A model generated the notes under the pieces. That model made no database searches and was not told where the DNA came from. It was given only the letters and a program-made list of their open reading frames with translations. Of a DNA stretch of 64,000 nucleotides, positions 1 to 64,000 are shown piece after piece. Positions within the stretch are counted from its first letter, which is position 1. The number at the start of each line of letters is the position of its first letter. Source of the stretch: Protonemura montana (lineage: Eukaryota > Arthropoda > Insecta > Plecoptera > Nemouridae); assembly GCA_947568835.1 (NCBI GenBank), contig OX387611.1, positions 7,816,001 to 7,880,000 of the forward strand, read 5' to 3'. The position numbers and the translations under genes are program-made.

Positions 1-1
1 T

Positions 2-2819
2 CATGCCAAAAATGTTGACTCGTATGGAACTGGAACATCAAGTGTGCCAATCCTATTTGTGACGGAACTTTATAGTAAAAGCCAAGAAATCAAAACGAGT
101 CAATTAATAAACAAGCAAACTGATTTAAGACCCAAAAAAAGTCGGCAAGCACCAGTGAACGAAACATTTCAGAGACGTGTTGAAAAAAGACTTGTCATCT
201 CTGTTCAACACCACGTGGCAATCAACAAGTTTGTGGAGAAAATAGCCTTTGCTTTTCGTCTCATTTTGATGCATCAAGTCAACGCCTCTGTGTGTCCGAT
301 CATCGCCGGGGTTGTTCTCATCACCAATGTAAGTGGATTCCTCACTATCGCTTTGCGAACACAAATTTAAAGTTCGTTGCAGATAAGCGTTTTTTTTTAT
401 TGTTAGAAACGCTAATTATGTTTCATAAGTGAATCCTCAAAAAGCCTTGTAATAGCTAACACCCACGAGAGGTAAAGGTCGAGGTACGCGTTCACGGTTT
501 ATAACAATATGAAACTTAGCTAATGCAAGAATTTGCTACACATAATATTGATAAAATTTTTTATAATACGTTCAACGTTTGAATACTTGAGACACTTTGG
601 CCCGATATTACAAGTTTTTCAATTATTAGATTTACAGTAGTAAATAAATCAATTACCATGGCAACAAGCAACCACATACAGTGAAAGTAAGTTGTTTCTA
701 AGAGTTAGGAACTCAACTCACAGTTGAAACATATTGTAAAACCGGGTCTAAGAGCCGTAAGCCCCTCCCCCCCTCACATTTCCCCTCACGTGAGGGGTTT
801 CCAACCTTGTTTAATGCTAAAAAAACTCAGGAATAAATATGGTTAAGAAATAAATTAGTTATATATTGCTTAAATCACTGCACCCCTGCACCCTCCAGGC
901 GCCAACCTGATCATGGAGACTAAGCCCCCAGAATTTCCTTTTTATTACTCAAGAGTCTTGCCAAGATATAATTATTCTTTAATTTTACCACAAGCACACA
1001 GAACCGCAAACAAAGAGTTAGAGTTAACCCAACCTGCTAGAGTTAACCTGTTATTTAAACAATCGTTTGAAAAAGGTCAGAGTTTAGGGCATAATTTGAT
1101 TTGCTTTATTTTTTCTAGATGGCACAGTTTGAAACGAGAATGCTTCTTTTCCTGATTCTTATTGCTGCATGTCTGATCCCTACGGCAATCATCTGTTGGT
1201 TTGCCGACATGGTGACAGAGGAGGTAAGATATTTCAAATCCATTTGATGGCTAGGTGATAATCTAGTACTTCTGTTACGGGCTTCATAAAGGGATAAAAA
1301 CAAACAGAATAAAATGTGACTGTCTGTATTAATTAGATGTACTTATTATTAATTTAATTTAATTTTTTAAGTCAAATACAAATTACACCAGTACTCACAA
1401 TACTACCGGCACTCACACCCAAACCCATGAGCGAGCTCTCTAATATTTTGTTGTGAATTCCTGATTTATTGCCCGAATAGCCAATTATAACTCCTGGCGA
1501 ACCACAAATATAACTTACAGCTGACCTATCATGCAATAATTGCCGTCTTGCTTGGTTAATGTATTAGTTCGTGGAATCATTTAATCTGCACTCTTAGCAT
1601 TATTTGTAAATAATATCCGTTCTGAGTAGTCCTAAAAAACCACCTGGTCCCAGAAGAACCAGTGCAAAAATACCTACAAAATTAATTTTAATATAAGTTA
1701 TAAGAACGGTCTTTGCTGGAATTGTATGAAGCAAACCAGTTTTTGCAGTAAAATCGCGGCAGTGCCGTAAAGTCACTCTAATAGTAATTAAGAATATTGT
1801 AAACAACACCACATTCAACACCACATCGCTTTATCCTTCGATCGAAGCTTTATCATAGCGTTGCTTATTTGGAAGAAAACTAAGTGGATTTTTGTTTTGC
1901 ATCAATCGTAAGAAACATTGGCTATTATGTTTTAGAGTGATTTACTCCGAGAGGCTGTGTTTGGCTGCGACTGGCTGCGCGCGTCGGACAGTTTCAAACG
2001 GTCTATGCGCATCATCATGTCTCGCAGCAACCAGCCGCTGGTCATCAAGGTGGCCGAATTTATCCCCCTGAACATGGAGACCTTTTACGCTGTTAGTAAA
2101 TGCATATATTAGTGGGTTTTTCGAAGCACTTTTTTGACAAAGAACACGCAGATCGCCTCCAGTGCACACACTAGGAGAACTGGGGCAGCCAGTCAGATAC
2201 TCAACTAACCATTTCCGGTTCTATGTCGACTGTCATTTGAAATTTTATATGTTTTTTTCATAACAGCTAAACTGCAAGTATTGGCGTCTTGGCAATACTT
2301 TAGAAGTTTTGAAAATGTTAATAAAAAAGGACTCTAATAGAAAAAACGTTTCCTTCCTGTAGACGAGGTCGTCTAGATGCTGTTTGGAACTCTTGATTTC
2401 TTGGTAGCACACCTGCAAATAGGCGCCGGCGAACCACACCCTGACAGACGTTTTGACAGGGCACTCGTGGTGCAGAATGTCAATTACACCATTTTCTCAA
2501 TGCACAACCCAGATAAGAAGGAGTGTTACTCAATCGTTGCCCAGTACAAGGAATTTGCTGAATCTGCACTCTACGCAAAAGTACACCTGTCATTGCGTAA
2601 CCCTGCCAAAACCAGCCGATTCTGCCAAGTCCCAAAGAACTAGGAAAAATACATTGCTTGCTTCACTTCTGGCATCACCCGTTCTTATCTGACATCCATT
2701 GTTCAACAAGGCTGCAACGGTCATTTTATGTGACTACTGTTTTTGTGTTTCAGATAATTAAGTTGACTTTCACTTACTACAAGTCGCTGAGTACTGCGCA
2801 TCACAAAAGCGCTAACTGA
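2..2819 (+). CDS. Odorant receptor gene OR-A (7tm_6 family), 5' end outside window
   Basis: This is the 3' part of an insect odorant receptor, a seven-helix ligand-gated channel subunit of sensory neuron dendrites. I see four exons at 2-328, 1119-1223, 1936-2091 and 2754-2819, each with AG/GT borders and phase 0 joins. The exons encode a hydrophilic loop plus TM5 (ending PIIAGVVLITN), TM6 (QFETRMLLF...CWFADMVTEE), the conserved LLREAVFGCDWLRASDSFKR block, and a short last exon (IIKLTFTYYKSLSTAHHKSAN, stop TGA). The last blocks match the family's C-terminal A-Y-x-x-x-W, P-L-x-x-x-T-F and S-Y-x-x-L pattern. Exon 3 here uses a GTTAGT donor, unlike the GTRNRN-type donors of its paralogues. An AATAAA lies at 2861. 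The window starts inside the exon that corresponds to exon 4 of OR-B, so four visible exons equal exons 4-7. It is a close paralogue of OR-B; the family call is secure, the ligand unknown. Confidence 0.85.
2377..2643 (+). other. Unrecognised open reading frame inside OR-A last intron
   Basis: An 88-codon open frame sits in the last intron of OR-A. From about 2430 its base composition and codon use look coding (many C/G third positions), unlike the AT-rich intron around it. The peptide contains FDRALVVQNVNYTIFSMHNP and YKEFAESALYAKVHLSLRNP and ends at TAG 2641-2643. A possible splice acceptor (CAAATAG) precedes 2424. I do not recognise the family. It could be a captured exon, a retrocopy fragment or a separate small gene; an alternative terminal exon of OR-A is also formally possible. 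Confidence 0.35.
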
Positions 2820-3312
2820 TTAATTAATATAAAAAAAAAAAAAATCTGCCTTTTCAATTAAATAAATGTCTTGTACTTTTAAAAACCTTTTACTAAATTA
2901 ATACAAAGCTATTTCTTGTGAATAAGGAAACGTCAGTTACATGTCGTAAGCAAATGGTCTTGTAAAAAATGAACTGTCTTTTTTGTATAAAATGATTAAT
3001 AAAATATAATAATGAATACGATCGAAGTTGCTTGTTTCAGCAAGTTTCAAAACGGTTGAGGCCAATCGAAAAAGCCATATTTTTAATTATCTTTCTTTGC
3101 CATTTATTTATTTATCGTTTATTCATCAACAACGGAGGCAAGTCCACAAGAGTGTGATATTTTAGAAACATATGCAGTCACAAGCATTTCTGGTATCTTA
3201 ATACTAATTATACCTAACCTGTCGATTGCAATGACGTTAAAAAATAATTTTCTCAAGTTTTCTACAACGATGACTTTTCCAAGCTTCGACTTGTTTCAAA
3301 AATTTTGTTTTT

Positions 3313-3447
3313 GTGGTGGTTTTTAGACTCATGTCTACTTGATTTATCCTTAGCACTGGTTTTAAGAAAAACTATTTGAAATTGGTTTTGAATGCTAAGT
3401 AAAGGGCAACTAAATTTCCCGACGTTTCGTAACGTGTACTAGTTACT

Positions 3448-3487
<40 letters not shown>

Positions 3488-3582
3488 CTAGTAGTAAGTA
3501 ACTAGTACATGTTAAGAAACGTCGGGAAATTTAGTTGTCCTTTACTTCGCATAAAAAACCCATTTCAAATAGTTTTCTTAAG
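3313..3582. mobile_element. Fold-back MITE with long terminal inverted repeats and GTAA microsatellite core
   Basis: The left arm (GGTGGTTTTTAGACTCATG, then ...TTTGAATGCTAAGTAAAGG...) is followed by an inverted copy of its inner part (CCTTTACTT...CAAATAGTTTTCTTAA). The core is a palindrome ACTAGTTACTAGTAA...TTACTAGT with about ten GTAA units. The same arms recur at 34761-34917 and 52567-52732, and single arms are seen near 33953 and 38166. It lies between OR-A and OR-B. Confidence 0.75.
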
Positions 3583-4193
3583 TTTTTTATTTTATTTTTA
3601 TATAAAAAGTAATTCAATTGCTTGCAGAGAATAAAATATTCAACGAATACCATATTGCTTTGAATGTAGACAGCTACTGAGTCCGCTTGTCTGCTTCACT
3701 TTTTCTTTTGTGATATGGATTTTCTGAGACCTAAATTTTCACTTCACGGCCAAGTTTCACCATAGACAATCTTATTTATTTATTCGACAACCTTTTCGAG
3801 GCGGCAGTCTCTAAACGTCCTCTTTTGTGTTACTGTGTGGTTAATAAGATTTTCTGACAAGCCAATAACGACTGTTCATCATAAAGCACATTTATCTTCA
3901 AGGTTATTTATAATGATAGAAAATTTGTTGTTCAAGTAGTATTATGATAAATAACATCGTTTATATTTCCTACCATAAGGCGTTTGCAATCAGCAGGTGA
4001 CTTGTGTTTTTCAAGTTTTTTTTTAAACGATCCCTTAAAAAAGAACACTAATTACGTCAAATTGCCGTAAGCAAGAAAACGTGATCAACCACTATTTGAA
4101 GGCGCATTAAAAATTGGTGAAGATTGGTGTGTAAATAACTCTCAAAGCTCTCAGAGGCAAGCAAAATGACGATTGAGTCTTCCAAATATTGAA

Positions 4194-7100
4194 ATGGTGA
4201 ACTCTGGGTTCTTTGACATATTGTTTCTTGCATTTAAAAGATGGAAAAAGAAGAAATGCAACAATATAAAACTTTTTCGCAGCATTCTTGTTTATTTAGG
4301 TAAGAAATTTTTTAAGACTGAGCAACGCAGGAAATAATAAATGTCCTTAAAAGACCCGAAATCGATCAACTCTGCCAGTCGAAAACGTTAAAGTTGCAGT
4401 GGGGCAGAGTCACATGCCCAGTCGAACACGTGAAAGTTGCACTGGGGCAGAGTCACATGCCCAGTCGAACATGTGAAAGTTGCACTGGGGCAGAGTCACA
4501 TGTCCAGTCAAACACGTGAAAGTTGCACTGGGGCAGAGTCACATGCCCAGTCGAACACGTGAAAGTTGCACTGGGGCAGAGTCACATGCTCAGTCGAACA
4601 TGTGAAAGTTGCACTGGGGCACAGTCATTGCCCAGTCGAAAACGTGAAAGTTGCAGTGGGGCAGAGTCACATGCCCAGTCGAACACGTGAAAGTTGCACT
4701 GGGACTGAGTCACATGCCCAGTAGAACACGTGAAAGTTGCACTGGGGCAGAGTCACATGCCCAGTAGAACACGTGAAAGTTGCACTGGGGCAGAGTCACA
4801 TGCCCAGTCGAACACGTGAAAGTTGCACTGGGGCAGAGTCACATGCCCAGTCGAACACGTGAAAGTTGCACTGGGGCCGAGTCACATTAGAACATGCAGA
4901 TCACTCCTCGTGCACACTTAGACCGCATTGAGGCAGCCAGTCATAAGTCATGATAGTGATGTCATCAGCTTAAAGTATTTTGCTTTTTTCCATCAGGTTA
5001 TTGGAAAAGTGAAACTGAAAAAAATTATCGACCGTCACTTTTCAACCGTCTTCTCACGCGCCTTATGTTCTGCCTCATGCTGGGAATGACCTGCATAGTT
5101 ATTCCTGTAACAATGGTCAAAGTTACTGGAAACAACCTTTTAGATTTCTGTGAAACATTTGGCACAATTTTTTTAACTAGCTACATTGTTCTCCTAGCCG
5201 GATGTTTACATTATCAAGGGCATGAGTTCGACGAAATCATAACCGCTATGGAAGAAATGCAAAAATTGGGAAAACTTTATGTGGTTCATCCCCAAAGTAT
5301 TGAAAATCGAGCTCAATTACTTTACAATTTAACGCTATTTTTTTACGCAATGTTTCTTATTGTTATCTTGCCATTAATGTTAATTGGTTTTACATTTCTC
5401 GCGTTGCTGACGCGGACGTTACCTATAAAGTGAGTAGACAAAAATTGTACACTGGTATTGCAATCTTCAACGATGCTCTGGAAAGAGATGGAGGGGTTTG
5501 AAGGCAATTTATCGTTAGTAATCTAAAATATTGTATGTTTCTGAACTAAGGACAGTTTTAAGCAGCAATTAGGAAGGCATTTATCTTGGCATAATATCAT
5601 GGCAATTTGGAAGGTCTTTGTATTTATGTTTCTTGTGTCTTAAGGTGTCAATATTTTAACCCGTCTCCATCAAAGCTGTGTTGCTAATCACGTTCCTATT
5701 GCTAGATTTAAAATATCAGACAGAGTTGTAAAGGCAAATTGCTTACAGTTTATATAAAAAAGTCTGTTTTTTAACAAAAGTACCGAAAAACCAAGTGAGG
5801 GTGCCTCTTTCCAAGGAAAAATAGAAATAAAGTACAAAATGAAAACACTTGTTTTTAACGAAACTCAACTTGAAATCGCAATGTCCTAGCTAAAAAAACA
5901 CTTTAAAAGCTTCCGCTTTATTATTATCAACACTATAATCGTCTCGAAAATTGATGCCGAAACGGGGCATCAATTTTTGAGACGGTTATAGTGTTGATTA
6001 TAATAAAATACCCAGCTCATTGCAAGCTTTTGCAATTTAAATCAGATTTCATCTAAAAGCTTGCGCTTTGTTTTTGTTCCCCAGGTTCTGGTATCCATAC
6101 GATATCACCCAGTCGCCTAACTTCGAGTTAACGTTGATATTCTATATTTTCACGATGCCGGTGATTTTAAACGCCTTGCTCGCCGTTTATGCGTTAATAA
6201 TGTCACTGTTAGTGGAAGCTGTCAAGCAATACCAACTTCTCAACTACAACCTTCAAAACCTGACATCTCTAGCCGAAAAAAGAAATTATCCATTGCAAAA
6301 AGTTAAACGGTACTAATACACCTGACAAAATATGACCAATAGCACTTGTATTTCTATTTGTAAATTTTGAATTTATGAAAATATTGCATTACACAAAAAA
6401 AATCATTGCAAACTCTTGCAATGCGTGGGATATTTCATTATTAGGAAAACAACTTCCCCCTTAAAAATGTATGCCCAAACGGAAACTCGAACCCCGGTCT
6501 CCACTTATCACGGGTGTTGCTCTAGCCCAGTGTTTCCTAGCGTGTGGTACGCGTAGGCCCTGGAGTACGGAAAGTGCTGAGAGAGTGAAAGTTGCACTGG
6601 GGCAGAGTCACATGCCCAGTCGAACACGTGAAAGTTGCACAGGGGCAGAGTCACATGCCCAGTCAAACACGTGAAAGTTGCACTGGGGCAGAGTCACATG
6701 CCCAGTCGAACACGTGAAAGTTGCACTGGGGCAGAGTCACATGCCCAGTCGAACACGTGAAAGTTGCACTGGGGCAGAGTCACATGCCCAGTCGAACACG
6801 TGCAAGTTGCACTGGGGCAGAGTCACATGCCCAGCCGAACACGTGAAAGTTGCACTGGGACAGAGTCACATGCCCAGTCGAACACGTGAAAGTTGCACTG
6901 GGGCAGAGTCACATGCCCAGTCGAACACGTGAAAGTTGCACTGGGGCAGAGTCACATGCCCAGCCGAACACGCAAATCGCTCCCGGTGCACACCCCGGGT
7001 GGACCGGGGAAGCCAGTCGAATACGTTATTAAGGTTATACTTAATCTTAACTTCCCATAACTGCTTCTTGATTTTGCGTCCTGTTTTTAGGCTATCAACA

Positions 7101-8772
7101 AAGCCAACGGTACATTTCTACTTAGCGAAAAAGGAGGAGCCAGTACCTGCCAAACATGTTGACTCTTATGGAAACAGATCATCACGTTCGGTAATCGTAC
7201 TCGGGACAGGACTTAATAGTAGAAGTCCCAAAACCAAATCAAGTCAGTTAAAAATCGAGAAAACCAATTTTGGACTCAAAACACGGCGGCAAGCACCAGT
7301 GAACGAAACATTTCAGAGATGTATAGAAGAAAACTTTGCGATTTCTGTTCGACACCACGTGGCAATCAACAAGTTTGTGGAGAAAATTAGCGTCGCGTTT
7401 CGACTGATTTTGATTCACCAAATCAACGCCTCTGTGTGTCCAATTATTGCTGGCGTTGTTCTTATCACCAATGTGAGTAGAACACGTAATTAAAATTGAT
7501 GTGTCCCCTATATCTAATCCAACCCCCCGCCCCCCTCTCACTCCACTAACCACACAATTTTGTTCGACCCATTCAGATGACTGAGTTTGAACCGCGAATG
7601 ATTCTCTTTATGGTTCTCGTGGCTGGTTGCCTGACACCTACTGCGATCATCTGTTGGTTTGCGGACATGGTGACAGGCGAGGTAAGCTGTTTCCAACCTA
7701 TTACATACATTTTCTTAAGTAATTTTCTTAATTGTCTTAAGAAACTAGAGGTCGTTCATGGTTATTTTGCAACTTTAATCACTATAAAAAATCATGCCTG
7801 AACCTAGTTGACCTTCGCAACCCGAACCCGAACAATTTTTCGTGGTAGCAAATATTCTGCCATAAAAAAAAAATAAAAACGTTGCAAGCATTCAGCAATT
7901 TTTTTCCTAGAGTGCTTTTCTCCGAGAGGCTGTGTTCAGCTGCGACTGGCTGCGCGCGTCGGACAGTTTCAAACGGTCCATGCGCATCATGATATCTCGT
8001 AGCAACCAAATTTTGGTCATCAAGGTGGCAGGTTTCATTCCTTTAAATATGGAGACTTTTTACAGCGTATGTATTTCATCTTTGGATTACATTGTTATCT
8101 TTGTTAACATCTTTGTAAACATTGTTATTGGTATTTTAAATCTTGCAGAATACTCGTTTTCGATACCTGGTAACGTTAATTTTATCTTAAATAATGCTTA
8201 TCCCAACGATCGATAAACATGTGTCGATTACAAACTTCGTGATTGGAATAGGAGAGATTTGTTAGAAATACTCATTTGCTCAGCAGATAGTTTCAAATGT
8301 AAACAGGTCGAACTCTTTTTTTTGAACTCAATGACATATCTGTGCATCGACGGTGAATTCATAGACTAGATTCATTTACAGCATACGAAAGTATGATAAC
8401 ATTTTTGAAGAAATCAATCAAATCATTGTATTGAACTTGAAAAAGGGGATTCTCTTTAAGGAAATCATAGGGACATTTATTAGGGACTTCATAAGGGATA
8501 GCGGATAACGATCAACAACATTATTTTACATTTCCAAATTCTTCCAAATTCCTATTAAATCAAAAAACAATTCCGTAATTTTGCCCTCTAGCTTCACTTG
8601 TCCGTGACTTAAGTGAAAAAATGTGGCTACCGGTGAGATTTCTCGTTGAAAATGCTGACACGTCCTAAGTATTGTTATTATTTTTTGAACTGGTTTTTGT
8701 TCACAGATAGTCAAACTGACTTTTACATACTTCAAGTCGTTGAATACTGCGCATCACAAAAACGCTGGCTGA
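4194..8772 (+). CDS. Odorant receptor gene OR-B (7tm_6 family), complete, seven exons
   Basis: Exons: 4194-4299, 4997-5429, 6085-6309, 7091-7472, 7577-7681, 7911-8066, 8707-8772. Joins are phase 1, 2, 2, 0, 0, 0, giving an uninterrupted 490-residue protein. It should be a plasma membrane subunit of an olfactory ligand-gated channel, working with a co-receptor. Exon 1 gives the cytosolic N-terminus (MVNSGFFDILFLAFKRW). Exon 2 carries TM1-TM3, and exon 3 holds the family hallmark WYPYD...SPNFELT followed by TM4. Exon 4 starts with a long basic, unconserved loop and ends with TM5; exon 5 has TM6; exons 6-7 have the conserved FLREAVFSCDW and TFTYFKSL blocks. At 490 residues it is longer than the usual roughly 400, and the excess lies in the loop between TM4 and TM5. 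AATAAA is at 8848. Introns 1 and 3 hold 43-bp minisatellite arrays. The start was chosen because OR-C and OR-D have first exons of identical length (106 nt) and phase. Confidence 0.9.
4374..4890 (+). repeat. 43-bp minisatellite array 1 (OR-B intron 1)
   Basis: About 12 copies of a 43-bp unit built around AACACGTGAAAGTTGCACTG and GGGGCAGAGTCACATGCCCA. Each unit has a CACGTG palindrome and a TCACATG core. The array starts after TCAACTCTGCCAGTCG and ends near a GCAGATCACTCCTCGTGCAC tail, borders shared with the other arrays. Confidence 0.95.
5919..6005. repeat. Near-perfect palindrome (hairpin) in OR-B intron 2
   Basis: The arms TTATCAACACTATAATCGTC and the inverted GACGGTTATAGTGTTGATTA flank a GATGCC-gaaacgg-GGCATC apex, giving about 37-bp arms. 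It is bordered by AAAGCTT direct-repeat-like sequence. It could be a small fold-back transposon; no protein is encoded. Confidence 0.8.
6465..6580 (-). mobile_element. tRNA-derived SINE fragment
   Basis: Read on the minus strand it has a B-box-like GGGGTTCGAGTTTCC preceded by an A-box-like GCTAGAGCAACACC. Related minus-strand pieces lie near 10150 and 42760. It directly precedes the 43-bp array of OR-B intron 3. Confidence 0.6.
6584..6970 (+). repeat. 43-bp minisatellite array 2 (OR-B intron 3)
   Basis: About nine copies of the same 43-bp unit as array 1, very homogeneous, ending in GCAAATCGCTCCCGGTGCAC. All three frames stay open through the unit, which creates meaningless ORFs of repeated HWGRVTCP-type peptide. 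Confidence 0.95.
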
Positions 8773-9292
8773 AAAATCTTGAACAATTGTCTATTTCCTC
8801 TTCATTTCCTTTTCTTCTGTATCCTCCTAAAAAAAATGTATTTTATAAATAAAATGTAACCTATTTTTTGACCGTTTAAAAATGTCATTCATGTTACTAT
8901 TGATTTTGCAGTTCATATTTGTTTAATAGAAATATATTGAGGAGATACTTGGCTGTTGAATAATTTGTATCATAATTATCGTCGCCCTGTCGTCTTGCCA
9001 TCATCAGAAAAACTTAAGCGATAACTTAACATGAAAGAGGGGATTCGAGGCATTGGGATTATAATGGACTTCAATAGGGATAGCGTAAAACAATACTCAA
9101 AATTATTATAAATTTCCACATTTTTGAAAATTCATCTTAAATTTAAAAAAATCCTGAAATTTTTCCCTCGAGCTTCACTTATTTCTAAAAATTTAGTGTA
9201 AAAAACGTAGCTACGGTAACATTTCTCGTAGTAAGTGCTGACACGTCCTTAGTATTTTTATTATTTGTTGAACTTGTTTGTTTGTTTTACAG

Positions 9293-9358
9293 ATAATCCA
9301 ACTGATTTTATCATACTTCAATTTGTTAAATGCTGTACATCACAAGAGCACTGGCTGA
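9293..9358 (+). pseudogene. Duplicated, stranded last exon of OR-B
   Basis: A second copy of the terminal OR exon, 66 nt with its acceptor (TTTTACAG) and stop TGA, encodes IIQLILSYFNLLNAVHHKST-G. The preceding 60 bases (GCTGACACGTCC...) also match the sequence before OR-B exon 7 at 8647-8706. A segment of about 590 bp was therefore duplicated in tandem. It has no upstream exons of its own. It could be an alternative 3' exon of OR-B, but is more likely a relic. Confidence 0.75.
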
Positions 9359-9599
9359 AAAATAGTTAACCATTGTCTCTTTCGTCTTTATTTCATTATC
9401 TCCTTTTCTTGTAAGCCAACTAATATTTATGCACTATATCTGTAATATTACTCTATCGTATTGTATTTATTGTACTAGTGTATTTGACATGTTCATATCT
9501 GGAAGAATCAATCGAATAAAACTATTATTATCATTATTATTCAAATTCAAATTCAAATTCAAATCCATTTGAACGCCTCTTTCCTGACCAAAATCAGTC

Positions 9600-9790
9600 T
9601 ACATCGTTACATCGTCTACATCGCTGGCTGATTCGCACATTACATACGGCTTTCTAGCTTGGGGTAATGCTTCGGAGTACCAATGTTATTGCAAAAATTT
9701 CGAAAATCCTAAATAGGAACATAAAAAATCTTGCCCCGTATTCAGTCACGCACAAAAACTTAGATAATATTAATATTTTCTAAAAAAATT
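9600..9790 (+). mobile_element. Decayed non-LTR retrotransposon fragment (RT C-terminal region)
   Basis: The translation reads ADSHITYGFLAWGNAS, which fits the S-H-L-x-Y-G-x-x-x-W-G-x-A motif found just after the reverse transcriptase core of Jockey/CR1-like non-LTR elements. It is interrupted by stops and frameshifts within about 100 bases on both sides. A related piece on the minus strand lies at 22320-22470. Confidence 0.55.
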
Positions 9791-9799
9791 GTCTAATTT

Positions 9800-11940
9800 T
9801 ACCAGTGAGAGAATTGTTCGAGTTTAAAATTCTTTTAAAATTCTATTTTGTTGATAACTACAAAGTTCTAAATTCTAAATTTCTAATGAAATCAAGGCTA
9901 CGAAACAAATGCCCTTACTAAATCCCACCATACGCAAATAAACATGGTAAAATACTCTTTAGATTGACTCTGCAGAAATCTGTGGCCAGCTGAAATTAAT
10001 CAAATCATTATCTTGTTTTTAAAACCTTCTTTCTTAAGATGTCATGTCGATTCATTGTTTGATTATAGTATTGATCAATCTTACAGATTCGCCGTGAAAT
10101 CAGATTTTAATTACAAAGGCTTGCAATGCTCTGTTTTTTTTTTATTATTATGAACCCTTATAACCTCGCTCCAATTGATATTGGAACGTGGACTCGAACC
10201 CCGATATCACTGGTCTTATCATCACCTCGGCCAGCACCCATGAGTCAACAGGTAAACCGTTATCACGGCACACATAACAGCCAACACCTGACTACAAAAA
10301 CATCACGTAGACCACTTTTTATCAATGAGATCATCGCAAGGTACACGAGCAGATTCCAGGTGAAGAAGTCGAGATTAAAGAATAGACATTAAAATATCAT
10401 CTCTTTCTTCTTGAATTACATTTCTGTTTTCTAACCTCTGAATCACGCGTGTAGTTCGCAGAAACAATTAAACCAATTGATCTTATGTAATCCTGGAATG
10501 ACTTACTTGTTAAAGGGGCATTGACCATTCGAAATTAATTTTTATCTTGGATTTGTAACTGTAATATGAATTTAAATTGATTTATTTAAAAGAATTAACT
10601 GAAAATACGGATAGATTTGTGGTTTTTCGCGCGGCGCGATCTGCGACCTGAGTACGATTCTCTTGTAGAGTACTGTCTTTCCCTGCGGCCGCTCCGTTGG
10701 CCATAGTCGCCAAAAGTCTATCGCCTCCCTACCCTGCCCCCACCCTGCCCTAACCCCTCCCACTCTTATCCCCACCCTACCCTATCACCATCCTCCCGAT
10801 TCTCCCTTCCGAGCGCTGTCGCTGCCGCTCAGAGCGGCACTACACGAAAATATGCAACATGCTAATTACATACATGCGGTAATTCACTTACCGTGGCTAA
10901 ACAAATAATCTTATCACAAAGCCAAATTATTTCAACACAGAGGAAGGATGGAGGACTTTGCTCAAATTATTTGAATTTTATCTGATGAGAGGTTTGTCTA
11001 GGTGCTTGGGGTCGAAAAAACACTACAGGATTTCTTACGGGAGTTTGTTTTCTAAGCACCCAAGCCGAAAAACGCGGACAATTTCTGCACGGACAGCCGT
11101 GGACACAGGAGTTATTTTTTATAGTCAAATGTCAATATTAAATCTTTCAAATCTATAGTAAAAATTAATGTTAGAGGGTGAATGCACCTTTAAATACTAC
11201 TACGATATTTTTTACCACCTCTTGAATTTCCTGAAAACATTCAAGGTGATCTAATAGAAGTTGTTTAGAAGAAATAAAAATAAATATTTCTAACCCCCCC
11301 GTAGATTATCGAAATTAGCGTCCATCCCTTCATTGACATTGACTTTCACTGATGCACGAAGAGCTTTTATGCAAGTTAAATGTGTAAATGTTAAACATTA
11401 ACATTCCAGCTTGGTTTAAACAACATAACTAATGTCGCGTGCTAATATCTTCACTATCGCAGGGAGACTTCTTTCCGTCAAAATACCAAGTATTGTGCTA
11501 ATCTAGGTCAAATTATTAAACCAACAATTAAAGTGTAAACTTCTCATTCCAATTACTTGGTCATTTCTAAATATAATTTTATGTTTTTGGTGTCGTTTGA
11601 TTGAAAAATTGATAAACTACAAATTTGTCGTTGAAATTTTTTTATATCTCCCTTATATTTTAAAATCGTCGTGTTTTTATTAAAAACCATTCCTAAGCAG
11701 GCTGCAGGGGTGAAAAACAATGAAACCATGCGTTGATTTAAATACACTTTTGGGCCATTGTTCAGGAAAATGTCCTGAAGTTCTCTTGTTACTAGTTTTG
11801 TCAAACCTGAACCTAAAGTTCCTCGGCTATAAAATCAAATAATCGTGAGTAAAAAAGATGTGTGAGTCAGTGAACATTTGAACTGCGGTGATAAAAGTAA
11901 ACAAGATAACACCGAGATTACGTAACATAGGGAAAGCAAT
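9800..11940. other. Non-coding interval with SINE fragment and C-rich tract
   Basis: No gene is supported here. A tRNA-derived SINE fragment lies at about 10150-10300 (minus strand, B-box CGGGGTTCGAGTCC). A GC-rich, pyrimidine-rich tract at 10620-10860 (CCCTGCCCCCACCCTGCCC) stands out from the AT-rich surroundings. The open frames here show no recognisable domain. Confidence 0.6.
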
Positions 11941-11949
11941 GTCCAATGC

Positions 11950-12717
11950 AGTCCTGTCCTGTCACCAGGCTGGTAGCTCTATCAGCTGAGAGGGCTGCAA
12001 CCCTCTGCAGCCCTGTCCTGTCACCAGGCTGGTAGCTCTATCAGCTGAGAGGGCTGCGACCCTCTGCAGCCCTGTCCTGTCACCAGGCTGGTAGCTCTAT
12101 CAGCTGAGAGAGCTGCGACCCTCTGCAGCCCTGTCCTGTCACCAGGCTGGTAGCTCTATCAGCTGAGAGGACTGCGACCCTCTGCAGCCCTATCCTATCA
12201 CCAGGCTGGTAGCTGTATCAGCTGAGAGGGCTGCAACCCTCTGCAGTCCTGTCCTGTCACCAGGCTGGTAGCTCTATCAGCTGAGAGGGCTGCGACCCTC
12301 TGCAGCCCTGTCCTGTCACCAGGCTGGTAGCTCTATCAGCTGAGCGAGCTGCGACTCTCTGCAGCCCTGTCCTGTCACCAGGCTGGTAGCTCTATCAGCT
12401 GAGAGAGCTGCGACTCTCTGCAGCCCTGTCCTGTCACCAGGCTGGTAGCTCTATCAGCTGAGAGAGCTGCGACCCTCTGCAGCCCTGTCCTGTCATCAGG
12501 CTGGTAGCTGGATCAGCTGAGAGGGCTGCAACCCTCTGCAGTCCTGTCCTGTCACCAGGCTGGTAGCTCTATCAGCTGAGAGGGCTGCGACCCTCTGCAG
12601 CCCTGTCCTGTCACCAGGCTGGTAGCTCTATCAGCTGAGAGGGCTGCGACCCTCTGCAGTCCTGTCCTGTCACCAGGCCGGTAGCTCTATCAGCTGAGAG
12701 GGCTGCAACCCTCTGCA
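11950..12717 (+). repeat. 59-bp satellite array
   Basis: About 13 head-to-tail copies of a 59-bp unit containing CCTGTCACCAGGCTGGTAGC and the perfect hairpin AGAGGGCTGCGACCCTCT. Variants are point differences such as AGAGAGCTGCGACTCTCT, in which both arms change together. It lies upstream of the NACHT gene. Confidence 0.95.
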
Positions 12718-13084
12718 AGTTCAGTCCAGAGTAAAAATTGTGCCAGTCATGGCATGAGTATTTGAACTGGTGAAGAAATTGTATCTAATTTACGATATAT
12801 TTGCTGCGATCTCCGGTAAATAAGCAGATGTCGCTAGGTGTCAATATAAAACCAAAATAAGAGTTCTTATTTCATTTGAAACACATATTTGTTCAGCAAA
12901 CAAACTGAATAGAAAAAACATGCCACAAACATTTTACTTAGAATTGAAAACTTTTACACAGCTTTGATAACGTTTTAAAAAATGTTCTAAATATAAAATT
13001 CAAACAGATTATGTGACATATTCTGACACTGACAGTTATGCTGGGTTTTATTGTTTTATTCTAGTGATTCCACGCGAGCGATGA

Positions 13085-13230
13085 AACCAGCAAGCCGAGG
13101 ATCGTCCGGCAATTGGGAAGTCCTGGGTTCATATCCTGGCTCAGTCCTTGGTCCCCTCCTTTGTGGGCAGCAAAACAGAAGAACGAGGTTCCAGCCTCCT
13201 TGCACGTGACAATGGAGACGAGACTTTTAA
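13085..13230 (+). mobile_element. tRNA-derived SINE fragment, second family
   Basis: Contains CCGGCAATTGGGAAGTCCTG followed by the B-box-like GGTTCATATCCTGGC. Related pieces occur at 28300-28400 (GGGTTCGTATCCTGGC) and 40200-40250. Confidence 0.5.
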
Positions 13231-13329
13231 TAGAAGCCATACTTTAACCGCACCTTGTTAAAATGGCCGACACACAGCTTCTTGCTTGACCAGTCAGATC
13301 AGCATCTTCAACAACACCAGCCCATCCCA

Positions 13330-13644
13330 GCAGTGACGTCATAGACAGCCAATCAGAAGCTGGTAGATAAGACGCGGCAAGATAAAAGAAGCGCGCTCCA
13401 ACGAAATCAATCAGACGTGATTGGACCAACAAGGACCAACGAGCGATCAAACAAGCGTTGAACAAAAGTTGAACTATTGTGAAGCATTGTGAAGTATGTG
13501 AAGTATTGTGAAGTATTGTGAAACAATCTATATCAAGTTGAACCAGTAAAGTGAAGTGACTGAAAGTTGAAGTCTCAAACTTCAGCAACAGCAACCGGAC
13601 GTCAACGAGTCTTCGACGTCGTCACTCCTTGGCACTAGCAACAG
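13330..13644 (+). promoter_or_regulatory. Promoter-like block and probable 5'UTR exon of the NACHT gene
   Basis: Within 60 bases lie a CRE (TGACGTCA, 13334-13341), a CCAAT box (13349-13353) and a TATA-like GATAAAA (13381-13387), with a reverse CCAAT soon after. The following C/A-rich sequence includes repeated ATTGTGAAGT units and ends in a plausible donor AACAG/GTAGAC at 13644/13645. The matching acceptor would be CTGTCCCCAG at 15636, eight bases before the NACHT gene ATG. The intron would contain the 41-bp satellite. All inferred from motifs. Confidence 0.5.
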
Positions 13645-13710
13645 GTAGACACATGTCTTGACTTTTGGTTCCTTTGTGTCACATAGTTCCTTTAACTCAG
13701 TTTTTTTGAA

Positions 13711-14990
13711 CAGCTGGCTGGATTCTATGCTCTATCCAGGTTATTTGAAATCAGCTGGCTGGATCCTATGCTCTAACCAGGTTATTTGAGATCAGCTGGC
13801 TGGATCCTATGCTCTATCCAGGTTATTTGAGATCAGCTGGCTGGATCCTTTGCTCTATCCAGGTTATTTGAGATCAGCTGACTGGATCCTACGCTCTATC
13901 CAGGTTATTTGAGATCAGCTGACTGTATCCTATGCTCTATCCAGGTTATTTGAGATCAGCTGGCTGGATCCCATGCTCTATCCAGGTTATTTGAGATCAG
14001 CTGGCTAGGTCCTCTGCTCTATTCAGGTTATTTGAGATCAGCTGGCTGGATCCTACGCTCTATCCAGGTTATTTGAGATCAGCTGGCTAGATCCTATGCT
14101 CTATCCAGGTTATTTGAGATCAGCTGGCTGGATCCTATGCTCTATCCAGGTTATTTGAGATCAGCTGGCTGGATCCTATGCTCTATCCAGGTTATTTGAG
14201 ATCAGCTGACTGTATCCTATGCTCTATCCAGGTTATTTGAGATCAGCTGGCTGGATCCCATGCTCTATCCAGGTTATTTGAGATCAGCTGGCTGGATCCT
14301 ATGCTCTATCCAGGTTGTTTGAGATCAGCTGGCTGGATCCTATGCTCTATCCAGGTTATTTGAGATCAGCTGGCTGGATCCTACGCTCTATCCAGGTTAT
14401 TTGAGATCAGCTGACTGTATCCTATGCTCTATCCAGGTTATTTGAGATCAGCTGGCTGGATCCCATGCTCTATCCAGGTTATTTGAGATCAGCTGGCTAG
14501 GTCCTCTGCTCTATTCAGGTTATTTGAGATCAGCTGGCTGGATCCTACGCTCTATCCAGGTTATTTGAGATCAGCTGGCTAGATCCTATGCTCTATCCAG
14601 GTTATTTGAGATCAGCTGACTGTATCCTATGCTCTATCCAGGTTATTTGAGATCAGCTGGCTGGATCCCATGCTCTAACCAGGTTATTTGAGATCAGCTG
14701 GCTGGATCCTATGCTCTATCCAGGTTATTTGAGATCAGCTGGCTGGATCCTATGCTCTTTCCAGGTTATTTGAGATCAGCTGGCTGGATCCTATGCTCTT
14801 TCCAGGTTATTTGAGATAAGCTGGCTGAATCCTATGCTCTATCCAGGTTATTTGAGATCAGCTGGCTGGATCCTATGCGCTTTCCAGGCTATTTGAGATC
14901 AGCTGGCTGGATTCTATGTTATATCCAGGTTATTTGAGATCAGCTGGCTAGGTCCTCTGCTCTATTCAGGTTATTTGAGATCAGCTGGCT
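13711..14990 (+). repeat. 41-bp satellite array with higher-order structure
   Basis: About 31 copies of a 41-bp unit containing GAGATCAGCTGGCTGGATCC and TATGCTCTATCCAGGTTATT, each with a CAGCTG E-box palindrome. Variant units (GACTGTATCC, GGATCCCATG, TAGGTCCTCTG, GGATCCTACG, TAGATCC) occur in the same order at about 13916 and 14408, showing that blocks of about five units were copied together. Confidence 0.95.
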
Positions 14991-14997
14991 TCAGTTG

Positions 14998-15636
14998 CTG
15001 ATTTCAGATCAGAGATTTCAGTTGCTGAAAAATATTTATTTCATGCTTGAATAGCTTGCAATAAAAGTGTTAGTCATCGATCGGTGGTTTAGATAAAAGA
15101 CAATAACATTTTTGCTTGGAATTTGTTGCGTAATCTTGTCTAGGCTGGGGCTAAAAATACGCGTCGTATTTTGACCAATTTACCACCAACTTAACATAAA
15201 CTTGGCACGTTTGTGGTACCAACATGACGGCCGTGACACCGCGCTCATTATGATGCTACTTTCAAGTCAGTTTGGTGTTTTCAAATGTTGAAAACTTGCA
15301 AAAAACGCATTTTGTTCACGGTTTCCAGTCGTGATTTTTCGCATATTTACCCAACAAAGTGTGGTCGTTTAGTAAATTAGTTTGTCCGTTGGTATTTGTC
15401 GTTCAATTTTGAATCAGAATCAACTTTGGTAACTTGGCTAGAATATGCGCAAATTGGCTACAACGGCAATGCGCACGTGCAATGAGTAAAATGTCACAGA
15501 ACGACCGAACGAACCTCACTCGTTACCCGTGGCAACCATTAACGGCTTTTATTAAAGGTTGGTTTCCTCCCCTGTCCGTCTTAACAAACGACAGCAGCAC
15601 CAACAAAGCTTGACGTGTGTTTTACTCTGTCCCCAG
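14998..15636. other. Sequence between satellite and NACHT coding exon
   Basis: No open frame of interest. It is probably the 3' part of the 5'UTR intron and ends in a pyrimidine-rich acceptor, TTTTACTCTGTCCCCAG. A transcription start inside it cannot be excluded. Confidence 0.5.
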
Positions 15637-15644
15637 ATCCCAAG

Positions 15645-18600
15645 ATGGAGAAGACCTACGAGAAGATGTCTGGCTTCGCAACGACGCATGGCCAGGAGTT
15701 GGAAATTAATTTGGCAGCCCTGCTCTATCTCAAAGGTATGAACAGCGGTCTCCAGTTCGAGCTCGCCACTAACGTCAAGGGCGCCGGTGCACTGGACGAC
15801 GTCGTCTTCCGGTTCAAGTCCTCGCCAGAAGACAGCTGGACGACCTTGTTCGTTCAGCTCAAGATCAAAGCAAATAGACCGGTCCAGCGTACCATGCTGA
15901 CAAGTCAGAGTTCGAAGGGAGACTTTTCTCTTAAGAAATATTTCGAGTCGTACCTTTCCATCAAGAAGGCCATGTCAGGAGCAGACAAGGGCACTTTGTT
16001 TGACGGGAACTTTGAGAAGAGTTTGTTTGTTATTTTAACAAACGCCAAAGCCAGTGACTCCTTGGGAAACGCGTGTATGTGGACTTTGTGTCAGGCCGAG
16101 GATTTTGTTTGGTGCGGCAAGGGACAAGTCTTCAACTTTGAAGAGGACAAGGAGATTGTCAGCTGTTTGAGTGATTCCGGCGAAGAAGGGAGGAAGTTTC
16201 TGAGCAGACTTCAATTGTTTTGCGGCCAGCCTGCAAACAAGCTGGAAGAGTCAATCAAAGAAGAACTGAGCAAGGTGCAAGTTGAAAGTATCCGGGAGGT
16301 CGACCGTGAAGACCGGTTCAATTGTTTTTTGCGTCTAATGAAAGTTTGGTGGGAAAAAAGCAACACGGTTTTACACAGGGACAGTGAAATTCTTCGGTCG
16401 TTGGTGTTGGACTCCATTTCACTCCAAAGGAGGAGGCAATTTTGCTTGGACCTCGACTTCGAGGAAGCCACTCTCAAGCAGTTAAAAGACTCTGTCCCAA
16501 GAAATTGCAAAGTTTTTATAATCCACTTGTGTGAGAGCTCAGCCCGGCTGAGCCTCACAAAACTGTGCCAGATGTTAGGAGGCCAGCCATTGGTGCTAGG
16601 CTGTAAAGACTTTCTGGCCAGCAAGGATTTACTTCTTGCCCAGTGGCAGAAAGAAAGTGCCAAGGGCCTGATAATCTTCACCAATGGCTCGACCTCCTCG
16701 CACCAAGTGGATTATAATAACATTGTAAAAGCCATGCCTGACATTCCAAACGCTCCTCCCGTTGTGTTCTTGTGCAATACTTATCAAAGTAGTGAAGCAA
16801 TAAGTGACGAGTTCCAAGAGTTGGCTACAAGTTGCGTGGACGAATTCCTGTTCTCACAACTGAAGGCAGAGTCACGAGAGAAAGTCTTAGCGAAGGAAGT
16901 GTTCTTCCAAGGTCACTCGACCACGTTGCGTACGTTACTTGACAACACTCCAGGAAGCACTGACGCTGTGCTCGACGCTTGTTCGGTGGTGGAAGTCTTC
17001 GAATGCGCTGGCAGCTTGACCCTCGGATCTGCGGTCAAAAAGGACATCGGCTACTACGTTGACCGCCGTCTCGAGCGGGTCAATGTGGTGAAAGCCAACG
17101 TGTTCCAAGATGGCGTCCTCCGAGAGTCTGTCACCGTTCGTGTGACGCAGTGTGAGACTTCGGCCGTCCTGGGACATGGTAGTGGTGATGTTAGAGAGTT
17201 TGCAGGGTTTCCTCGAGGCTCAGCCACCAACAATGACCCTGGACTTTTTGCAAAGGTAGTTCGATTTCTCTTTCCACTGAGTGGAACTTTTCACGATGTC
17301 AAAGCAGAAGATTTTGCTAGAAACCTCTTTCAGTCGATGCTGGTCGCCGATAACGGAACTTTAGAGGTTTTCATTGGTCCAAAGTTTCGGCTAGGATTGT
17401 TCGAGTGTAATTCTGTAGGATTGCGTTTCGGCCAACAAGACGCAATCACTGCCTTGTGGGTGTGCAAGAAGAATGCACAAGCAGGCTTTCTCTTTGTCTC
17501 TGAAACAACCAATGAAAACGATTTAAGAATCTTGTCTGCCTTCCACCAGTCAAAGCACTTGTTGATGCTAGATGATGGAAAGCTGCGTTGGATTCAATCC
17601 CATGAAGACATCGAGTCGATTCGACCACATATTGACGCGGACCAAGTCTCGACGTTCTCGCCTAAAGACGCAACGGATGTCGAGGACAGATTGGTGCTGG
17701 TCTGCGCCGAGCCGGGCATGGGCAAGTCGACGCTGATGGCTCGGCTGGCAAAGAAAACCAATGAGGATCACCCAAATTGTTTTGTTTTTTTGGTCACCCT
17801 CAACGACCACACCACGTTATTTGCCAGAAATAAACACAAGGATGCGCTGGGATTTTTGTGCAGTGCGACCAACATCCAGTCGCACTTCCATCGGTCGCTG
17901 CTAAAGTACGCGTTGAAGGTTACTGGCGAGGTCGTCGTGCTCTTTGACGGGTACGACGAGGTTGCCCCGAAGTACGTCAAGGAAAGCTGTGACTTGCTGT
18001 CAAGTCTGATGAAGGAAACAAAAACAAAGAAGATTTGGATGACTTCAAGAAACTCGGTAAGAAAAATCCTGGAGGCTGAAATTTTAAAATTCTCTGTGAC
18101 GCTGCGCAAGTTTGACAAGGAGGACCAGATAAACTTTTTGAAAACGTTTTGGGCGCAAAAATCGAAACTGTCTGATAAAGAGTTGGATACATTTGTCGAA
18201 GAACTTGTCAAAAAAGTATCTCAAGCCATCCTAGACAACGAAGGCAACTTTATGGGCATTCCGCTTCAGACTCGGATGTTGGCTGAAGTGTATGAAGACC
18301 ACGTGACAGGCCCGGCAGGGACGAAGACCGAACTTCCCGACAAGCTGGACTTGGTCGTGTTGTTGGAGCAGTTTGTTGACAAGAAATTCAACATCTACTA
18401 CAGAGAAAAACTAAATATAGCATCCAGTGATACAAATTACGAGCTCATCTCAAAAGCGTTACGCAATGAATTCTATGAAAATCATTCAACTTCAGCACTT
18501 GTTTTAATTCTTGGTGATGACGACATCAAAACACTGCACATGGAATCGACTATTGAGGAATATACTAAATTTTGCAAAGAAATTGAAAGTGGTTCGTACA

Positions 18601-21380
18601 AGACAGGAATAATCGACGTCATTGTAAACGGCAAGCCACGCTTCAATCATCGCGTCTTTGCTGAGTATTTCGTAGCAAAGTGGATCTCAAAGCATTTTGC
18701 TGACAACCGGAAGTTGGTTGAATCCAAGATGTTCACAGTCGACTTCGCAGTGGTTAGGCACATTTTCGACCGGATTTTGATCAAAAACTCCGCCCTTCTC
18801 ACCGCGGTGGTCAACGAAGACCTCGAGAAAGTCCGGACTTTGCTGGAGCGTGAAGACATTAAAGTTGGTGCTATTAAAGATGGCGGGGGCAGGACAGCGC
18901 TCCACCTAGCGGCAAGTTACGGAACCAGCGAGGTACGGGAGGAAAACGAAAAGCGTGGTGAGATCCTCGACTTGTTGATCGGGAAAACCAGCGACTTCGA
19001 CCAAGTTGACGATGTTTCGGGCGTCTCTCCACTTAGATATGCTGACGTCACGTGCTCGTGGGTCGCTGTTGACAGATTCAAGCCATGTTCAGCCAACAAA
19101 GAACAATTGCCTCTGACTTTAGAAGACGTGACTCATCACGGCATGCTCGATAATGTATTCGACTTTGACTTGCACAATCTGTTGGGCTTTTGCTTGGACA
19201 ACGGTCTTCCAGTTGAACATTGTTTCGAGGGAGAGAAACGACTTCTTCACAGAGCGTGTGAACAAGGCTGCTTGAAAGTGGCGTCCCTTCTCATCGACAC
19301 AGTAACCAATCAGAATAAATCATTTTTGCACGTGGCATCTAAATCTAGACCCAAACAGATTGTCAAAGTTCTGTACCGACACTTGAAATCAAACCTTAAA
19401 AATTCCTCTAACCATGCAACAAGTGCGTCACAACAACTTCAACTTGCCAACTTCATCAACATGGCCGACGAGTATGGCAACACTGCAATTCATCTCGCTG
19501 CACGTGGAGGTCGCTCAGATGTCGTCAGGTATTTACTAAGCAAGGGCGGCGACCCACGAAGCACTGGCCGTTACAACAACAACACTCCATTACACGATGC
19601 GGCTAGATACAAGCGGCCTGACGTAGTGAGAGTCTTACTGGAGGCTGTGGACGAGGCTGACAGAGCTGATGCTGTCAACGCTAGAGACTACGGTTTTAAC
19701 AGTGTGTTGATGTGTGGGGCTGAGGGAGGTTGTGTGCAATGTGTTGGGCAGCTGGTCGAGGCTGGCGGGAAGATGAGTCAAGTAAGAGGTGCTCGTCGCA
19801 CGACGTTGATGTTAGCGGCAGGTCGAGGTCATGTTAAGGTTGTAAGATATCTGCTAGACAACTTCAGTACAGAGAATGAAGGAATTAGTCTGGTGGACTT
19901 CATCAACATGACCGACGAAGATTTCAACACTGCAATTCGTCTCGCTACACGTGAAGGTCACTCAGATGTCGTCAGGTATTTACTAAGCAAGGGCGTCGAC
20001 ACACGAAGCACTGACCGTTACAACAACACTCTATTACACACTGCGGCTGTCAACAAGACGACAAGACGACAAGACGACAAGACGACAAGACGACAAGACG
20101 TAGTGAGAGTCTTACTGAAGGCTGTGGACGAGGCTGACAGAGCTGATGCTGTCAACGCTAGAGGCGAAGATGGTGAGAGTGTGTTGATGCTGGGGGCTGG
20201 GAAAGGTTGTGTGGAATGTGTTCGGCTGCTGGTCGAGGCTGGCGGGAAGATTAGTCAAGTTAATGATTATGGTAGCACGGCTTTGATGTTATCGGCACGT
20301 AACGGTCATGAGGAGGTTGTAAGATATCTGCTGGACAACTTCAGTGCAGAGAATGAAGGAATTAGTCTGGTGGACTTCATCAACATGGCCGACAAGTATG
20401 GTGACACTGCAATTCGTCTCGCTACACATGAAGGTCACTCAGATGTTGTCATGTATTTACTAAGCAATGGCGTCGACCCACAAAGCACTGACAGTTACAA
20501 AAACATAACTCCATTACACATTTCGGCTCGCAACAAGCAGCCTGACGTAGTGAGAGTCTTATTGGAGGCTGTGGACGAGGCTGACAGAGCTGATGCTGTC
20601 AACGCTAGAGACAGTAATGGTTACAGTGTGTTGATGTGGGGGGCTAAGGCAGGTTATGTGGAATGTGTTGGGCTGCTGGTCGAGGCCGGCGGGAAAATTA
20701 GTCAAGTGGGTGATGATGGTCGCACGGCGTTGATGATAGCGGCACGTGAAGGTCATAAGGAGGTTGTAAGATATCTGCTAGACAATTTTAGTGCAGAGAA
20801 TGAAGGACTTAGTCTGGTGGACTTTATCAACATGACCGACAAGGATGGCAACACTGCAATTCATCTCGCTGCACGTAGAAGTAACTCAGATGTCGTCAGG
20901 TATTTACTAAGCAAGGGCGGCGACCCACGAAGCACTGACCGTGACAACATGACTCCTTTACACACTGCGGCTGTCAACAAGCGGCCTGACGAAGTGAGAG
21001 TCTTACTGGAGGCTGTGGACGAGGCTGACAGAGCTGATGTTGTCAACGCTAGAGGCAACATATATGATGTGAGTGTGTTAATGTGTGGGGCTCGGGGAGG
21101 TTGTGTGAAATGTGTTGGGCTGCTGGTCGAGGCTGGCGGGAAGATGAGTCAAGTGAATGATGATGGTTGGACGGCGTTGATGGAAGCGGTACGTGGAGGT
21201 CATGTTAAGGTTGTTAGATATCTGCTAGACAACTTCAGTGCAGATTATGAAGGAATTAGTCTGGTGGACTTCATCAACATGACCAACAAGATTGGTATCA
21301 CTGCAAGTTATATCGCTTTCCTTAACGGTTACTCACAAATCGGGCGTCTTCTGAGACGCCATGTCAACTCCTCCACTTAG
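15645..21380 (+). CDS. Cap4/DUF4297-like nuclease - NACHT - ankyrin repeat protein (NLR-like), single coding exon
   Basis: A 1911-residue protein in one uninterrupted exon. Residues 1-110 look like a PD-(D/E)XK nuclease: GQELEINLAALLYL (E18/E20), GALDDVVFRF (D51/D52), FVQLKIK (Q71-x-K73), then GDFSLKKYFESY. Residues 680-1015 are a NACHT STAND NTPase: Walker A EPGMGKST (689-696), Walker B VVVLFDGYDE (763-772), sensor-like WMTSRN (798-803) and the helical-domain motif FNHRVFAEYFVAKW (1000-1013). Residues about 1082-1911 are ankyrin repeats, with four long tandem units of about 149 residues. Inferred role: an intracellular sensor whose ankyrin part binds a ligand, NTPase oligomerises, and nuclease acts as effector, like bacterial Avs proteins. 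I start at ATG 15645, eight bases after a good acceptor; an ATG-less upstream extension in frame to 15615 exists. AATAAA at 21933. Coding GC is clearly higher than the flanks. Domain calls are by motif only; a laterally acquired gene is possible. Confidence 0.85.
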   Translation: MEKTYEKMSGFATTHGQELEINLAALLYLKGMNSGLQFELATNVKGAGALDDVVFRFKSSPEDSWTTLFVQLKIKANRPVQRTMLTSQSSKGDFSLKKYFESYLSIKKAMSGADKGTLFDGNFEKSLFVILTNAKASDSLGNACMWTLCQAEDFVWCGKGQVFNFEEDKEIVSCLSDSGEEGRKFLSRLQLFCGQPANKLEESIKEELSKVQVESIREVDREDRFNCFLRLMKVWWEKSNTVLHRDSEILRSLVLDSISLQRRRQFCLDLDFEEATLKQLKDSVPRNCKVFIIHLCESSARLSLTKLCQMLGGQPLVLGCKDFLASKDLLLAQWQKESAKGLIIFTNGSTSSHQVDYNNIVKAMPDIPNAPPVVFLCNTYQSSEAISDEFQELATSCVDEFLFSQLKAESREKVLAKEVFFQGHSTTLRTLLDNTPGSTDAVLDACSVVEVFECAGSLTLGSAVKKDIGYYVDRRLERVNVVKANVFQDGVLRESVTVRVTQCETSAVLGHGSGDVREFAGFPRGSATNNDPGLFAKVVRFLFPLSGTFHDVKAEDFARNLFQSMLVADNGTLEVFIGPKFRLGLFECNSVGLRFGQQDAITALWVCKKNAQAGFLFVSETTNENDLRILSAFHQSKHLLMLDDGKLRWIQSHEDIESIRPHIDADQVSTFSPKDATDVEDRLVLVCAEPGMGKSTLMARLAKKTNEDHPNCFVFLVTLNDHTTLFARNKHKDALGFLCSATNIQSHFHRSLLKYALKVTGEVVVLFDGYDEVAPKYVKESCDLLSSLMKETKTKKIWMTSRNSVRKILEAEILKFSVTLRKFDKEDQINFLKTFWAQKSKLSDKELDTFVEELVKKVSQAILDNEGNFMGIPLQTRMLAEVYEDHVTGPAGTKTELPDKLDLVVLLEQFVDKKFNIYYREKLNIASSDTNYELISKALRNEFYENHSTSALVLILGDDDIKTLHMESTIEEYTKFCKEIESGSYKTGIIDVIVNGKPRFNHRVFAEYFVAKWISKHFADNRKLVESKMFTVDFAVVRHIFDRILIKNSALLTAVVNEDLEKVRTLLEREDIKVGAIKDGGGRTALHLAASYGTSEVREENEKRGEILDLLIGKTSDFDQVDDVSGVSPLRYADVTCSWVAVDRFKPCSANKEQLPLTLEDVTHHGMLDNVFDFDLHNLLGFCLDNGLPVEHCFEGEKRLLHRACEQGCLKVASLLIDTVTNQNKSFLHVASKSRPKQIVKVLYRHLKSNLKNSSNHATSASQQLQLANFINMADEYGNTAIHLAARGGRSDVVRYLLSKGGDPRSTGRYNNNTPLHDAARYKRPDVVRVLLEAVDEADRADAVNARDYGFNSVLMCGAEGGCVQCVGQLVEAGGKMSQVRGARRTTLMLAAGRGHVKVVRYLLDNFSTENEGISLVDFINMTDEDFNTAIRLATREGHSDVVRYLLSKGVDTRSTDRYNNTLLHTAAVNKTTRRQDDKTTRRQDVVRVLLKAVDEADRADAVNARGEDGESVLMLGAGKGCVECVRLLVEAGGKISQVNDYGSTALMLSARNGHEEVVRYLLDNFSAENEGISLVDFINMADKYGDTAIRLATHEGHSDVVMYLLSNGVDPQSTDSYKNITPLHISARNKQPDVVRVLLEAVDEADRADAVNARDSNGYSVLMWGAKAGYVECVGLLVEAGGKISQVGDDGRTALMIAAREGHKEVVRYLLDNFSAENEGLSLVDFINMTDKDGNTAIHLAARRSNSDVVRYLLSKGGDPRSTDRDNMTPLHTAAVNKRPDEVRVLLEAVDEADRADVVNARGNIYDVSVLMCGARGGCVKCVGLLVEAGGKMSQVNDDGWTALMEAVRGGHVKVVRYLLDNFSADYEGISLVDFINMTNKIGITASYIAFLNGYSQIGRLLRRHVNSST
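19449..21380 (+). repeat. Tandem coding repeat: four ankyrin super-units plus a truncated fifth
   Basis: Units begin at codons 1269, 1418, 1577, 1726 and 1875, each starting with (D/N)FINM. Lengths are 149, 159, 149, 149 residues and a 37-residue stub. Each full unit has four ankyrin repeats. The DNA is strongly conserved between units (for example GAGGCTGTGGACGAGGCTGA in all), so duplication was recent or gene conversion is active. Confidence 0.9.
20053..20100 (+). repeat. 8-bp microsatellite (ACAAGACG)x6 inside the coding sequence
   Basis: Six perfect copies in ankyrin unit 2 replace the KRPD/KQPD linker of the other units with TTRRQDDKTTRRQD. The unit length is not a multiple of three, so only changes by three copies keep the frame; the present allele is in frame. 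Confidence 0.9.
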
Positions 21381-21960
21381 ATTTGTCGGCTGGATTGAAA
21401 CATTGTGACGCAGTGAGGGTCTTGTTACTGGAGGCTTGTGATTGGACGTCGCCATGACAACTGGTTTTACTCGCACCCCAACTCGATTTTTTGAACTTGC
21501 CACACGTCATAGAAACTAAATCTCCATTAATAAGTAAATAGTTTGTAAGTTTGTTAGTTTGTTAGTTTGTAACTTTGTTAGTTTTTTTAATTTGTAACTT
21601 TGTCAGTTTGTTAGTTGGTAATTTTGTTAGTTTTTTAGTTTTTTAGTTTGTAAGTTTTTTATTTTGTTAGTTTGCAACTTTGTTAGTTTGTAAGTTTGTA
21701 ATTTTGTTAGTTTGTAAGATTTTTAATCAATATTGTAAGAAGATGAGACTCGACATTAATTTTATTTACTTTTTGTACGGAAATGTCTGTGAGTTTAAGA
21801 AATGTTTGTTTTCTAATTCTTTCAAAATGTTGCATTAAAATTTGTTTTGCTTGCCGTGAAACAAAAGAATTACACTAACATTGTTTTGATTCCTTTTTCA
21901 ATGTTTCGTTGTACCATCAATTGTCTGAAGGAAATAAAAGAAAAGCATTTATAATAATAA
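21381..21960 (+). other. 3' flank of the NACHT gene: repeat remnant, T-rich microsatellite, poly(A) signal
   Basis: Just after the stop, 21385-21450 retains a degraded copy of the ankyrin-unit DNA (GTGAGGGTCTTGTTACTGGA compares with GTGAGAGTCTTACTGGAGGC). Then 21540-21725 is an impure TTTGTTAG/TTTGTAAC repeat. AATAAA is at 21933. No further gene. Confidence 0.7.
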
Positions 21961-22009
21961 TCCGCCAGTCATTTTTTAGCTCGACCTTTCACTGTCCTCC
22001 GTCCTTCCA

Positions 22010-22216
22010 CAGGACATGGGGCAGGACATGGGGCAGGACATGGGGTAGGACATGAGGCAGGACATGGGGCAGGACATGGGGCAGGACATGGGGCAGGACA
22101 TGGGGTAGGACATGGGGCAGGACATGGGGCAGGACATGAGGCAGGACATGGGGCAGGACATAGGGCAGGACATGGGGCATGACATAGGGCAGGACATGGG
22201 GCATGACATGGGGCAG
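22010..22216 (+). repeat. 12-bp tandem repeat (GGACATGGGGCA)n
   Basis: About 17 copies with few variants (GGACATGAGGCA, GGACATGGGGTA). It keeps frames open on both strands, which explains the MSCP- and MGQD-type spurious ORFs. Confidence 0.95.
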
Positions 22217-22319
22217 ACTTGTGACCCAATAGTACGACAACATACTGCATATGCGCGTGTAATACACCAGTTTGGCAGTGGCTGGGTTACAGATTGCCAT
22301 CAATCTTCTTATGAGGTAG

Positions 22320-22470
22320 CATCCTGCGGCTATTTTCCTTTTTGTTGCTTGAATGTGAGCTTGAATTAGCTGACCATTTTAAATTGCTGTCTATCGTTAC
22401 ACCCAGATATTTGGTTTTTTGTTCCACCCTTATATTTTTGCCATTTACATAGAAAAATATAGCAAATAAA
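22320..22470 (-). mobile_element. Non-LTR retrotransposon RT fragment
   Basis: Minus-strand translation contains FYVNGKNIRVEQKTKYLGV followed by TIDSNLKW, the V-x-Y-L-G-V-x-x-D-x-x-L-x-W motif found downstream of the RT catalytic core in Jockey/I/CR1-type elements. Flanking sequence is degraded. Confidence 0.7.
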
Positions 22471-23135
22471 TTACTTTCGAACACAAGAATTGCAATTAAT
22501 AAAGGACACGAGAAAGTTATAACTATATTCTTCATAACTACACTTTTCTTTATTAATTTTTGTTTTGAAATTCTTTTCAATTTCACTGTTTAAAATAATG
22601 TAACTTTCCACTGTTTTCTTTCTGGCCCTAGACCCGTGATCTCATAAGAAAGAAAAATTAAGAAGTTATTTATGGCGATCTTGGCATCCCACTACAAACG
22701 AAAATGAATAAACCGCTTTACCTGCCATGCTTGAGTTTTTTTTTTTTTTTATTTGTAAGTTGGCATCAAAAAACGAAATCTTGAAAAAAAAACATTATAG
22801 CATTCCTGATGTTGCCTGATTATGATAACGCTCGATGAAATTTACTTTTTTCTTCAAATGAAATTACAAAACGCCCTGGCCCCTAAAATCTGTTAAGAAA
22901 TACATTGGCTTGGACCTATCAATATATTCTCTTGTGGTATAAAATCGAACATATTTTCCAGGAACAATTGACAAAAGAATCTTTTCCTTGAAAGCAGTAT
23001 TCTGGAAATGTAGTTTAAAATACTTTTCTTTCTGACGTTTCTGATATAGCAGCATTCAATACCACTGACACTGGAATTTCCATAATTTATATCATTTTTC
23101 TATATTTTGCTATCGACAATAAAGTAACATTATCG

Positions 23136-23142
23136 TATAAAG
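23136..23142 (+). promoter_or_regulatory. TATA-like element of OR-C, conserved in the decayed copy
   Basis: GTATAAAGATTTTATACTTG lies 130 bases before the OR-C start. Nearly the same sequence (TATAAAGATCTTATACTTGT, 32957) precedes the decayed first exon at 33093, within otherwise diverged flanks. This suggests a core promoter in both. Confidence 0.45.
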
Positions 23143-23264
23143 ATTTTATACTTGTATCACACAGTAAAATATAATATATATACCGGTGTTACCTAGCGCT
23201 GTAACAGTGCTAGTGAAGGCAAAACGGAAAATTGTTGTACATTTACATTTCAATTATAATTGAA

Positions 23265-26200
23265 ATGGCCAAGAGTGGGCTTGTTTCAATTTTTCTGAGT
23301 GCGTTTAAACTCTGGAAGATAAATAAATGCAGCAATGTCAAATTGTTTCGATGCATTCTCATTTACTTAGGTAAGACCAAATTTCTTCAAACTTTAATAA
23401 AAGCGTATCCTAAAAAAAAGCCACTTGACAATCTGATTTCTATAGCATATCAGTGGTGTAAGATGTTTATTTATTATAAAGAAACGTGGTTTTGGTTAAA
23501 TGGGTTTTAAAATCGAAAATTTTGTTTAATGTGGTCTTGGATTTCTAAAAAAAAGTCTAACACGGGTACAAAACCATGTCTAGCAATCATTAAAGTTAAA
23601 AAAAAAATACGCTTAAGATTTCTGTCGCACCTTTTCTCGCCCTTTTCATCGACCTAAAAATCGCAAAATAGTTTTTTGGAAATCTGACGCATTGTTTTAG
23701 TTGTCGAGGTGCTGTTTCATTTTATAACTTCAGATTTGTGCGTACTCGTCTATTACATGTTACTTGTTTATTGAACAAATATTAAAAGTCAATTGCATAT
23801 ATTTTTAAAGCAGTGAAATATTCTAGGTAGCTTTTTTCTAGCTGGGTAGCTTTCTAGGTAGCTTTAAAGGTAGTTTTTCTAAGTAGAAAAACGTCAAGTT
23901 TGACTCATAACTAGAGAACAATAAAAAATTGACTAAATTTAATTTTAATATACGAGAAACCCATTTTAAATTACACTTTAGTATCATTGTTCATTTTTAT
24001 TGATAAGAATTTCAATGGGATCTTTGATGCACCGACATTTTTTATCATAGATCACAGTTAAATTAAACACTGCAAATATAAAAATAGATTGTTTAAAGTT
24101 TTCTTTTTCAACAGGTTATTGGCAAAGTGCAGAAGAAAAGACCATTCGACCGTCTACATTCAACAAATTTCTCGCAATCTACATATTTTGGACGTGCTCG
24201 GTATCCGCCTTTGTTGTGTTTCCCCTCACGATTGTAAAGCTTACCGGCGACAACCTCTTGGAGTTTTGCGAAACTTTATGCATCGTATTCTTTGCCAGTA
24301 TGATAGCACTACATAGTGGATGTCTCCTTTACCGAGGCCGACAATTTGATTCTGTAATAATTGCCATGAAAGAGATGCAAAAATTAGGGAAGCTACATAT
24401 GGCGCATCCTAAGGCCAAAGAACGGCAGACGAAAATTTTAAATGATTTAATTTTATTTTTTCACACTATAATCGTGGGGGTTTTAGTTCCAATAACCACA
24501 ACAGTTGGTGTGGTTATTTGCTTGATGACTCGAGAACTGCCTGTTAAGTGAGTAAACAAATTTAACCAGCATGTTTGTGTCTTACAAAATTAAATGTTGT
24601 GGCAGTTATTTAGTGGCACATTCAGTTATTAACTATTTGTTAATTAGTTATTTGATTGGCAGCAGCCAATCAGAGGATATATTTTGTTTATTAAAGGCCT
24701 GTTCATATTTTAAAGTGCCACCGAAAACAGTTATTTTAAATGGAGTTGCTCAGGTTTTAAATAATGAAATTCACTAACTAATTGACTTGGATAACTTTAA
24801 GTAAGGCTAGTTTGAATTGGCCAAGTGCTAGATGGCTATTTGGTGTAAGATTTATTTCTCTGTTTGAGTTCACCTGCGGTTATTAAAAGGACATAAAAAG
24901 TCGACTTTTGTCGAAATCAAGTTTGTAAAGTATGTTTTTAATCATACAAATGTAGCTTTAACACTTAGCTTTATTGGTAATGGTTTAAAAGGCGCAGTCG
25001 CTCTCCTCTCTCTAGCCCTAACGTGTTTGGTACTGTGATGGCCAGCCTCACCAACATCAGGATAACTCGGTTTAAAGTAGATTTAAATGTTATTTAATTT
25101 GTTGCCGAATTTTCGTTATTTTGACGAGTTTAAAAAAAGATCTTTTGGCAAATACTCAATAAAAGATGGAAACTTTATATGAAATACTGAGTCACTTTTC
25201 CAGAAGACACTGTTCTATCAAAAAAACCAAAATTACTCTCTTATTTGTAAATATTTCATTTTAGCTCTAATCTTTGTTTCAAATAAGAGTCTTGATTGAT
25301 TAAGACAATTTTACCATTTTTTCTAGTTCAATGAAAGTAGCGCCAAACATAATCAAATAATATTTATATATTTATTTTAATTTAAACTCAACCCTAAACA
25401 ATTTACATTTTAGTTTTACGTGTTTTCTTTAAATACACTTGACTGACTTTTGAAAAATGTCATACATTCAGAGAATATATTAAATCTTAAAACCAAACCG
25501 ACTTAAAACCTTAAGTTAAGATTGATATTGGTTCAAAAGGTGGTAATTGAGTCATCAATCTAGCCAGGTTATATACATAAAGAGGAAAAGGAAATAGTCT
25601 TTGTCCTAAACCAACTGAAGGAAGTTTCTGCGTAGAAAATTTACGATTAGGACAAGCAAGATAATTCAAACATATCTACACGAACAAACAATTAGTTTCC
25701 CGTCAAACAGCGTTACACGAAACAAAAACAAAATCCAATGTTTTATTTGTGTATTAACCTAAAGATCCTTTGTTAAATCTTCCAAAATGTTGGCTTAGAA
25801 GGAAAAAAATCAATTTTGACCTAAAACCTCCTTAAAAACGCCGATAAGCAAGATTTCAACAGCGTTGAAGAAATATGACCTTAGCTCTGACTTTATTTGT
25901 AAAGATGTATAATACGTTTTGGCAACTAAAATATGTTAAAAAGGATCAAGTCAGCTACGTCTTAGCCATTAAGAAAATTATAGGAATCAGTTAAGTATCT
26001 GCCGGTACAAACTTTCTCTTTTCAATTTTCAGGATCTGGCACCCGCACGAAATAACCGAGTCGCCTAATTTTGAGCTGACTTTGATGTTCTGGCTCTTCT
26101 CATTTCCTATTTATTCGCACATGATGTTCGTGGTCTACGCTTTGATCCTGTCCCTACTGGTGGAAGCTATCAAGCAATACCAGCTGCTCAATTACAATCT

Positions 26201-29200
26201 CACACATCTGGTGGATCTCGTCGAAGAGGTTGACAGGAAACGATCCATCAGGTTGGAGCAAGTGAGAAGGTAATTCATATATTACATAAAACTTCATCTA
26301 CAACAATCAATCAATCAACGTGCAAATCACACTTCCAATTTATTTCCGGCAGGAAGCCTGTTTGTAACTAGCATTTGTAACTTTATCAGTAATTAAACTC
26401 GCACACACATATAATTTCTTATTTAATAAACAATTAATTAATTGTGTTTATCGATCGATCAGTAATATCTCAACATTTCTTGCGCTTACTTTTATACCAC
26501 CAATATCTGGCCCGAACAGAACAGGTCATGTACAAATTGGTCACTTATCATAACCCATGTCGGTTATCTAACACGAACCGTTATTTACTACACGCCAAGA
26601 AGTTTATTAACAGCATTTATATTTTCCACAGGACAACCACAAGATCTACGGTACATCAACGATTAGGCATACCAAACTCCGCAGGATCTTTGCAGAACTT
26701 AAATACAGAAAACATCACACCACAATGCAGTCAGACTACAAGAGCAATCCTTGACCAAGGAGTAAACACCATACAGCGACGTAATGATGCAAGAAGACGC
26801 CATGCGGATATAAACAATAAAGCCAGGACGCTGGTTGAAGAGGAAAATATTAGAAAGCAAATCGAAGAAAGTATTAGAATATGTGTGAAACATCATGTTG
26901 CATTGGATTTGTTCGTGACAAAAATTCGTGACGCTTTTCATCCGATTTTGATCCACCATATTAACTGCTCAGTGTGCCCAATCATTTGCAGCACAGCACT
27001 AATAAATTATGTGAGTACTTAAGAAAACAGCAACTCTTTTCCAAACTTATATCCTTGATAATGATAGCACTTGATACCATAACGCAATTTAAATTGCTTT
27101 GGACGATGAGCGTCGTGATATTTTGGATTTAAATGAGATGCCATTTATTTTTTTGGATCGAAGTAAAACAGTCATAATTTATACAATTAAGTTGGAAATC
27201 TGTGAATATGTAGAGAAAGAAAACAAACATGGGCTCAGAATCTATAGAACTACTTAATTTGTATGTATTTTAGTCCTTATCCAAGCTTTTTAAAGAAATA
27301 TTAAAAACTTTTGGCAGAACGACGCGGAAAAATGTATAACAAATCTCAAAATTGTAATGTTAATATATTTTTTTAAATTTACAATCCTTTTTGACCGATT
27401 AAAATGGAAAAACAAACGCAGAGAATCTAAGTTAGATTGCTTAGTTCTGCAGTTAGATTCTAACTAAGATTCTCTTAGATTAGATCCTACAATCTAAGAA
27501 TCTAAACAGAGAATCTAAGTTAGCAACCCAAAGAAAAAGCTCCCCAGATTTGGTTCAAATTAAATCTGGCTGCTACAAATGCAAAAAAAAACACACACAC
27601 ACACACAAGTATTTTTCTTCTAGAATACGGAAATTAAAGAACTCGTTCGCTCACTTTCCTTGTTAAACACATTACTGAACGATTTCACCAACGTCACTTA
27701 AAATGCTCCTAAACAAAGTTCAGGCAATTTTAACCAGTGCAGTTATTTGCTAAAGAAACACTAATATTTTTGTAATTGCAAATAAAAAAATATTTACAAC
27801 ACACAATGAACGAGAGAAAAATCGTTTTGAACAATGCATTCACTTCGAAATGAAATATTTGATTACTTGGCAAAAGAAACAATTTATCAACTCTATTCTT
27901 GCTCTAAAAATTTTGAAGTTGCAATTTGAAAACAAATTAATTCTATACAGCTAGTGATCACGTGTTCGGATGGGAGCGCTTTCGCTTGAATCTGGTAAAG
28001 CACCTGTGGAAAATATGACGTCACCGAGCTAGTTTTACGCCCCCCTCACCCCATCGTCGATGGTGCAGACCAGTCGAAAACGACAAAAATGTGTAAATAG
28101 ATATATTTTTTTTATTTTTATTCCAGTTGACGGATTTCGAGCCAAGGGTCATGCTATTCGTTATTGTAATCATGATGACTTTGACCACGACTTTGGCTCT
28201 TTGCTGGTTCTGTGGTATGGTCAACGATGAGGTAAGACATTCTTCTTGAATTATGTTAGGAATGTACAGCTGGGAAAATATGTGATCCAACCAGAATGCG
28301 AACCTCGGAACTTCTGATTGTACCGGCAATCGGGAGGTCTCGGGTTCGTATCCTGGCTCTGATCACTTTTTCCAGCATTGCATTCCTACCATCCACCGCG
28401 TGCAGGTTTGAGCGCCTAAAAATAAAAAAAGCCAAAAACACCTAGAAAATCATGTCACTATTGTCTTAAGAACTTGTTTAATGACTGATTGCAGATTTAC
28501 GTAAGTCTATTCACAGACTCAAAACTGCGCTTAGGGATATGCTGTGCTAGGAATATGATATAAGAGGTTCATAAAACATTTCCAGAAATTAATTATTTTG
28601 TACTGTGTTTTGACTAGCCTGCACCAGGGCGGATAAATAACGAACTCAATAACGTAATTTTCTTTTCTGGGCCAGCACAAGACGAGATTTTTTCCAGTTA
28701 CATCATAAAACAAGATTACAAGCTGTTAGTAAAATCATTTGGTTTCGATACGCAACATTAATTTAATGCAACAAGCACCGGGAGTGACCCAAAAGTGAGC
28801 AACTCTGCCAGTCGAACACGTGAAAGTTACACTGGGACAGAGTCACATGCCCAGTCGAACACGTGAAAGTTGCACTGGGACAGAGTCACATGCCCAGTCG
28901 AACACGTGAAAGTTGCACTGGGGCAGATTCACATGCCCAGTCGAACATGTGACCGTTGCATTGGTACAGAGTCACATGCCCAGTCGAACACGTGAAAGTT
29001 GCACTGGGGCAGAGTCACATGCCCAGTCGAACACGTGAAAGTTGCACTGGGACAGAGTCACATGCCCAGTCGAACACGTGAAAGTTGCACTGGGGCAGAG
29101 TCACATGCCCAGTCGAACACGTAAAAGTTGCACTGGGACAGAGTCACTTGCCCAGTCGAACACGTGAAAGTTTTAATATAAAGTTGCATCATAAAGAAAA

Positions 29201-30367
29201 TCAAAATAATAGTGTTGTTTTTTAGAGTGAGTTACTCCGAGAGGCTGTGTTTGGTTGTGACTGGCTGAGTGCTTCGGCCGGTTTTAAACGGTCCGTTTGC
29301 ATCATGATATCTCGCACCAACCAACCTTTGATTATCAGGGTGGCTGGGTTTATTCCTTTGAACATGAGGACGTTTTTCGAGGTGAGTTGTCAAAACTGTG
29401 CTTGCATTTCGGTGTCACTTGTAAGATCAAGTTTTTTTGTCAAACGAGGTATGCAGAAATTTTTAGAAAAAAAAACTTGAAAGAACATTAGAAACTATCG
29501 ACTTCTTACCCCAATATTGCTACCAACGCATGCATTTTGATTATTATTTTAGTATTGGCATTTTCTAGCCCAGCAAAAATTAACGTTATTATTTCAAACT
29601 AGCGCAGACAAGTGTTCAACATTTTTATAATCAACTTCAAGTTTTTTATTTGTTAACTTTTAACCAAGGACTTTATACTTAAACTTTTCCAATTAAATTT
29701 TTTTAAATAGAATCTACTAATTTCCGGTCAGGGGCTCTTTAAACTGAGCTTTACGGGCACACAGATTCCAGTTTTGTGGTCTGGGATAAGTGATACTTTT
29801 AAGATGGGCAGAAGCCAAGGCGAGTCGTGCTAGTACAAGTAGCCTCGACCTATAACTACTTTAACCATCCCGCAAAACTGGAATATGTAACATTTTTCAC
29901 ACCTTTCTATTATTCTTTCTCCAACTCACATCACTTGACTTAAAACTTGAAAATCAATGGAAGACTTAAAATCAAGAAAACGAGTAGAAGGAGAGCAGAT
30001 CAAAACAAACGAACAGAATTTTTGTATATTTTGTAATTCACTTTTTGACTTAATCTGATGCTATGTTTGCCTGGACGACCTGCAATTGATTATTTTGGAA
30101 ATGCTTTCTGTGTACTAATCATGTACGGGAGATTCTGGATCTAGTCAGAAAAACAGAAATTTCATTTATTTTTGTTGTTTTTACTTTTATACTTGGAAGC
30201 TCACTTATTTATTAATGTAGTGACGAGAAAATTGTTAGTTAAAAGTTTATTTTGAACATTATTTTGAAAGTTTTTCCTCTTTTTTTCCCCAGTTAATGAA
30301 GATTACGTATACCAACTTTACATCTTTAAACACAGCGATCCAGCTACGATTGAAACACGTGGAGTGA
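23265..30367 (+). CDS. Odorant receptor gene OR-C (7tm_6 family), complete, seven exons
   Basis: Exons: 23265-23370, 24115-24547, 26033-26269, 26632-27010, 28127-28231, 29226-29381, 30293-30367, with the same phases as OR-B, giving an open 496-residue protein. Exons 1, 2, 5 and 6 have exactly the same lengths as in OR-B (106, 433, 105, 156 nt). Landmarks are MAKSGLVSIFLSAFKLW, TM1-3 in exon 2, WHPHEITESPNFELT plus TM4 in exon 3, a long loop and KHHVALDLFVTKIRDAF plus TM5 in exon 4, TM6 (LALCWFCGMVNDE), SELLREAVFGCDW, and the last exon LMKITYTNFTSLNTA. It should be an olfactory channel subunit in the dendrite membrane. AATAAA is at 30371. Intron 5 holds a 43-bp array and intron 4 a CRE-bearing repeat shared with OR-D. 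The N-terminal start is supported by the matching 106-nt first exons of OR-B and OR-D. Confidence 0.9.
25560..25870. mobile_element. MITE-like repeat copy in OR-C intron 2
   Basis: Its right part (TTTTGACCTAAAACCTCCTT, GCCGATAAGCAAGATTTCAA) matches sequences at 32470-32610 and 43785-43913. The left arm is unclear, so the left border is approximate. Confidence 0.5.
27410..27530. repeat. Imperfect hairpin with AATCTAAG motifs
   Basis: CAGAGAATCTAAGTTAG occurs at both ends, with inverted TTAGATTCTAACTAAGATTC between. It lies in OR-C intron 4. Likely a small fold-back element. Confidence 0.5.
27955..28080 (+). repeat. Dispersed repeat with CRE-like site in OR-C intron 4
   Basis: The stretch from GCTAGTGATCACGTGTTCGG to GTGCAGACCAGTCGAAAACG, with ATGACGTCAC inside, is about 80 percent alike to 37415-37540 in OR-D intron 2. 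It has no coding potential. Confidence 0.65.
28300..28400 (+). mobile_element. tRNA-derived SINE fragment, second family
   Basis: CCGGCAATCGGGAGGTCTCG is followed by GGTTCGTATCCTGGC, matching the piece at 13100-13145. It lies in OR-C intron 5. Confidence 0.5.
28800..29172 (+). repeat. 43-bp minisatellite array 3 (OR-C intron 5)
   Basis: About 8.5 copies of the 43-bp unit. The left border CACCGGGAGTGACCC is the inverted counterpart of the CTCCCGGTGCAC tail seen at other arrays, so the whole element may have short inverted ends. Confidence 0.95.
29735..29890. mobile_element. Short fold-back element
   Basis: Arms ATTCCAGTTTTG (29765) and CAAAACTGGAAT (29872) flank about 100 bases. It lies in OR-C intron 6. 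Confidence 0.5.
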
Positions 30368-30580
30368 TAAATAAAGAAATAAAGAAATAAATAAATAAAT
30401 AATAGAGTCTACTGAGAGTGCACTAGTGAGTAGAGATAGAGAGTATACCTGCTGTCTGCATGATTTGAAATCATGCAATCAATCATACTGTGAAATAATT
30501 TTGCACATTTAAAATTTTCTTGAACTCATTCAAAATTGACCAAATATTGCGTGTCATGCGGCTTTAATGGTTATAATTGG

Positions 30581-30755
30581 ATGATAATGAACCTAGCCCA
30601 GCTTAAAAGAGATGAGGGGAAACTCAGTGCTGGCACATAGCTTACTCCTGTCCAAGAGCCCCAAGGACGGTGCAACGCAAACAACAGGATTCCTCCACAA
30701 ATCCATGCTGTCGAGAGGTTGATAAGCAACGCGAGTGAAGTGACATCCAACATCT
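30581..30755 (-). mobile_element. 5S-derived SINE, 5S head missing
   Basis: Minus-strand body of the SINE family common after 44 kb (ATCAACCTCTCGACAGCATG, GGAGGAATCCTGTTGTTTGC). Both ends are truncated. It is the only copy I see upstream of 44 kb. Confidence 0.75.
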
Positions 30756-31013
30756 GGGGAACAGACCTATGGCGGATCTTAGTAATTATGAGATTGCGGA
30801 TGATATGTTGCTGTTACTTCTTATCAATGATTTAATATTTTCGTAAATCTGTACTCAAAACAAAATTAAAAATGTATACTTTAAAAAACGTGTTATTTGC
30901 TTTGTTTAAAAAATAATTGAATTTTTTTAAGTGTCGTAAGGATAAATAAATCTTTCCTGTCATGCTTTCCATTATTTAAAGTATTTCTACTGCTCCTATT
31001 GATTATTTTTATT

Positions 31014-31286
31014 GATGAGCGTAGCGAGCGGAGCGATATCTTCGATTTCACTGTCTCCAGAAAAAGGTTACTTTTGTGTGTTTGTCTGTTTTTTTTTGCA
31101 CTTTTTTGCGCTCGAGCCAAAATGGACTTGGAAAACACATGCGGACCAAACGCCCGTATGTGTTTTCCTTCTCTTTTTAGTCATAAATTTCCGACCTAAT
31201 TTTTTGAATTTTGTTTTTTTTTTGCTTTGATCAACGCAATGAATTGGCTTCATATTTTATCATCGCTTAATATCGCTACGCTCATC
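31014..31286. mobile_element. MITE with GATGAGCGTAGCGA ends and internal hairpin
   Basis: GATGAGCGTAGCGAGCGGAG starts it and ATATCGCTACGCTCATC ends it. Inside is the hairpin AAAACACATGCGG...CCGTATGTGTTTT. No transposase. Confidence 0.65.
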
Positions 31287-31414
31287 TAGCAAAGCTACTA
31301 AGCCTAAGCTGAGTCCTAGTTGTAAATTTATTCCAATCGATTGTCTGGCCGTCTGGCATGGCGTCTTGTACGTTCATGGAAATCTTTGTTAAGTTATATT
31401 GAATACAACTTTTT

Positions 31415-31481
31415 TTATTATGTTATACTAACAAGTATAACATAATAAATCAAAGTTGATCAAGCACAAGTGCTTGATCAA
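31415..31481. repeat. Two adjacent perfect palindromes
   Basis: TTATTATGTTATACT-aac-AGTATAACATAATAA at 31415-31448 and TTGATCAAGCACAAGTGCTTGATCAA-type symmetry at 31456-31481. Neither resembles a terminator for a nearby gene. Confidence 0.75.
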
Positions 31482-32155
31482 TATATTATTATTTTTTTAC
31501 ACAGCATTAGCTTAAAATCTACAATTTATCATTTGGCCCGTTACAAAACTTCATAATATTCCACTATAGGTTAAACATGGGCATTTTTTTAAGCTTTTTA
31601 CAATAGAATATGTACTATATCCAGTTAATGTAACATTCTGGAAACTACTTATGAACCACTTTTTTTAAATTGACAGGTACGGATCTTATGTATTTTATAG
31701 TATTCGGCACGATTCTTCTTTCAATAGAATTGACACTGGTAAAAAAATAATGATTTATGTCATTTTACTCGATTTTATTCGAGTATTCGAGCCATTTATG
31801 TATTTGAGAAAAAGACTTGTTTCACAAAAATGTATCAACAAGACTCATAATAAAACTCAACTTAATCTTGACTTTAATAAAACTTATTGGAAGCTACTTA
31901 TGTTTCCACAAAAACATCTACGAAAGAAGCAATAAATGTGTCAAATATAATTTAGCAGCAGAGACGTTTGAAGAAAATATTCGTGGGAAATTTAATTTGA
32001 TTTGATTTGAATGACAGTTTAGCCAACTCTGCGGTGGTGGTACGAATTTGATATTAATTGAACCAAAGGCATAACCCACTTAAACAAGTTAAAGGATAAT
32101 TATTTCATATTACATTTTTAAATACTAAAAAAAAATCCAAGCAAAGTCTTATTAA

Positions 32156-32195
32156 GTAAATTACTCCGAGAAGCTTTGCACAGCTCTAATGGTCT
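32156..32195 (+). pseudogene. Relic of odorant receptor exon 6
   Basis: TTACTCCGAGAAGCTTTGCA matches the start of OR exon 6 (TTACTCCGAGAGGCTGTGTT). Similarity stops within 40 bases. A MITE copy follows directly (about 32330-32610). Confidence 0.55.
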
Positions 32196-32329
32196 ATTGC
32201 AAACCAAAAAATAACTCAACACACAGAAAACAAGAAAAAATGTGTTTGCTTCGAATCAGAATATTTGGTGACTTGGAAATACAAACAAAATATCAACGGG
32301 ACTTCTTAAATAAAAAAAAAACGGGAAAT

Positions 32330-32610
32330 AGAAATGACAGTTTAAAGGTTAACCCTCCATCCTTCCAGGTTCAAACATTAAACGGAAATTTAGACAGAGA
32401 GAAAATAGTGACGACCGCTAAATAAAATTTATTTTGACAAAGCCTTCCTGAATCATCACCAAATTAACATCTTTTTTGTGTATTTACCTAAACGTCCTCT
32501 TTTAAATTTTTCAATATGTTGGCTAAGCAGGGAAAATCAATTCTGGCCTAAAACCTCCTTTACGCGCCGACTAAGCAAGATTTAAACGGCGTTGATGAAA
32601 TATACCCAAG
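32330..32610. mobile_element. MITE-like repeat copy, left end lost
   Basis: Shares GCTAAATAAAATTTATTTTG, CTTCCTGAATCATCACCAAA and CGACTAAGCAAGATTTAAAC with the complete copy at 43495-43913. Confidence 0.65.
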
Positions 32611-33092
32611 TTCTTAAATTATTTGTAAGGAAGTATAAAACGTTCTGGCCACTCAAATTCGTTCAAAATATAATGGCTAGTAACAACATGTAAATATATA
32701 TTCTATTGTAGGTTTAAATAGATCATGTTTGCCAGAAGAATTGACGAAATCATCTTTTCGTTGGAAGCAATATTCTGAAAATGATGTACAAGTAGTTTTC
32801 TTTCTTTGACTAGATAAACTATTATAGATTATTCAACGTTTGAGATTGAGCATCGTTCAATACCACTGAAACTGGATTTTTAAGTTTGATATATTTATTT
32901 AGTTATTTAGTATTTATATAAGTTATTTAGCTATCGACAATAAAGCATCAATATTGTATAAAGATCTTATACTTGTATCACGCAGTTGAGTTTGATTTTT
33001 TTTTCCTCGGTTTTAACCAACCGTCCTCCATTTTGGTTGATCAGTACTAGTGGAGACGAGACGGAAAATAATAGTTAATTTATACATTTAAA

Positions 33093-33200
33093 ATGTTCAA
33101 GGTTGGGTTTGCTTCCAGTTTTGTTTCGTACGTTACGAAACAACTGGAAAATAAATAAATACAACAACGTCCAACTGTTCCAATGGATTCTCATTTATTT
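33093..33200 (+). pseudogene. Decayed first exon of an odorant receptor
   Basis: ATG TTC AAG GTT GGG onwards aligns with OR-C exon 1, including ATAAATAAATACAACAACGT and ATTCTCATTTATTTGG, but a frameshift brings TAA into frame and the donor GGTAAG has become GGGAAAG. About 400 bases upstream (32700-33090) also resemble the OR-C upstream region (22860-23264). This is a dead tandem copy of OR-C. A possible 3' relic lies at 33750-33840. Confidence 0.75.
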
Positions 33201-33749
33201 GGGAAAGACAAAATTGGTTAAAAAATCAATATAAAGCGTTCTCTTGACAGCAATAATAAAGCAACTCAAAAATCTAATTAATTTCGCAATTTAGTTTTTT
33301 GAAGTATATTACTTGTTACTTGTTTAATTATTACTTGTTAGATTAGGTTTGTAGAAAGGTTTCGATTTTTTTTTCTTTTCTTTTTTAAAATGGTATGCAG
33401 ATTTTGTAAAATACAGTTTTTTGACAAATTTATCTCATTTCATTTCATTGATATCTATTGTCTTGTATTGTATTGTATTGTGAATTTTTGGTCCCATTTT
33501 ATCAAACATGATATTGGTAAGTCTTATAAATAGTTTACATAACAGTCATTTATCACAGTTGTAACAATTCGCCTTGCGTCTTAAACCTTGGATATTCAAT
33601 GAAAGTGCTTCAACATTAATAATAATAATTACAAGGTAATCACAGTTTTTACATTTCATCTGGTGACGAGACCCTTGAAGTGGTACTTATAAATTATCAG
33701 AAACTAGATGATACATACATTTTCTACAATTAAAAATTATTGTGTGGTT

Positions 33750-33850
33750 AGTGAAGTTAAAATAAATATTTATCAAGGCAACATTTGTGGAAGTGCCGAG
33801 TACGCTCTGCGGGCTGCGTTCAGGGACTTAATTTTAAAATATGCCAGAAT
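33750..33850 (+). repeat. Segment shared with OR-D 3' flank
   Basis: GTGGAAGTGCCGAGTACGCT and GGCTGCGTTCAGGGACTTA match 41270-41340 just after the OR-D stop (GTGGAAGTGCCAAGTACGTT). One frame reads INIYxxNIxGSAxYxxRxAFR in both. Origin unknown. Confidence 0.5.
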
Positions 33851-34760
33851 TTATGCCGTTTTTGACTGCAGGGAAAATACACTTATACATGACATTTTGC
33901 TTAAATGCGTTGCTCATTTGCATGGTGGTAGTGTTCATTTTAGATATAGACTTTTTAAAACTGGATTTTGAATGCTGAGTGAAGAACAACTAGATTTCCC
34001 AACGTTTCGTAACTTGTACTAGTTACTTTAACAAAGGTGAGAAATTGGTTATTAAAAAACGACAATTTTTTGGGTATTTTTTTTAAATTACAATTTTTTT
34101 TTTTTTTAATTAATTAACCCTGATTATTTTAGTTAGATGCACTTAGGATGCTTTGACGAGGTAATTGTTATAATTTATTGGTAGTTCTTTTTTTACTGGA
34201 AAATTTCCAATACTGCTTTTACCCTTGATAAAGTAACAGGTACAAGTTAGCATATTTTGGAAAACTTCTTTCTACTTCACTTGGCATTCAAAAATCACTG
34301 TGCATTTTTTTACATTATTGCTAAGGTTAGAAAAAGTAGACATGTGTCTAAAAACCATTATAGTGTTGAGTTTGATTTGTTGGCTGGCTGCATATTAAAA
34401 AGCAGAAGAGAAACCTATATTAATGACATGCTACATTTTTAAATTAGTGAAGTATCACAGAAACTCATATTAGAAACTCAAAAATGCCTAGATATCTTTA
34501 AAAAAATCTTATAGAAAAAAAAAAAAATCAAACTCGCGGTGCAACTAACTAAAATTGTTGTCTTAATAATATTTAATTGGGAAAAATACAAAAAAAAAAA
34601 ACGGAGAAATACGATTTTTAATGATGGAATAAAATCGTGTTTTTATATGGAAATGAAAAAATTTCAAAAGTTATAGAAATTTCAAACAGAACACTGTAGA
34701 ATGGCCAAAAAACCTATGTAGGAAATTGTTTTCTTTTTGTCTGAAAATGATCAATTGGAA

Positions 34761-34917
34761 AAAAGAAAAACTATTTGAACTGGTTAGCTAGCTACTATTA
34801 AGCTAGCTACTAAATTTAGTAGCCCTTTACTTAGCATTCAAAACCCAGTTCAAATAGTTTTTCTAAAAACTAGTGCTAAGGATAAATCAAGTAGAAATGA
34901 GTCTAAAAACCACCATA
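34761..34917. mobile_element. Compact copy of the 3.3-kb fold-back MITE
   Basis: Arms AAAAACTATTTGAACTGG and CCAGTTCAAATAGTTTTT enclose a short GCTAGCTACTA palindrome; the right arm continues into GATAAATCAAGTAGAAATGA, the complement of the 3.3-kb left arm. Confidence 0.75.
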
Positions 34918-36924
34918 AACGATTAATTGGAAAATTTGTAAGGTAATAAAAAAAAACATTTTTATTATTTTCAGTTATTAAGTAAAAAAAAATATTTTTT
35001 AAATAAGTATATAATATATAATGTGACTTTCAGCCGTTTAAAATCTATGTGATGCACTAGCAACTGTTAGAACTAGCACCAAGCTCACTTAAATAAAGAG
35101 TTTCACATACAAAAGTGTATTGTATTAAATTATTAAATTAATTCTGCGGTCACCACACTCAAACAATAAAAAATATCATACAAAAATAATATCGTGTGAT
35201 GCCTGTGAACTCGTTAAAAATTTCTATCGTTCCATTTACGAAAAAAAAAATGTATCTCATCAAATATTCATCGATTGCTGGGTCGATATTCATCGACACT
35301 CATGCTAATGTAACCAGAACTTTCATTTGAAAAAGTTTTTTTACAAAAAAAAAAAATAATGCATGTCATTATTATTGGGTAAAAATTCGACCATCAGCTA
35401 GGCGTCCGTATTTATTTTTATCGACTCTTGCTTTTGAAACAAGACTCAATTGTCATTTTGTACTGCTTTGGAATAAGTAGGGATACGAATTTTGTCTCCA
35501 TTCGTCCAACGTTAAGTCAAAATGGCGCCAAGTTTTTGGACCAAGCTCACAGAAATAGTGGCCGTCAGCTGGAAAAAGACGGAAGAAAACTTGGGGCATA
35601 GTATCCGATATATTTTAATGCAACTTGGTGAGTTGGTGTATCCAGTTCAATGCCTAAAATATACCTACTTGCATGGTAGGATATCAATTAACTTTGCCTT
35701 GAGCGCTATCCTAACCATGGCTAAAATATGCCATTTAAGGGGTTCATTTTGGCAAGTGGTCTAGGCTATCAAATATATATTAACCACTTGCCAAAATGTT
35801 TAAATGTTAAAATGTTCCGGCTAGTTAGCTGGAAGTGTAATCCTTTGTCTTACAGCATACCAGATTTCTAGAAATCGAACTTTAAACAGACGGTAAGAAA
35901 AAGTTTAAAAACATTGGTCTACAATAAAGTTAGTTTAATTAGGTAATCCCTTCAGGTTTCAACCTCTTTCCTGATCAGAACTCGACATGAGTGTGACCGT
36001 CTACCAAATTCTTTCACAGGATGTTTGCGGCCTCAAGAAAATCAAGATAACGGATTTCTCCACTTTCGCTACTGGCTGCCACACATCTCCTTCATCTTTT
36101 CGATGTTTGTTTCTTTGGTCTTGAGTCCAGTCAGCATCTACCAGTTCAGAGATATGGATGTCATCAAAATAATGGAGCCTATAGCAGCAATGTTCATCCT
36201 TTGGTCGTTTGTTGTCAATATAGGAAGTTTTCTGTACAGACAAGAAACTTTCAAAGTTGTTATGAAAATCTTTAAGGAAATGAAAGCTTTTGATAGCGAA
36301 AAAAATAATCGTTCTCCCAGCCTTGATTTTCAACTGAAATGGCTGTCAAAGTTAGCAAAACGCTATTTTATCGCGTTGGTTCTGGTGTCGCTTCCATCAT
36401 TGCTCGTTGGGTATCCGATGTATGCTTTTCAAAAACGTGATCTTGCATTCAGGTGAGTGTTTCAGATTGTGTTTTGGATTTCAGTGGCCATGTAAACCGT
36501 TTGTTAAGCGATAGAACTAGAGCCGCACGAATTAAAATCGCTCGAATACTTAAAATCTTTCAATTAATTTGGTGAGATAGATTTCTTCCAATACTCACTT
36601 ACGAAATTTAACGCCGGTCTTCACGTTTGCAAACATTAATATTGGCTCAACAGGCACGGCCTTCTGCTTAAGAAATAAGTGTACTTGCCGATTGTATATC
36701 TGAAACCTCTAGAACTGAACTGTGCTCTGTCACTCTGATTCCAGTTAGTTGGATTTTCATTGGTAGTTATTCGTAATATTTTGAAGAATTAATCTGTGCA
36801 AAAAGTTTTTAATTTTAAGTTAGAGTTACCCGAGATCTAAAAAGTACAGATGCTGTTAATTACCAGCAAACTCTCACTGATTGCGTATTCGACTGGCTGC
36901 CCCTTATGTGTACTGGGAGCGATC

Positions 36925-37327
36925 TGGGTGTTCGACTGGGCATGTGACTCTGCCTCAGTGCAACTTTCACATGTTCGACTGGGCATGTGACTCTGTCCCA
37001 GTGCAACTTTCACGTGTTCGACTGGGCATGTGACTCTGCCTCAGCCCAACTTTCACGTGTTCGACTGGGCATGTGACTCTGCCCCAGTGCAACTTTCACG
37101 TGTTCGACTGGGCATGTGACTCTGCCCCAGTGCAACTTACACGTGTTCGACTGGGCAAGTGACTCTGTCCCAGTGCAACTTTCACGTGTTCGACTGGGCA
37201 TGTGACTCTGCCTCAGCCCAACTTTCACGTGTTTGACTGGGCATGTGACTCTGCCCCAGTGCAACTTTCACGTGTTCGACTGGGCATGTGACTCTGCCCC
37301 AGTGCAACTTTCACGTGTTCAACTGCC
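36925..37327 (-). repeat. 43-bp minisatellite array 4, inverted (OR-D intron 2)
   Basis: About nine copies in reverse orientation relative to the gene (TTCACGTGTTCGACTGGGCA), with the same tail (GGGAGCGATCTGGGTGTTCG) now at the left and TCACTCCCGGTGCA at the right. Confidence 0.95.
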
Positions 37328-37414
37328 AGAAATGTTCGCTCTCGGGTCACTCCCGGTGCACTTTTATTTCTCCGAAAACTTCGACGTTGCAATTGGAAAA
37401 AAATTTAGTACACC

Positions 37415-37540
37415 GACAGCTAGCGATCACGTGTTTGGGTGGGAGCGCTCTCGCTCGGAGCTGGTGCAAACCCGGTGACGGAGAATGACGTCATCTGGCA
37501 AGTTTCAAACCCGCCCTGGTGCAGGCCAGTCGAAAACGCG
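37415..37540 (+). repeat. Dispersed repeat with CRE-like site in OR-D intron 2
   Basis: GCTAGCGATCACGTGTTTGG ... AATGACGTCATCTGG ... GGCCAGTCGAAAACG, the partner of 27955-28080. It abuts array 4 and ends about 65 bases before exon 3. Confidence 0.65.
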
Positions 37541-38750
37541 ATTTGTACCCGTTAGCAGTTGTTGTAAATTAAATATCGGTTTGTTTCAATAACCTTCTTT
37601 GTTTCAGATATTGGTTTCCTTACGATTTTCAAACGTCTCCTTACTTTGAAATCACATTAGCAATTATTGTTTTAAACATAGCGTTTGGTGCTTCAATATG
37701 TTTTTTGACCAACTCTTTAATATTTGCTCTTCTCTCTGAAACAATTGGCCAGTTTTACGTGCTAAACGTCAATTTCAAGCAATGCATCAAGAAAAGAGAG
37801 GAGGATCAAGGCAAGGAACCGAGTTCAACAACCTATCTAACACAATTTAGTAACATATCAGTTACTCAGAACGAATTTAAGAATTCTGTGAATGACGGAA
37901 ATAATTTTCAAAGATTAAAAAATCCTGGCATTTTAGGATTGCAGGAATGTAATTTTTCAGATGAAACCAGAGACCAGCAAGAAATACACGAGAACTCTGT
38001 CAGTTTGCGAAAATGCATACAACATCATCATGCCGTTATCAGGTAGGTAGACTCTTAGAGTAGATAACCTACCAAGAAATCAAGATATTTTTATGTCGAG
38101 GTCTAAACATCCTGAAAAGGAATAAAAAGTGTGCTATAATTCTTAACTAGTAACTACTAGTTACGGTTTTTTAGACTAATGTCTTCCCTACCTAACCTTT
38201 TGGGACAAGTTTGGAAAATAACTATTTACAATTGGGTTTTTGAATACTAATTAAAAACAATGTATTTTGCACATTGCCCACATGCACACAGTCGAAGATG
38301 TATTTTTTAGATCTCATATCTCATCAATACCTTAGAATAAACAAAACAATATATATTTGCGAGTTTCAAAGCCGTTAAATCATGAAAACCAAAATATCCT
38401 GTATCCACGTAGAAAGACTCTGTACACGACGTCTGAAATAAATAAATGTGCTTTCAAATATTTTGTACTATTGTAAAGTAGAACAGGGCTGAAGCATGTC
38501 ACTCAAAACGCTTATCACGCATCGCATTAGTACTTGAATATAGCTTGTTTTTTTAAATAATGCTTGTAACTTACGATCGGCTCACATAAATGGTTATTCA
38601 GGTTCATGACGGCGTTTGACGACGCGTTCCATCTGATCTTGGTGCAATCCTACATCTGCAGCGTTGCGCCTTGCGTTCTGGGCGTAGTTGCAATCACACA
38701 TGTAAGAAATATAAAATCCATCTTATCTAATTTTGTTGTTACCTCTTGCC

Positions 38751-39330
38751 CAGTTGCCCAGTTGAACACGTGAAAGTTGCACTGGGACAGAGTCACATGC
38801 CCAGTCGAACACGTGAAAGTTGCACTGGGACAGAGTCACATGCCCAGTCGAACACGTGAAAGTTGCACTGGGACAGAGTCACATGCCCAGTCGAACACGT
38901 GAAAGTTGCACTGGGGCAGAGTCACATGCCCAGTCGAATACATGAAAGTTGCACTGGGGCAGAGTCACATGCCCAGTCGAACACGTGAAAGTTGCACTGG
39001 GGCAGAGTCACATGCCCAGTCGAACACGTGAAAGTTACACTGGGGCAGAGTCACATGTCCAGTCGAACACGTGAAAGTTACACTGGGACAGAGTCACATG
39101 CCCAGTCAAACACGTGAAAGTTGCACTGGGGCAGAGTCACATGCCGAGTCGAACACGTGAAAGTTGCACTGGGACGAAGTCACATGCCCAGTCAAACACG
39201 TGAAAGTTGAACTGGGGCAGAGTCACATGCCCAGTCGAACACGTGAAAGTTGCACTGGGACAGAGTCACATGCCCAGTCAAACACGTGAAAGTTGAACTG
39301 GGGCAGAGTCACATACTCAGTCGAATACGC
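38751..39330 (+). repeat. 43-bp minisatellite array 5 (OR-D intron 4)
   Basis: About 13 copies, the longest array of the family here, with more internal variants (GAACTGGGGC, GTTACACTGG) than array 2. Confidence 0.95.
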
Positions 39331-41194
39331 AATTAGTTTCTTACCAGCTGTGCTTGTATACACAATCTTATACATATTTCAGATTTCGTGCAACATTGAG
39401 TTTCATTTTAATTTATGGACTTGATAAAAAAAAGGCTTTTTTTACGACGGTATTAAAAATGTCTATGCAAAGTCAGAGAAAAGTTTTTTTTCCAGGCATC
39501 CGAGTATGATAGCAGATTGTTTATCTTCACTGGTCTTGTCATTTTACAATTGATAAACTAAGTGATATTTTGTTGGCTAGGAGAGCAGATCAACGAACAA
39601 GTGAGTAACCTTACAGTCAGTTTAACAAGTCAAGATAAAAAGATTTTTCACAGTGATAGAAAAAAAGAGAAGTTGCCTGACTGGCTGTGACCATAGATAT
39701 TTGATTTCAATTACTGATGCAGTCAACATTTAAGGAACTCTGATATCTGGAGTAGAAAAAAAAAACAATTTTCTTGGTGTCTTATAACTGTTCGATAATT
39801 AGCATTTTTCGAGTTCTGGATTTCAACCTTTTTTTAAATATTGTTATAGTGACTTTTTAGCTTATAAAGTGTTTACAAAAGTTGCGCTGGCATGGGTAAG
39901 CGTAAGCGTGTGTTAAACCTTTATCCTAGTAGCACAATTAATTAACAGATACAACGACGCCTTGAGTTTTTAACCATTTGAGCCATCCAAGTCAGGCTTT
40001 GAGTGTCACCTTATGAGTCCTCAAGGTTTCATACCAAAGTCAAGTTCGCTGTTACCTAAAATTAATTCTATCCCTGATCCGGTTCCTTATTCCGAATTCT
40101 AGTCTCAATATGCACACCTTTCAAAATAGGTATTCTAAAAACGGACGACAGCTTAATCATAACTAACGAATTAACTATGGCTTGTAAAAACAACAGAAAT
40201 GAGTACCCGACCGGCAATTGGGAGGTCCAGTCTAGCTTCCTATCCAAATAAAAATTGGTTTCAAATCTTGGCATACCTCAAAATGCTTTAAATATTGACC
40301 CGTGTCTTGTTCCATAAGATAATTTTTCAAATTTTTTTTTTTTTAATTCTATTTAATTTGCAGCACGATTTACTCCGAGAGGCTGTGTTCGGCTGCGACT
40401 GGCTGCGCGCGTCTGACAGTTTCAAACGGTCTATGCGCATTATTATGTCTCGCACCAACCGGCCGTTGATAATTCGCATTGCTGGTTTTATTCCGTTGAA
40501 TTTGCAGTCATTTTTACAGGTAACAATTAGGGTTTACCCATAATTGACAAAGCATTACGCTCAAGCACAAGCATAGCACACAAGGTTCTCAAAACTTAGG
40601 AATCATATGGGACTGCACACAATCCACATTAGACGCATTTAACACAAACATGGATTCTAACAATGTTAAAATGTTTTAAATTATCTATGTGTCTAAAACA
40701 CATAAGGTTCGAAGATCTTTTTTTTTTACATATATTTTCTATAGCCAGAAAATAAAACCTTTATTCTTCAGCTTAGGCGCATTGGGGTTTAAGGTTTACA
40801 AGTGTAAACTGGAAAGAAATGTGTTTGATTCGTGATCATTTTGGTAGGCATCAACATTTCAAACAGTCTTGACTCGACTATCTTAGCTGCGTTGCCAACT
40901 CACAAACCTATCCGCACCCCTTCCCACCAGAAACAGGATTGCGTTGCAATGCAAAATATTCGACATCGAAGTCCAATTCATCAATTCAGTATATTTTGAC
41001 TTTGAAAAAAGTGTGAATAAAGACCCTATGCTTAAACTCGATGCACATGTGTTTTGGGATACAAAATACAGTCCAATTATTTCCAAAATTCGACTGTTTA
41101 TCAGATGCACCCTTCTTTCTGTTTACAGGTTTTGCAACTCATCTATTCGTACTACATGTCATTAACAGCAACATTAAAAATCAATCAACATTGA

Positions 41195-43494
41195 ACCTCG
41201 TGAAGATATGAAGATAATGAAGATATTTTTTGTTTTGGTGACGCAGAAATCAATATCTATGACAGCAACATTGGTGGAAGTGCCAAGTACGTTGTGCGGG
41301 ATGCGTTCAGGGGCTTATGTATTTACTAAGTTATTTATTACACATTGCTATATCCTATTGCAACATATAATATTTATATATTTAGTACCTTATATTTTAA
41401 TTTTTGCTCAACACTTGCAACAATACTTCTAAGTCACTATTCAGCCACCGGAGGCCTACAATGTGTACTTGTATCTGCTCCCAAGTTGTAAATCAATAAA
41501 ACTAAAGTAAGACAATCAGGAGATATTTATATTTTATTATTATTTACAACCCACTTATTGAATGCTAAGCCACTTTTAAACCTAGCATTATCTCGTAGTT
41601 ATATCGAGTTAGTGTTTCATTGTGATATGAATTGCCATGTTTAGCCTTTTTTATTTTTGAAATACCTCTTAATTACGCCAACACCTAGGCGTTTCCCGAA
41701 AATGTTGGCCAAACACATACAGCTAATTGCTGTGCATGGCTGCAATAAAAATTGCCTACCACTTTAGGCGTTACTTCTTTCGTGAGAGGTGGATTTTTTT
41801 TCTGTAAAACTGAAGACATCGTCAACATTTTCTTCAGTTTATTTCGTCAATTTGGATGAAAGACTAGTAAAAATTGGTAAGCCGATTATCAGGCAATATC
41901 TAACAATGGAATTTCATTTGCTTTTATAGCTCTCATTTGTGAAACATTTGCAGGAAGTTTTTTGAAGACCATTTTCAGCACGACATTTTTCGAAGAAATT
42001 TAAATTACTAGGGGCCAGATTTACAGAACAGATTTTAAGCTAAAATCTCATTAAATTAAGGCTGAACGTGTTAAATCACCATGAAAACAACACCTGAAAA
42101 CTGTGACTGGCTGATTATCTTCACCCATTATTTATTCAAACTGTGCTTTAGATGAGAATCAAACTTTTGGGCCAACCAATAAAGTCCCCCCTCTACTTTT
42201 AAATTTCACTTCGTTCAACTCCATGTGTTTGTTTCGCTGGCGCCAACGACCCTAAAAACCGGCCAACGAAACGTCGACCTGGGTCATTTTTAGGATCAAA
42301 ATTAAATAAAAACAGAACACAACCTCTGATTGGCTACAGATTTCTATGTCAGAACATCATTGGACAGAAGAACAACAGGAGAAATAATCTTTGTTTCTTA
42401 ATAATGTCATTGTTTAATTAAAAAGCATACATTTAAATTAAATATCTTATCAGAATATCTATTTTTAAAATGGCATCTAGCTAGACACATCCATTACTTT
42501 TATAAGAAAATACATTTTCCATAAGAACAAGTTCAAAAAATTTAGTAATTATTCAGTATTTCTCTTAAAACTTATATCACAGTTTTCTATCTTTTAAAAC
42601 TAGAGGCCATTCAATGTTTAAAAATTGTATTTTTGCCACTGATTTTGCGCCTCAGGCAGTAAAAACATCAGCAGTTCCGTAAGAGCATATCAAATATTAA
42701 ATTGGTTGAATTTATGATGAAATTACTTTGATATTTTATTATAAGTATCCTCTTAAAAATTGGTGCCCAACCGGGGACTCGAACACTGATCTTCTCATAT
42801 CTGCTCTAAAAGCCAGTGAAACTTTCGACATCTGTTTACCCCTTCTCTAAATATCGTTACCTACCCCTAAATAACCATCGCAAAAAAATGAAATTAAGTC
42901 GCTCTACATCATATTGACACACACAAAAAAAACTGCGAACCTGACAAAATTAAATTTTTAAAAACTGAAAGCAAATATATAAAAAAGGCACAGGACCGAC
43001 AAAAAAAACACTTTTCATTTTGCACTGTTCATGCGCAGTAGCCGACCGAACTTGATCACCGTTGAGTGTTAATGTGGGCGCCTTCAATAACCGTTAGGCT
43101 TTTAGCTAACGACCTGTTAAAGATGACGAAAAAATAAAAACATCACTGAAAGCTCAAGTGAAGCTCTCCAGGAAAGTGCATCGCGTACCTCTTTTACTTT
43201 GGGATCACTCCTCTAAGAAAATTAGCCACATGACCATGGCATATTAAGAGGATTTTACTGCATTTAAAAAGATTGACAGATTTCTAATGAGTAGAACCAA
43301 GAGGCTGCTAAATCTCACTGCATCATCTCTCATTATTCTCGGCAGGCGCGTACTCTTTTAATTTGCAGGTAGATTTTTTGTTTTGTTGAAACAATTTGAG
43401 TGTTCTAATTCGTTTCAAACCCCTTAATATTACCAAGGCTAATGTTATCGTTAATGTTACCTGCAGGTCTAGCTGCCAGCCGTCGCCAAGTGAG
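41195..43494. other. Intergenic interval, no gene seen
   Basis: Contains the OR-D 3' flank with a segment shared with 33750 (41240-41340), a tRNA-derived SINE fragment on the minus strand at about 42740-42840 (CAGTGTTCGAGTCCCCGG), and AT-rich sequence without supported coding regions. Confidence 0.5.
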
Positions 43495-43913
43495 GGGCCG
43501 ATTTCACAAACGTCGTTTAGGGGTGATTTTAACTGGTGGAGTAATTTGCTTTATATTTGAATAATTGCAAACCAAGAAATTAAAATTAATTGACCTCCAT
43601 GTGACAGTTTTCTATGTTCTTTCTATGTTCTTTCTATGTTCAAATATTAAGCGGTGATTTGGGTAGAGAGAAAAGAGTGACGGCTGCTAAATAAAATTTA
43701 TTTTATGTGACTGTGTATTATGTGTATTATTTTAAAGCTTCCTGAATCATCACCAAATTCAAAATTAAATTTACACCTTTTTTCTGCGTTTATTATAACA
43801 TTCCCTTTCATGTCTTTGAAAATTTAGGCAAAACGGGGAAAATTAATTTTTGCCTAAAACCTTCCTTAAACGCCGACTAAGCAAGATTTAAACGGCGTCT
43901 GTGAAATCGGCCC
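43495..43913. mobile_element. MITE with GGGCCGATTTCAC terminal inverted repeats
   Basis: Starts GGGCCGATTTCACAAACGTC and ends GACGCCGTTTAAATC-type inverse (AACGGCGTCTGTGAAATCGG then CCC). About 419 bp, no coding capacity, truncated relatives at 32.3 and 25.6 kb. It lies just downstream of the HES-family gene. Confidence 0.75.
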
Positions 43914-44001
43914 ATAATCGTTTTAGCCGATTTCGCTCTTAAATCTCCCTGCAATTCCGATTTATCAAGATTTAAACGTCAACTTCATATTCCCATAAAA
44001 T

Positions 44002-47000
44002 TCACCACGGTCTCCAAACCCCATCGTCTTCCTTTATTTCCTCCCCCACTCCACCTCTCACCCGGGAAATAGCTGGTGTGACACATGCTAAAGATCCATT
44101 AACCAACGAGGTCCTTCCATCGTTATCATTAACAGGCTCATTATCGTTAACAACCTCATAATCACCGATATTTTGCGTACTATCTGGCAAAGTATAACTA
44201 TCTATCGAGCTAAGTTTTACTAAATTAATTTCAGGTTTTCTTGAAATAATTTTCTGTGGTATTGAGGACATTCCGTCTTGCAGAGATTCCAAACAAGCTG
44301 ATAGATGGGAAGTCAATCGTTTCTTTACATCTTCGTCGATGCCAGTAATTTCTCCAAGGACTTCTTTGGTCGACTGTGCGCATGCTCGGAAACCCGCGAC
44401 GAACTTCCGTTCAGGACTGTCGACGCTCTCCTGCAGTGTACGTCCGGTCGCACCGCGACAGAGGCGTTGGAAGTGTCTCACGGTCAACTCCAAGATGTCG
44501 GCCTTTTCGAGTTTGCTCGGCCGTGTGGTCTGGAAGGTTAACATGTACTTTTATTCGGATACCGAACGGTTTGGCGTGTTGGAAACACCGGTTCTCATTA
44601 GATCACCGAAGTTAAGCAACACTGCGCTGGGTCAGGTATTGGATGGGTGACCATCAACACATGACCGGTTCTGTTTGGGAGAGAGGTTGTAGGGATGAAA
44701 GTTAGTACAGCAACTTCATTCGCCTTGCTTATCAACCTCTCGACAGCATGGATTTGTGAAGGAATCCTGCTGTTCGAGTTATACCGTCCTTCGGAAGGGA
44801 CGTTAAGCCGATGGTCCCCTTGGTGCTCTTCGACAGGAGTAGGCTACGTGCCGGCACCGGGATTCCCCTCCTTCCTTCTAGGTAAGGTTCATCCTCATCA
44901 TCATCCAATCATTCACCGATGCCATAAGACCAGTGCCGCATGGCCAGATGTAAAAACAGTGCGTCGTTAAACACCACAAATAAATAAATAAATAAATTCA
45001 ATTGGATGAGCGAAGAATTAATCCGACAATTGGGAATGTTTTTAAATGTTTTTGTCATCCCCTACTAGCCAAACAGATTAACCAATTTGTATTACATTTT
45101 CAGGACACCATGAATATCTCAACGCTTGGATGTGATTAGTTTTTGAAGACAAAAAGTATAATAATTTGATGTGCTTTACGGTTGTGCGGTCAGAGGAGGT
45201 TTACGGCCCTAAAAAGAGCCGAAACTTTGAGATTTTAGGCACTTTTTAGGGCCGCAAATCTCGTATAACCAGAGCACAACCCTAAAGCACCTCAAATTAT
45301 CAAACGACGGGTCTGAAAACCATCATCCAACCAACAAGTTTACCGATTTTTTTCAGTTTTTCACACCATTTACAATTAACAAAAATTTTAATCAAAGTGT
45401 TCATGAAAAAAAAAAGCGGGTACTTCTTAACTTGAAATTCGCAAATACAGTTTCCATAACAAAAATTTTACATTGCGAATTTTAGCAGACTTTGGCTAGC
45501 TGAAAGCACCAAAAGTAAACAATAAAAGGACAACATAAAATGTCCTCAACTACAACGCAACTATAATTGCGTTCATAAAGTCCTGGTTCATTCGATCAAC
45601 CATCGTAAAGGAGTAAAAATGTAAGCATTGCATTTATAAGCATAGTCAGAGTCAAAGCGCTAAAGATAAACGTTCTGCTGAACAAACGAGCCGGCAATAC
45701 GCTGTAAAGGCAATTGCTACTAGATGGCGCTTGCGGTCGTCCTTTTAAACAAACCAATTAGACCAGAGCCATAAGTTCGATTGTCAAAACAGTATTGGCA
45801 ATGAGGAGGAATGGTGAAGAGGAGGGGTCCCAACTCACCTCTTCCACGCCTGGTGTCGTCTCCAAAGACAGCATTCTCTTGAGCTCCTCCAGGCTGTCGT
45901 TAATTCGTGCTCGACGTCGCTTTTCCATCAGTGGTTTTCTCACCTGTAATAAAAAAAGTTTAAATTTCTAAGCCGAGTTACTACTTCCTCCAGAAATTTA
46001 AATTTTGATATTTATTTAAATTTAGAATGCTCAGAATAATCAGGGTATTTTATCATTATAAACACTATAAATCTCTCAAAAATTTGAATTTCTAACGGTA
46101 TCGAACACATGAAAGCCGCTTACAAGTAGCATACACTTTATGGTTGGCTTATCTTATTTGGGCAATTCTCTAACATTCAAACCTCTCTAAGCCTAGACTT
46201 TCCCTCAAAGATTTACCCCCGGTAATAGGGGCATTTAGAAATCGGAGAAACGTCAAAGTGCGGTTTACTTGCCCAAACGTTTCTTTCCTGTCTTGTGCCA
46301 TGTATGTGAATTGACACACAAGGGTTTTAATTAACTAATTAAAACATGGTTTATGCTAAGCCTAATACAGAATTTATGATGAGTTTAGTTTGAATCGAAT
46401 AATGGGTGCTTTTGTACAATTTGGTTGGATTGGCAACTAGGTTGCTACAGTTAAAAGGTGTTGCAGTTTCCTTCTTTACCATGAGGCACATCAATCACCG
46501 AATGCTTTAGGCAGACATAGCGAACTTACTACCAGGATAGCCGGCCACTAGGATCGAACCTGGGACTTCCCGAATGCAAGGCAAACATGGCGCTCTTACT
46601 ACCAGAGTAGCTGGCCTCTAGGATCGAACCTGGGATCTCCTGAATGCAAGGCAAACATAGCGCTCTTACCACTAGGATAGCCGGCCACTGGGATCGGACC
46701 TGGGACCTCCCGAATGCCAGGCAGACATGGCGCTCTTACTATCAGGGTAGCTAGCCACCAGGATCGAACCTAGGACTTTCAGAATGCAAGGAAGCCTTGG
46801 ACAACTCACTCTCATGGGGCAGCAGATGAACTCGTCGGGTGAGCTCAATGCTCGGATATTTATCGAGATAGCTATTCTGGTAGTAAGAGCGCCAAGTCTG
46901 CATTGCATTTGTGAGGTTACGATCCTAGTTGCCGGCTATCCTGGTAGTAAGAGCGCCAAGTCTGACTCAATTCAATTCAGGCTATTAAAATTGTATTTAC

Positions 47001-47733
47001 TGGTGAGATTTCGTCGTTGAAACATGGGTGGAGTTTTATACTCATTTTAACACATTTAAAAACAATAATTGTATTTGGAATTAGGTAAGAGAGATGTCTG
47101 AAAACTTGTTCTTCTCTCAAAATTAGTATTTAAAATATAATGCAAAATTGCGAATTACTCAACTCTATTACCTCTCGGAAAACCGAAGGCGACAGCAAAA
47201 ATTTCGTTTTTGTGAGTTTCCCATAAATTTTCCGCAGACAGATTGTCTGAGTATTTTATTAGTGACTCAGCAACACGTGAAAATACAGCCATGCAAAAAG
47301 ATTTGCTCTTATTTTGATTTTTAACGTCCCTGTGAACCCAATTACCAACCGATTATGTCACCGATAATAATGAAGGATGCTGTTATGTGAAGTCACCGTC
47401 TTTTCATGAGTAAAGAAACTCAATTTCCGTATTTTTTGCAAATTTCTCGATTACGAACATTGTTTAAACGTCAACGGTTGATTTAAATGTATCGAAATTA
47501 TGAGTAGTAATCATTTTTTGCCGAGTTTTGTTAAAAAAAAACGACCCGAAGCACCATTGGGTGACACCTACCGTAACAACGTGTTCCCGACTCGTTTGCT
47601 CACCAGAAAGTTTAACAATAACGCTGGCGTTCTGTCAAAAACTTATCAACTCAATGGTTTTGAAACTGAAAAATTAAATAAAAATACGTGGTCCTACCTT
47701 CCTCGTCTCTGACGGCTTCTGTCGAGTTGACAT
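44002..47733 (-). CDS. bHLH-Orange transcriptional repressor, HES/Enhancer-of-split family, three exons
   Basis: Exons on the minus strand: 47698-47733, 45839-45943, 44002-44529, all phase 0, giving 222 residues. The bHLH spans residues 13-70: basic region RKPLMEKRRRARIN with the proline that marks the HES family (P16), and helix 2 SKLEKADILELTVRHFQRL. The Orange domain is at about 88-130 (KFVAGFRACAQST ... RLTSHLSACLESL). The protein ends in WRPW, the Groucho-binding tetrapeptide. Introns fall just before the basic region and within the loop before SKLEKADILE, as in HES-type genes. Function: a nuclear DNA-binding repressor acting downstream of Notch or as a patterning gene. Linker 131-210 is acidic and unconserved. 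CACGTG (47974) and CACGCG (48043), both HES-class sites, lie upstream of the start. A 5S SINE sits 33 bases before the exon 3 acceptor. Whether it is hairy, deadpan or E(spl) orthologous cannot be decided here. Confidence 0.92.
44562..44998 (+). mobile_element. 5S rRNA-derived SINE, full length
   Basis: The head GAACGGTTTGGCGTGTTGGA ... ATCACCGAAGTTAAGCAACA ... TTGGATGGGTGACC is 5S rRNA-like with its internal pol III promoter region. Then comes a body with CTCTCGACAGCATGGATTTG, a central domain GTCCTTCGGAAGGGACGTTA ... GGTAGGCT-like, a CATCATCATC tract, and a tail AACAGTGCGTCGTTAAACAC followed by (AATA)n. This is the best reference copy in the window. It lies in HES intron 2, opposite to the gene. 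Confidence 0.9.
45161..45303. mobile_element. Fold-back element in HES intron 2
   Basis: Arms ATAATTTGATGTGCTTTACG and GTAAAGCAC-like inverse (CCTAAAGCACCTCAAATTAT), inner repeats GGCCCTAAAAAG/CTTTTTAGGGCC. No coding capacity. Confidence 0.7.
46500..46970. repeat. Tandem array of tRNA-like 70-bp units with an inverted block
   Basis: Four head-to-tail units of about 70 bp at 46520-46800 read on the minus strand as GGCCGGCTATCCTAGTGGTAAGAGCGC ... GGTTCGATCC in shortened form, with an A-box-like TATCCTAGTGGTAAGAGCGC and an exact B-box GGTTCGATCC. Two more units at about 46865-46970 point the other way. Unit length equals a tRNA. The acceptor stems do not pair well, so these are not functional tRNA genes as they stand. 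Confidence 0.7.
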
Positions 47734-48750
47734 CGCGTTCACTCGGGTCTCGTTTTCCTCGCCTCGTCCACACATCAGATTGTTCCTATTTGCCTCACGA
47801 GCCACAATGAGTTTCAACAACAATAGTTTAATGATCAAATTTAACGTTTTTTTTTCCAATAAAAAAATCCAAATCAGACGGAATAAAATGTGTCCTATAA
47901 ATATGAATCAAGTTCACAATGTGGCCAAGTATGAAACCGCTCACAATGTTATCATTTGATTAAAGAGTTTACACACGTGTGCTGTCATGCTGATCACAAC
48001 AACAATGAACACTAAAGTCTGTTAACAAAAACAGAATAACCACACGCGTTGAAATAATATTGCTGAAAAGGTTTCAATGTCGCTAAGGTCTGCTTCGTGC
48101 AAAAGCCTAGGAACGACTGAGCGATAGTTAGCAATGAAGAAAGTGGTCTTCTTTTGAAACTCGAGTGTCCTCCCACCCAACACCCTGCGGTGGTCGTACG
48201 ATGGACAATTACCTGGTCGTTCATTGGCTGAGACGGCTTACCTGAGTTCTTAGCAGATCGACAGATGGGTTATTTGAATTCGCTTTTGTATGACCAGTTG
48301 ATGCTGACTTTGGATGAAAGAATAAAATACGGTGAACAGATTTAGGACAGATCTTGAGAAGTTATTGGTATTTAAGATACTTGTGCCTAGTAATAAAATT
48401 ATCCTTACTCCTTGATAAATTGGGAGTTAAATTAATTGACATAGCAACAAACAATCACATGCAGTGAAAGTCAGCTGTTTCTGAGAGCTAGGAGCTTAAC
48501 TCTGAGTTGAAAATGATTGTATTATTGGGCCTAACGGCTAGTCTTATAAGCTGGATCAGAAAGTTAGGGGCTTGTCTATAAGCATAAGATAAATAAGCAA
48601 CCGGGGGTTAAGACAGAAAATAAAAATATCTGATTGGTTGTGCCTATTTGAGATGAATCGTTAACTGGCATTTATGACTTTGTAATTTAAATCTAACTTA
48701 TATATTTAGAGAAAATATGTGACAGATTGAGATCTGGGTTCGATTCGCTT
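47734..48750. other. Upstream region of the HES-family gene
   Basis: No gene in this stretch. It holds the likely promoter of the minus-strand HES gene: CACGTG at 47974-47979 and CACGCG at 48043-48048, both known HES/E(spl)/Hairy-class sites, and a TATA-like TATAAATA at 47896-47903 that is nearly symmetrical and so not clearly oriented. Open frames here look incidental. Confidence 0.4.
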
Positions 48751-49110
48751 GATGAACGGTTGGCGTGTTGGTAACACCGGTCCTAATAAGGTCACCGAAG
48801 TTGAGCAGCACTGCGCTGGGTCAGGTATTGGATGGGCAATAATAATATACACATGGCTAGTTCTATTTGGGAGAGAGGTTAGAGGGATGAAAGTTAGTAC
48901 AGCAACTTCACTATCAATCTAGAACTATCAATCTCTCGACAGCATGGATTTGGGAGGAATCCTGTTGTTCGCTTTGTTCGGACGGGATGTAAGTTGGTGG
49001 TCCTCTTGCAGCTCTTCGACAGGTTTACGCTACATACCAGCACCGGGTTTCCCTCTTCTCCCTTCTAGACTTGGTTAGGTTCATCATCATCCTTATCATC
49101 AGCACGTCAC
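48750..49110 (+). mobile_element. 5S-derived SINE, diverged
   Basis: GAACGGTTGGCGTGTTGGTA, GTCACCGAAGTTGAGCAGCA and the body CTCTCGACAGCATGGATTTG are present; the central domain and tail are eroded. Confidence 0.85.
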
Positions 49111-49339
49111 TAAAACTCCAAATCAATTATCAATCGGTGCCTTGTTATGTGTAATAGTTTTTTTTAATATAGAGATGGGATAATGTGGATAATATCGTGG
49201 TATTAAGTTTCAGAAATGCTAAAATACATCTAGATTTGTTTTTGAGTGATAAATGACTAGTTTGTTTGAGATAATAGTTCGATTCTAGTCTGAAAAGGAT
49301 TTCATATCAACATTGATTTATTGATCGGTTGATTTATTT

Positions 49340-49747
49340 ATTGTGTTTAACGACGCACTGTTTTGAAAACATGTGGTGTGTGTTCTTGTGGCATGTGTCG
49401 CAATCAGTGGATGATAATGAGATTGATGATGAAGCTAACCCTGGCTAGAAGGGAGGAGGTGAACCCGGTGCCGGTCGTAGCCTACTCCTGAAGCAGGAAA
49501 CCAAGGAAACCACCGGATTAGCGTCCCTTCCGAAGAACAAGAAGATTCCTCCATAAATCCATGTCGTCAAGAGATTGGTTTGCATTTCGAATGACGTTGC
49601 TGTACTGACTTTCGCTAAACTTTAACTAATGGGGTAATTATTAATTTATGGTATGATGGTCACCTATCCAATACCTGACCCAGCGCAGTATTGCTTAACT
49701 TCGGTGCTCTCACTAGAACGGGTGTTTCCAAAACAACAAACTGTTCC
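49340..49747 (-). mobile_element. 5S-derived SINE, near full length
   Basis: Reads from TTTAACGACGCACTGTTTTG (tail complement) to AACTTCGGTGCTCTCACTAG (5S head complement). Confidence 0.85.
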
Positions 49748-49919
49748 GTTTCCTGTTTAGTATTGTTCAATGTAAGACGTTTAAATATGCAGACCATACA
49801 ATCACCAGCATGTATTTGACAATCGAAAATCTAAGACAGAAACCAAAAAAGTCTCTACTCGAGCTTGGCGATGTCTGTTCCGCCACGGGCCAATTGAGAA
49901 GCAATTGTTACACAAAAAA

Positions 49920-50110
49920 CTAGAGAAGTCATCTGTGAGAGAAAGGGATGGAAAGAAAGGGGACGGAAGGGGGTAGGAAGGAAGAGTAGGAAAGGGTGGG
50001 GTCGGGGGTTTGGGGAGGGGACGCTCAAAAACACAATACCGAAAGCGCGCCTTCGACCGTGACTTGCAAGGCTCGTGGGTTCGATCCCGGCACGCCGCTG
50101 TTGTGCCTTA
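49920..50110 (+). repeat. G-rich tract followed by tRNA-like B-box
   Basis: A purine-rich run (GGGGTCGGGGGTTTGGGGAG at about 50000) could form G-quadruplexes. Then GGCTCGTGGGTTCGATCCCG has a perfect B-box, so this is probably a tRNA-derived SINE piece. Confidence 0.45.
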
Positions 50111-50329
50111 AACGTCGTCTACAGTTCTTCTTGGGCATATCGCCGTTAATTTGCTAAATATTTATTCAGACAATTATTTTTATGTTTAAAAGGTTTCTCA
50201 GTCGCATTAAAAATGTCTTCTATAATCGTCTTCTGAAAATAAAAGCCATGGTAATAGGTGGCTTCTCGGGTGGGGCGAAAATTATCGAAGATATCCAAAA
50301 GTGAAAAAAAGTCAATATCGTTTTAACGG

Positions 50330-50790
50330 AGATCCTGGTACTCAACCTGGCACTTTCAGAAGATAAGGCTCTCTCACTAATAGGATAGCTGGCCACCAAG
50401 ACCGTACCTTATTTTAGTGGCTGCTATCCTGTGCATTCAAGAGGTTCACCTCTTAAATGCACAGGATAGCAGCCACCAAAATCGAACCTAGAAATTCTAG
50501 AATTAAATGAGACAGAAATAAAGATAGCAGGCCATCAGGATCTAATCCGGGTCTTTTTAATGCTACGCAGACATGGTGTACTCTTTTCCAGAATAGAGGG
50601 CCACGAGAATTGAACTTGGAACCTTCCAAATACAAGACAGACATAACTGTCTCACTATCTAAATAGTCGGTCACAAGGATCGAACCAGAGATATTTTGGC
50701 TGCAAAGCAAACACTTCTAAAACAGCTGGCCACAAGGATCAAACCTGGAATCCTCTGAATGAAAGGCAGATATGATATCTTCTTGGAGAT
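50330..50790 (-). repeat. Decayed array of the tRNA-like 70-bp unit
   Basis: Six or so diverged units recur with GATCGAACC-type B-box complements (AAAATCGAACCTAG, GGATCGAACCAGAG, GGATCAAACCTGGA) at 60-75 base spacing. An older relative of the 46.5-kb array. Confidence 0.6.
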
Positions 50791-51225
50791 CATTAATTTG
50801 TACCTAACAGTGGTTCTGTTGGGCTAGGTTTATGTTGTAGGTCACTGGACGATGAAATTTCTACCTGCCTATCCTAACAAAACCGTTATTGACGATCAAT
50901 GAAGTCCTGCTTTGAATGAAGCTCTGGGACATCACGAAAATGCACAATGGCACCGTTTCCGGTTCATTATGATTTTATGCAGTTGTCTCCTGTTCTAGAA
51001 TAGATTTCAGCATTTGTAAATTTCAGATCAATCGTTTGCATTTTGTGATTCATAACATCTTCTTAGTACTTTTTTTTATCTGACATATCTTTTCATAAAT
51101 ACGACATGTGGATGGATCATGTTTGTTCTATATGTATTTTTCAAGTAGGTATTATGTTCAAAATAAGCATTTTTATCAGTGTTTTTATATATCTGTTGGG
51201 GGCATTACTCGAGGACTGAAGCAGA

Positions 51226-51641
51226 ACCGTTGAGTGTAGGTTATAGGTAGAGTTTCAACGTCAATGTTAAAGTCTCTGCGTGAAAAATTACTACCTTACC
51301 GACAAAAATGCAGATTACCGGACAATCACGTTAAGTGGAGCCACTGTCGTATGAATTTTAATTTCGATATTTCTCGTAGGTTAACTCGCTTTTGAGACTT
51401 TTCATGCACTAAAGATCTCCATCAATGTTTACCTCAACGATTGATATACACGTAACGATATTCATAAGCGAGTAACCTACTATAAATATCGAAATTAAAT
51501 TTCATGTTACAGTGGCTCCACTTAACGTGACGTTCCGGTACTCTGCATTTTTGTCGGTAAGGTAGTCATTTGGCGGCCATCTTTCACGCAGAGACTGTAA
51601 CATTGACGTTGAAACTCTAACTATAACCTACACTCAACGGT
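51226..51641. mobile_element. 416-bp fold-back element with about 190-bp inverted arms
   Basis: Starts ACCGTTGAGTGTAGGTTATA and ends TATAACCTACACTCAACGGT. Inner arm parts such as CTTACCGACAAAAATGCAGA and its inverse, and GTTAAGTGGAGCCACTGT and its inverse, also pair. No coding capacity. It abuts the 5S-like block at 51645. Confidence 0.85.
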
Positions 51642-51644
51642 AGA

Positions 51645-51875
51645 AGGGTTTGGCGTGCTGAAAACATCTGTCCAAATGAGATCGCCGAAGTTAAGCAACA
51701 CTGCGATGTGTCAGGTATTGGATTGGTAACCACCGAACAGTTCGGCGCGTTGACAACGCCGGAGTTCATGAAAAATACGTGGGTTCAGGTATTGGATGGG
51801 TGACCACCGAGCAGTTTGGCGTTTTGGAAACACCGGATCTCCGATATTAGGTCTGGTTTTGGATGGGTGCCTTCA
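51645..51875 (+). repeat. Three tandem 5S-like SINE heads
   Basis: Three successive 5S-like segments begin GGGTTTGGCGTGCTG, CAGTTCGGCGCGTTG and CAGTTTGGCGTTTTG, each ending GTATTGGAT or TTTGGATGGGT. None continues into the SINE body. They could be tandemly inserted truncated SINEs or relics of tandem 5S-like units. Confidence 0.75.
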
Positions 51876-51879
51876 TTTT

Positions 51880-54420
51880 TAGCATTAATTCCGCTGATTT
51901 ATTACTCATTGAATATTTCTAATCAATTCAATCAATTTAGTTATTTAAGCATTAAATCGGCCACTTAAAGGGCTTTGTAGCCATACTTGAGAATCGAAAT
52001 GTCAGGTGTTTTATTCTTTTCTTAATCCAAGGTTATGACAAAAAAATATCTAATCACACTCAACGATTTTATTGAAAAAGATGCTTCTGAATAACCTATG
52101 TTGAAATAATGACTTCTTGCAGATACCTGTTGTAATGAGATAAGAAGTCATGCCTGAATGATTTCTGACAGACGAAAAACTCATCATACCAAGTTATTCA
52201 GTGTCTTTTTTCAACATCCGGCGCTGCTAATTTTGTAAAATTTATCATACGAAATCTCTATTTTAGTATCTCAAAATTTCCAAGATTGGTGAGCTGGCAA
52301 TACAATTAGTTGGGTATCGTTCAGTCTTGTACACCTATACACTCTATTTTTTCTTCCTTGATTGATTAGTGGTGTTTAACGACGCACTGTTTTGACAAGC
52401 TACCCTGTGGTACTTGTCTAATTCATCGGTAAACGAGTGAATTATGAAATAAATCATTTTATATACTGTTTAAATTATCGTTTTAATGGAGAAAATAAAA
52501 CAAATCAAAAACAAAATCTAAAAACAAAATAATCTCTGATTTATGATGATATTTACGTGATTTAGCCTTAGCTTTAGTTTTGACAAAAACTTTTTCGAAT
52601 AGGTTTTGAATGCTCAGTTAAGGACAACAAAATTTCCCTAATTTCCTGAAAACATCAGTCCATATGAGATTACATACGGGAAATGTAGTTGTCCTTTACT
52701 TAGCATTCAAAACCTATTTCAAATAGTTTTTGTTAAATATCTCTGATTACTCTATGAAGACATACGACCTGACTAAGTTTTTTGATCAAGTATCGAGGAT
52801 TAAATAGCAACGGTCATCAAGGACGGCAAGGATCACCAGGATACAGAACCTGGCTACCACTGGAGAATGTTTTTACTTCTGTCAAAGCATCGTACGATTG
52901 AAGTGTGACCGGATATGGCCGAAAGAAAAATGAATGGCTACACTTCTTACCAGTGGCGGCGGGCACGTACATTTTACTTGGCGATTTAAGACCTATTTTT
53001 TTTTAAGAATTTCTGGCCGTTTATCTAAAATTTACCATTTGTACAGTTGTTTTGTTTTAAGTTATTTATTTAGCAAAGAAAAGCATTTGCAGTATTATAA
53101 TTTAGTGTAATGTCTTAGCTTAAATTTTTACTTAAATATTAACATAGCTTTCTAATTTTCAACTTAACTTAAAAAAGTCTTCCTCGCCTTTAATTTTTGC
53201 AAGTAATGCACTATACAGTAAATCTATTTTGTAGTTTTTTTTTGTTGTTAGGTTGCACCCTGAACTCACTTTCAGTTGTATGAGTGAAGCAAGCGAATAA
53301 AGACTCAATTTGACTTGTCATTTTTTAAATTTTTTATTGTGTGTAATAGCTTGCTCGCCAAAAAATTTGAGCTGATCCGGATGAAATTTGCTAGACAAAT
53401 TCGAAATCTTGAAACTAAAAAAAAAAAACTGTTGTGACGCTTAACGTTATTCTTTGGGGTTTGTGTTTGAAAACCAAGATACCTAATCGAAAATAAAAAA
53501 AAAAAAAATCCCGACTTATTGTGGAGATAAAATTTGCAGTAACAATGTTCATAGACAACCTACTTACAGTTCATATTTGATGAACCGAAAGTACCGAAAA
53601 GAGGATGACGGGGAACTCGTTTATTTAATTTTTATTTTTTTAAATAAATGACAAAAATAAATACGTTAATCTAAAACGCAACTCAACTTAGGTTCGCGAA
53701 GCCCTATTTCTTAACAAGGTTAAGAAATAGCTGCCTACGGCCGCTTAAGATTTTGAGAAAGTGGGCATTTTGGTTTAAATGTAAAGCCTCTCATGGGACC
53801 ACAACCAAAAGTACCATGCAATAAATTTCACTGTACAGTTGTAAATTTAAAGTTGTACAATTTTACAATTGTACTATTTTGGCAACTTCATTGAATGACA
53901 GGCTATGCCATAGCCTGGTTCCTCTGCCAAGGAGTGAGTGGCGTCCTATATGTGTTCGATAAAACTTTATAAATAGTTTCTCCGAACATAAAAACATGAA
54001 ATAAAGTTATTCCCTCACGCCACTGCGACACAGAATCGTGAATGAAAAACAGTTTTCAATCAGGCAAGAAAGAAGATGACCATCGCCAGGTAAACCATCG
54101 AGGCGTTACCTTCAAAAGAGCAGACCAAGGCGAGGCAATCTAAAGACCAGTGGAGCGTGAAGGAAGCGGGGTCCACTTCTTGCGGTCAACCCAAAACAAA
54201 CACCACTTCTTGTAAAAGGATACAAAAAAAAAAAAAACGCAGAAAAACATAAAACGGAGATTGATAATTTTGAAAAGGATAGATCAATTCGGTATAATGC
54301 GGTTGGTATGCGATTATCATTAAACAAACAATGTTTGCCGGTGTAGGTTTTATATGAGGTATTATGTATCTCCAAAGAGGTAAATGAATGATTTGAAGTG
54401 TTTTCATGTGTCTAGTTGAT
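51880..54420. other. Non-coding interval
   Basis: Contains a 3' SINE stub on the minus strand (52371-52440), a fold-back MITE (52567-52732) of the 3.3-kb family, and otherwise AT-rich sequence. The stretch at 52780-52960 is less AT-rich but has no supported gene. Confidence 0.5.
52567..52732. mobile_element. Fold-back MITE, 3.3-kb family
   Basis: Arms AATAGGTTTTGAATGCTCAG and CTTAGCATTCAAAACCTATT around a CATATGAG core; same family as 3313-3582. Confidence 0.75.
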
Positions 54421-54423
54421 TCT

Positions 54424-54846
54424 TGTGTGTTTTAACGACGCACTGTTTTGACAACGTGTCCTATGGTACTGGTCTTATGACGTCGGTGAATGCGTGGATG
54501 ATAATGAGGATGATGATGAAGCTAATCTTGCTTAGAATGGAGGAAGGGACACCAGGTGCCGGCACGTAGCCTTCTCCTGTCGAATAGCACCAAGTAAATA
54601 CCGGCTTTACTTCCTTTCTGAAGGAAGTACACCTCGAATAGGAGATTTTCATCTAAAATCCAAGCTGTTGAAAGATTGATAAGCAAAAAGAATGAAGTTT
54701 TACTAACTTTCGTCCCTCCAGCCTCTCTCCCCAACAGAACTGGTCATGGATATGATGGAAACCCATCCAATACCTGACTCAGCGCAGTGTTGCTTAACTT
54801 CGGTGATCTCAAGATAACCAGTGTTTCCAACACGCCAAACCGATTC
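54424..54846 (-). mobile_element. 5S-derived SINE, near full length
   Basis: From TTTTAACGACGCACTGTTTT to TAACTTCGGTGATCTCAAGA and CACGCCAAACCG. It explains the minus-strand ORFs at 54461-54734. Confidence 0.85.
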
Positions 54847-54849
54847 TTG

Positions 54850-56140
54850 TTTATCTTGCCAGGTGAAAAAGTTTCAGACATTGTTAATTCGACCATTTGA
54901 GCTGTAATGCCAACTCACTTACCGTTCCCAAACCCTTCTTAAAATAGGTTGGCAACGACCACTGTTCTGTATTTTTTTCACAAATGAACAGAATAGAAGC
55001 GATTTTTTCAAAAAACGAAATAATTTAGGATTACCCTTGGTGGGAGAAGTATTCTACAACGCAGAATTAATTCTGAGAGCTTGCATGTTTGAAAAGTAAA
55101 TATTAACTTTGCTCCAATTTATATTCTTCATATTATTATAATGTTATTTGTATAGATATTTAAACATAATTTATAGTTTATAATATTTATATTATTTATT
55201 ATATATTTGACTAAGCACATGAGGTTTTTGGGTTCACTATCTGTGAAACATTACTTTAAGTGGGCTTGTTTCTAAAATTCATTCTTTCTTAAAAATGGTG
55301 TTGTAATACTGAGTTTTAAAAGCCAATAGAAAGAATTTTTATTTTGTTTTGAGGGCGGAAAGCTGTTCAAAGTCGTTTAGAATCAACCACAGTTCAGAAT
55401 GTAAAAATTAGTTGAAAGGTTTTTTTTTAACCGAACAGTAATTTTTATGTGATAATACTAAAATTAAGAAAAACAGAGACAGACAAATCTAGATTTCATG
55501 TAAAATAATAAAAAAACGCTGGGCTTTATTTGCAAAAAAAAAACTAAAAATACTCAGAAAAAATGTGCATCGGTCTTTGACAGTTTTTTTTTTCAAACTT
55601 GACAAAGCCACCACATTTTTTCAGCAAATGATTTAAATAACTTGCACATTTCCACACACAGAACAGTCACATAACGATTTCAAGGCGTCACCGCGAGAGT
55701 TCGTTAGTCCACTGCCATTCAATCTACTTTTCAAAGCTGCATTTACATTTCATTTCAAACAGGTTAAAATTCTCCATCACTACACAAAACGACCGATCGT
55801 TTTATGATCTGGACCAGTGTATAATAGTAGTAGGTTTAAAAGCGTTTTCACGAAATCCCATTCAGCATATACACTGTTAGAGTGACGCCTCCTCTCCAAG
55901 TTCATTCATGGGTGCTCGTCTTCGAGTACAAAGACTACTTCAGGTAGGCACAGGTCGTTACAGACATGGAAGGTGTCGGATTTCACCGATTGTGCTTTTC
56001 GGGGGCTCTCTCTGGAGACTAACAGACAGGATGCCGCCGATTATGGGGTCGTTATTTTGTGTGATTTCACCCAACTAGGATTTTTCGTTGAGGAATTTAC
56101 GACCGACAGACGTATTTGGTAGTATATTGTTATTGTAGCC
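54850..56140. other. Non-coding interval
   Basis: AT-rich to about 55640. The stretch 55640-56060 is richer in GC (CGTTACAGACATGGAAGGTG, GGGGGCTCTCTCTGGAGACT) and has potential splice signals, but I find no open frame or family there. Confidence 0.4.
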
Positions 56141-56245
56141 GTGTTAGACGGTTCCCTAGAGAGATCATCGAAGTTAAGTAAGACTGCGCTGGGTCGGGTA
56201 TTGGATGGGTGAGACCACTGAACAGTTTGGTGTGTTGGAAAACTG
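56140..56245 (+). mobile_element. 5S-like SINE head only
   Basis: GATCATCGAAGTTAAGTAAG and GGGTCGGGTATTGGATGGGT match the 5S head; a second partial head start (CAGTTTGGTGTGTTGG) follows at 56222. Confidence 0.75.
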
Positions 56246-56549
56246 TATTATTTTGTTTTTAAATATTGTTGCGACCAGAATTTAGATTATTATTTGAGCT
56301 AGGCCGAAAGATCTCGCTTGGCAATATGAGAGGTCTTAACTTGCCGGGATATAATTTAGATTCTACTTGAAAGAAAGGAATGTAATAATTTGCTTACCAA
56401 AGCTGTATGACCAAAGCTCCCGTTCAACCCGGGAGCTGGTTTCTCTCCCATGCACTTCCTGACCACATGAATCTAGCTAGGTCATTTGGATATTGCTGAC
56501 GCTCATCATGCAAATTCCTACCTGCACGCGACAGCTCACCTAAGCACCA

Positions 56550-56815
56550 ACTGCAACCATGCAGTTCGCAACAATATCATCGATGTTGAGCAACTCTGCG
56601 CTGGATCAGGGATTGGATGGAACACCATTATCCACATGACGAATTTGAGGATGGAGGTATGCAAGGTAGTGCAACTTCGTTCGCATCACTCATTAACCTC
56701 TAATATCATTTGGAAGTCACTTATAGTTCTCTTCGAGCCTTCTCAGCTAGGTAATCATTATCCTCATCATCATCATCGACTCATTCATCTACGCCACTAG
56801 ACCAGTGCTGCTGTT
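56550..56815 (+). mobile_element. Old, diverged 5S-derived SINE
   Basis: Retains ATCGATGTTGAGCAACTCTG, a CATCATCATCATCGACTCAT tract and CCACTAGACCAGTGCTGCTG. It produces the open frame at 56486-56800, which I do not regard as a gene. Confidence 0.65.
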
Positions 56816-57004
56816 CCCGTTGAGCACCATTAATCAATCAATACGCTGAGTCAATTACCAGTCTTGGCCGATAGGAAAATGCCAAAATTTTAACAGTGTT
56901 CTCATTTTGTTTCAAAATATAAGTACCTACACGAGAGCTCGGAGCGGAAATAATGTCAACCATGGACGGTTATGTAAATAAAGAATGTATCATTATCGTG
57001 GCTA

Positions 57005-57105
57005 TCTGTTGGTTAGTGGTTGGGTTGGTTGGTTAGTGGTTGGGTTGGTTGGTTAGTGGTTGGGTTGGTTGGTTAGTGGTTGGGTTGGTTGGTTAGTGGT
57101 TGAGG
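57005..57105 (+). repeat. 20-bp G/T-rich tandem repeat
   Basis: Five copies of GGTTAGTGGTTGGGTTGGTT. It includes GGTTAG motifs but is not a telomeric TTAGG array. Confidence 0.9.
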
Positions 57106-57642
57106 TCGAGGAGGGGTGATGTTAATTCTTGATATTTTTATGCCACCCTTCAAAATAATATTAAATAAAAACGAATACAAATGATGAAGATTTTTTTCAA
57201 ATTGATATGACGCACTTAAGGAATTGTCAGCATTTTTTACTAATAACTTTACCGGCTAGTATTTAAATGAGTTATTTTTAACCCGAACATTTTTAAACTG
57301 CTCTTGACAATAATATGTTTGCAAATATTTGAGGAGACCATTGTTTTTCACAGTGACGGTCGATGACATTAATGGTAAAGCTAAAGAGCTGTTATTTTTA
57401 GAAACAATGTTCCTATTTTTTTAGGGCTGTCTTTTTTAAAAGGACCTTTATCCTCATATGGCCATATCATATCTTATATTGCCAGTCTCCTCTTGACAGT
57501 CTCATCTTACCTACCCAAAAGAATTTCTCTACACAATTTGGCTAATGCAACAAAGACATCAAGAACAAATATCTTTGTTTAAATACATTGTACAGAACAT
57601 ATAAAAATCAAATTTGATTACAATTAAATAAGCATGGGTCGA

Positions 57643-60600
57643 TCATGAATAGTCCATGTCACCAAACACGTATGTCGCCGACTCCGACATCTGAGCTAGA
57701 CTTGCGTCTCCGATGACGTCTTCGTCACCGAGTTCCGGGTCCTGATTCAGACATCCTGTCATCTCATTCGAAGTCTTGCCGTCTTCGCTGGCATTTGTGT
57801 AGCAGGACAACATCTTCTTGCCTGAAACAATACCGAATTTTCAATTATAATACTATTCAATTCAATTTTAATTTATTTCCCATGGATTATTATTATTATT
57901 ATTCTTTGTAGTGTTTAACGACGCACTATTATAACATCTGGCCATGCGGCACTGGTCTAATGGCGTCGGTGAATGAGTGGATGATGATGAGGATGAGGAT
58001 GATGATGAACTTAACCTAGCCTAGAAGGGAGGAGGGGAAACCCGGTGCCGACACGTAGCCCACTCCTGACGAAGAGCACCAAGGGGACCACCGGCTTAAC
58101 ATCCCTTCCGAAGGACGGTACAACGCGAACAACAGGATTCCTCCACAAATCCATGCTGTTGAGAGGTTGATAAGCAAGGCGAATGATGTTGCCGTACTAA
58201 ATTTCATCCCTCTAACCTCTCTCCCTAACAGAACTGGTCATGTGTTGAATGGACACCCATCCAATACCTGACTCAGCGAAGTGTTGCTCAACTTCAGTGA
58301 TCTAACGAGAACCGGTGTATTCAACACGCCAAACCGTTCGGTTTCCCATTGATAATGATATATAATATCAGGAACGTCAGTTCAATTAATCAATTAAAAT
58401 AGATCAATTAAAAACCCGAAGATATCCTTAAAAGCTATCCATGCCGTTTGTAATAAATTCTGTCATATGACTCTAGGTACAATGTAAAAATACATCTAAT
58501 GAATAAAACAGTGGGAAATCAGGAATTCCTTTAGCTTAGACTGGAATCTTGATACTATTGGTAGAGCGTTAGACATTTTCGACCTCATTGAGAAGGTATC
58601 TTTTCCAATATAATTTGTTTGGTATAATTTAAGTTTAAAATCAGCCTTGTTTCTGACGTCGTGGCTAAGAACATCTTGTATTTTGATTTCTTCTTCGTAG
58701 TTAGTACATAATTACTTGATTATGTCCAAACATGGTGGCGTTAATATAATATGTTTTACAAACATAATACAGGCATGTGCTAGTAATGTGACTTGGAAGG
58801 TATTTCGTCTATAGTAAGTCAGAGTTACAGCGCTACACTCCATTCAGCGCGAGAACATTTCTGGTAGAGGCACCACCGGTCGTTTTGGGGTGACATGTGC
58901 ACCATGTCATTTTTCACCACCTGGTCATGTCGAAGAGCACGGACCTGCTTTTCCGGCAGAGGTTTTGGTCGTGGTAATTATACAACATGGTAATTATAAA
59001 AAAATACTACAAATCATCTCCGCGTGTCTGGGTTGGTATCTTCTCTCACGGGCTCGACTGTAGCAATGTAGGGGACAGTCCTTGTGCTGGTATCTTCTCT
59101 CACGGGCTAGACTGTAGCAATGCAGGGGGCAGTCCTTGTGCTGGTATCTTCTCTCACGGGCTAGACTGTAGCAATGCTAACGAGCCGGCAACACTCTTGG
59201 TAACGGAGGATGGTACCTGATGGCGCTTGACGCTGCATTTTTGACTCAAAATTTCGATTCCTCAATAGCTGTGGTAAGCTGATTGATCGATTAATTGTTT
59301 GATTGGTGAGGTTTAACGACGCACTGTTTTGAGCACGCTCCCTGTGGCACTGGTAATTAATGGAAATGAAGTCCGTGAATGAGTCGATGATGGTGAGGTT
59401 GATGATGGATTTAACCTAGCCAAGAAGAGAGGCTGGCACATAGCCTACTTCTGTCGAAGAGCACCAAGGGGACCACCGGCTTAACTTCCCTTACGAAGGA
59501 CGATGGAACGCAAATCACAGGATTCCTTCACAAATCCATGCTGTCGAGAGGTTGATAAGCAAGGCGAGTAATTTGTACTAACAGTAACTTTCATTCCTCC
59601 AACCTCTCTTCCGAACAGAACTGATCATGTGTGTGATGGTCACCCATCCAATACCTGACTCAGCGCAGTGTTGCTTACCTTATCACGAGAACCAGAACGT
59701 CAAAACAGTCATTATTATATCTTATAAAACTTCCTTTGTTTGGCCTCACCGCTTTTCTTCAAGAAGTTTGGATTGCTTGACGACGCATTCAGCTTAGTTC
59801 TAGCAGACGTTTCCCGTTTTTTGACTAACGAAGCAGCGTCGGGGGTCCCTCTTGGGTTTGTAATCTCATACGTCCCCGTTGACGTCAGCGATTCCTCAGA
59901 TGAGGTAAACTCTTTCAGCATGTTCGTCAGACTGCCTTTGGTTAGCGAGCCCATTTTATTGTCGTTTGGAGCAGCTGCAAGAAAAGGAAGACATATGAAC
60001 CATTTCAACGAGGTCTCAAGACTTGGAGCACAAAACAGGGCAAACTGTGTAACGATGAAGAATTAGCGGTTCGGGAGAGAGGTTGGAGGGATGAATGTTA
60101 GTACAGCCACTTCATTCGCCTTACTTATCAACCTCTCGACAGCATGGATTTGTGGAGGAATCCTGCTTTTGGCGTTGTACCGTCCTTCGGAAGGGACGTT
60201 TTAACCGGTGGTCCCCAGGGTGCAATTCGACAGGATTAGGCTACGCGCTGGTACCAGGTTTCCTCTCCTCTCTTCTAAGCTAGGTTACGTTCATCATCAT
60301 CCTCATCATCATCCACTCATTCACCGGAGCCATAAGACCAGTGCCACAGAATCCGTTGTCTAAACAATTCGTAATTATTATTTTTTTGTGTGTTTTGGTT
60401 GTTAAATCTAAACTTTTGTCTCTAATGACAGTTATCCACGATTCACCATAACCGCTAAGTTCCAGTTATAATAATTATTAATGCATTGCATCGGCATGTT
60501 CCTCGATTGACTCATTCTGATTGATCAAGTAGCGTTTTCATCTTGCTCGCTCCGCTCGCTTGATCAGGCAATATTTACCTCCTGGGTGACGATAGCCCGG

Positions 60601-62751
60601 GATTATAAATCAAGGTAAAAATAAACATAAATTTCACTCACTGTTTCTCGTTAGCGCTTTGTCTTTCTTCCTCGACCTGTGCAACGCCGCACCAATTCCC
60701 GACGAAAAATCGTCGTCGTTGCCAAAGATATCGGCCAACTTCTCGACGGCCGACGATCGCTTAACACTCTGCCTAACGCCTTTACCAACGTCCATCTCCG
60801 AGTACGGCATCACACAACGAATATCGCTACACGACCGATGTAGTTTATTGCAGTCCTTTTTACTGCAAACGCTGCAAGCAGATTCGAGACAACAGACAGA
60901 TACTTCATCGTGGACATCGTGTTTGTGTCGATGAACTTTATGGAAGTCTTCATTGCTAGAAGTTTCTTTGTTGGTAAGCGAACTGTCGGAGTTTTCATAA
61001 GACATTTCGTTTGCCGAATTGTGGTGGACTTCGACGCGATAGATTTCTTCCATGCGTTCGAGATCTCGACGGATTGTTGCTATGTGCTCGTCGCCGGCGC
61101 CGTACGCACTTGAACCATCAGAGAAAAGCGACTCTGCAGATTTTCGAAGACGTAGGTTCTCCTCTACAGACCGCTCGAGATTCATAAGACTTCTTTCAAA
61201 CGATTTCATGTCTACAGCGGTAGTTGACGTGGCCACCTCTTTGCCTTTAAGACTCTTCGTTTCCGTCTTCTTCACCGCTTTTTTCTCTAAGTCTTCGATA
61301 CGCACGACAAGGCGCTCCTTTTCCTGATGAATGCTGTCCAACTTGTTTCTAACCAACAACAACTCCTCATTACATTCGTCAAATTGTCTTCTAATCAACT
61401 TTTTGTCACGCAACGAGTTTTTTAAGTTCGTTCCAAGTTGTTCGTTATGTTTCGCTAACAGCGCGTTTTGTTCGTTGACGCTGTCAATCTGTTTCCTCAT
61501 CGTCCTGATTTCTACTTGCAACGAGGTTATCTTCCTACGAGCTTCACTCTTTTCTTTAGCCAATGTCACAATCTGCTTGCCCATGTCGCCTCGCTGCTCA
61601 ACGAGCTCGTCAAACTCTGCTTTAATGTCGTTGGCCATCGCGATTTGCGTTCGCAAAAGTTTCACATTGCTCTCGGATTCTTTCAATTTCTTCGCCATAT
61701 ACTTACATTTTCGCACGTAGTCAGCGTTTGTCAAGTCGATTCGGCCCCAATCTTTCGAACTGCGCTGCGACTTGGCCGAACACACACTTTTCGACCCTCT
61801 ACTTTTTAGACTTATCGTTTTTTCGTCTGAGTTCCACTTCGGCACCAATGCTAAAGCGTCTGCATTGACTACCAGAGAGTCCTCTCGACTTTTCATCTCG
61901 ACCAACTCGGTTTCGGTTGCCGCTAGACGATTTCGCAGGCATTGAATCACATCGTAAGGGTCCAGACTTGTGTCGTCGGTTCCGTCCAATCTTTGAAGTT
62001 GAATTCGTTTTTTTGAAAGGTTTGGAGTGCGGTTGGCATAGTATAGAGCGACACCGACGATGGCAACGAAGACGCCGGTCATTAGAGCTCCGGAAGTAAA
62101 GAAATGATGGTCTGGTTTTGGTGGAGGTGGTCCTGGGGGGATCGCAGGACACGTACCTGTAACATGGGGCAATGTTTTAAAAGTATTTGTTTAAAGGAAT
62201 TTTTGTGTAAGTATATGGCTTATTAGTGTCCGTTAGTAAGAAAGTTAGTAAAATATACAATTAATCTATTTGCTTTTTATAATCATTCAGTTGGCTTTCA
62301 ATAAGAAGAGCAGTGGTGATGTTATTGATGATTGGATTACTGACAATCCATTGCAATACCATCAAATATAGTGCTTGGTTCTAATTCCTACAATTTCTGC
62401 AGTATCGCGAGCTGTCAAATTTGTCCAAAAAATTGTATATGATCATACAATTGAAACAAATTCTTCAATGTATATAGACATTAAAGAAATAATCAACACT
62501 GTAATGTTATTGTCAGTGACAGCTGTTCATTTTGTTCCTAGCTACCAAATAGTATACTATATTGACATTCGCATTTGACAGGTAAAAAAAAAAAAAATGG
62601 TTTTTGGTTGTAACTTACCATCTTTTTGATCACAAGGTTTCGTGCCGAAGAAGTTGTAAGCTGAAACGCCGTGGCCTTCCCGGTCAACGTAATGAATAAC
62701 CAATAAACAGAAGCAAATTGCGCCCAATGTACAACGCATAATTATACCCAT
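57643..62751 (-). CDS. Signal peptide, single-TM, long coiled-coil protein of unknown family, four exons
   Basis: Minus-strand exons: 62619-62751, 60642-62156, 59750-59974, 57643-57821. All three introns are phase 1 and the joined frame is open for 683 residues. Exon 1 encodes a hydrophobic leader (MRCTLGAICFCLLVIHYV), then GTKPCDQKD. Exon 2 continues with a proline-rich spacer (CPAIPPGPPPPKPDHH), a TM helix (ALMTGVFVAIVGVALYYANR, about 72-91), and a long charged coiled coil (about 110-400: heptad-like KKLKESESNVKLLRTQ, EIRTMRKQIDSVNEQN). After that come serine-rich and Cys/His-rich stretches (CCLESACSVCSKKDCNKLH). Topology suggests a short lumenal or extracellular N-terminus and a large cytoplasmic scaffold. 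I do not recognise the family. Exon 2 could also end at its own TGA (60634), and exon 3 at TAA (59715), if the downstream introns are retained; the agreement of phases favours the four-exon model. Confidence 0.75.
57905..58345 (-). mobile_element. 5S-derived SINE, full length
   Basis: Extends from GTGTTTAACGACGCACTATT to ACACGCCAAACCGTTCGG, including the central domain (ATCCCTTCCGAAGGACGGTA). It lies in intron 3 of the coiled-coil gene, 84 bases upstream of exon 4 in transcript direction and in the same orientation as the gene. Confidence 0.9.
59030..59185 (+). repeat. 54-bp tandem repeat, 2.7 copies
   Basis: GGTATCTTCTCTCACGGGCT and GACTGTAGCAATG recur three times at 54-base spacing. It has an open frame (IFSHGLDCSNAGGSPCAG) on the plus strand, opposite to the gene whose intron it lies in, and is probably not coding. 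Confidence 0.85.
59305..59703 (-). mobile_element. 5S-derived SINE directly downstream of exon 3 of the coiled-coil gene
   Basis: From GTTTAACGACGCACTGTTTT to GTGTTGCTTACCTTATCACG; ends 47 bases from exon 3 (59750). Confidence 0.85.
60066..60350 (+). mobile_element. 5S-derived SINE without its 5S head, inverted relative to the copy at 59305
   Basis: Starts at GGTTCGGGAGAGAGGTTGGA and runs through the central domain (CGTCCTTCGGAAGGGACGTT) to CATAAGACCAGTGCCACAG. It lies 92 bases upstream of exon 3 in transcript terms. Confidence 0.85.
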
Positions 62752-63940
62752 TTGCTGTACACAGTGAAAGCTATAAACAACCTCGCCTTACATGTTTTAC
62801 TCACTTGTGACATTCGCTATCTACACACATATCAAACAGAAATGCGATGGTAGAAAATAAACTATCTTTTATATTCTAGCAAACTTTGTAAATGGATCCA
62901 TGGGAATAATTTTGATGGGTGATTATTGTTTCCGATAAAAGAGAATTGTTTATTTTTCAAAGCTTTCTGTAATTATTTGATCACTGCTATGGATTCTTTG
63001 CGGTGTTACCAATTAAAAGTGCAGGATCAATAGAATATTTGTGAATTTTTTCTTTGAAATGAAATACTTGTTGATTTTTAACTTGTTGTAGTTGCTTAAA
63101 TGTTAATTTCAATGCATTTATATATTTTTTTGCATACCTAATACATTTGTAATATTTTCCAGAAAAAGAGTACAAAACAGCGTTAATTACATTTTTTACT
63201 TCAATTTAACCAAAATTTAGCACATAGCCAGAGTAGTTCAATGAGGTTAAAAATTTGAACTGAAAATCGCGATTTGGTTTTCGATTTGCAATGATGTTTT
63301 GCAAGCAACATGCAGGCATCTCAAACAACAGCAATAGTTTGAGAGTCCCACACTAAGCTAGGTATAGCTATAATGAACCACCAGCCACAGCGGTCACTTT
63401 CTGCAATTTTCAGCTTCAATAACTTGAAGACACGCGGCTAAGCCTTTGGGTTTCAGCCGCCATCCAGAAGTGTTTGTGTACGAGGGTGTGAAAAACACGT
63501 GTTATTTACACCCCCGGCCGTCGGCTTGGTGTTGTCACAAATTCACACTCGAACGCGCTAGTAGCCAAAATCTCAAGACCTTGAGTGAAAAGACAGGGAC
63601 AAGGAGCTAGGAAAGATTTCGGACACTGATGCCATCTTATATCTTATCTTTGGCTTTACGCCTCGATGGTTTAAATACTTGAGGATTGCTTCGGAAACCC
63701 TTGTAATACTGTCTTAAGTCCTGTAGAAGATCTTTTCTTTGTAGATCTTTTCTTTGTTGATACTAGAATACCTACCTAACGTTTTATAGTTCAATAAACT
63801 TGGTAGGACGCTACTCAGAAGCAACAAACATGGATGTTTAACAATCAGTGCTTCTGTTTTAAAATGCATGTTGAGAATATCTGTGGCAATTCGTACAACA
63901 ATTTGCCAATTGTAAAAGAAACTAATTCGGCATCCAATCA
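62752..63940. other. Upstream region of the coiled-coil gene
   Basis: No gene in this stretch. GC-rich sequence with CACGTG and a CCCCCGGCCGTCGG run at 63480-63540 could be promoter on either strand. No open frame shows a recognisable domain. Confidence 0.35.
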
Positions 63941-64000
63941 ACCGAACGGCTTGGCGTGCCGGAAACACCGGTTCTCGTGAGATAACCAATAGTAAGCAAC
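63941..64000 (+). mobile_element. 5S-derived SINE head, cut by window end
   Basis: GAACGGCTTGGCGTGCCGGA, AACACCGGTTCTCGTGAGAT and AGTAAGCAAC match the 5S head of the other copies. Confidence 0.8.

Follow-up and report, generated by a model that had tools for sequence, protein, structure and literature searches.

The window analysed here, a stretch of 64,000 nucleotides (C14:7816001-7880000) in a genome that spans 258 Mb in 34 contigs, contains a stop-to-stop open frame on the + strand, 15585-21380. From the ATG at 15645 this frame runs uninterrupted for 1,911 codons (15645-21380, + strand). The encoded 1,911-residue protein consists of a predicted Cap4/LmuA-like PD-(D/E)XK nuclease, a middle region, a NACHT module, and an array of ankyrin repeats, in that order (Table 1). 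The ATG is preceded by a pyrimidine-rich stretch ending in AG, which may be a splice acceptor; the AG is retained in all seven aligned copies.

Table 1. Features of the window, in window coordinates
Feature	Position	Strand	Basis or remark
Odorant-receptor exon (7tm_6)	1924..2109	+	
Odorant-receptor exon (7tm_6)	7908..8069	+	
41-bp satellite 5' of the gene	13711..14990	.	repeat finding
Candidate 3' splice site of a 5' UTR intron	15619..15636	+	ends in AG directly before the ATG
Predicted Cap4/LmuA-like PD-(D/E)XK nuclease core, residues 1-140	15645..16064	+	G16, E20, D51, D52, Q71, K73, T132; profile matches
Nuclease region, C-terminal part, residues 141-290	16065..16514	+	LmuA match residues 50-278; dN/dS 0.35-0.66
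Conserved middle region, residues 291-660	16515..17624	+	FFQG segment near residue 421; BLAST matches
NACHT STAND NTPase module, residues 661-1075	17625..18869	+	PF05729 E 4.7e-11; conserved motifs
About 20 ankyrin repeats, residues 1076-1911	18870..21377	+	PF12796 E 3.9e-114
In-frame 8-bp microsatellite with 6 copies, within a single ankyrin repeat	20053..20100	+	encodes residues KTTRRQDDKTTRRQD
12-bp minisatellite 3' of the gene	22010..22216	.	repeat finding
Odorant-receptor exon (7tm_6)	29208..29384	+	
Odorant-receptor exon (7tm_6)	40352..40525	+	
Hairy/Orange bHLH fragment	44002-44550		

The gene has 7tm_6 exons on both sides, and at least 129 matches to 7tm_6 are found in the genome; this identifies the host as an insect. 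Contamination or endosymbiont DNA at the locus was rejected on the basis of the odorant-receptor exons at 1924, 7908, 29208, and 40352 and the bHLH fragment at 44002. A gene of bacterial origin, which the original prediction had kept as its main alternative, is excluded for this locus, because the gene lies between odorant-receptor exons and copies of it are found on C13, C14, and other contigs.

The residues on which the original prediction was built, E18/E20, D51-D52, and Q71-x-K73, are all present as described. In the translation, the Walker A sequence EPGMGKST corresponds to residues 689-696, the Walker B sequence LFDGYDE to residues 766-772, and FNHRVFAEYF to residues 1000-1009. The match to the NACHT profile (43.2 bits against a cut-off of 26.7; best stretch, residues 683-834), together with the Walker A and B motifs, places the central module among the NACHT domains. 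GMGK, DGxDE, R802, W836, P873, H1002, and Y1008 are invariant in the 17 NACHT sequences aligned. In the middle region, Q422 of the FFQG segment is invariant in two alignments (A3 and A5), and the region is recognisable by BLAST in some relatives without the nuclease as well, such as P0007 and P0009. A Pfam scan of the whole protein gave matches to ankyrin, NACHT, and, more weakly, P-loop NTPase families only; no leucine-rich repeat (LRR) and no CARD, PYD, or death adaptor was found. The protein is therefore not a classical NLR. The estimate of about 20 ankyrin repeats is fair, since 17 anchors were located by pattern and one by hand (1314), and two or three degenerate repeats were recognised by eye. 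The repeats are partly organised in super-units of about 149 residues with four repeats each, and a tandem array with a 447-bp unit (20097-21317) lies within the ankyrin region.

The N-terminal domain was compared among 26 sequences: 12 from this genome, one from the contig L003 (WO-like prophage), one from the contig L001 (Rickettsiella), and 12 from other proteins; this alignment (A6) excludes P0013 and 10 of the 20 own-genome copies that were fetched. The set spans cockroach, adelgid, beetle, Culex, Rickettsiella, WO-like prophage, and metagenomes. G16, F38, D51, D52, Q71, K73, and T132 are invariant in all 26 domains, whereas position 20 is Glu in 19 and Gln in seven. The catalytic motif, consisting of Glu or Gln in the first helix, Asp, and [E/Q]xK, is present in the domain. 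In the window gene and the 20 fetched copies, E20, D51, D52, Q71, and K73 are found in 21 of 21 and G16 in 20. As for the Glu pair proposed at positions 18 and 20, only the latter is conserved: E20 is retained throughout, but E18 occurs in just nine of the 21 own copies.

Kinship of this domain to known nucleases is seen at the profile level. With residues 1-452, the PADLOC profiles for LmuA (E 6.1e-5, residues 50-278), SAVED-PDDEXK (3e-4), and the CBASS endonuclease effector (5e-4) were matched; with residues 1-175, SAVED_PDDEXK (5.7e-5) and the endonuclease effector (9e-5). Across the 26 members, LmuA was matched by three and the endonuclease effector PDLC00741 by three, the best E value being 2.1e-5. 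When the nuclease profile was compared with the PDB, the top two matches, both marginal, were Cap4 entries: the alignment covered G..Y, DD, and QxK in the first (E 0.011) and G..Y and DD in the second (E 0.054). The sole further match was a transporter subunit at E 0.91. An hhalign comparison of the 26 domains with 21 bacterial LmuA/Cap4-type domains (taken from the 29 loci L050-L078) gave an E value of 1.8e-6, a probability of 89.7, and a score of 44.7, against a maximum score of 14.6 for column shuffles (99 of 100 valid) and 14.2 for the reversed alignment. The arrangement common to the two groups is G..Y[EQ]...DD...QxK. A plain hmmsearch of the nuclease profile against the 21 bacterial LmuA/Cap4-type proteins gave no significant match (best E 0.86). 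PF14130 (Cap4_nuclease) did not match the window protein or any of the 26 members at E ≤ 1, residues 1-660 of the window protein had no Pfam match at E ≤ 1, and NCBIfam gave just two weak and unrelated matches on the 26 domains. We take the N-terminal domain as akin to the Cap4/LmuA nucleases at the profile level and as missed by PF14130. The insect origin, the NACHT, and the ankyrins of the original prediction hold, as does the Cap4-type nuclease, the last by profile-profile comparison.

It is known that some PD-(D/E)XK folds have lost catalysis, and cleavage by the present domain is a prediction. The domain might then bind nucleic acid or scaffold signalling without cleaving, so that the receptor signals to partners. 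However, the invariance of D51, D52, Q71, and K73 in the whole set, bacterial domains included, argues against this reading, and the nuclease core is under the strongest constraint in the protein, as described below; the reading is considered improbable.

The gene belongs to a large family within its own genome. Residues 1-552 gave at least 49 matches and the NACHT part at least 45, several of which are pieces of one gene. Nuclease and NACHT lie in one open frame of at least 1,152 codons at 26 places; at 25 of these the two matches share contig, strand, and a stop-free frame of equal length, and the 26th (C14:9649316-9653915) is divergent. The nuclease-NACHT-ankyrin arrangement in the window gene is confirmed as real and far above chance, because of the same-genome matches to residues 1-552 and the retention of D51, D52, Q71, and K73 in 26 of 26 divergent domains. 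In all 20 fetched copies the nuclease, middle region, and NACHT follow one another in that order, and in 19 they are followed by ankyrins. The exception is L036, which has no ankyrin match; the ankyrins of L038 are found only in a second frame, and those of L034 mostly in other frames. Close copies are found on two contigs, C13 and C14, and more distant copies on others. Two pairs on C15, 25.5 kb apart, have equal nuclease scores; these may be an assembly duplication. A search for the lipase form described below found none in this genome.

In all six recent copies, the shared sequence extends 5' of the ATG (from 15015 or 15442), and spread by retrocopying is accordingly not supported. The 41-bp satellite is found upstream of two of the six within the fetched stretches, so that a cassette always bounded by satellites is not borne out. 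The 12-bp minisatellite lies downstream of five of the six; the stretch of the sixth stops at the frame. Because the DNA flanking the copies is shared, we infer that the family was probably spread by segmental duplication. Synonymous divergence differs between the domains of one pair (nuclease 0.19-0.58, middle region 0.07-0.10), which suggests that sequence has been exchanged or converted among the copies.

Selection was examined by domain, comparing the window gene with six recent paralogs. The dN/dS value of residues 1-140 was 0.19-0.47, the strongest constraint in the protein, and that of residues 141-290 was 0.35-0.66. The values rose to 0.76-1.09 in the middle region and 0.60-0.92 in the NACHT, which could reflect relaxed constraint, and to 1.08-1.37 in the ankyrins, where the 95% interval was above 1 in just one of the six pairs. 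In three older pairs, the value was 0.20-0.52 in every domain. These data bear on whether this is simply a decaying or non-immune ankyrin family, segmentally duplicated, in which long frames survive through youth alone. The flanking DNA common to the copies, the values near 1 for the NACHT and middle region in recent pairs, and the stops carried by some copies (for example, C13:11424630, C14:7111531, and C14:4948245) would fit such a decay. It is nevertheless very improbable in view of the open frames at 26 places, some of them in copies whose nuclease identity is 34-60%, the constraint on every domain of the older pairs, and the motif retained in all 21 own copies.

Within the ankyrins, replacement changes are concentrated at repeat positions 1, 2, 3, 5, 10, 13, and 14, and less so at position 4. 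The surface set {2,3,5,13,14,33}, which we take to be the variable positions of designed-ankyrin libraries, was fixed before the result, whereas positions 1, 4, and 10 were noticed afterwards. The pooled pN/pS was 2.24 for the surface set, 1.23 for the core, and 1.35 for the other positions; such values are soft, because synonymous counts at the surface are few and the copies recombine, and repeat arrays are open to misalignment. In the six pairs with the window gene, the surface set gave 1.57-3.18 in every case (bootstrap P(≤1) from 0 up to 0.044); the remaining repeat positions gave 1.15-1.60 and were above 1 at P ≤ 0.025 in two pairs. The surface set was also above 1 in all of six further pairs (one of which repeats that of the window gene and L023). 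The three disjoint pairs among these six gave surface values of 2.33, 6.03, and 2.81 (P(≤1) 0.003, 0.000, and 0.011) against non-surface values of 1.60, 0.87, and 1.01. Position 33, one of the six pre-set surface positions, showed almost no replacement. Between the super-units of the window gene itself, the post-hoc set {3,5,10,13,14} gave 3.96, positions 2 and 33 gave 0.62, and the rest 1.02. In the four older pairs that could be counted (L033-L034 has no countable repeats), the surface value was 0.7-1.03 at a high pS of 0.5-0.8, and replacement change at the surface was still about twice that at other positions. By position, then, the pattern of change is clear: it seems to be focused on the predicted binding surface, as in receptors engaged in an arms race.

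Relatives were found in other arthropods and in their symbionts. A protein search with residues 520-1075 gave 21, including Periplaneta, three Blattella, two Culex, Lamprigera, and one Wolbachia ankyrin protein, and two more, from Adelges and Zophobas, came from a search with a profile. No relatives were obtained with residues 1-660 in a search in which the best 8,000 candidates were scored. The proteins of Periplaneta, Blattella, Culex, Adelges, and Zophobas, genera from four insect orders (Blattodea, Hemiptera, Coleoptera, and Diptera), carry the nuclease, as do P0002, P0008, P0010, P0014, and P0017; BLAST gave no nuclease match in the Lamprigera (P0020) or Wolbachia (P0016) protein. In four of the 21 relatives, all metagenomic (P0006, P0007, P0009, and P0011), the nuclease is replaced by Lipase_3, above cut-off, in a Pfam scan that covered five of the 21. 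These four keep the NACHT and ankyrins and have no BLAST match to the nuclease core, and the middle region is found in three of them (P0007, P0009, and, weakly, P0006).

Two symbiont members carry both nuclease and NACHT. On the Rickettsiella contig L001, the nuclease is joined to a divergent NACHT, and their frame is truncated by the contig end. On the prophage contig L003, which has a near relative with a shorter frame (L002), both domains lie in one ORF of 4,751 codons (14,256 bp), which holds nuclease-middle-NACHT-ankyrin together with a weak OTU match and Latrotoxin_C. In PMC5062602 (2016), the NACHT section and Fig. 5 legend describe homologues throughout arthropods and crustaceans, and the largest phage WO genes of this kind given in that source are 14,256 bp. 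L003 resembles those genes in ORF length and in having NACHT, ankyrin, and a latrotoxin C-terminal domain, and we take it as a WO-like prophage for these reasons. Of 16 genomes in the order to which the Rickettsiella MAG belongs, four (counting the MAG) were matched by the nuclease profile, one of them in a short frame; among 398 sampled Pseudomonadota the profile matched the Rickettsiella MAG and 0 of the 397 others. The bacterial census is thin, because the contig scan for members used one peptide pattern, with which one locus was found. Single-sequence tblastn gave no match for the window nuclease in plasmid records or for residues 1-1078 in phage records. The remark in the original prediction that Rickettsiales carry similar mixtures was thus right in part: the family is common to a probable WO-like prophage and Rickettsiella-type bacteria.

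In a NACHT tree of 50 rows (excluding L002, L005, L008-L012, and the own copies L025-L027), 19 own-genome rows form one clade (100/99), which sits with the cockroach and one other sequence (24 rows, 99/98). The divergent own copy L043 is grouped with lipase and nuclease forms instead. A tree of 32 rows contained nine window-type own rows and L043 and excluded L004-L014, L044, P0015, P0020, and P0021; here the grouping with the cockroach was 92/86, the prophage L003 and Culex NACHTs were sisters (99/98), and Wolbachia P0016 was grouped with Adelges (96/90). The branches of Rickettsiella, Zophobas, and Adelges are long. Grouping the three symbiont sequences in one clade was rejected (p-AU 0.0016), as was grouping two of them (p-AU 0.0009); the groups had been named after the first tree. 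This makes it likely that more than one transfer took place between insects and symbionts or their phages, in either direction. The two trees and blastp place the window NACHT in the clade of arthropod and phage WO NACHT-ankyrin proteins (PMC5062602, in the passages named above), L003 standing for WO by its likeness. In what was searched, the NACHT was not placed in any established non-immune arthropod family whose N-terminal domain differs.

These relationships raise the question of whether the genes are a shared symbiont arsenal or the product of genetic conflict, having passed into insects from bacteria of the Wolbachia/Rickettsiella type or from their phages, or in the opposite direction, and having spread as toxin-like or selfish genes, or as tools against particular symbionts, rather than as general immune receptors. 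The occurrence of the nuclease profile in the order of the Rickettsiella MAG, the domain content of the prophage ORF, the sister relation of the Culex and prophage NACHTs, and the rejection of a single symbiont clade are all consistent with this. However, the large and diverse group sits in insects, with its single own-genome clade beside the cockroach and only L043 elsewhere; a function in recognition would suit both the lipase forms and the concentration of change at the ankyrin surface; and every neighbour that was identified near the window gene is an insect gene. An arsenal of this kind is therefore regarded as unlikely, though less so than a non-cleaving domain.

The protein combines a sensor of repeats whose binding surface changes, a switch of the STAND type, and an effector that is conserved and exchangeable. 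One reading fits these parts best: the window gene would belong to a multigene family in insects that encodes intracellular receptors, NLR-like or Avs-like, which release a nuclease. We give this a probability of roughly 0.6. The ankyrin array would bind a variable non-self ligand, upon which the NACHT NTPase would switch and then oligomerise. Clustering of the N-terminal Cap4/LmuA-type domains might turn on cleavage of nucleic acid, so as to destroy foreign DNA or kill the infected cell. Sensing of a ligand, oligomerisation, cleavage itself, and a role against viruses or symbionts are all inferred. The earlier proposal of an immune sensor whose activation unleashes cleavage seems to be strengthened by the pattern at the ankyrin surface. 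The family seems to be a class of insect immune sensor that has been described little so far and that is shared with intracellular bacteria of arthropods. It is a more tentative suggestion, put at somewhat under an even chance, that insects in general hold large, fast-diversifying cytoplasmic immune receptors with a defence-type nuclease output (lipase in relatives), exchanged repeatedly with intracellular bacteria and phages.

Bacterial Avs proteins have an exchangeable N-terminal effector such as a Cap4-type nuclease, a central STAND NTPase, and C-terminal repeats that form a TPR-like sensor. The window protein has the same effector-STAND NTPase-repeat architecture; unlike Avs, it is encoded in an animal genome and has ankyrins in place of the TPR-like sensor. 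Cap4 of CBASS is fused to a SAVED domain and LmuA of Lamassu acts with a separate partner, whereas the window nuclease, which PF14130 misses, is fused to a NACHT-ankyrin protein. The family resembles animal NLRs in its NACHT switch, repeat domain, multigene character, and signs of diversifying selection, but has ankyrins for LRRs and an enzyme-like domain for the CARD, PYD, or death adaptor. If the more tentative suggestion of repeated exchange is true, this would be in effect an animal Avs system, with host and symbiont wielding one and the same weapon. Some 26 open nuclease-NACHT genes in one insect, together with the nuclease-bearing relatives in four insect orders, would give insects an NLR-like layer with an effector kin to antiphage nucleases, and would allow a test of whether an animal receptor can work by cleaving nucleic acid directly. 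The presence of host receptors and symbiont or phage proteins in one family also bears on the conflict between Wolbachia-type symbionts and insects.

To our knowledge, insects are usually described as being without canonical NLRs, a point also made in the original prediction. In the portions of the literature searched, no description was found of the nuclease or of the family as receptors. The passages of PMC5062602 concerned, which treat the same NACHT lineage, are silent on an N-terminal nuclease, on family size in one genome, on lipase forms, and on selection in the ankyrins. Termite transcripts named NLR and NACHT are mentioned in the part of PMC3712931 consulted.

Two copies of the nuclease-NACHT-ankyrin family in the P. 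montana genome, L027 (C14:450835-459634) and L030 (C14:235693-244692), have their nuclease region interrupted after approximately residue 150 by a long run of the pentapeptide EAKAC, (EAKAC)n, repeated in frame. Compared with the window gene, the nuclease region is longer at this repeat by about 190 residues in L027 and about 290 residues in L030. On another contig, C15, one family member recurs 25.5 kb apart (2204823 and 2230334), and a second member does likewise (2211757 and 2237268). The nuclease scores are equal within each pair, and the NACHT score is slightly unequal within one of the two. These pairs represent either a tandem duplication or an assembly duplication.

Elsewhere on C14 (1574191-1652280), seven odorant-receptor last exons of identical score are spaced at approximately 13.0 kb; the array either arose by very recent tandem duplication or is an artefact of the assembly. 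In the odorant-receptor region of the window, a single 43-bp satellite is found at five places. The window also contains three 5S rRNA-like sequences, which are perhaps a 5S-derived SINE.

Repeats and 5S rRNA-like sequences in the window
Feature	Position	Orientation	Rfam match
43-bp satellite	4375-4887, 6585-6972, 28808-29172, 36928-37325, 38755-39329	one of five opposite	
5S rRNA-like	44562-44679	+	RF00001, 66.7 bits
5S rRNA-like	54734-54848	-	RF00001, 42.8 bits
5S rRNA-like	58223-58341	-	RF00001, 45.4 bits

In the nuclease-bearing relative from Blattella germanica (P0003), the N-terminal residues 40-52, shortly ahead of the nuclease, are LLMKGCVEQNPGP. This segment resembles the consensus of 2A ribosome-skipping peptides.

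In the relative from a Rickettsiella MAG (L001, ORF 7833-11558), FEHYES stands where the Walker B motif DGxDE is expected, and the NTPase of this bacterial protein may therefore be degenerate.

The giant ORF of the WO-like prophage contig L003 is adjoined by a pair of ORFs (358-3901, minus strand), the first 445 aa and the second 732 aa long, which we take to resemble the cytoplasmic-incompatibility genes CinA and CinB. An NCBIfam scan of these two ORFs gave no match. The second, 732-aa ORF matches PDDEXK_9 (1.2e-7).
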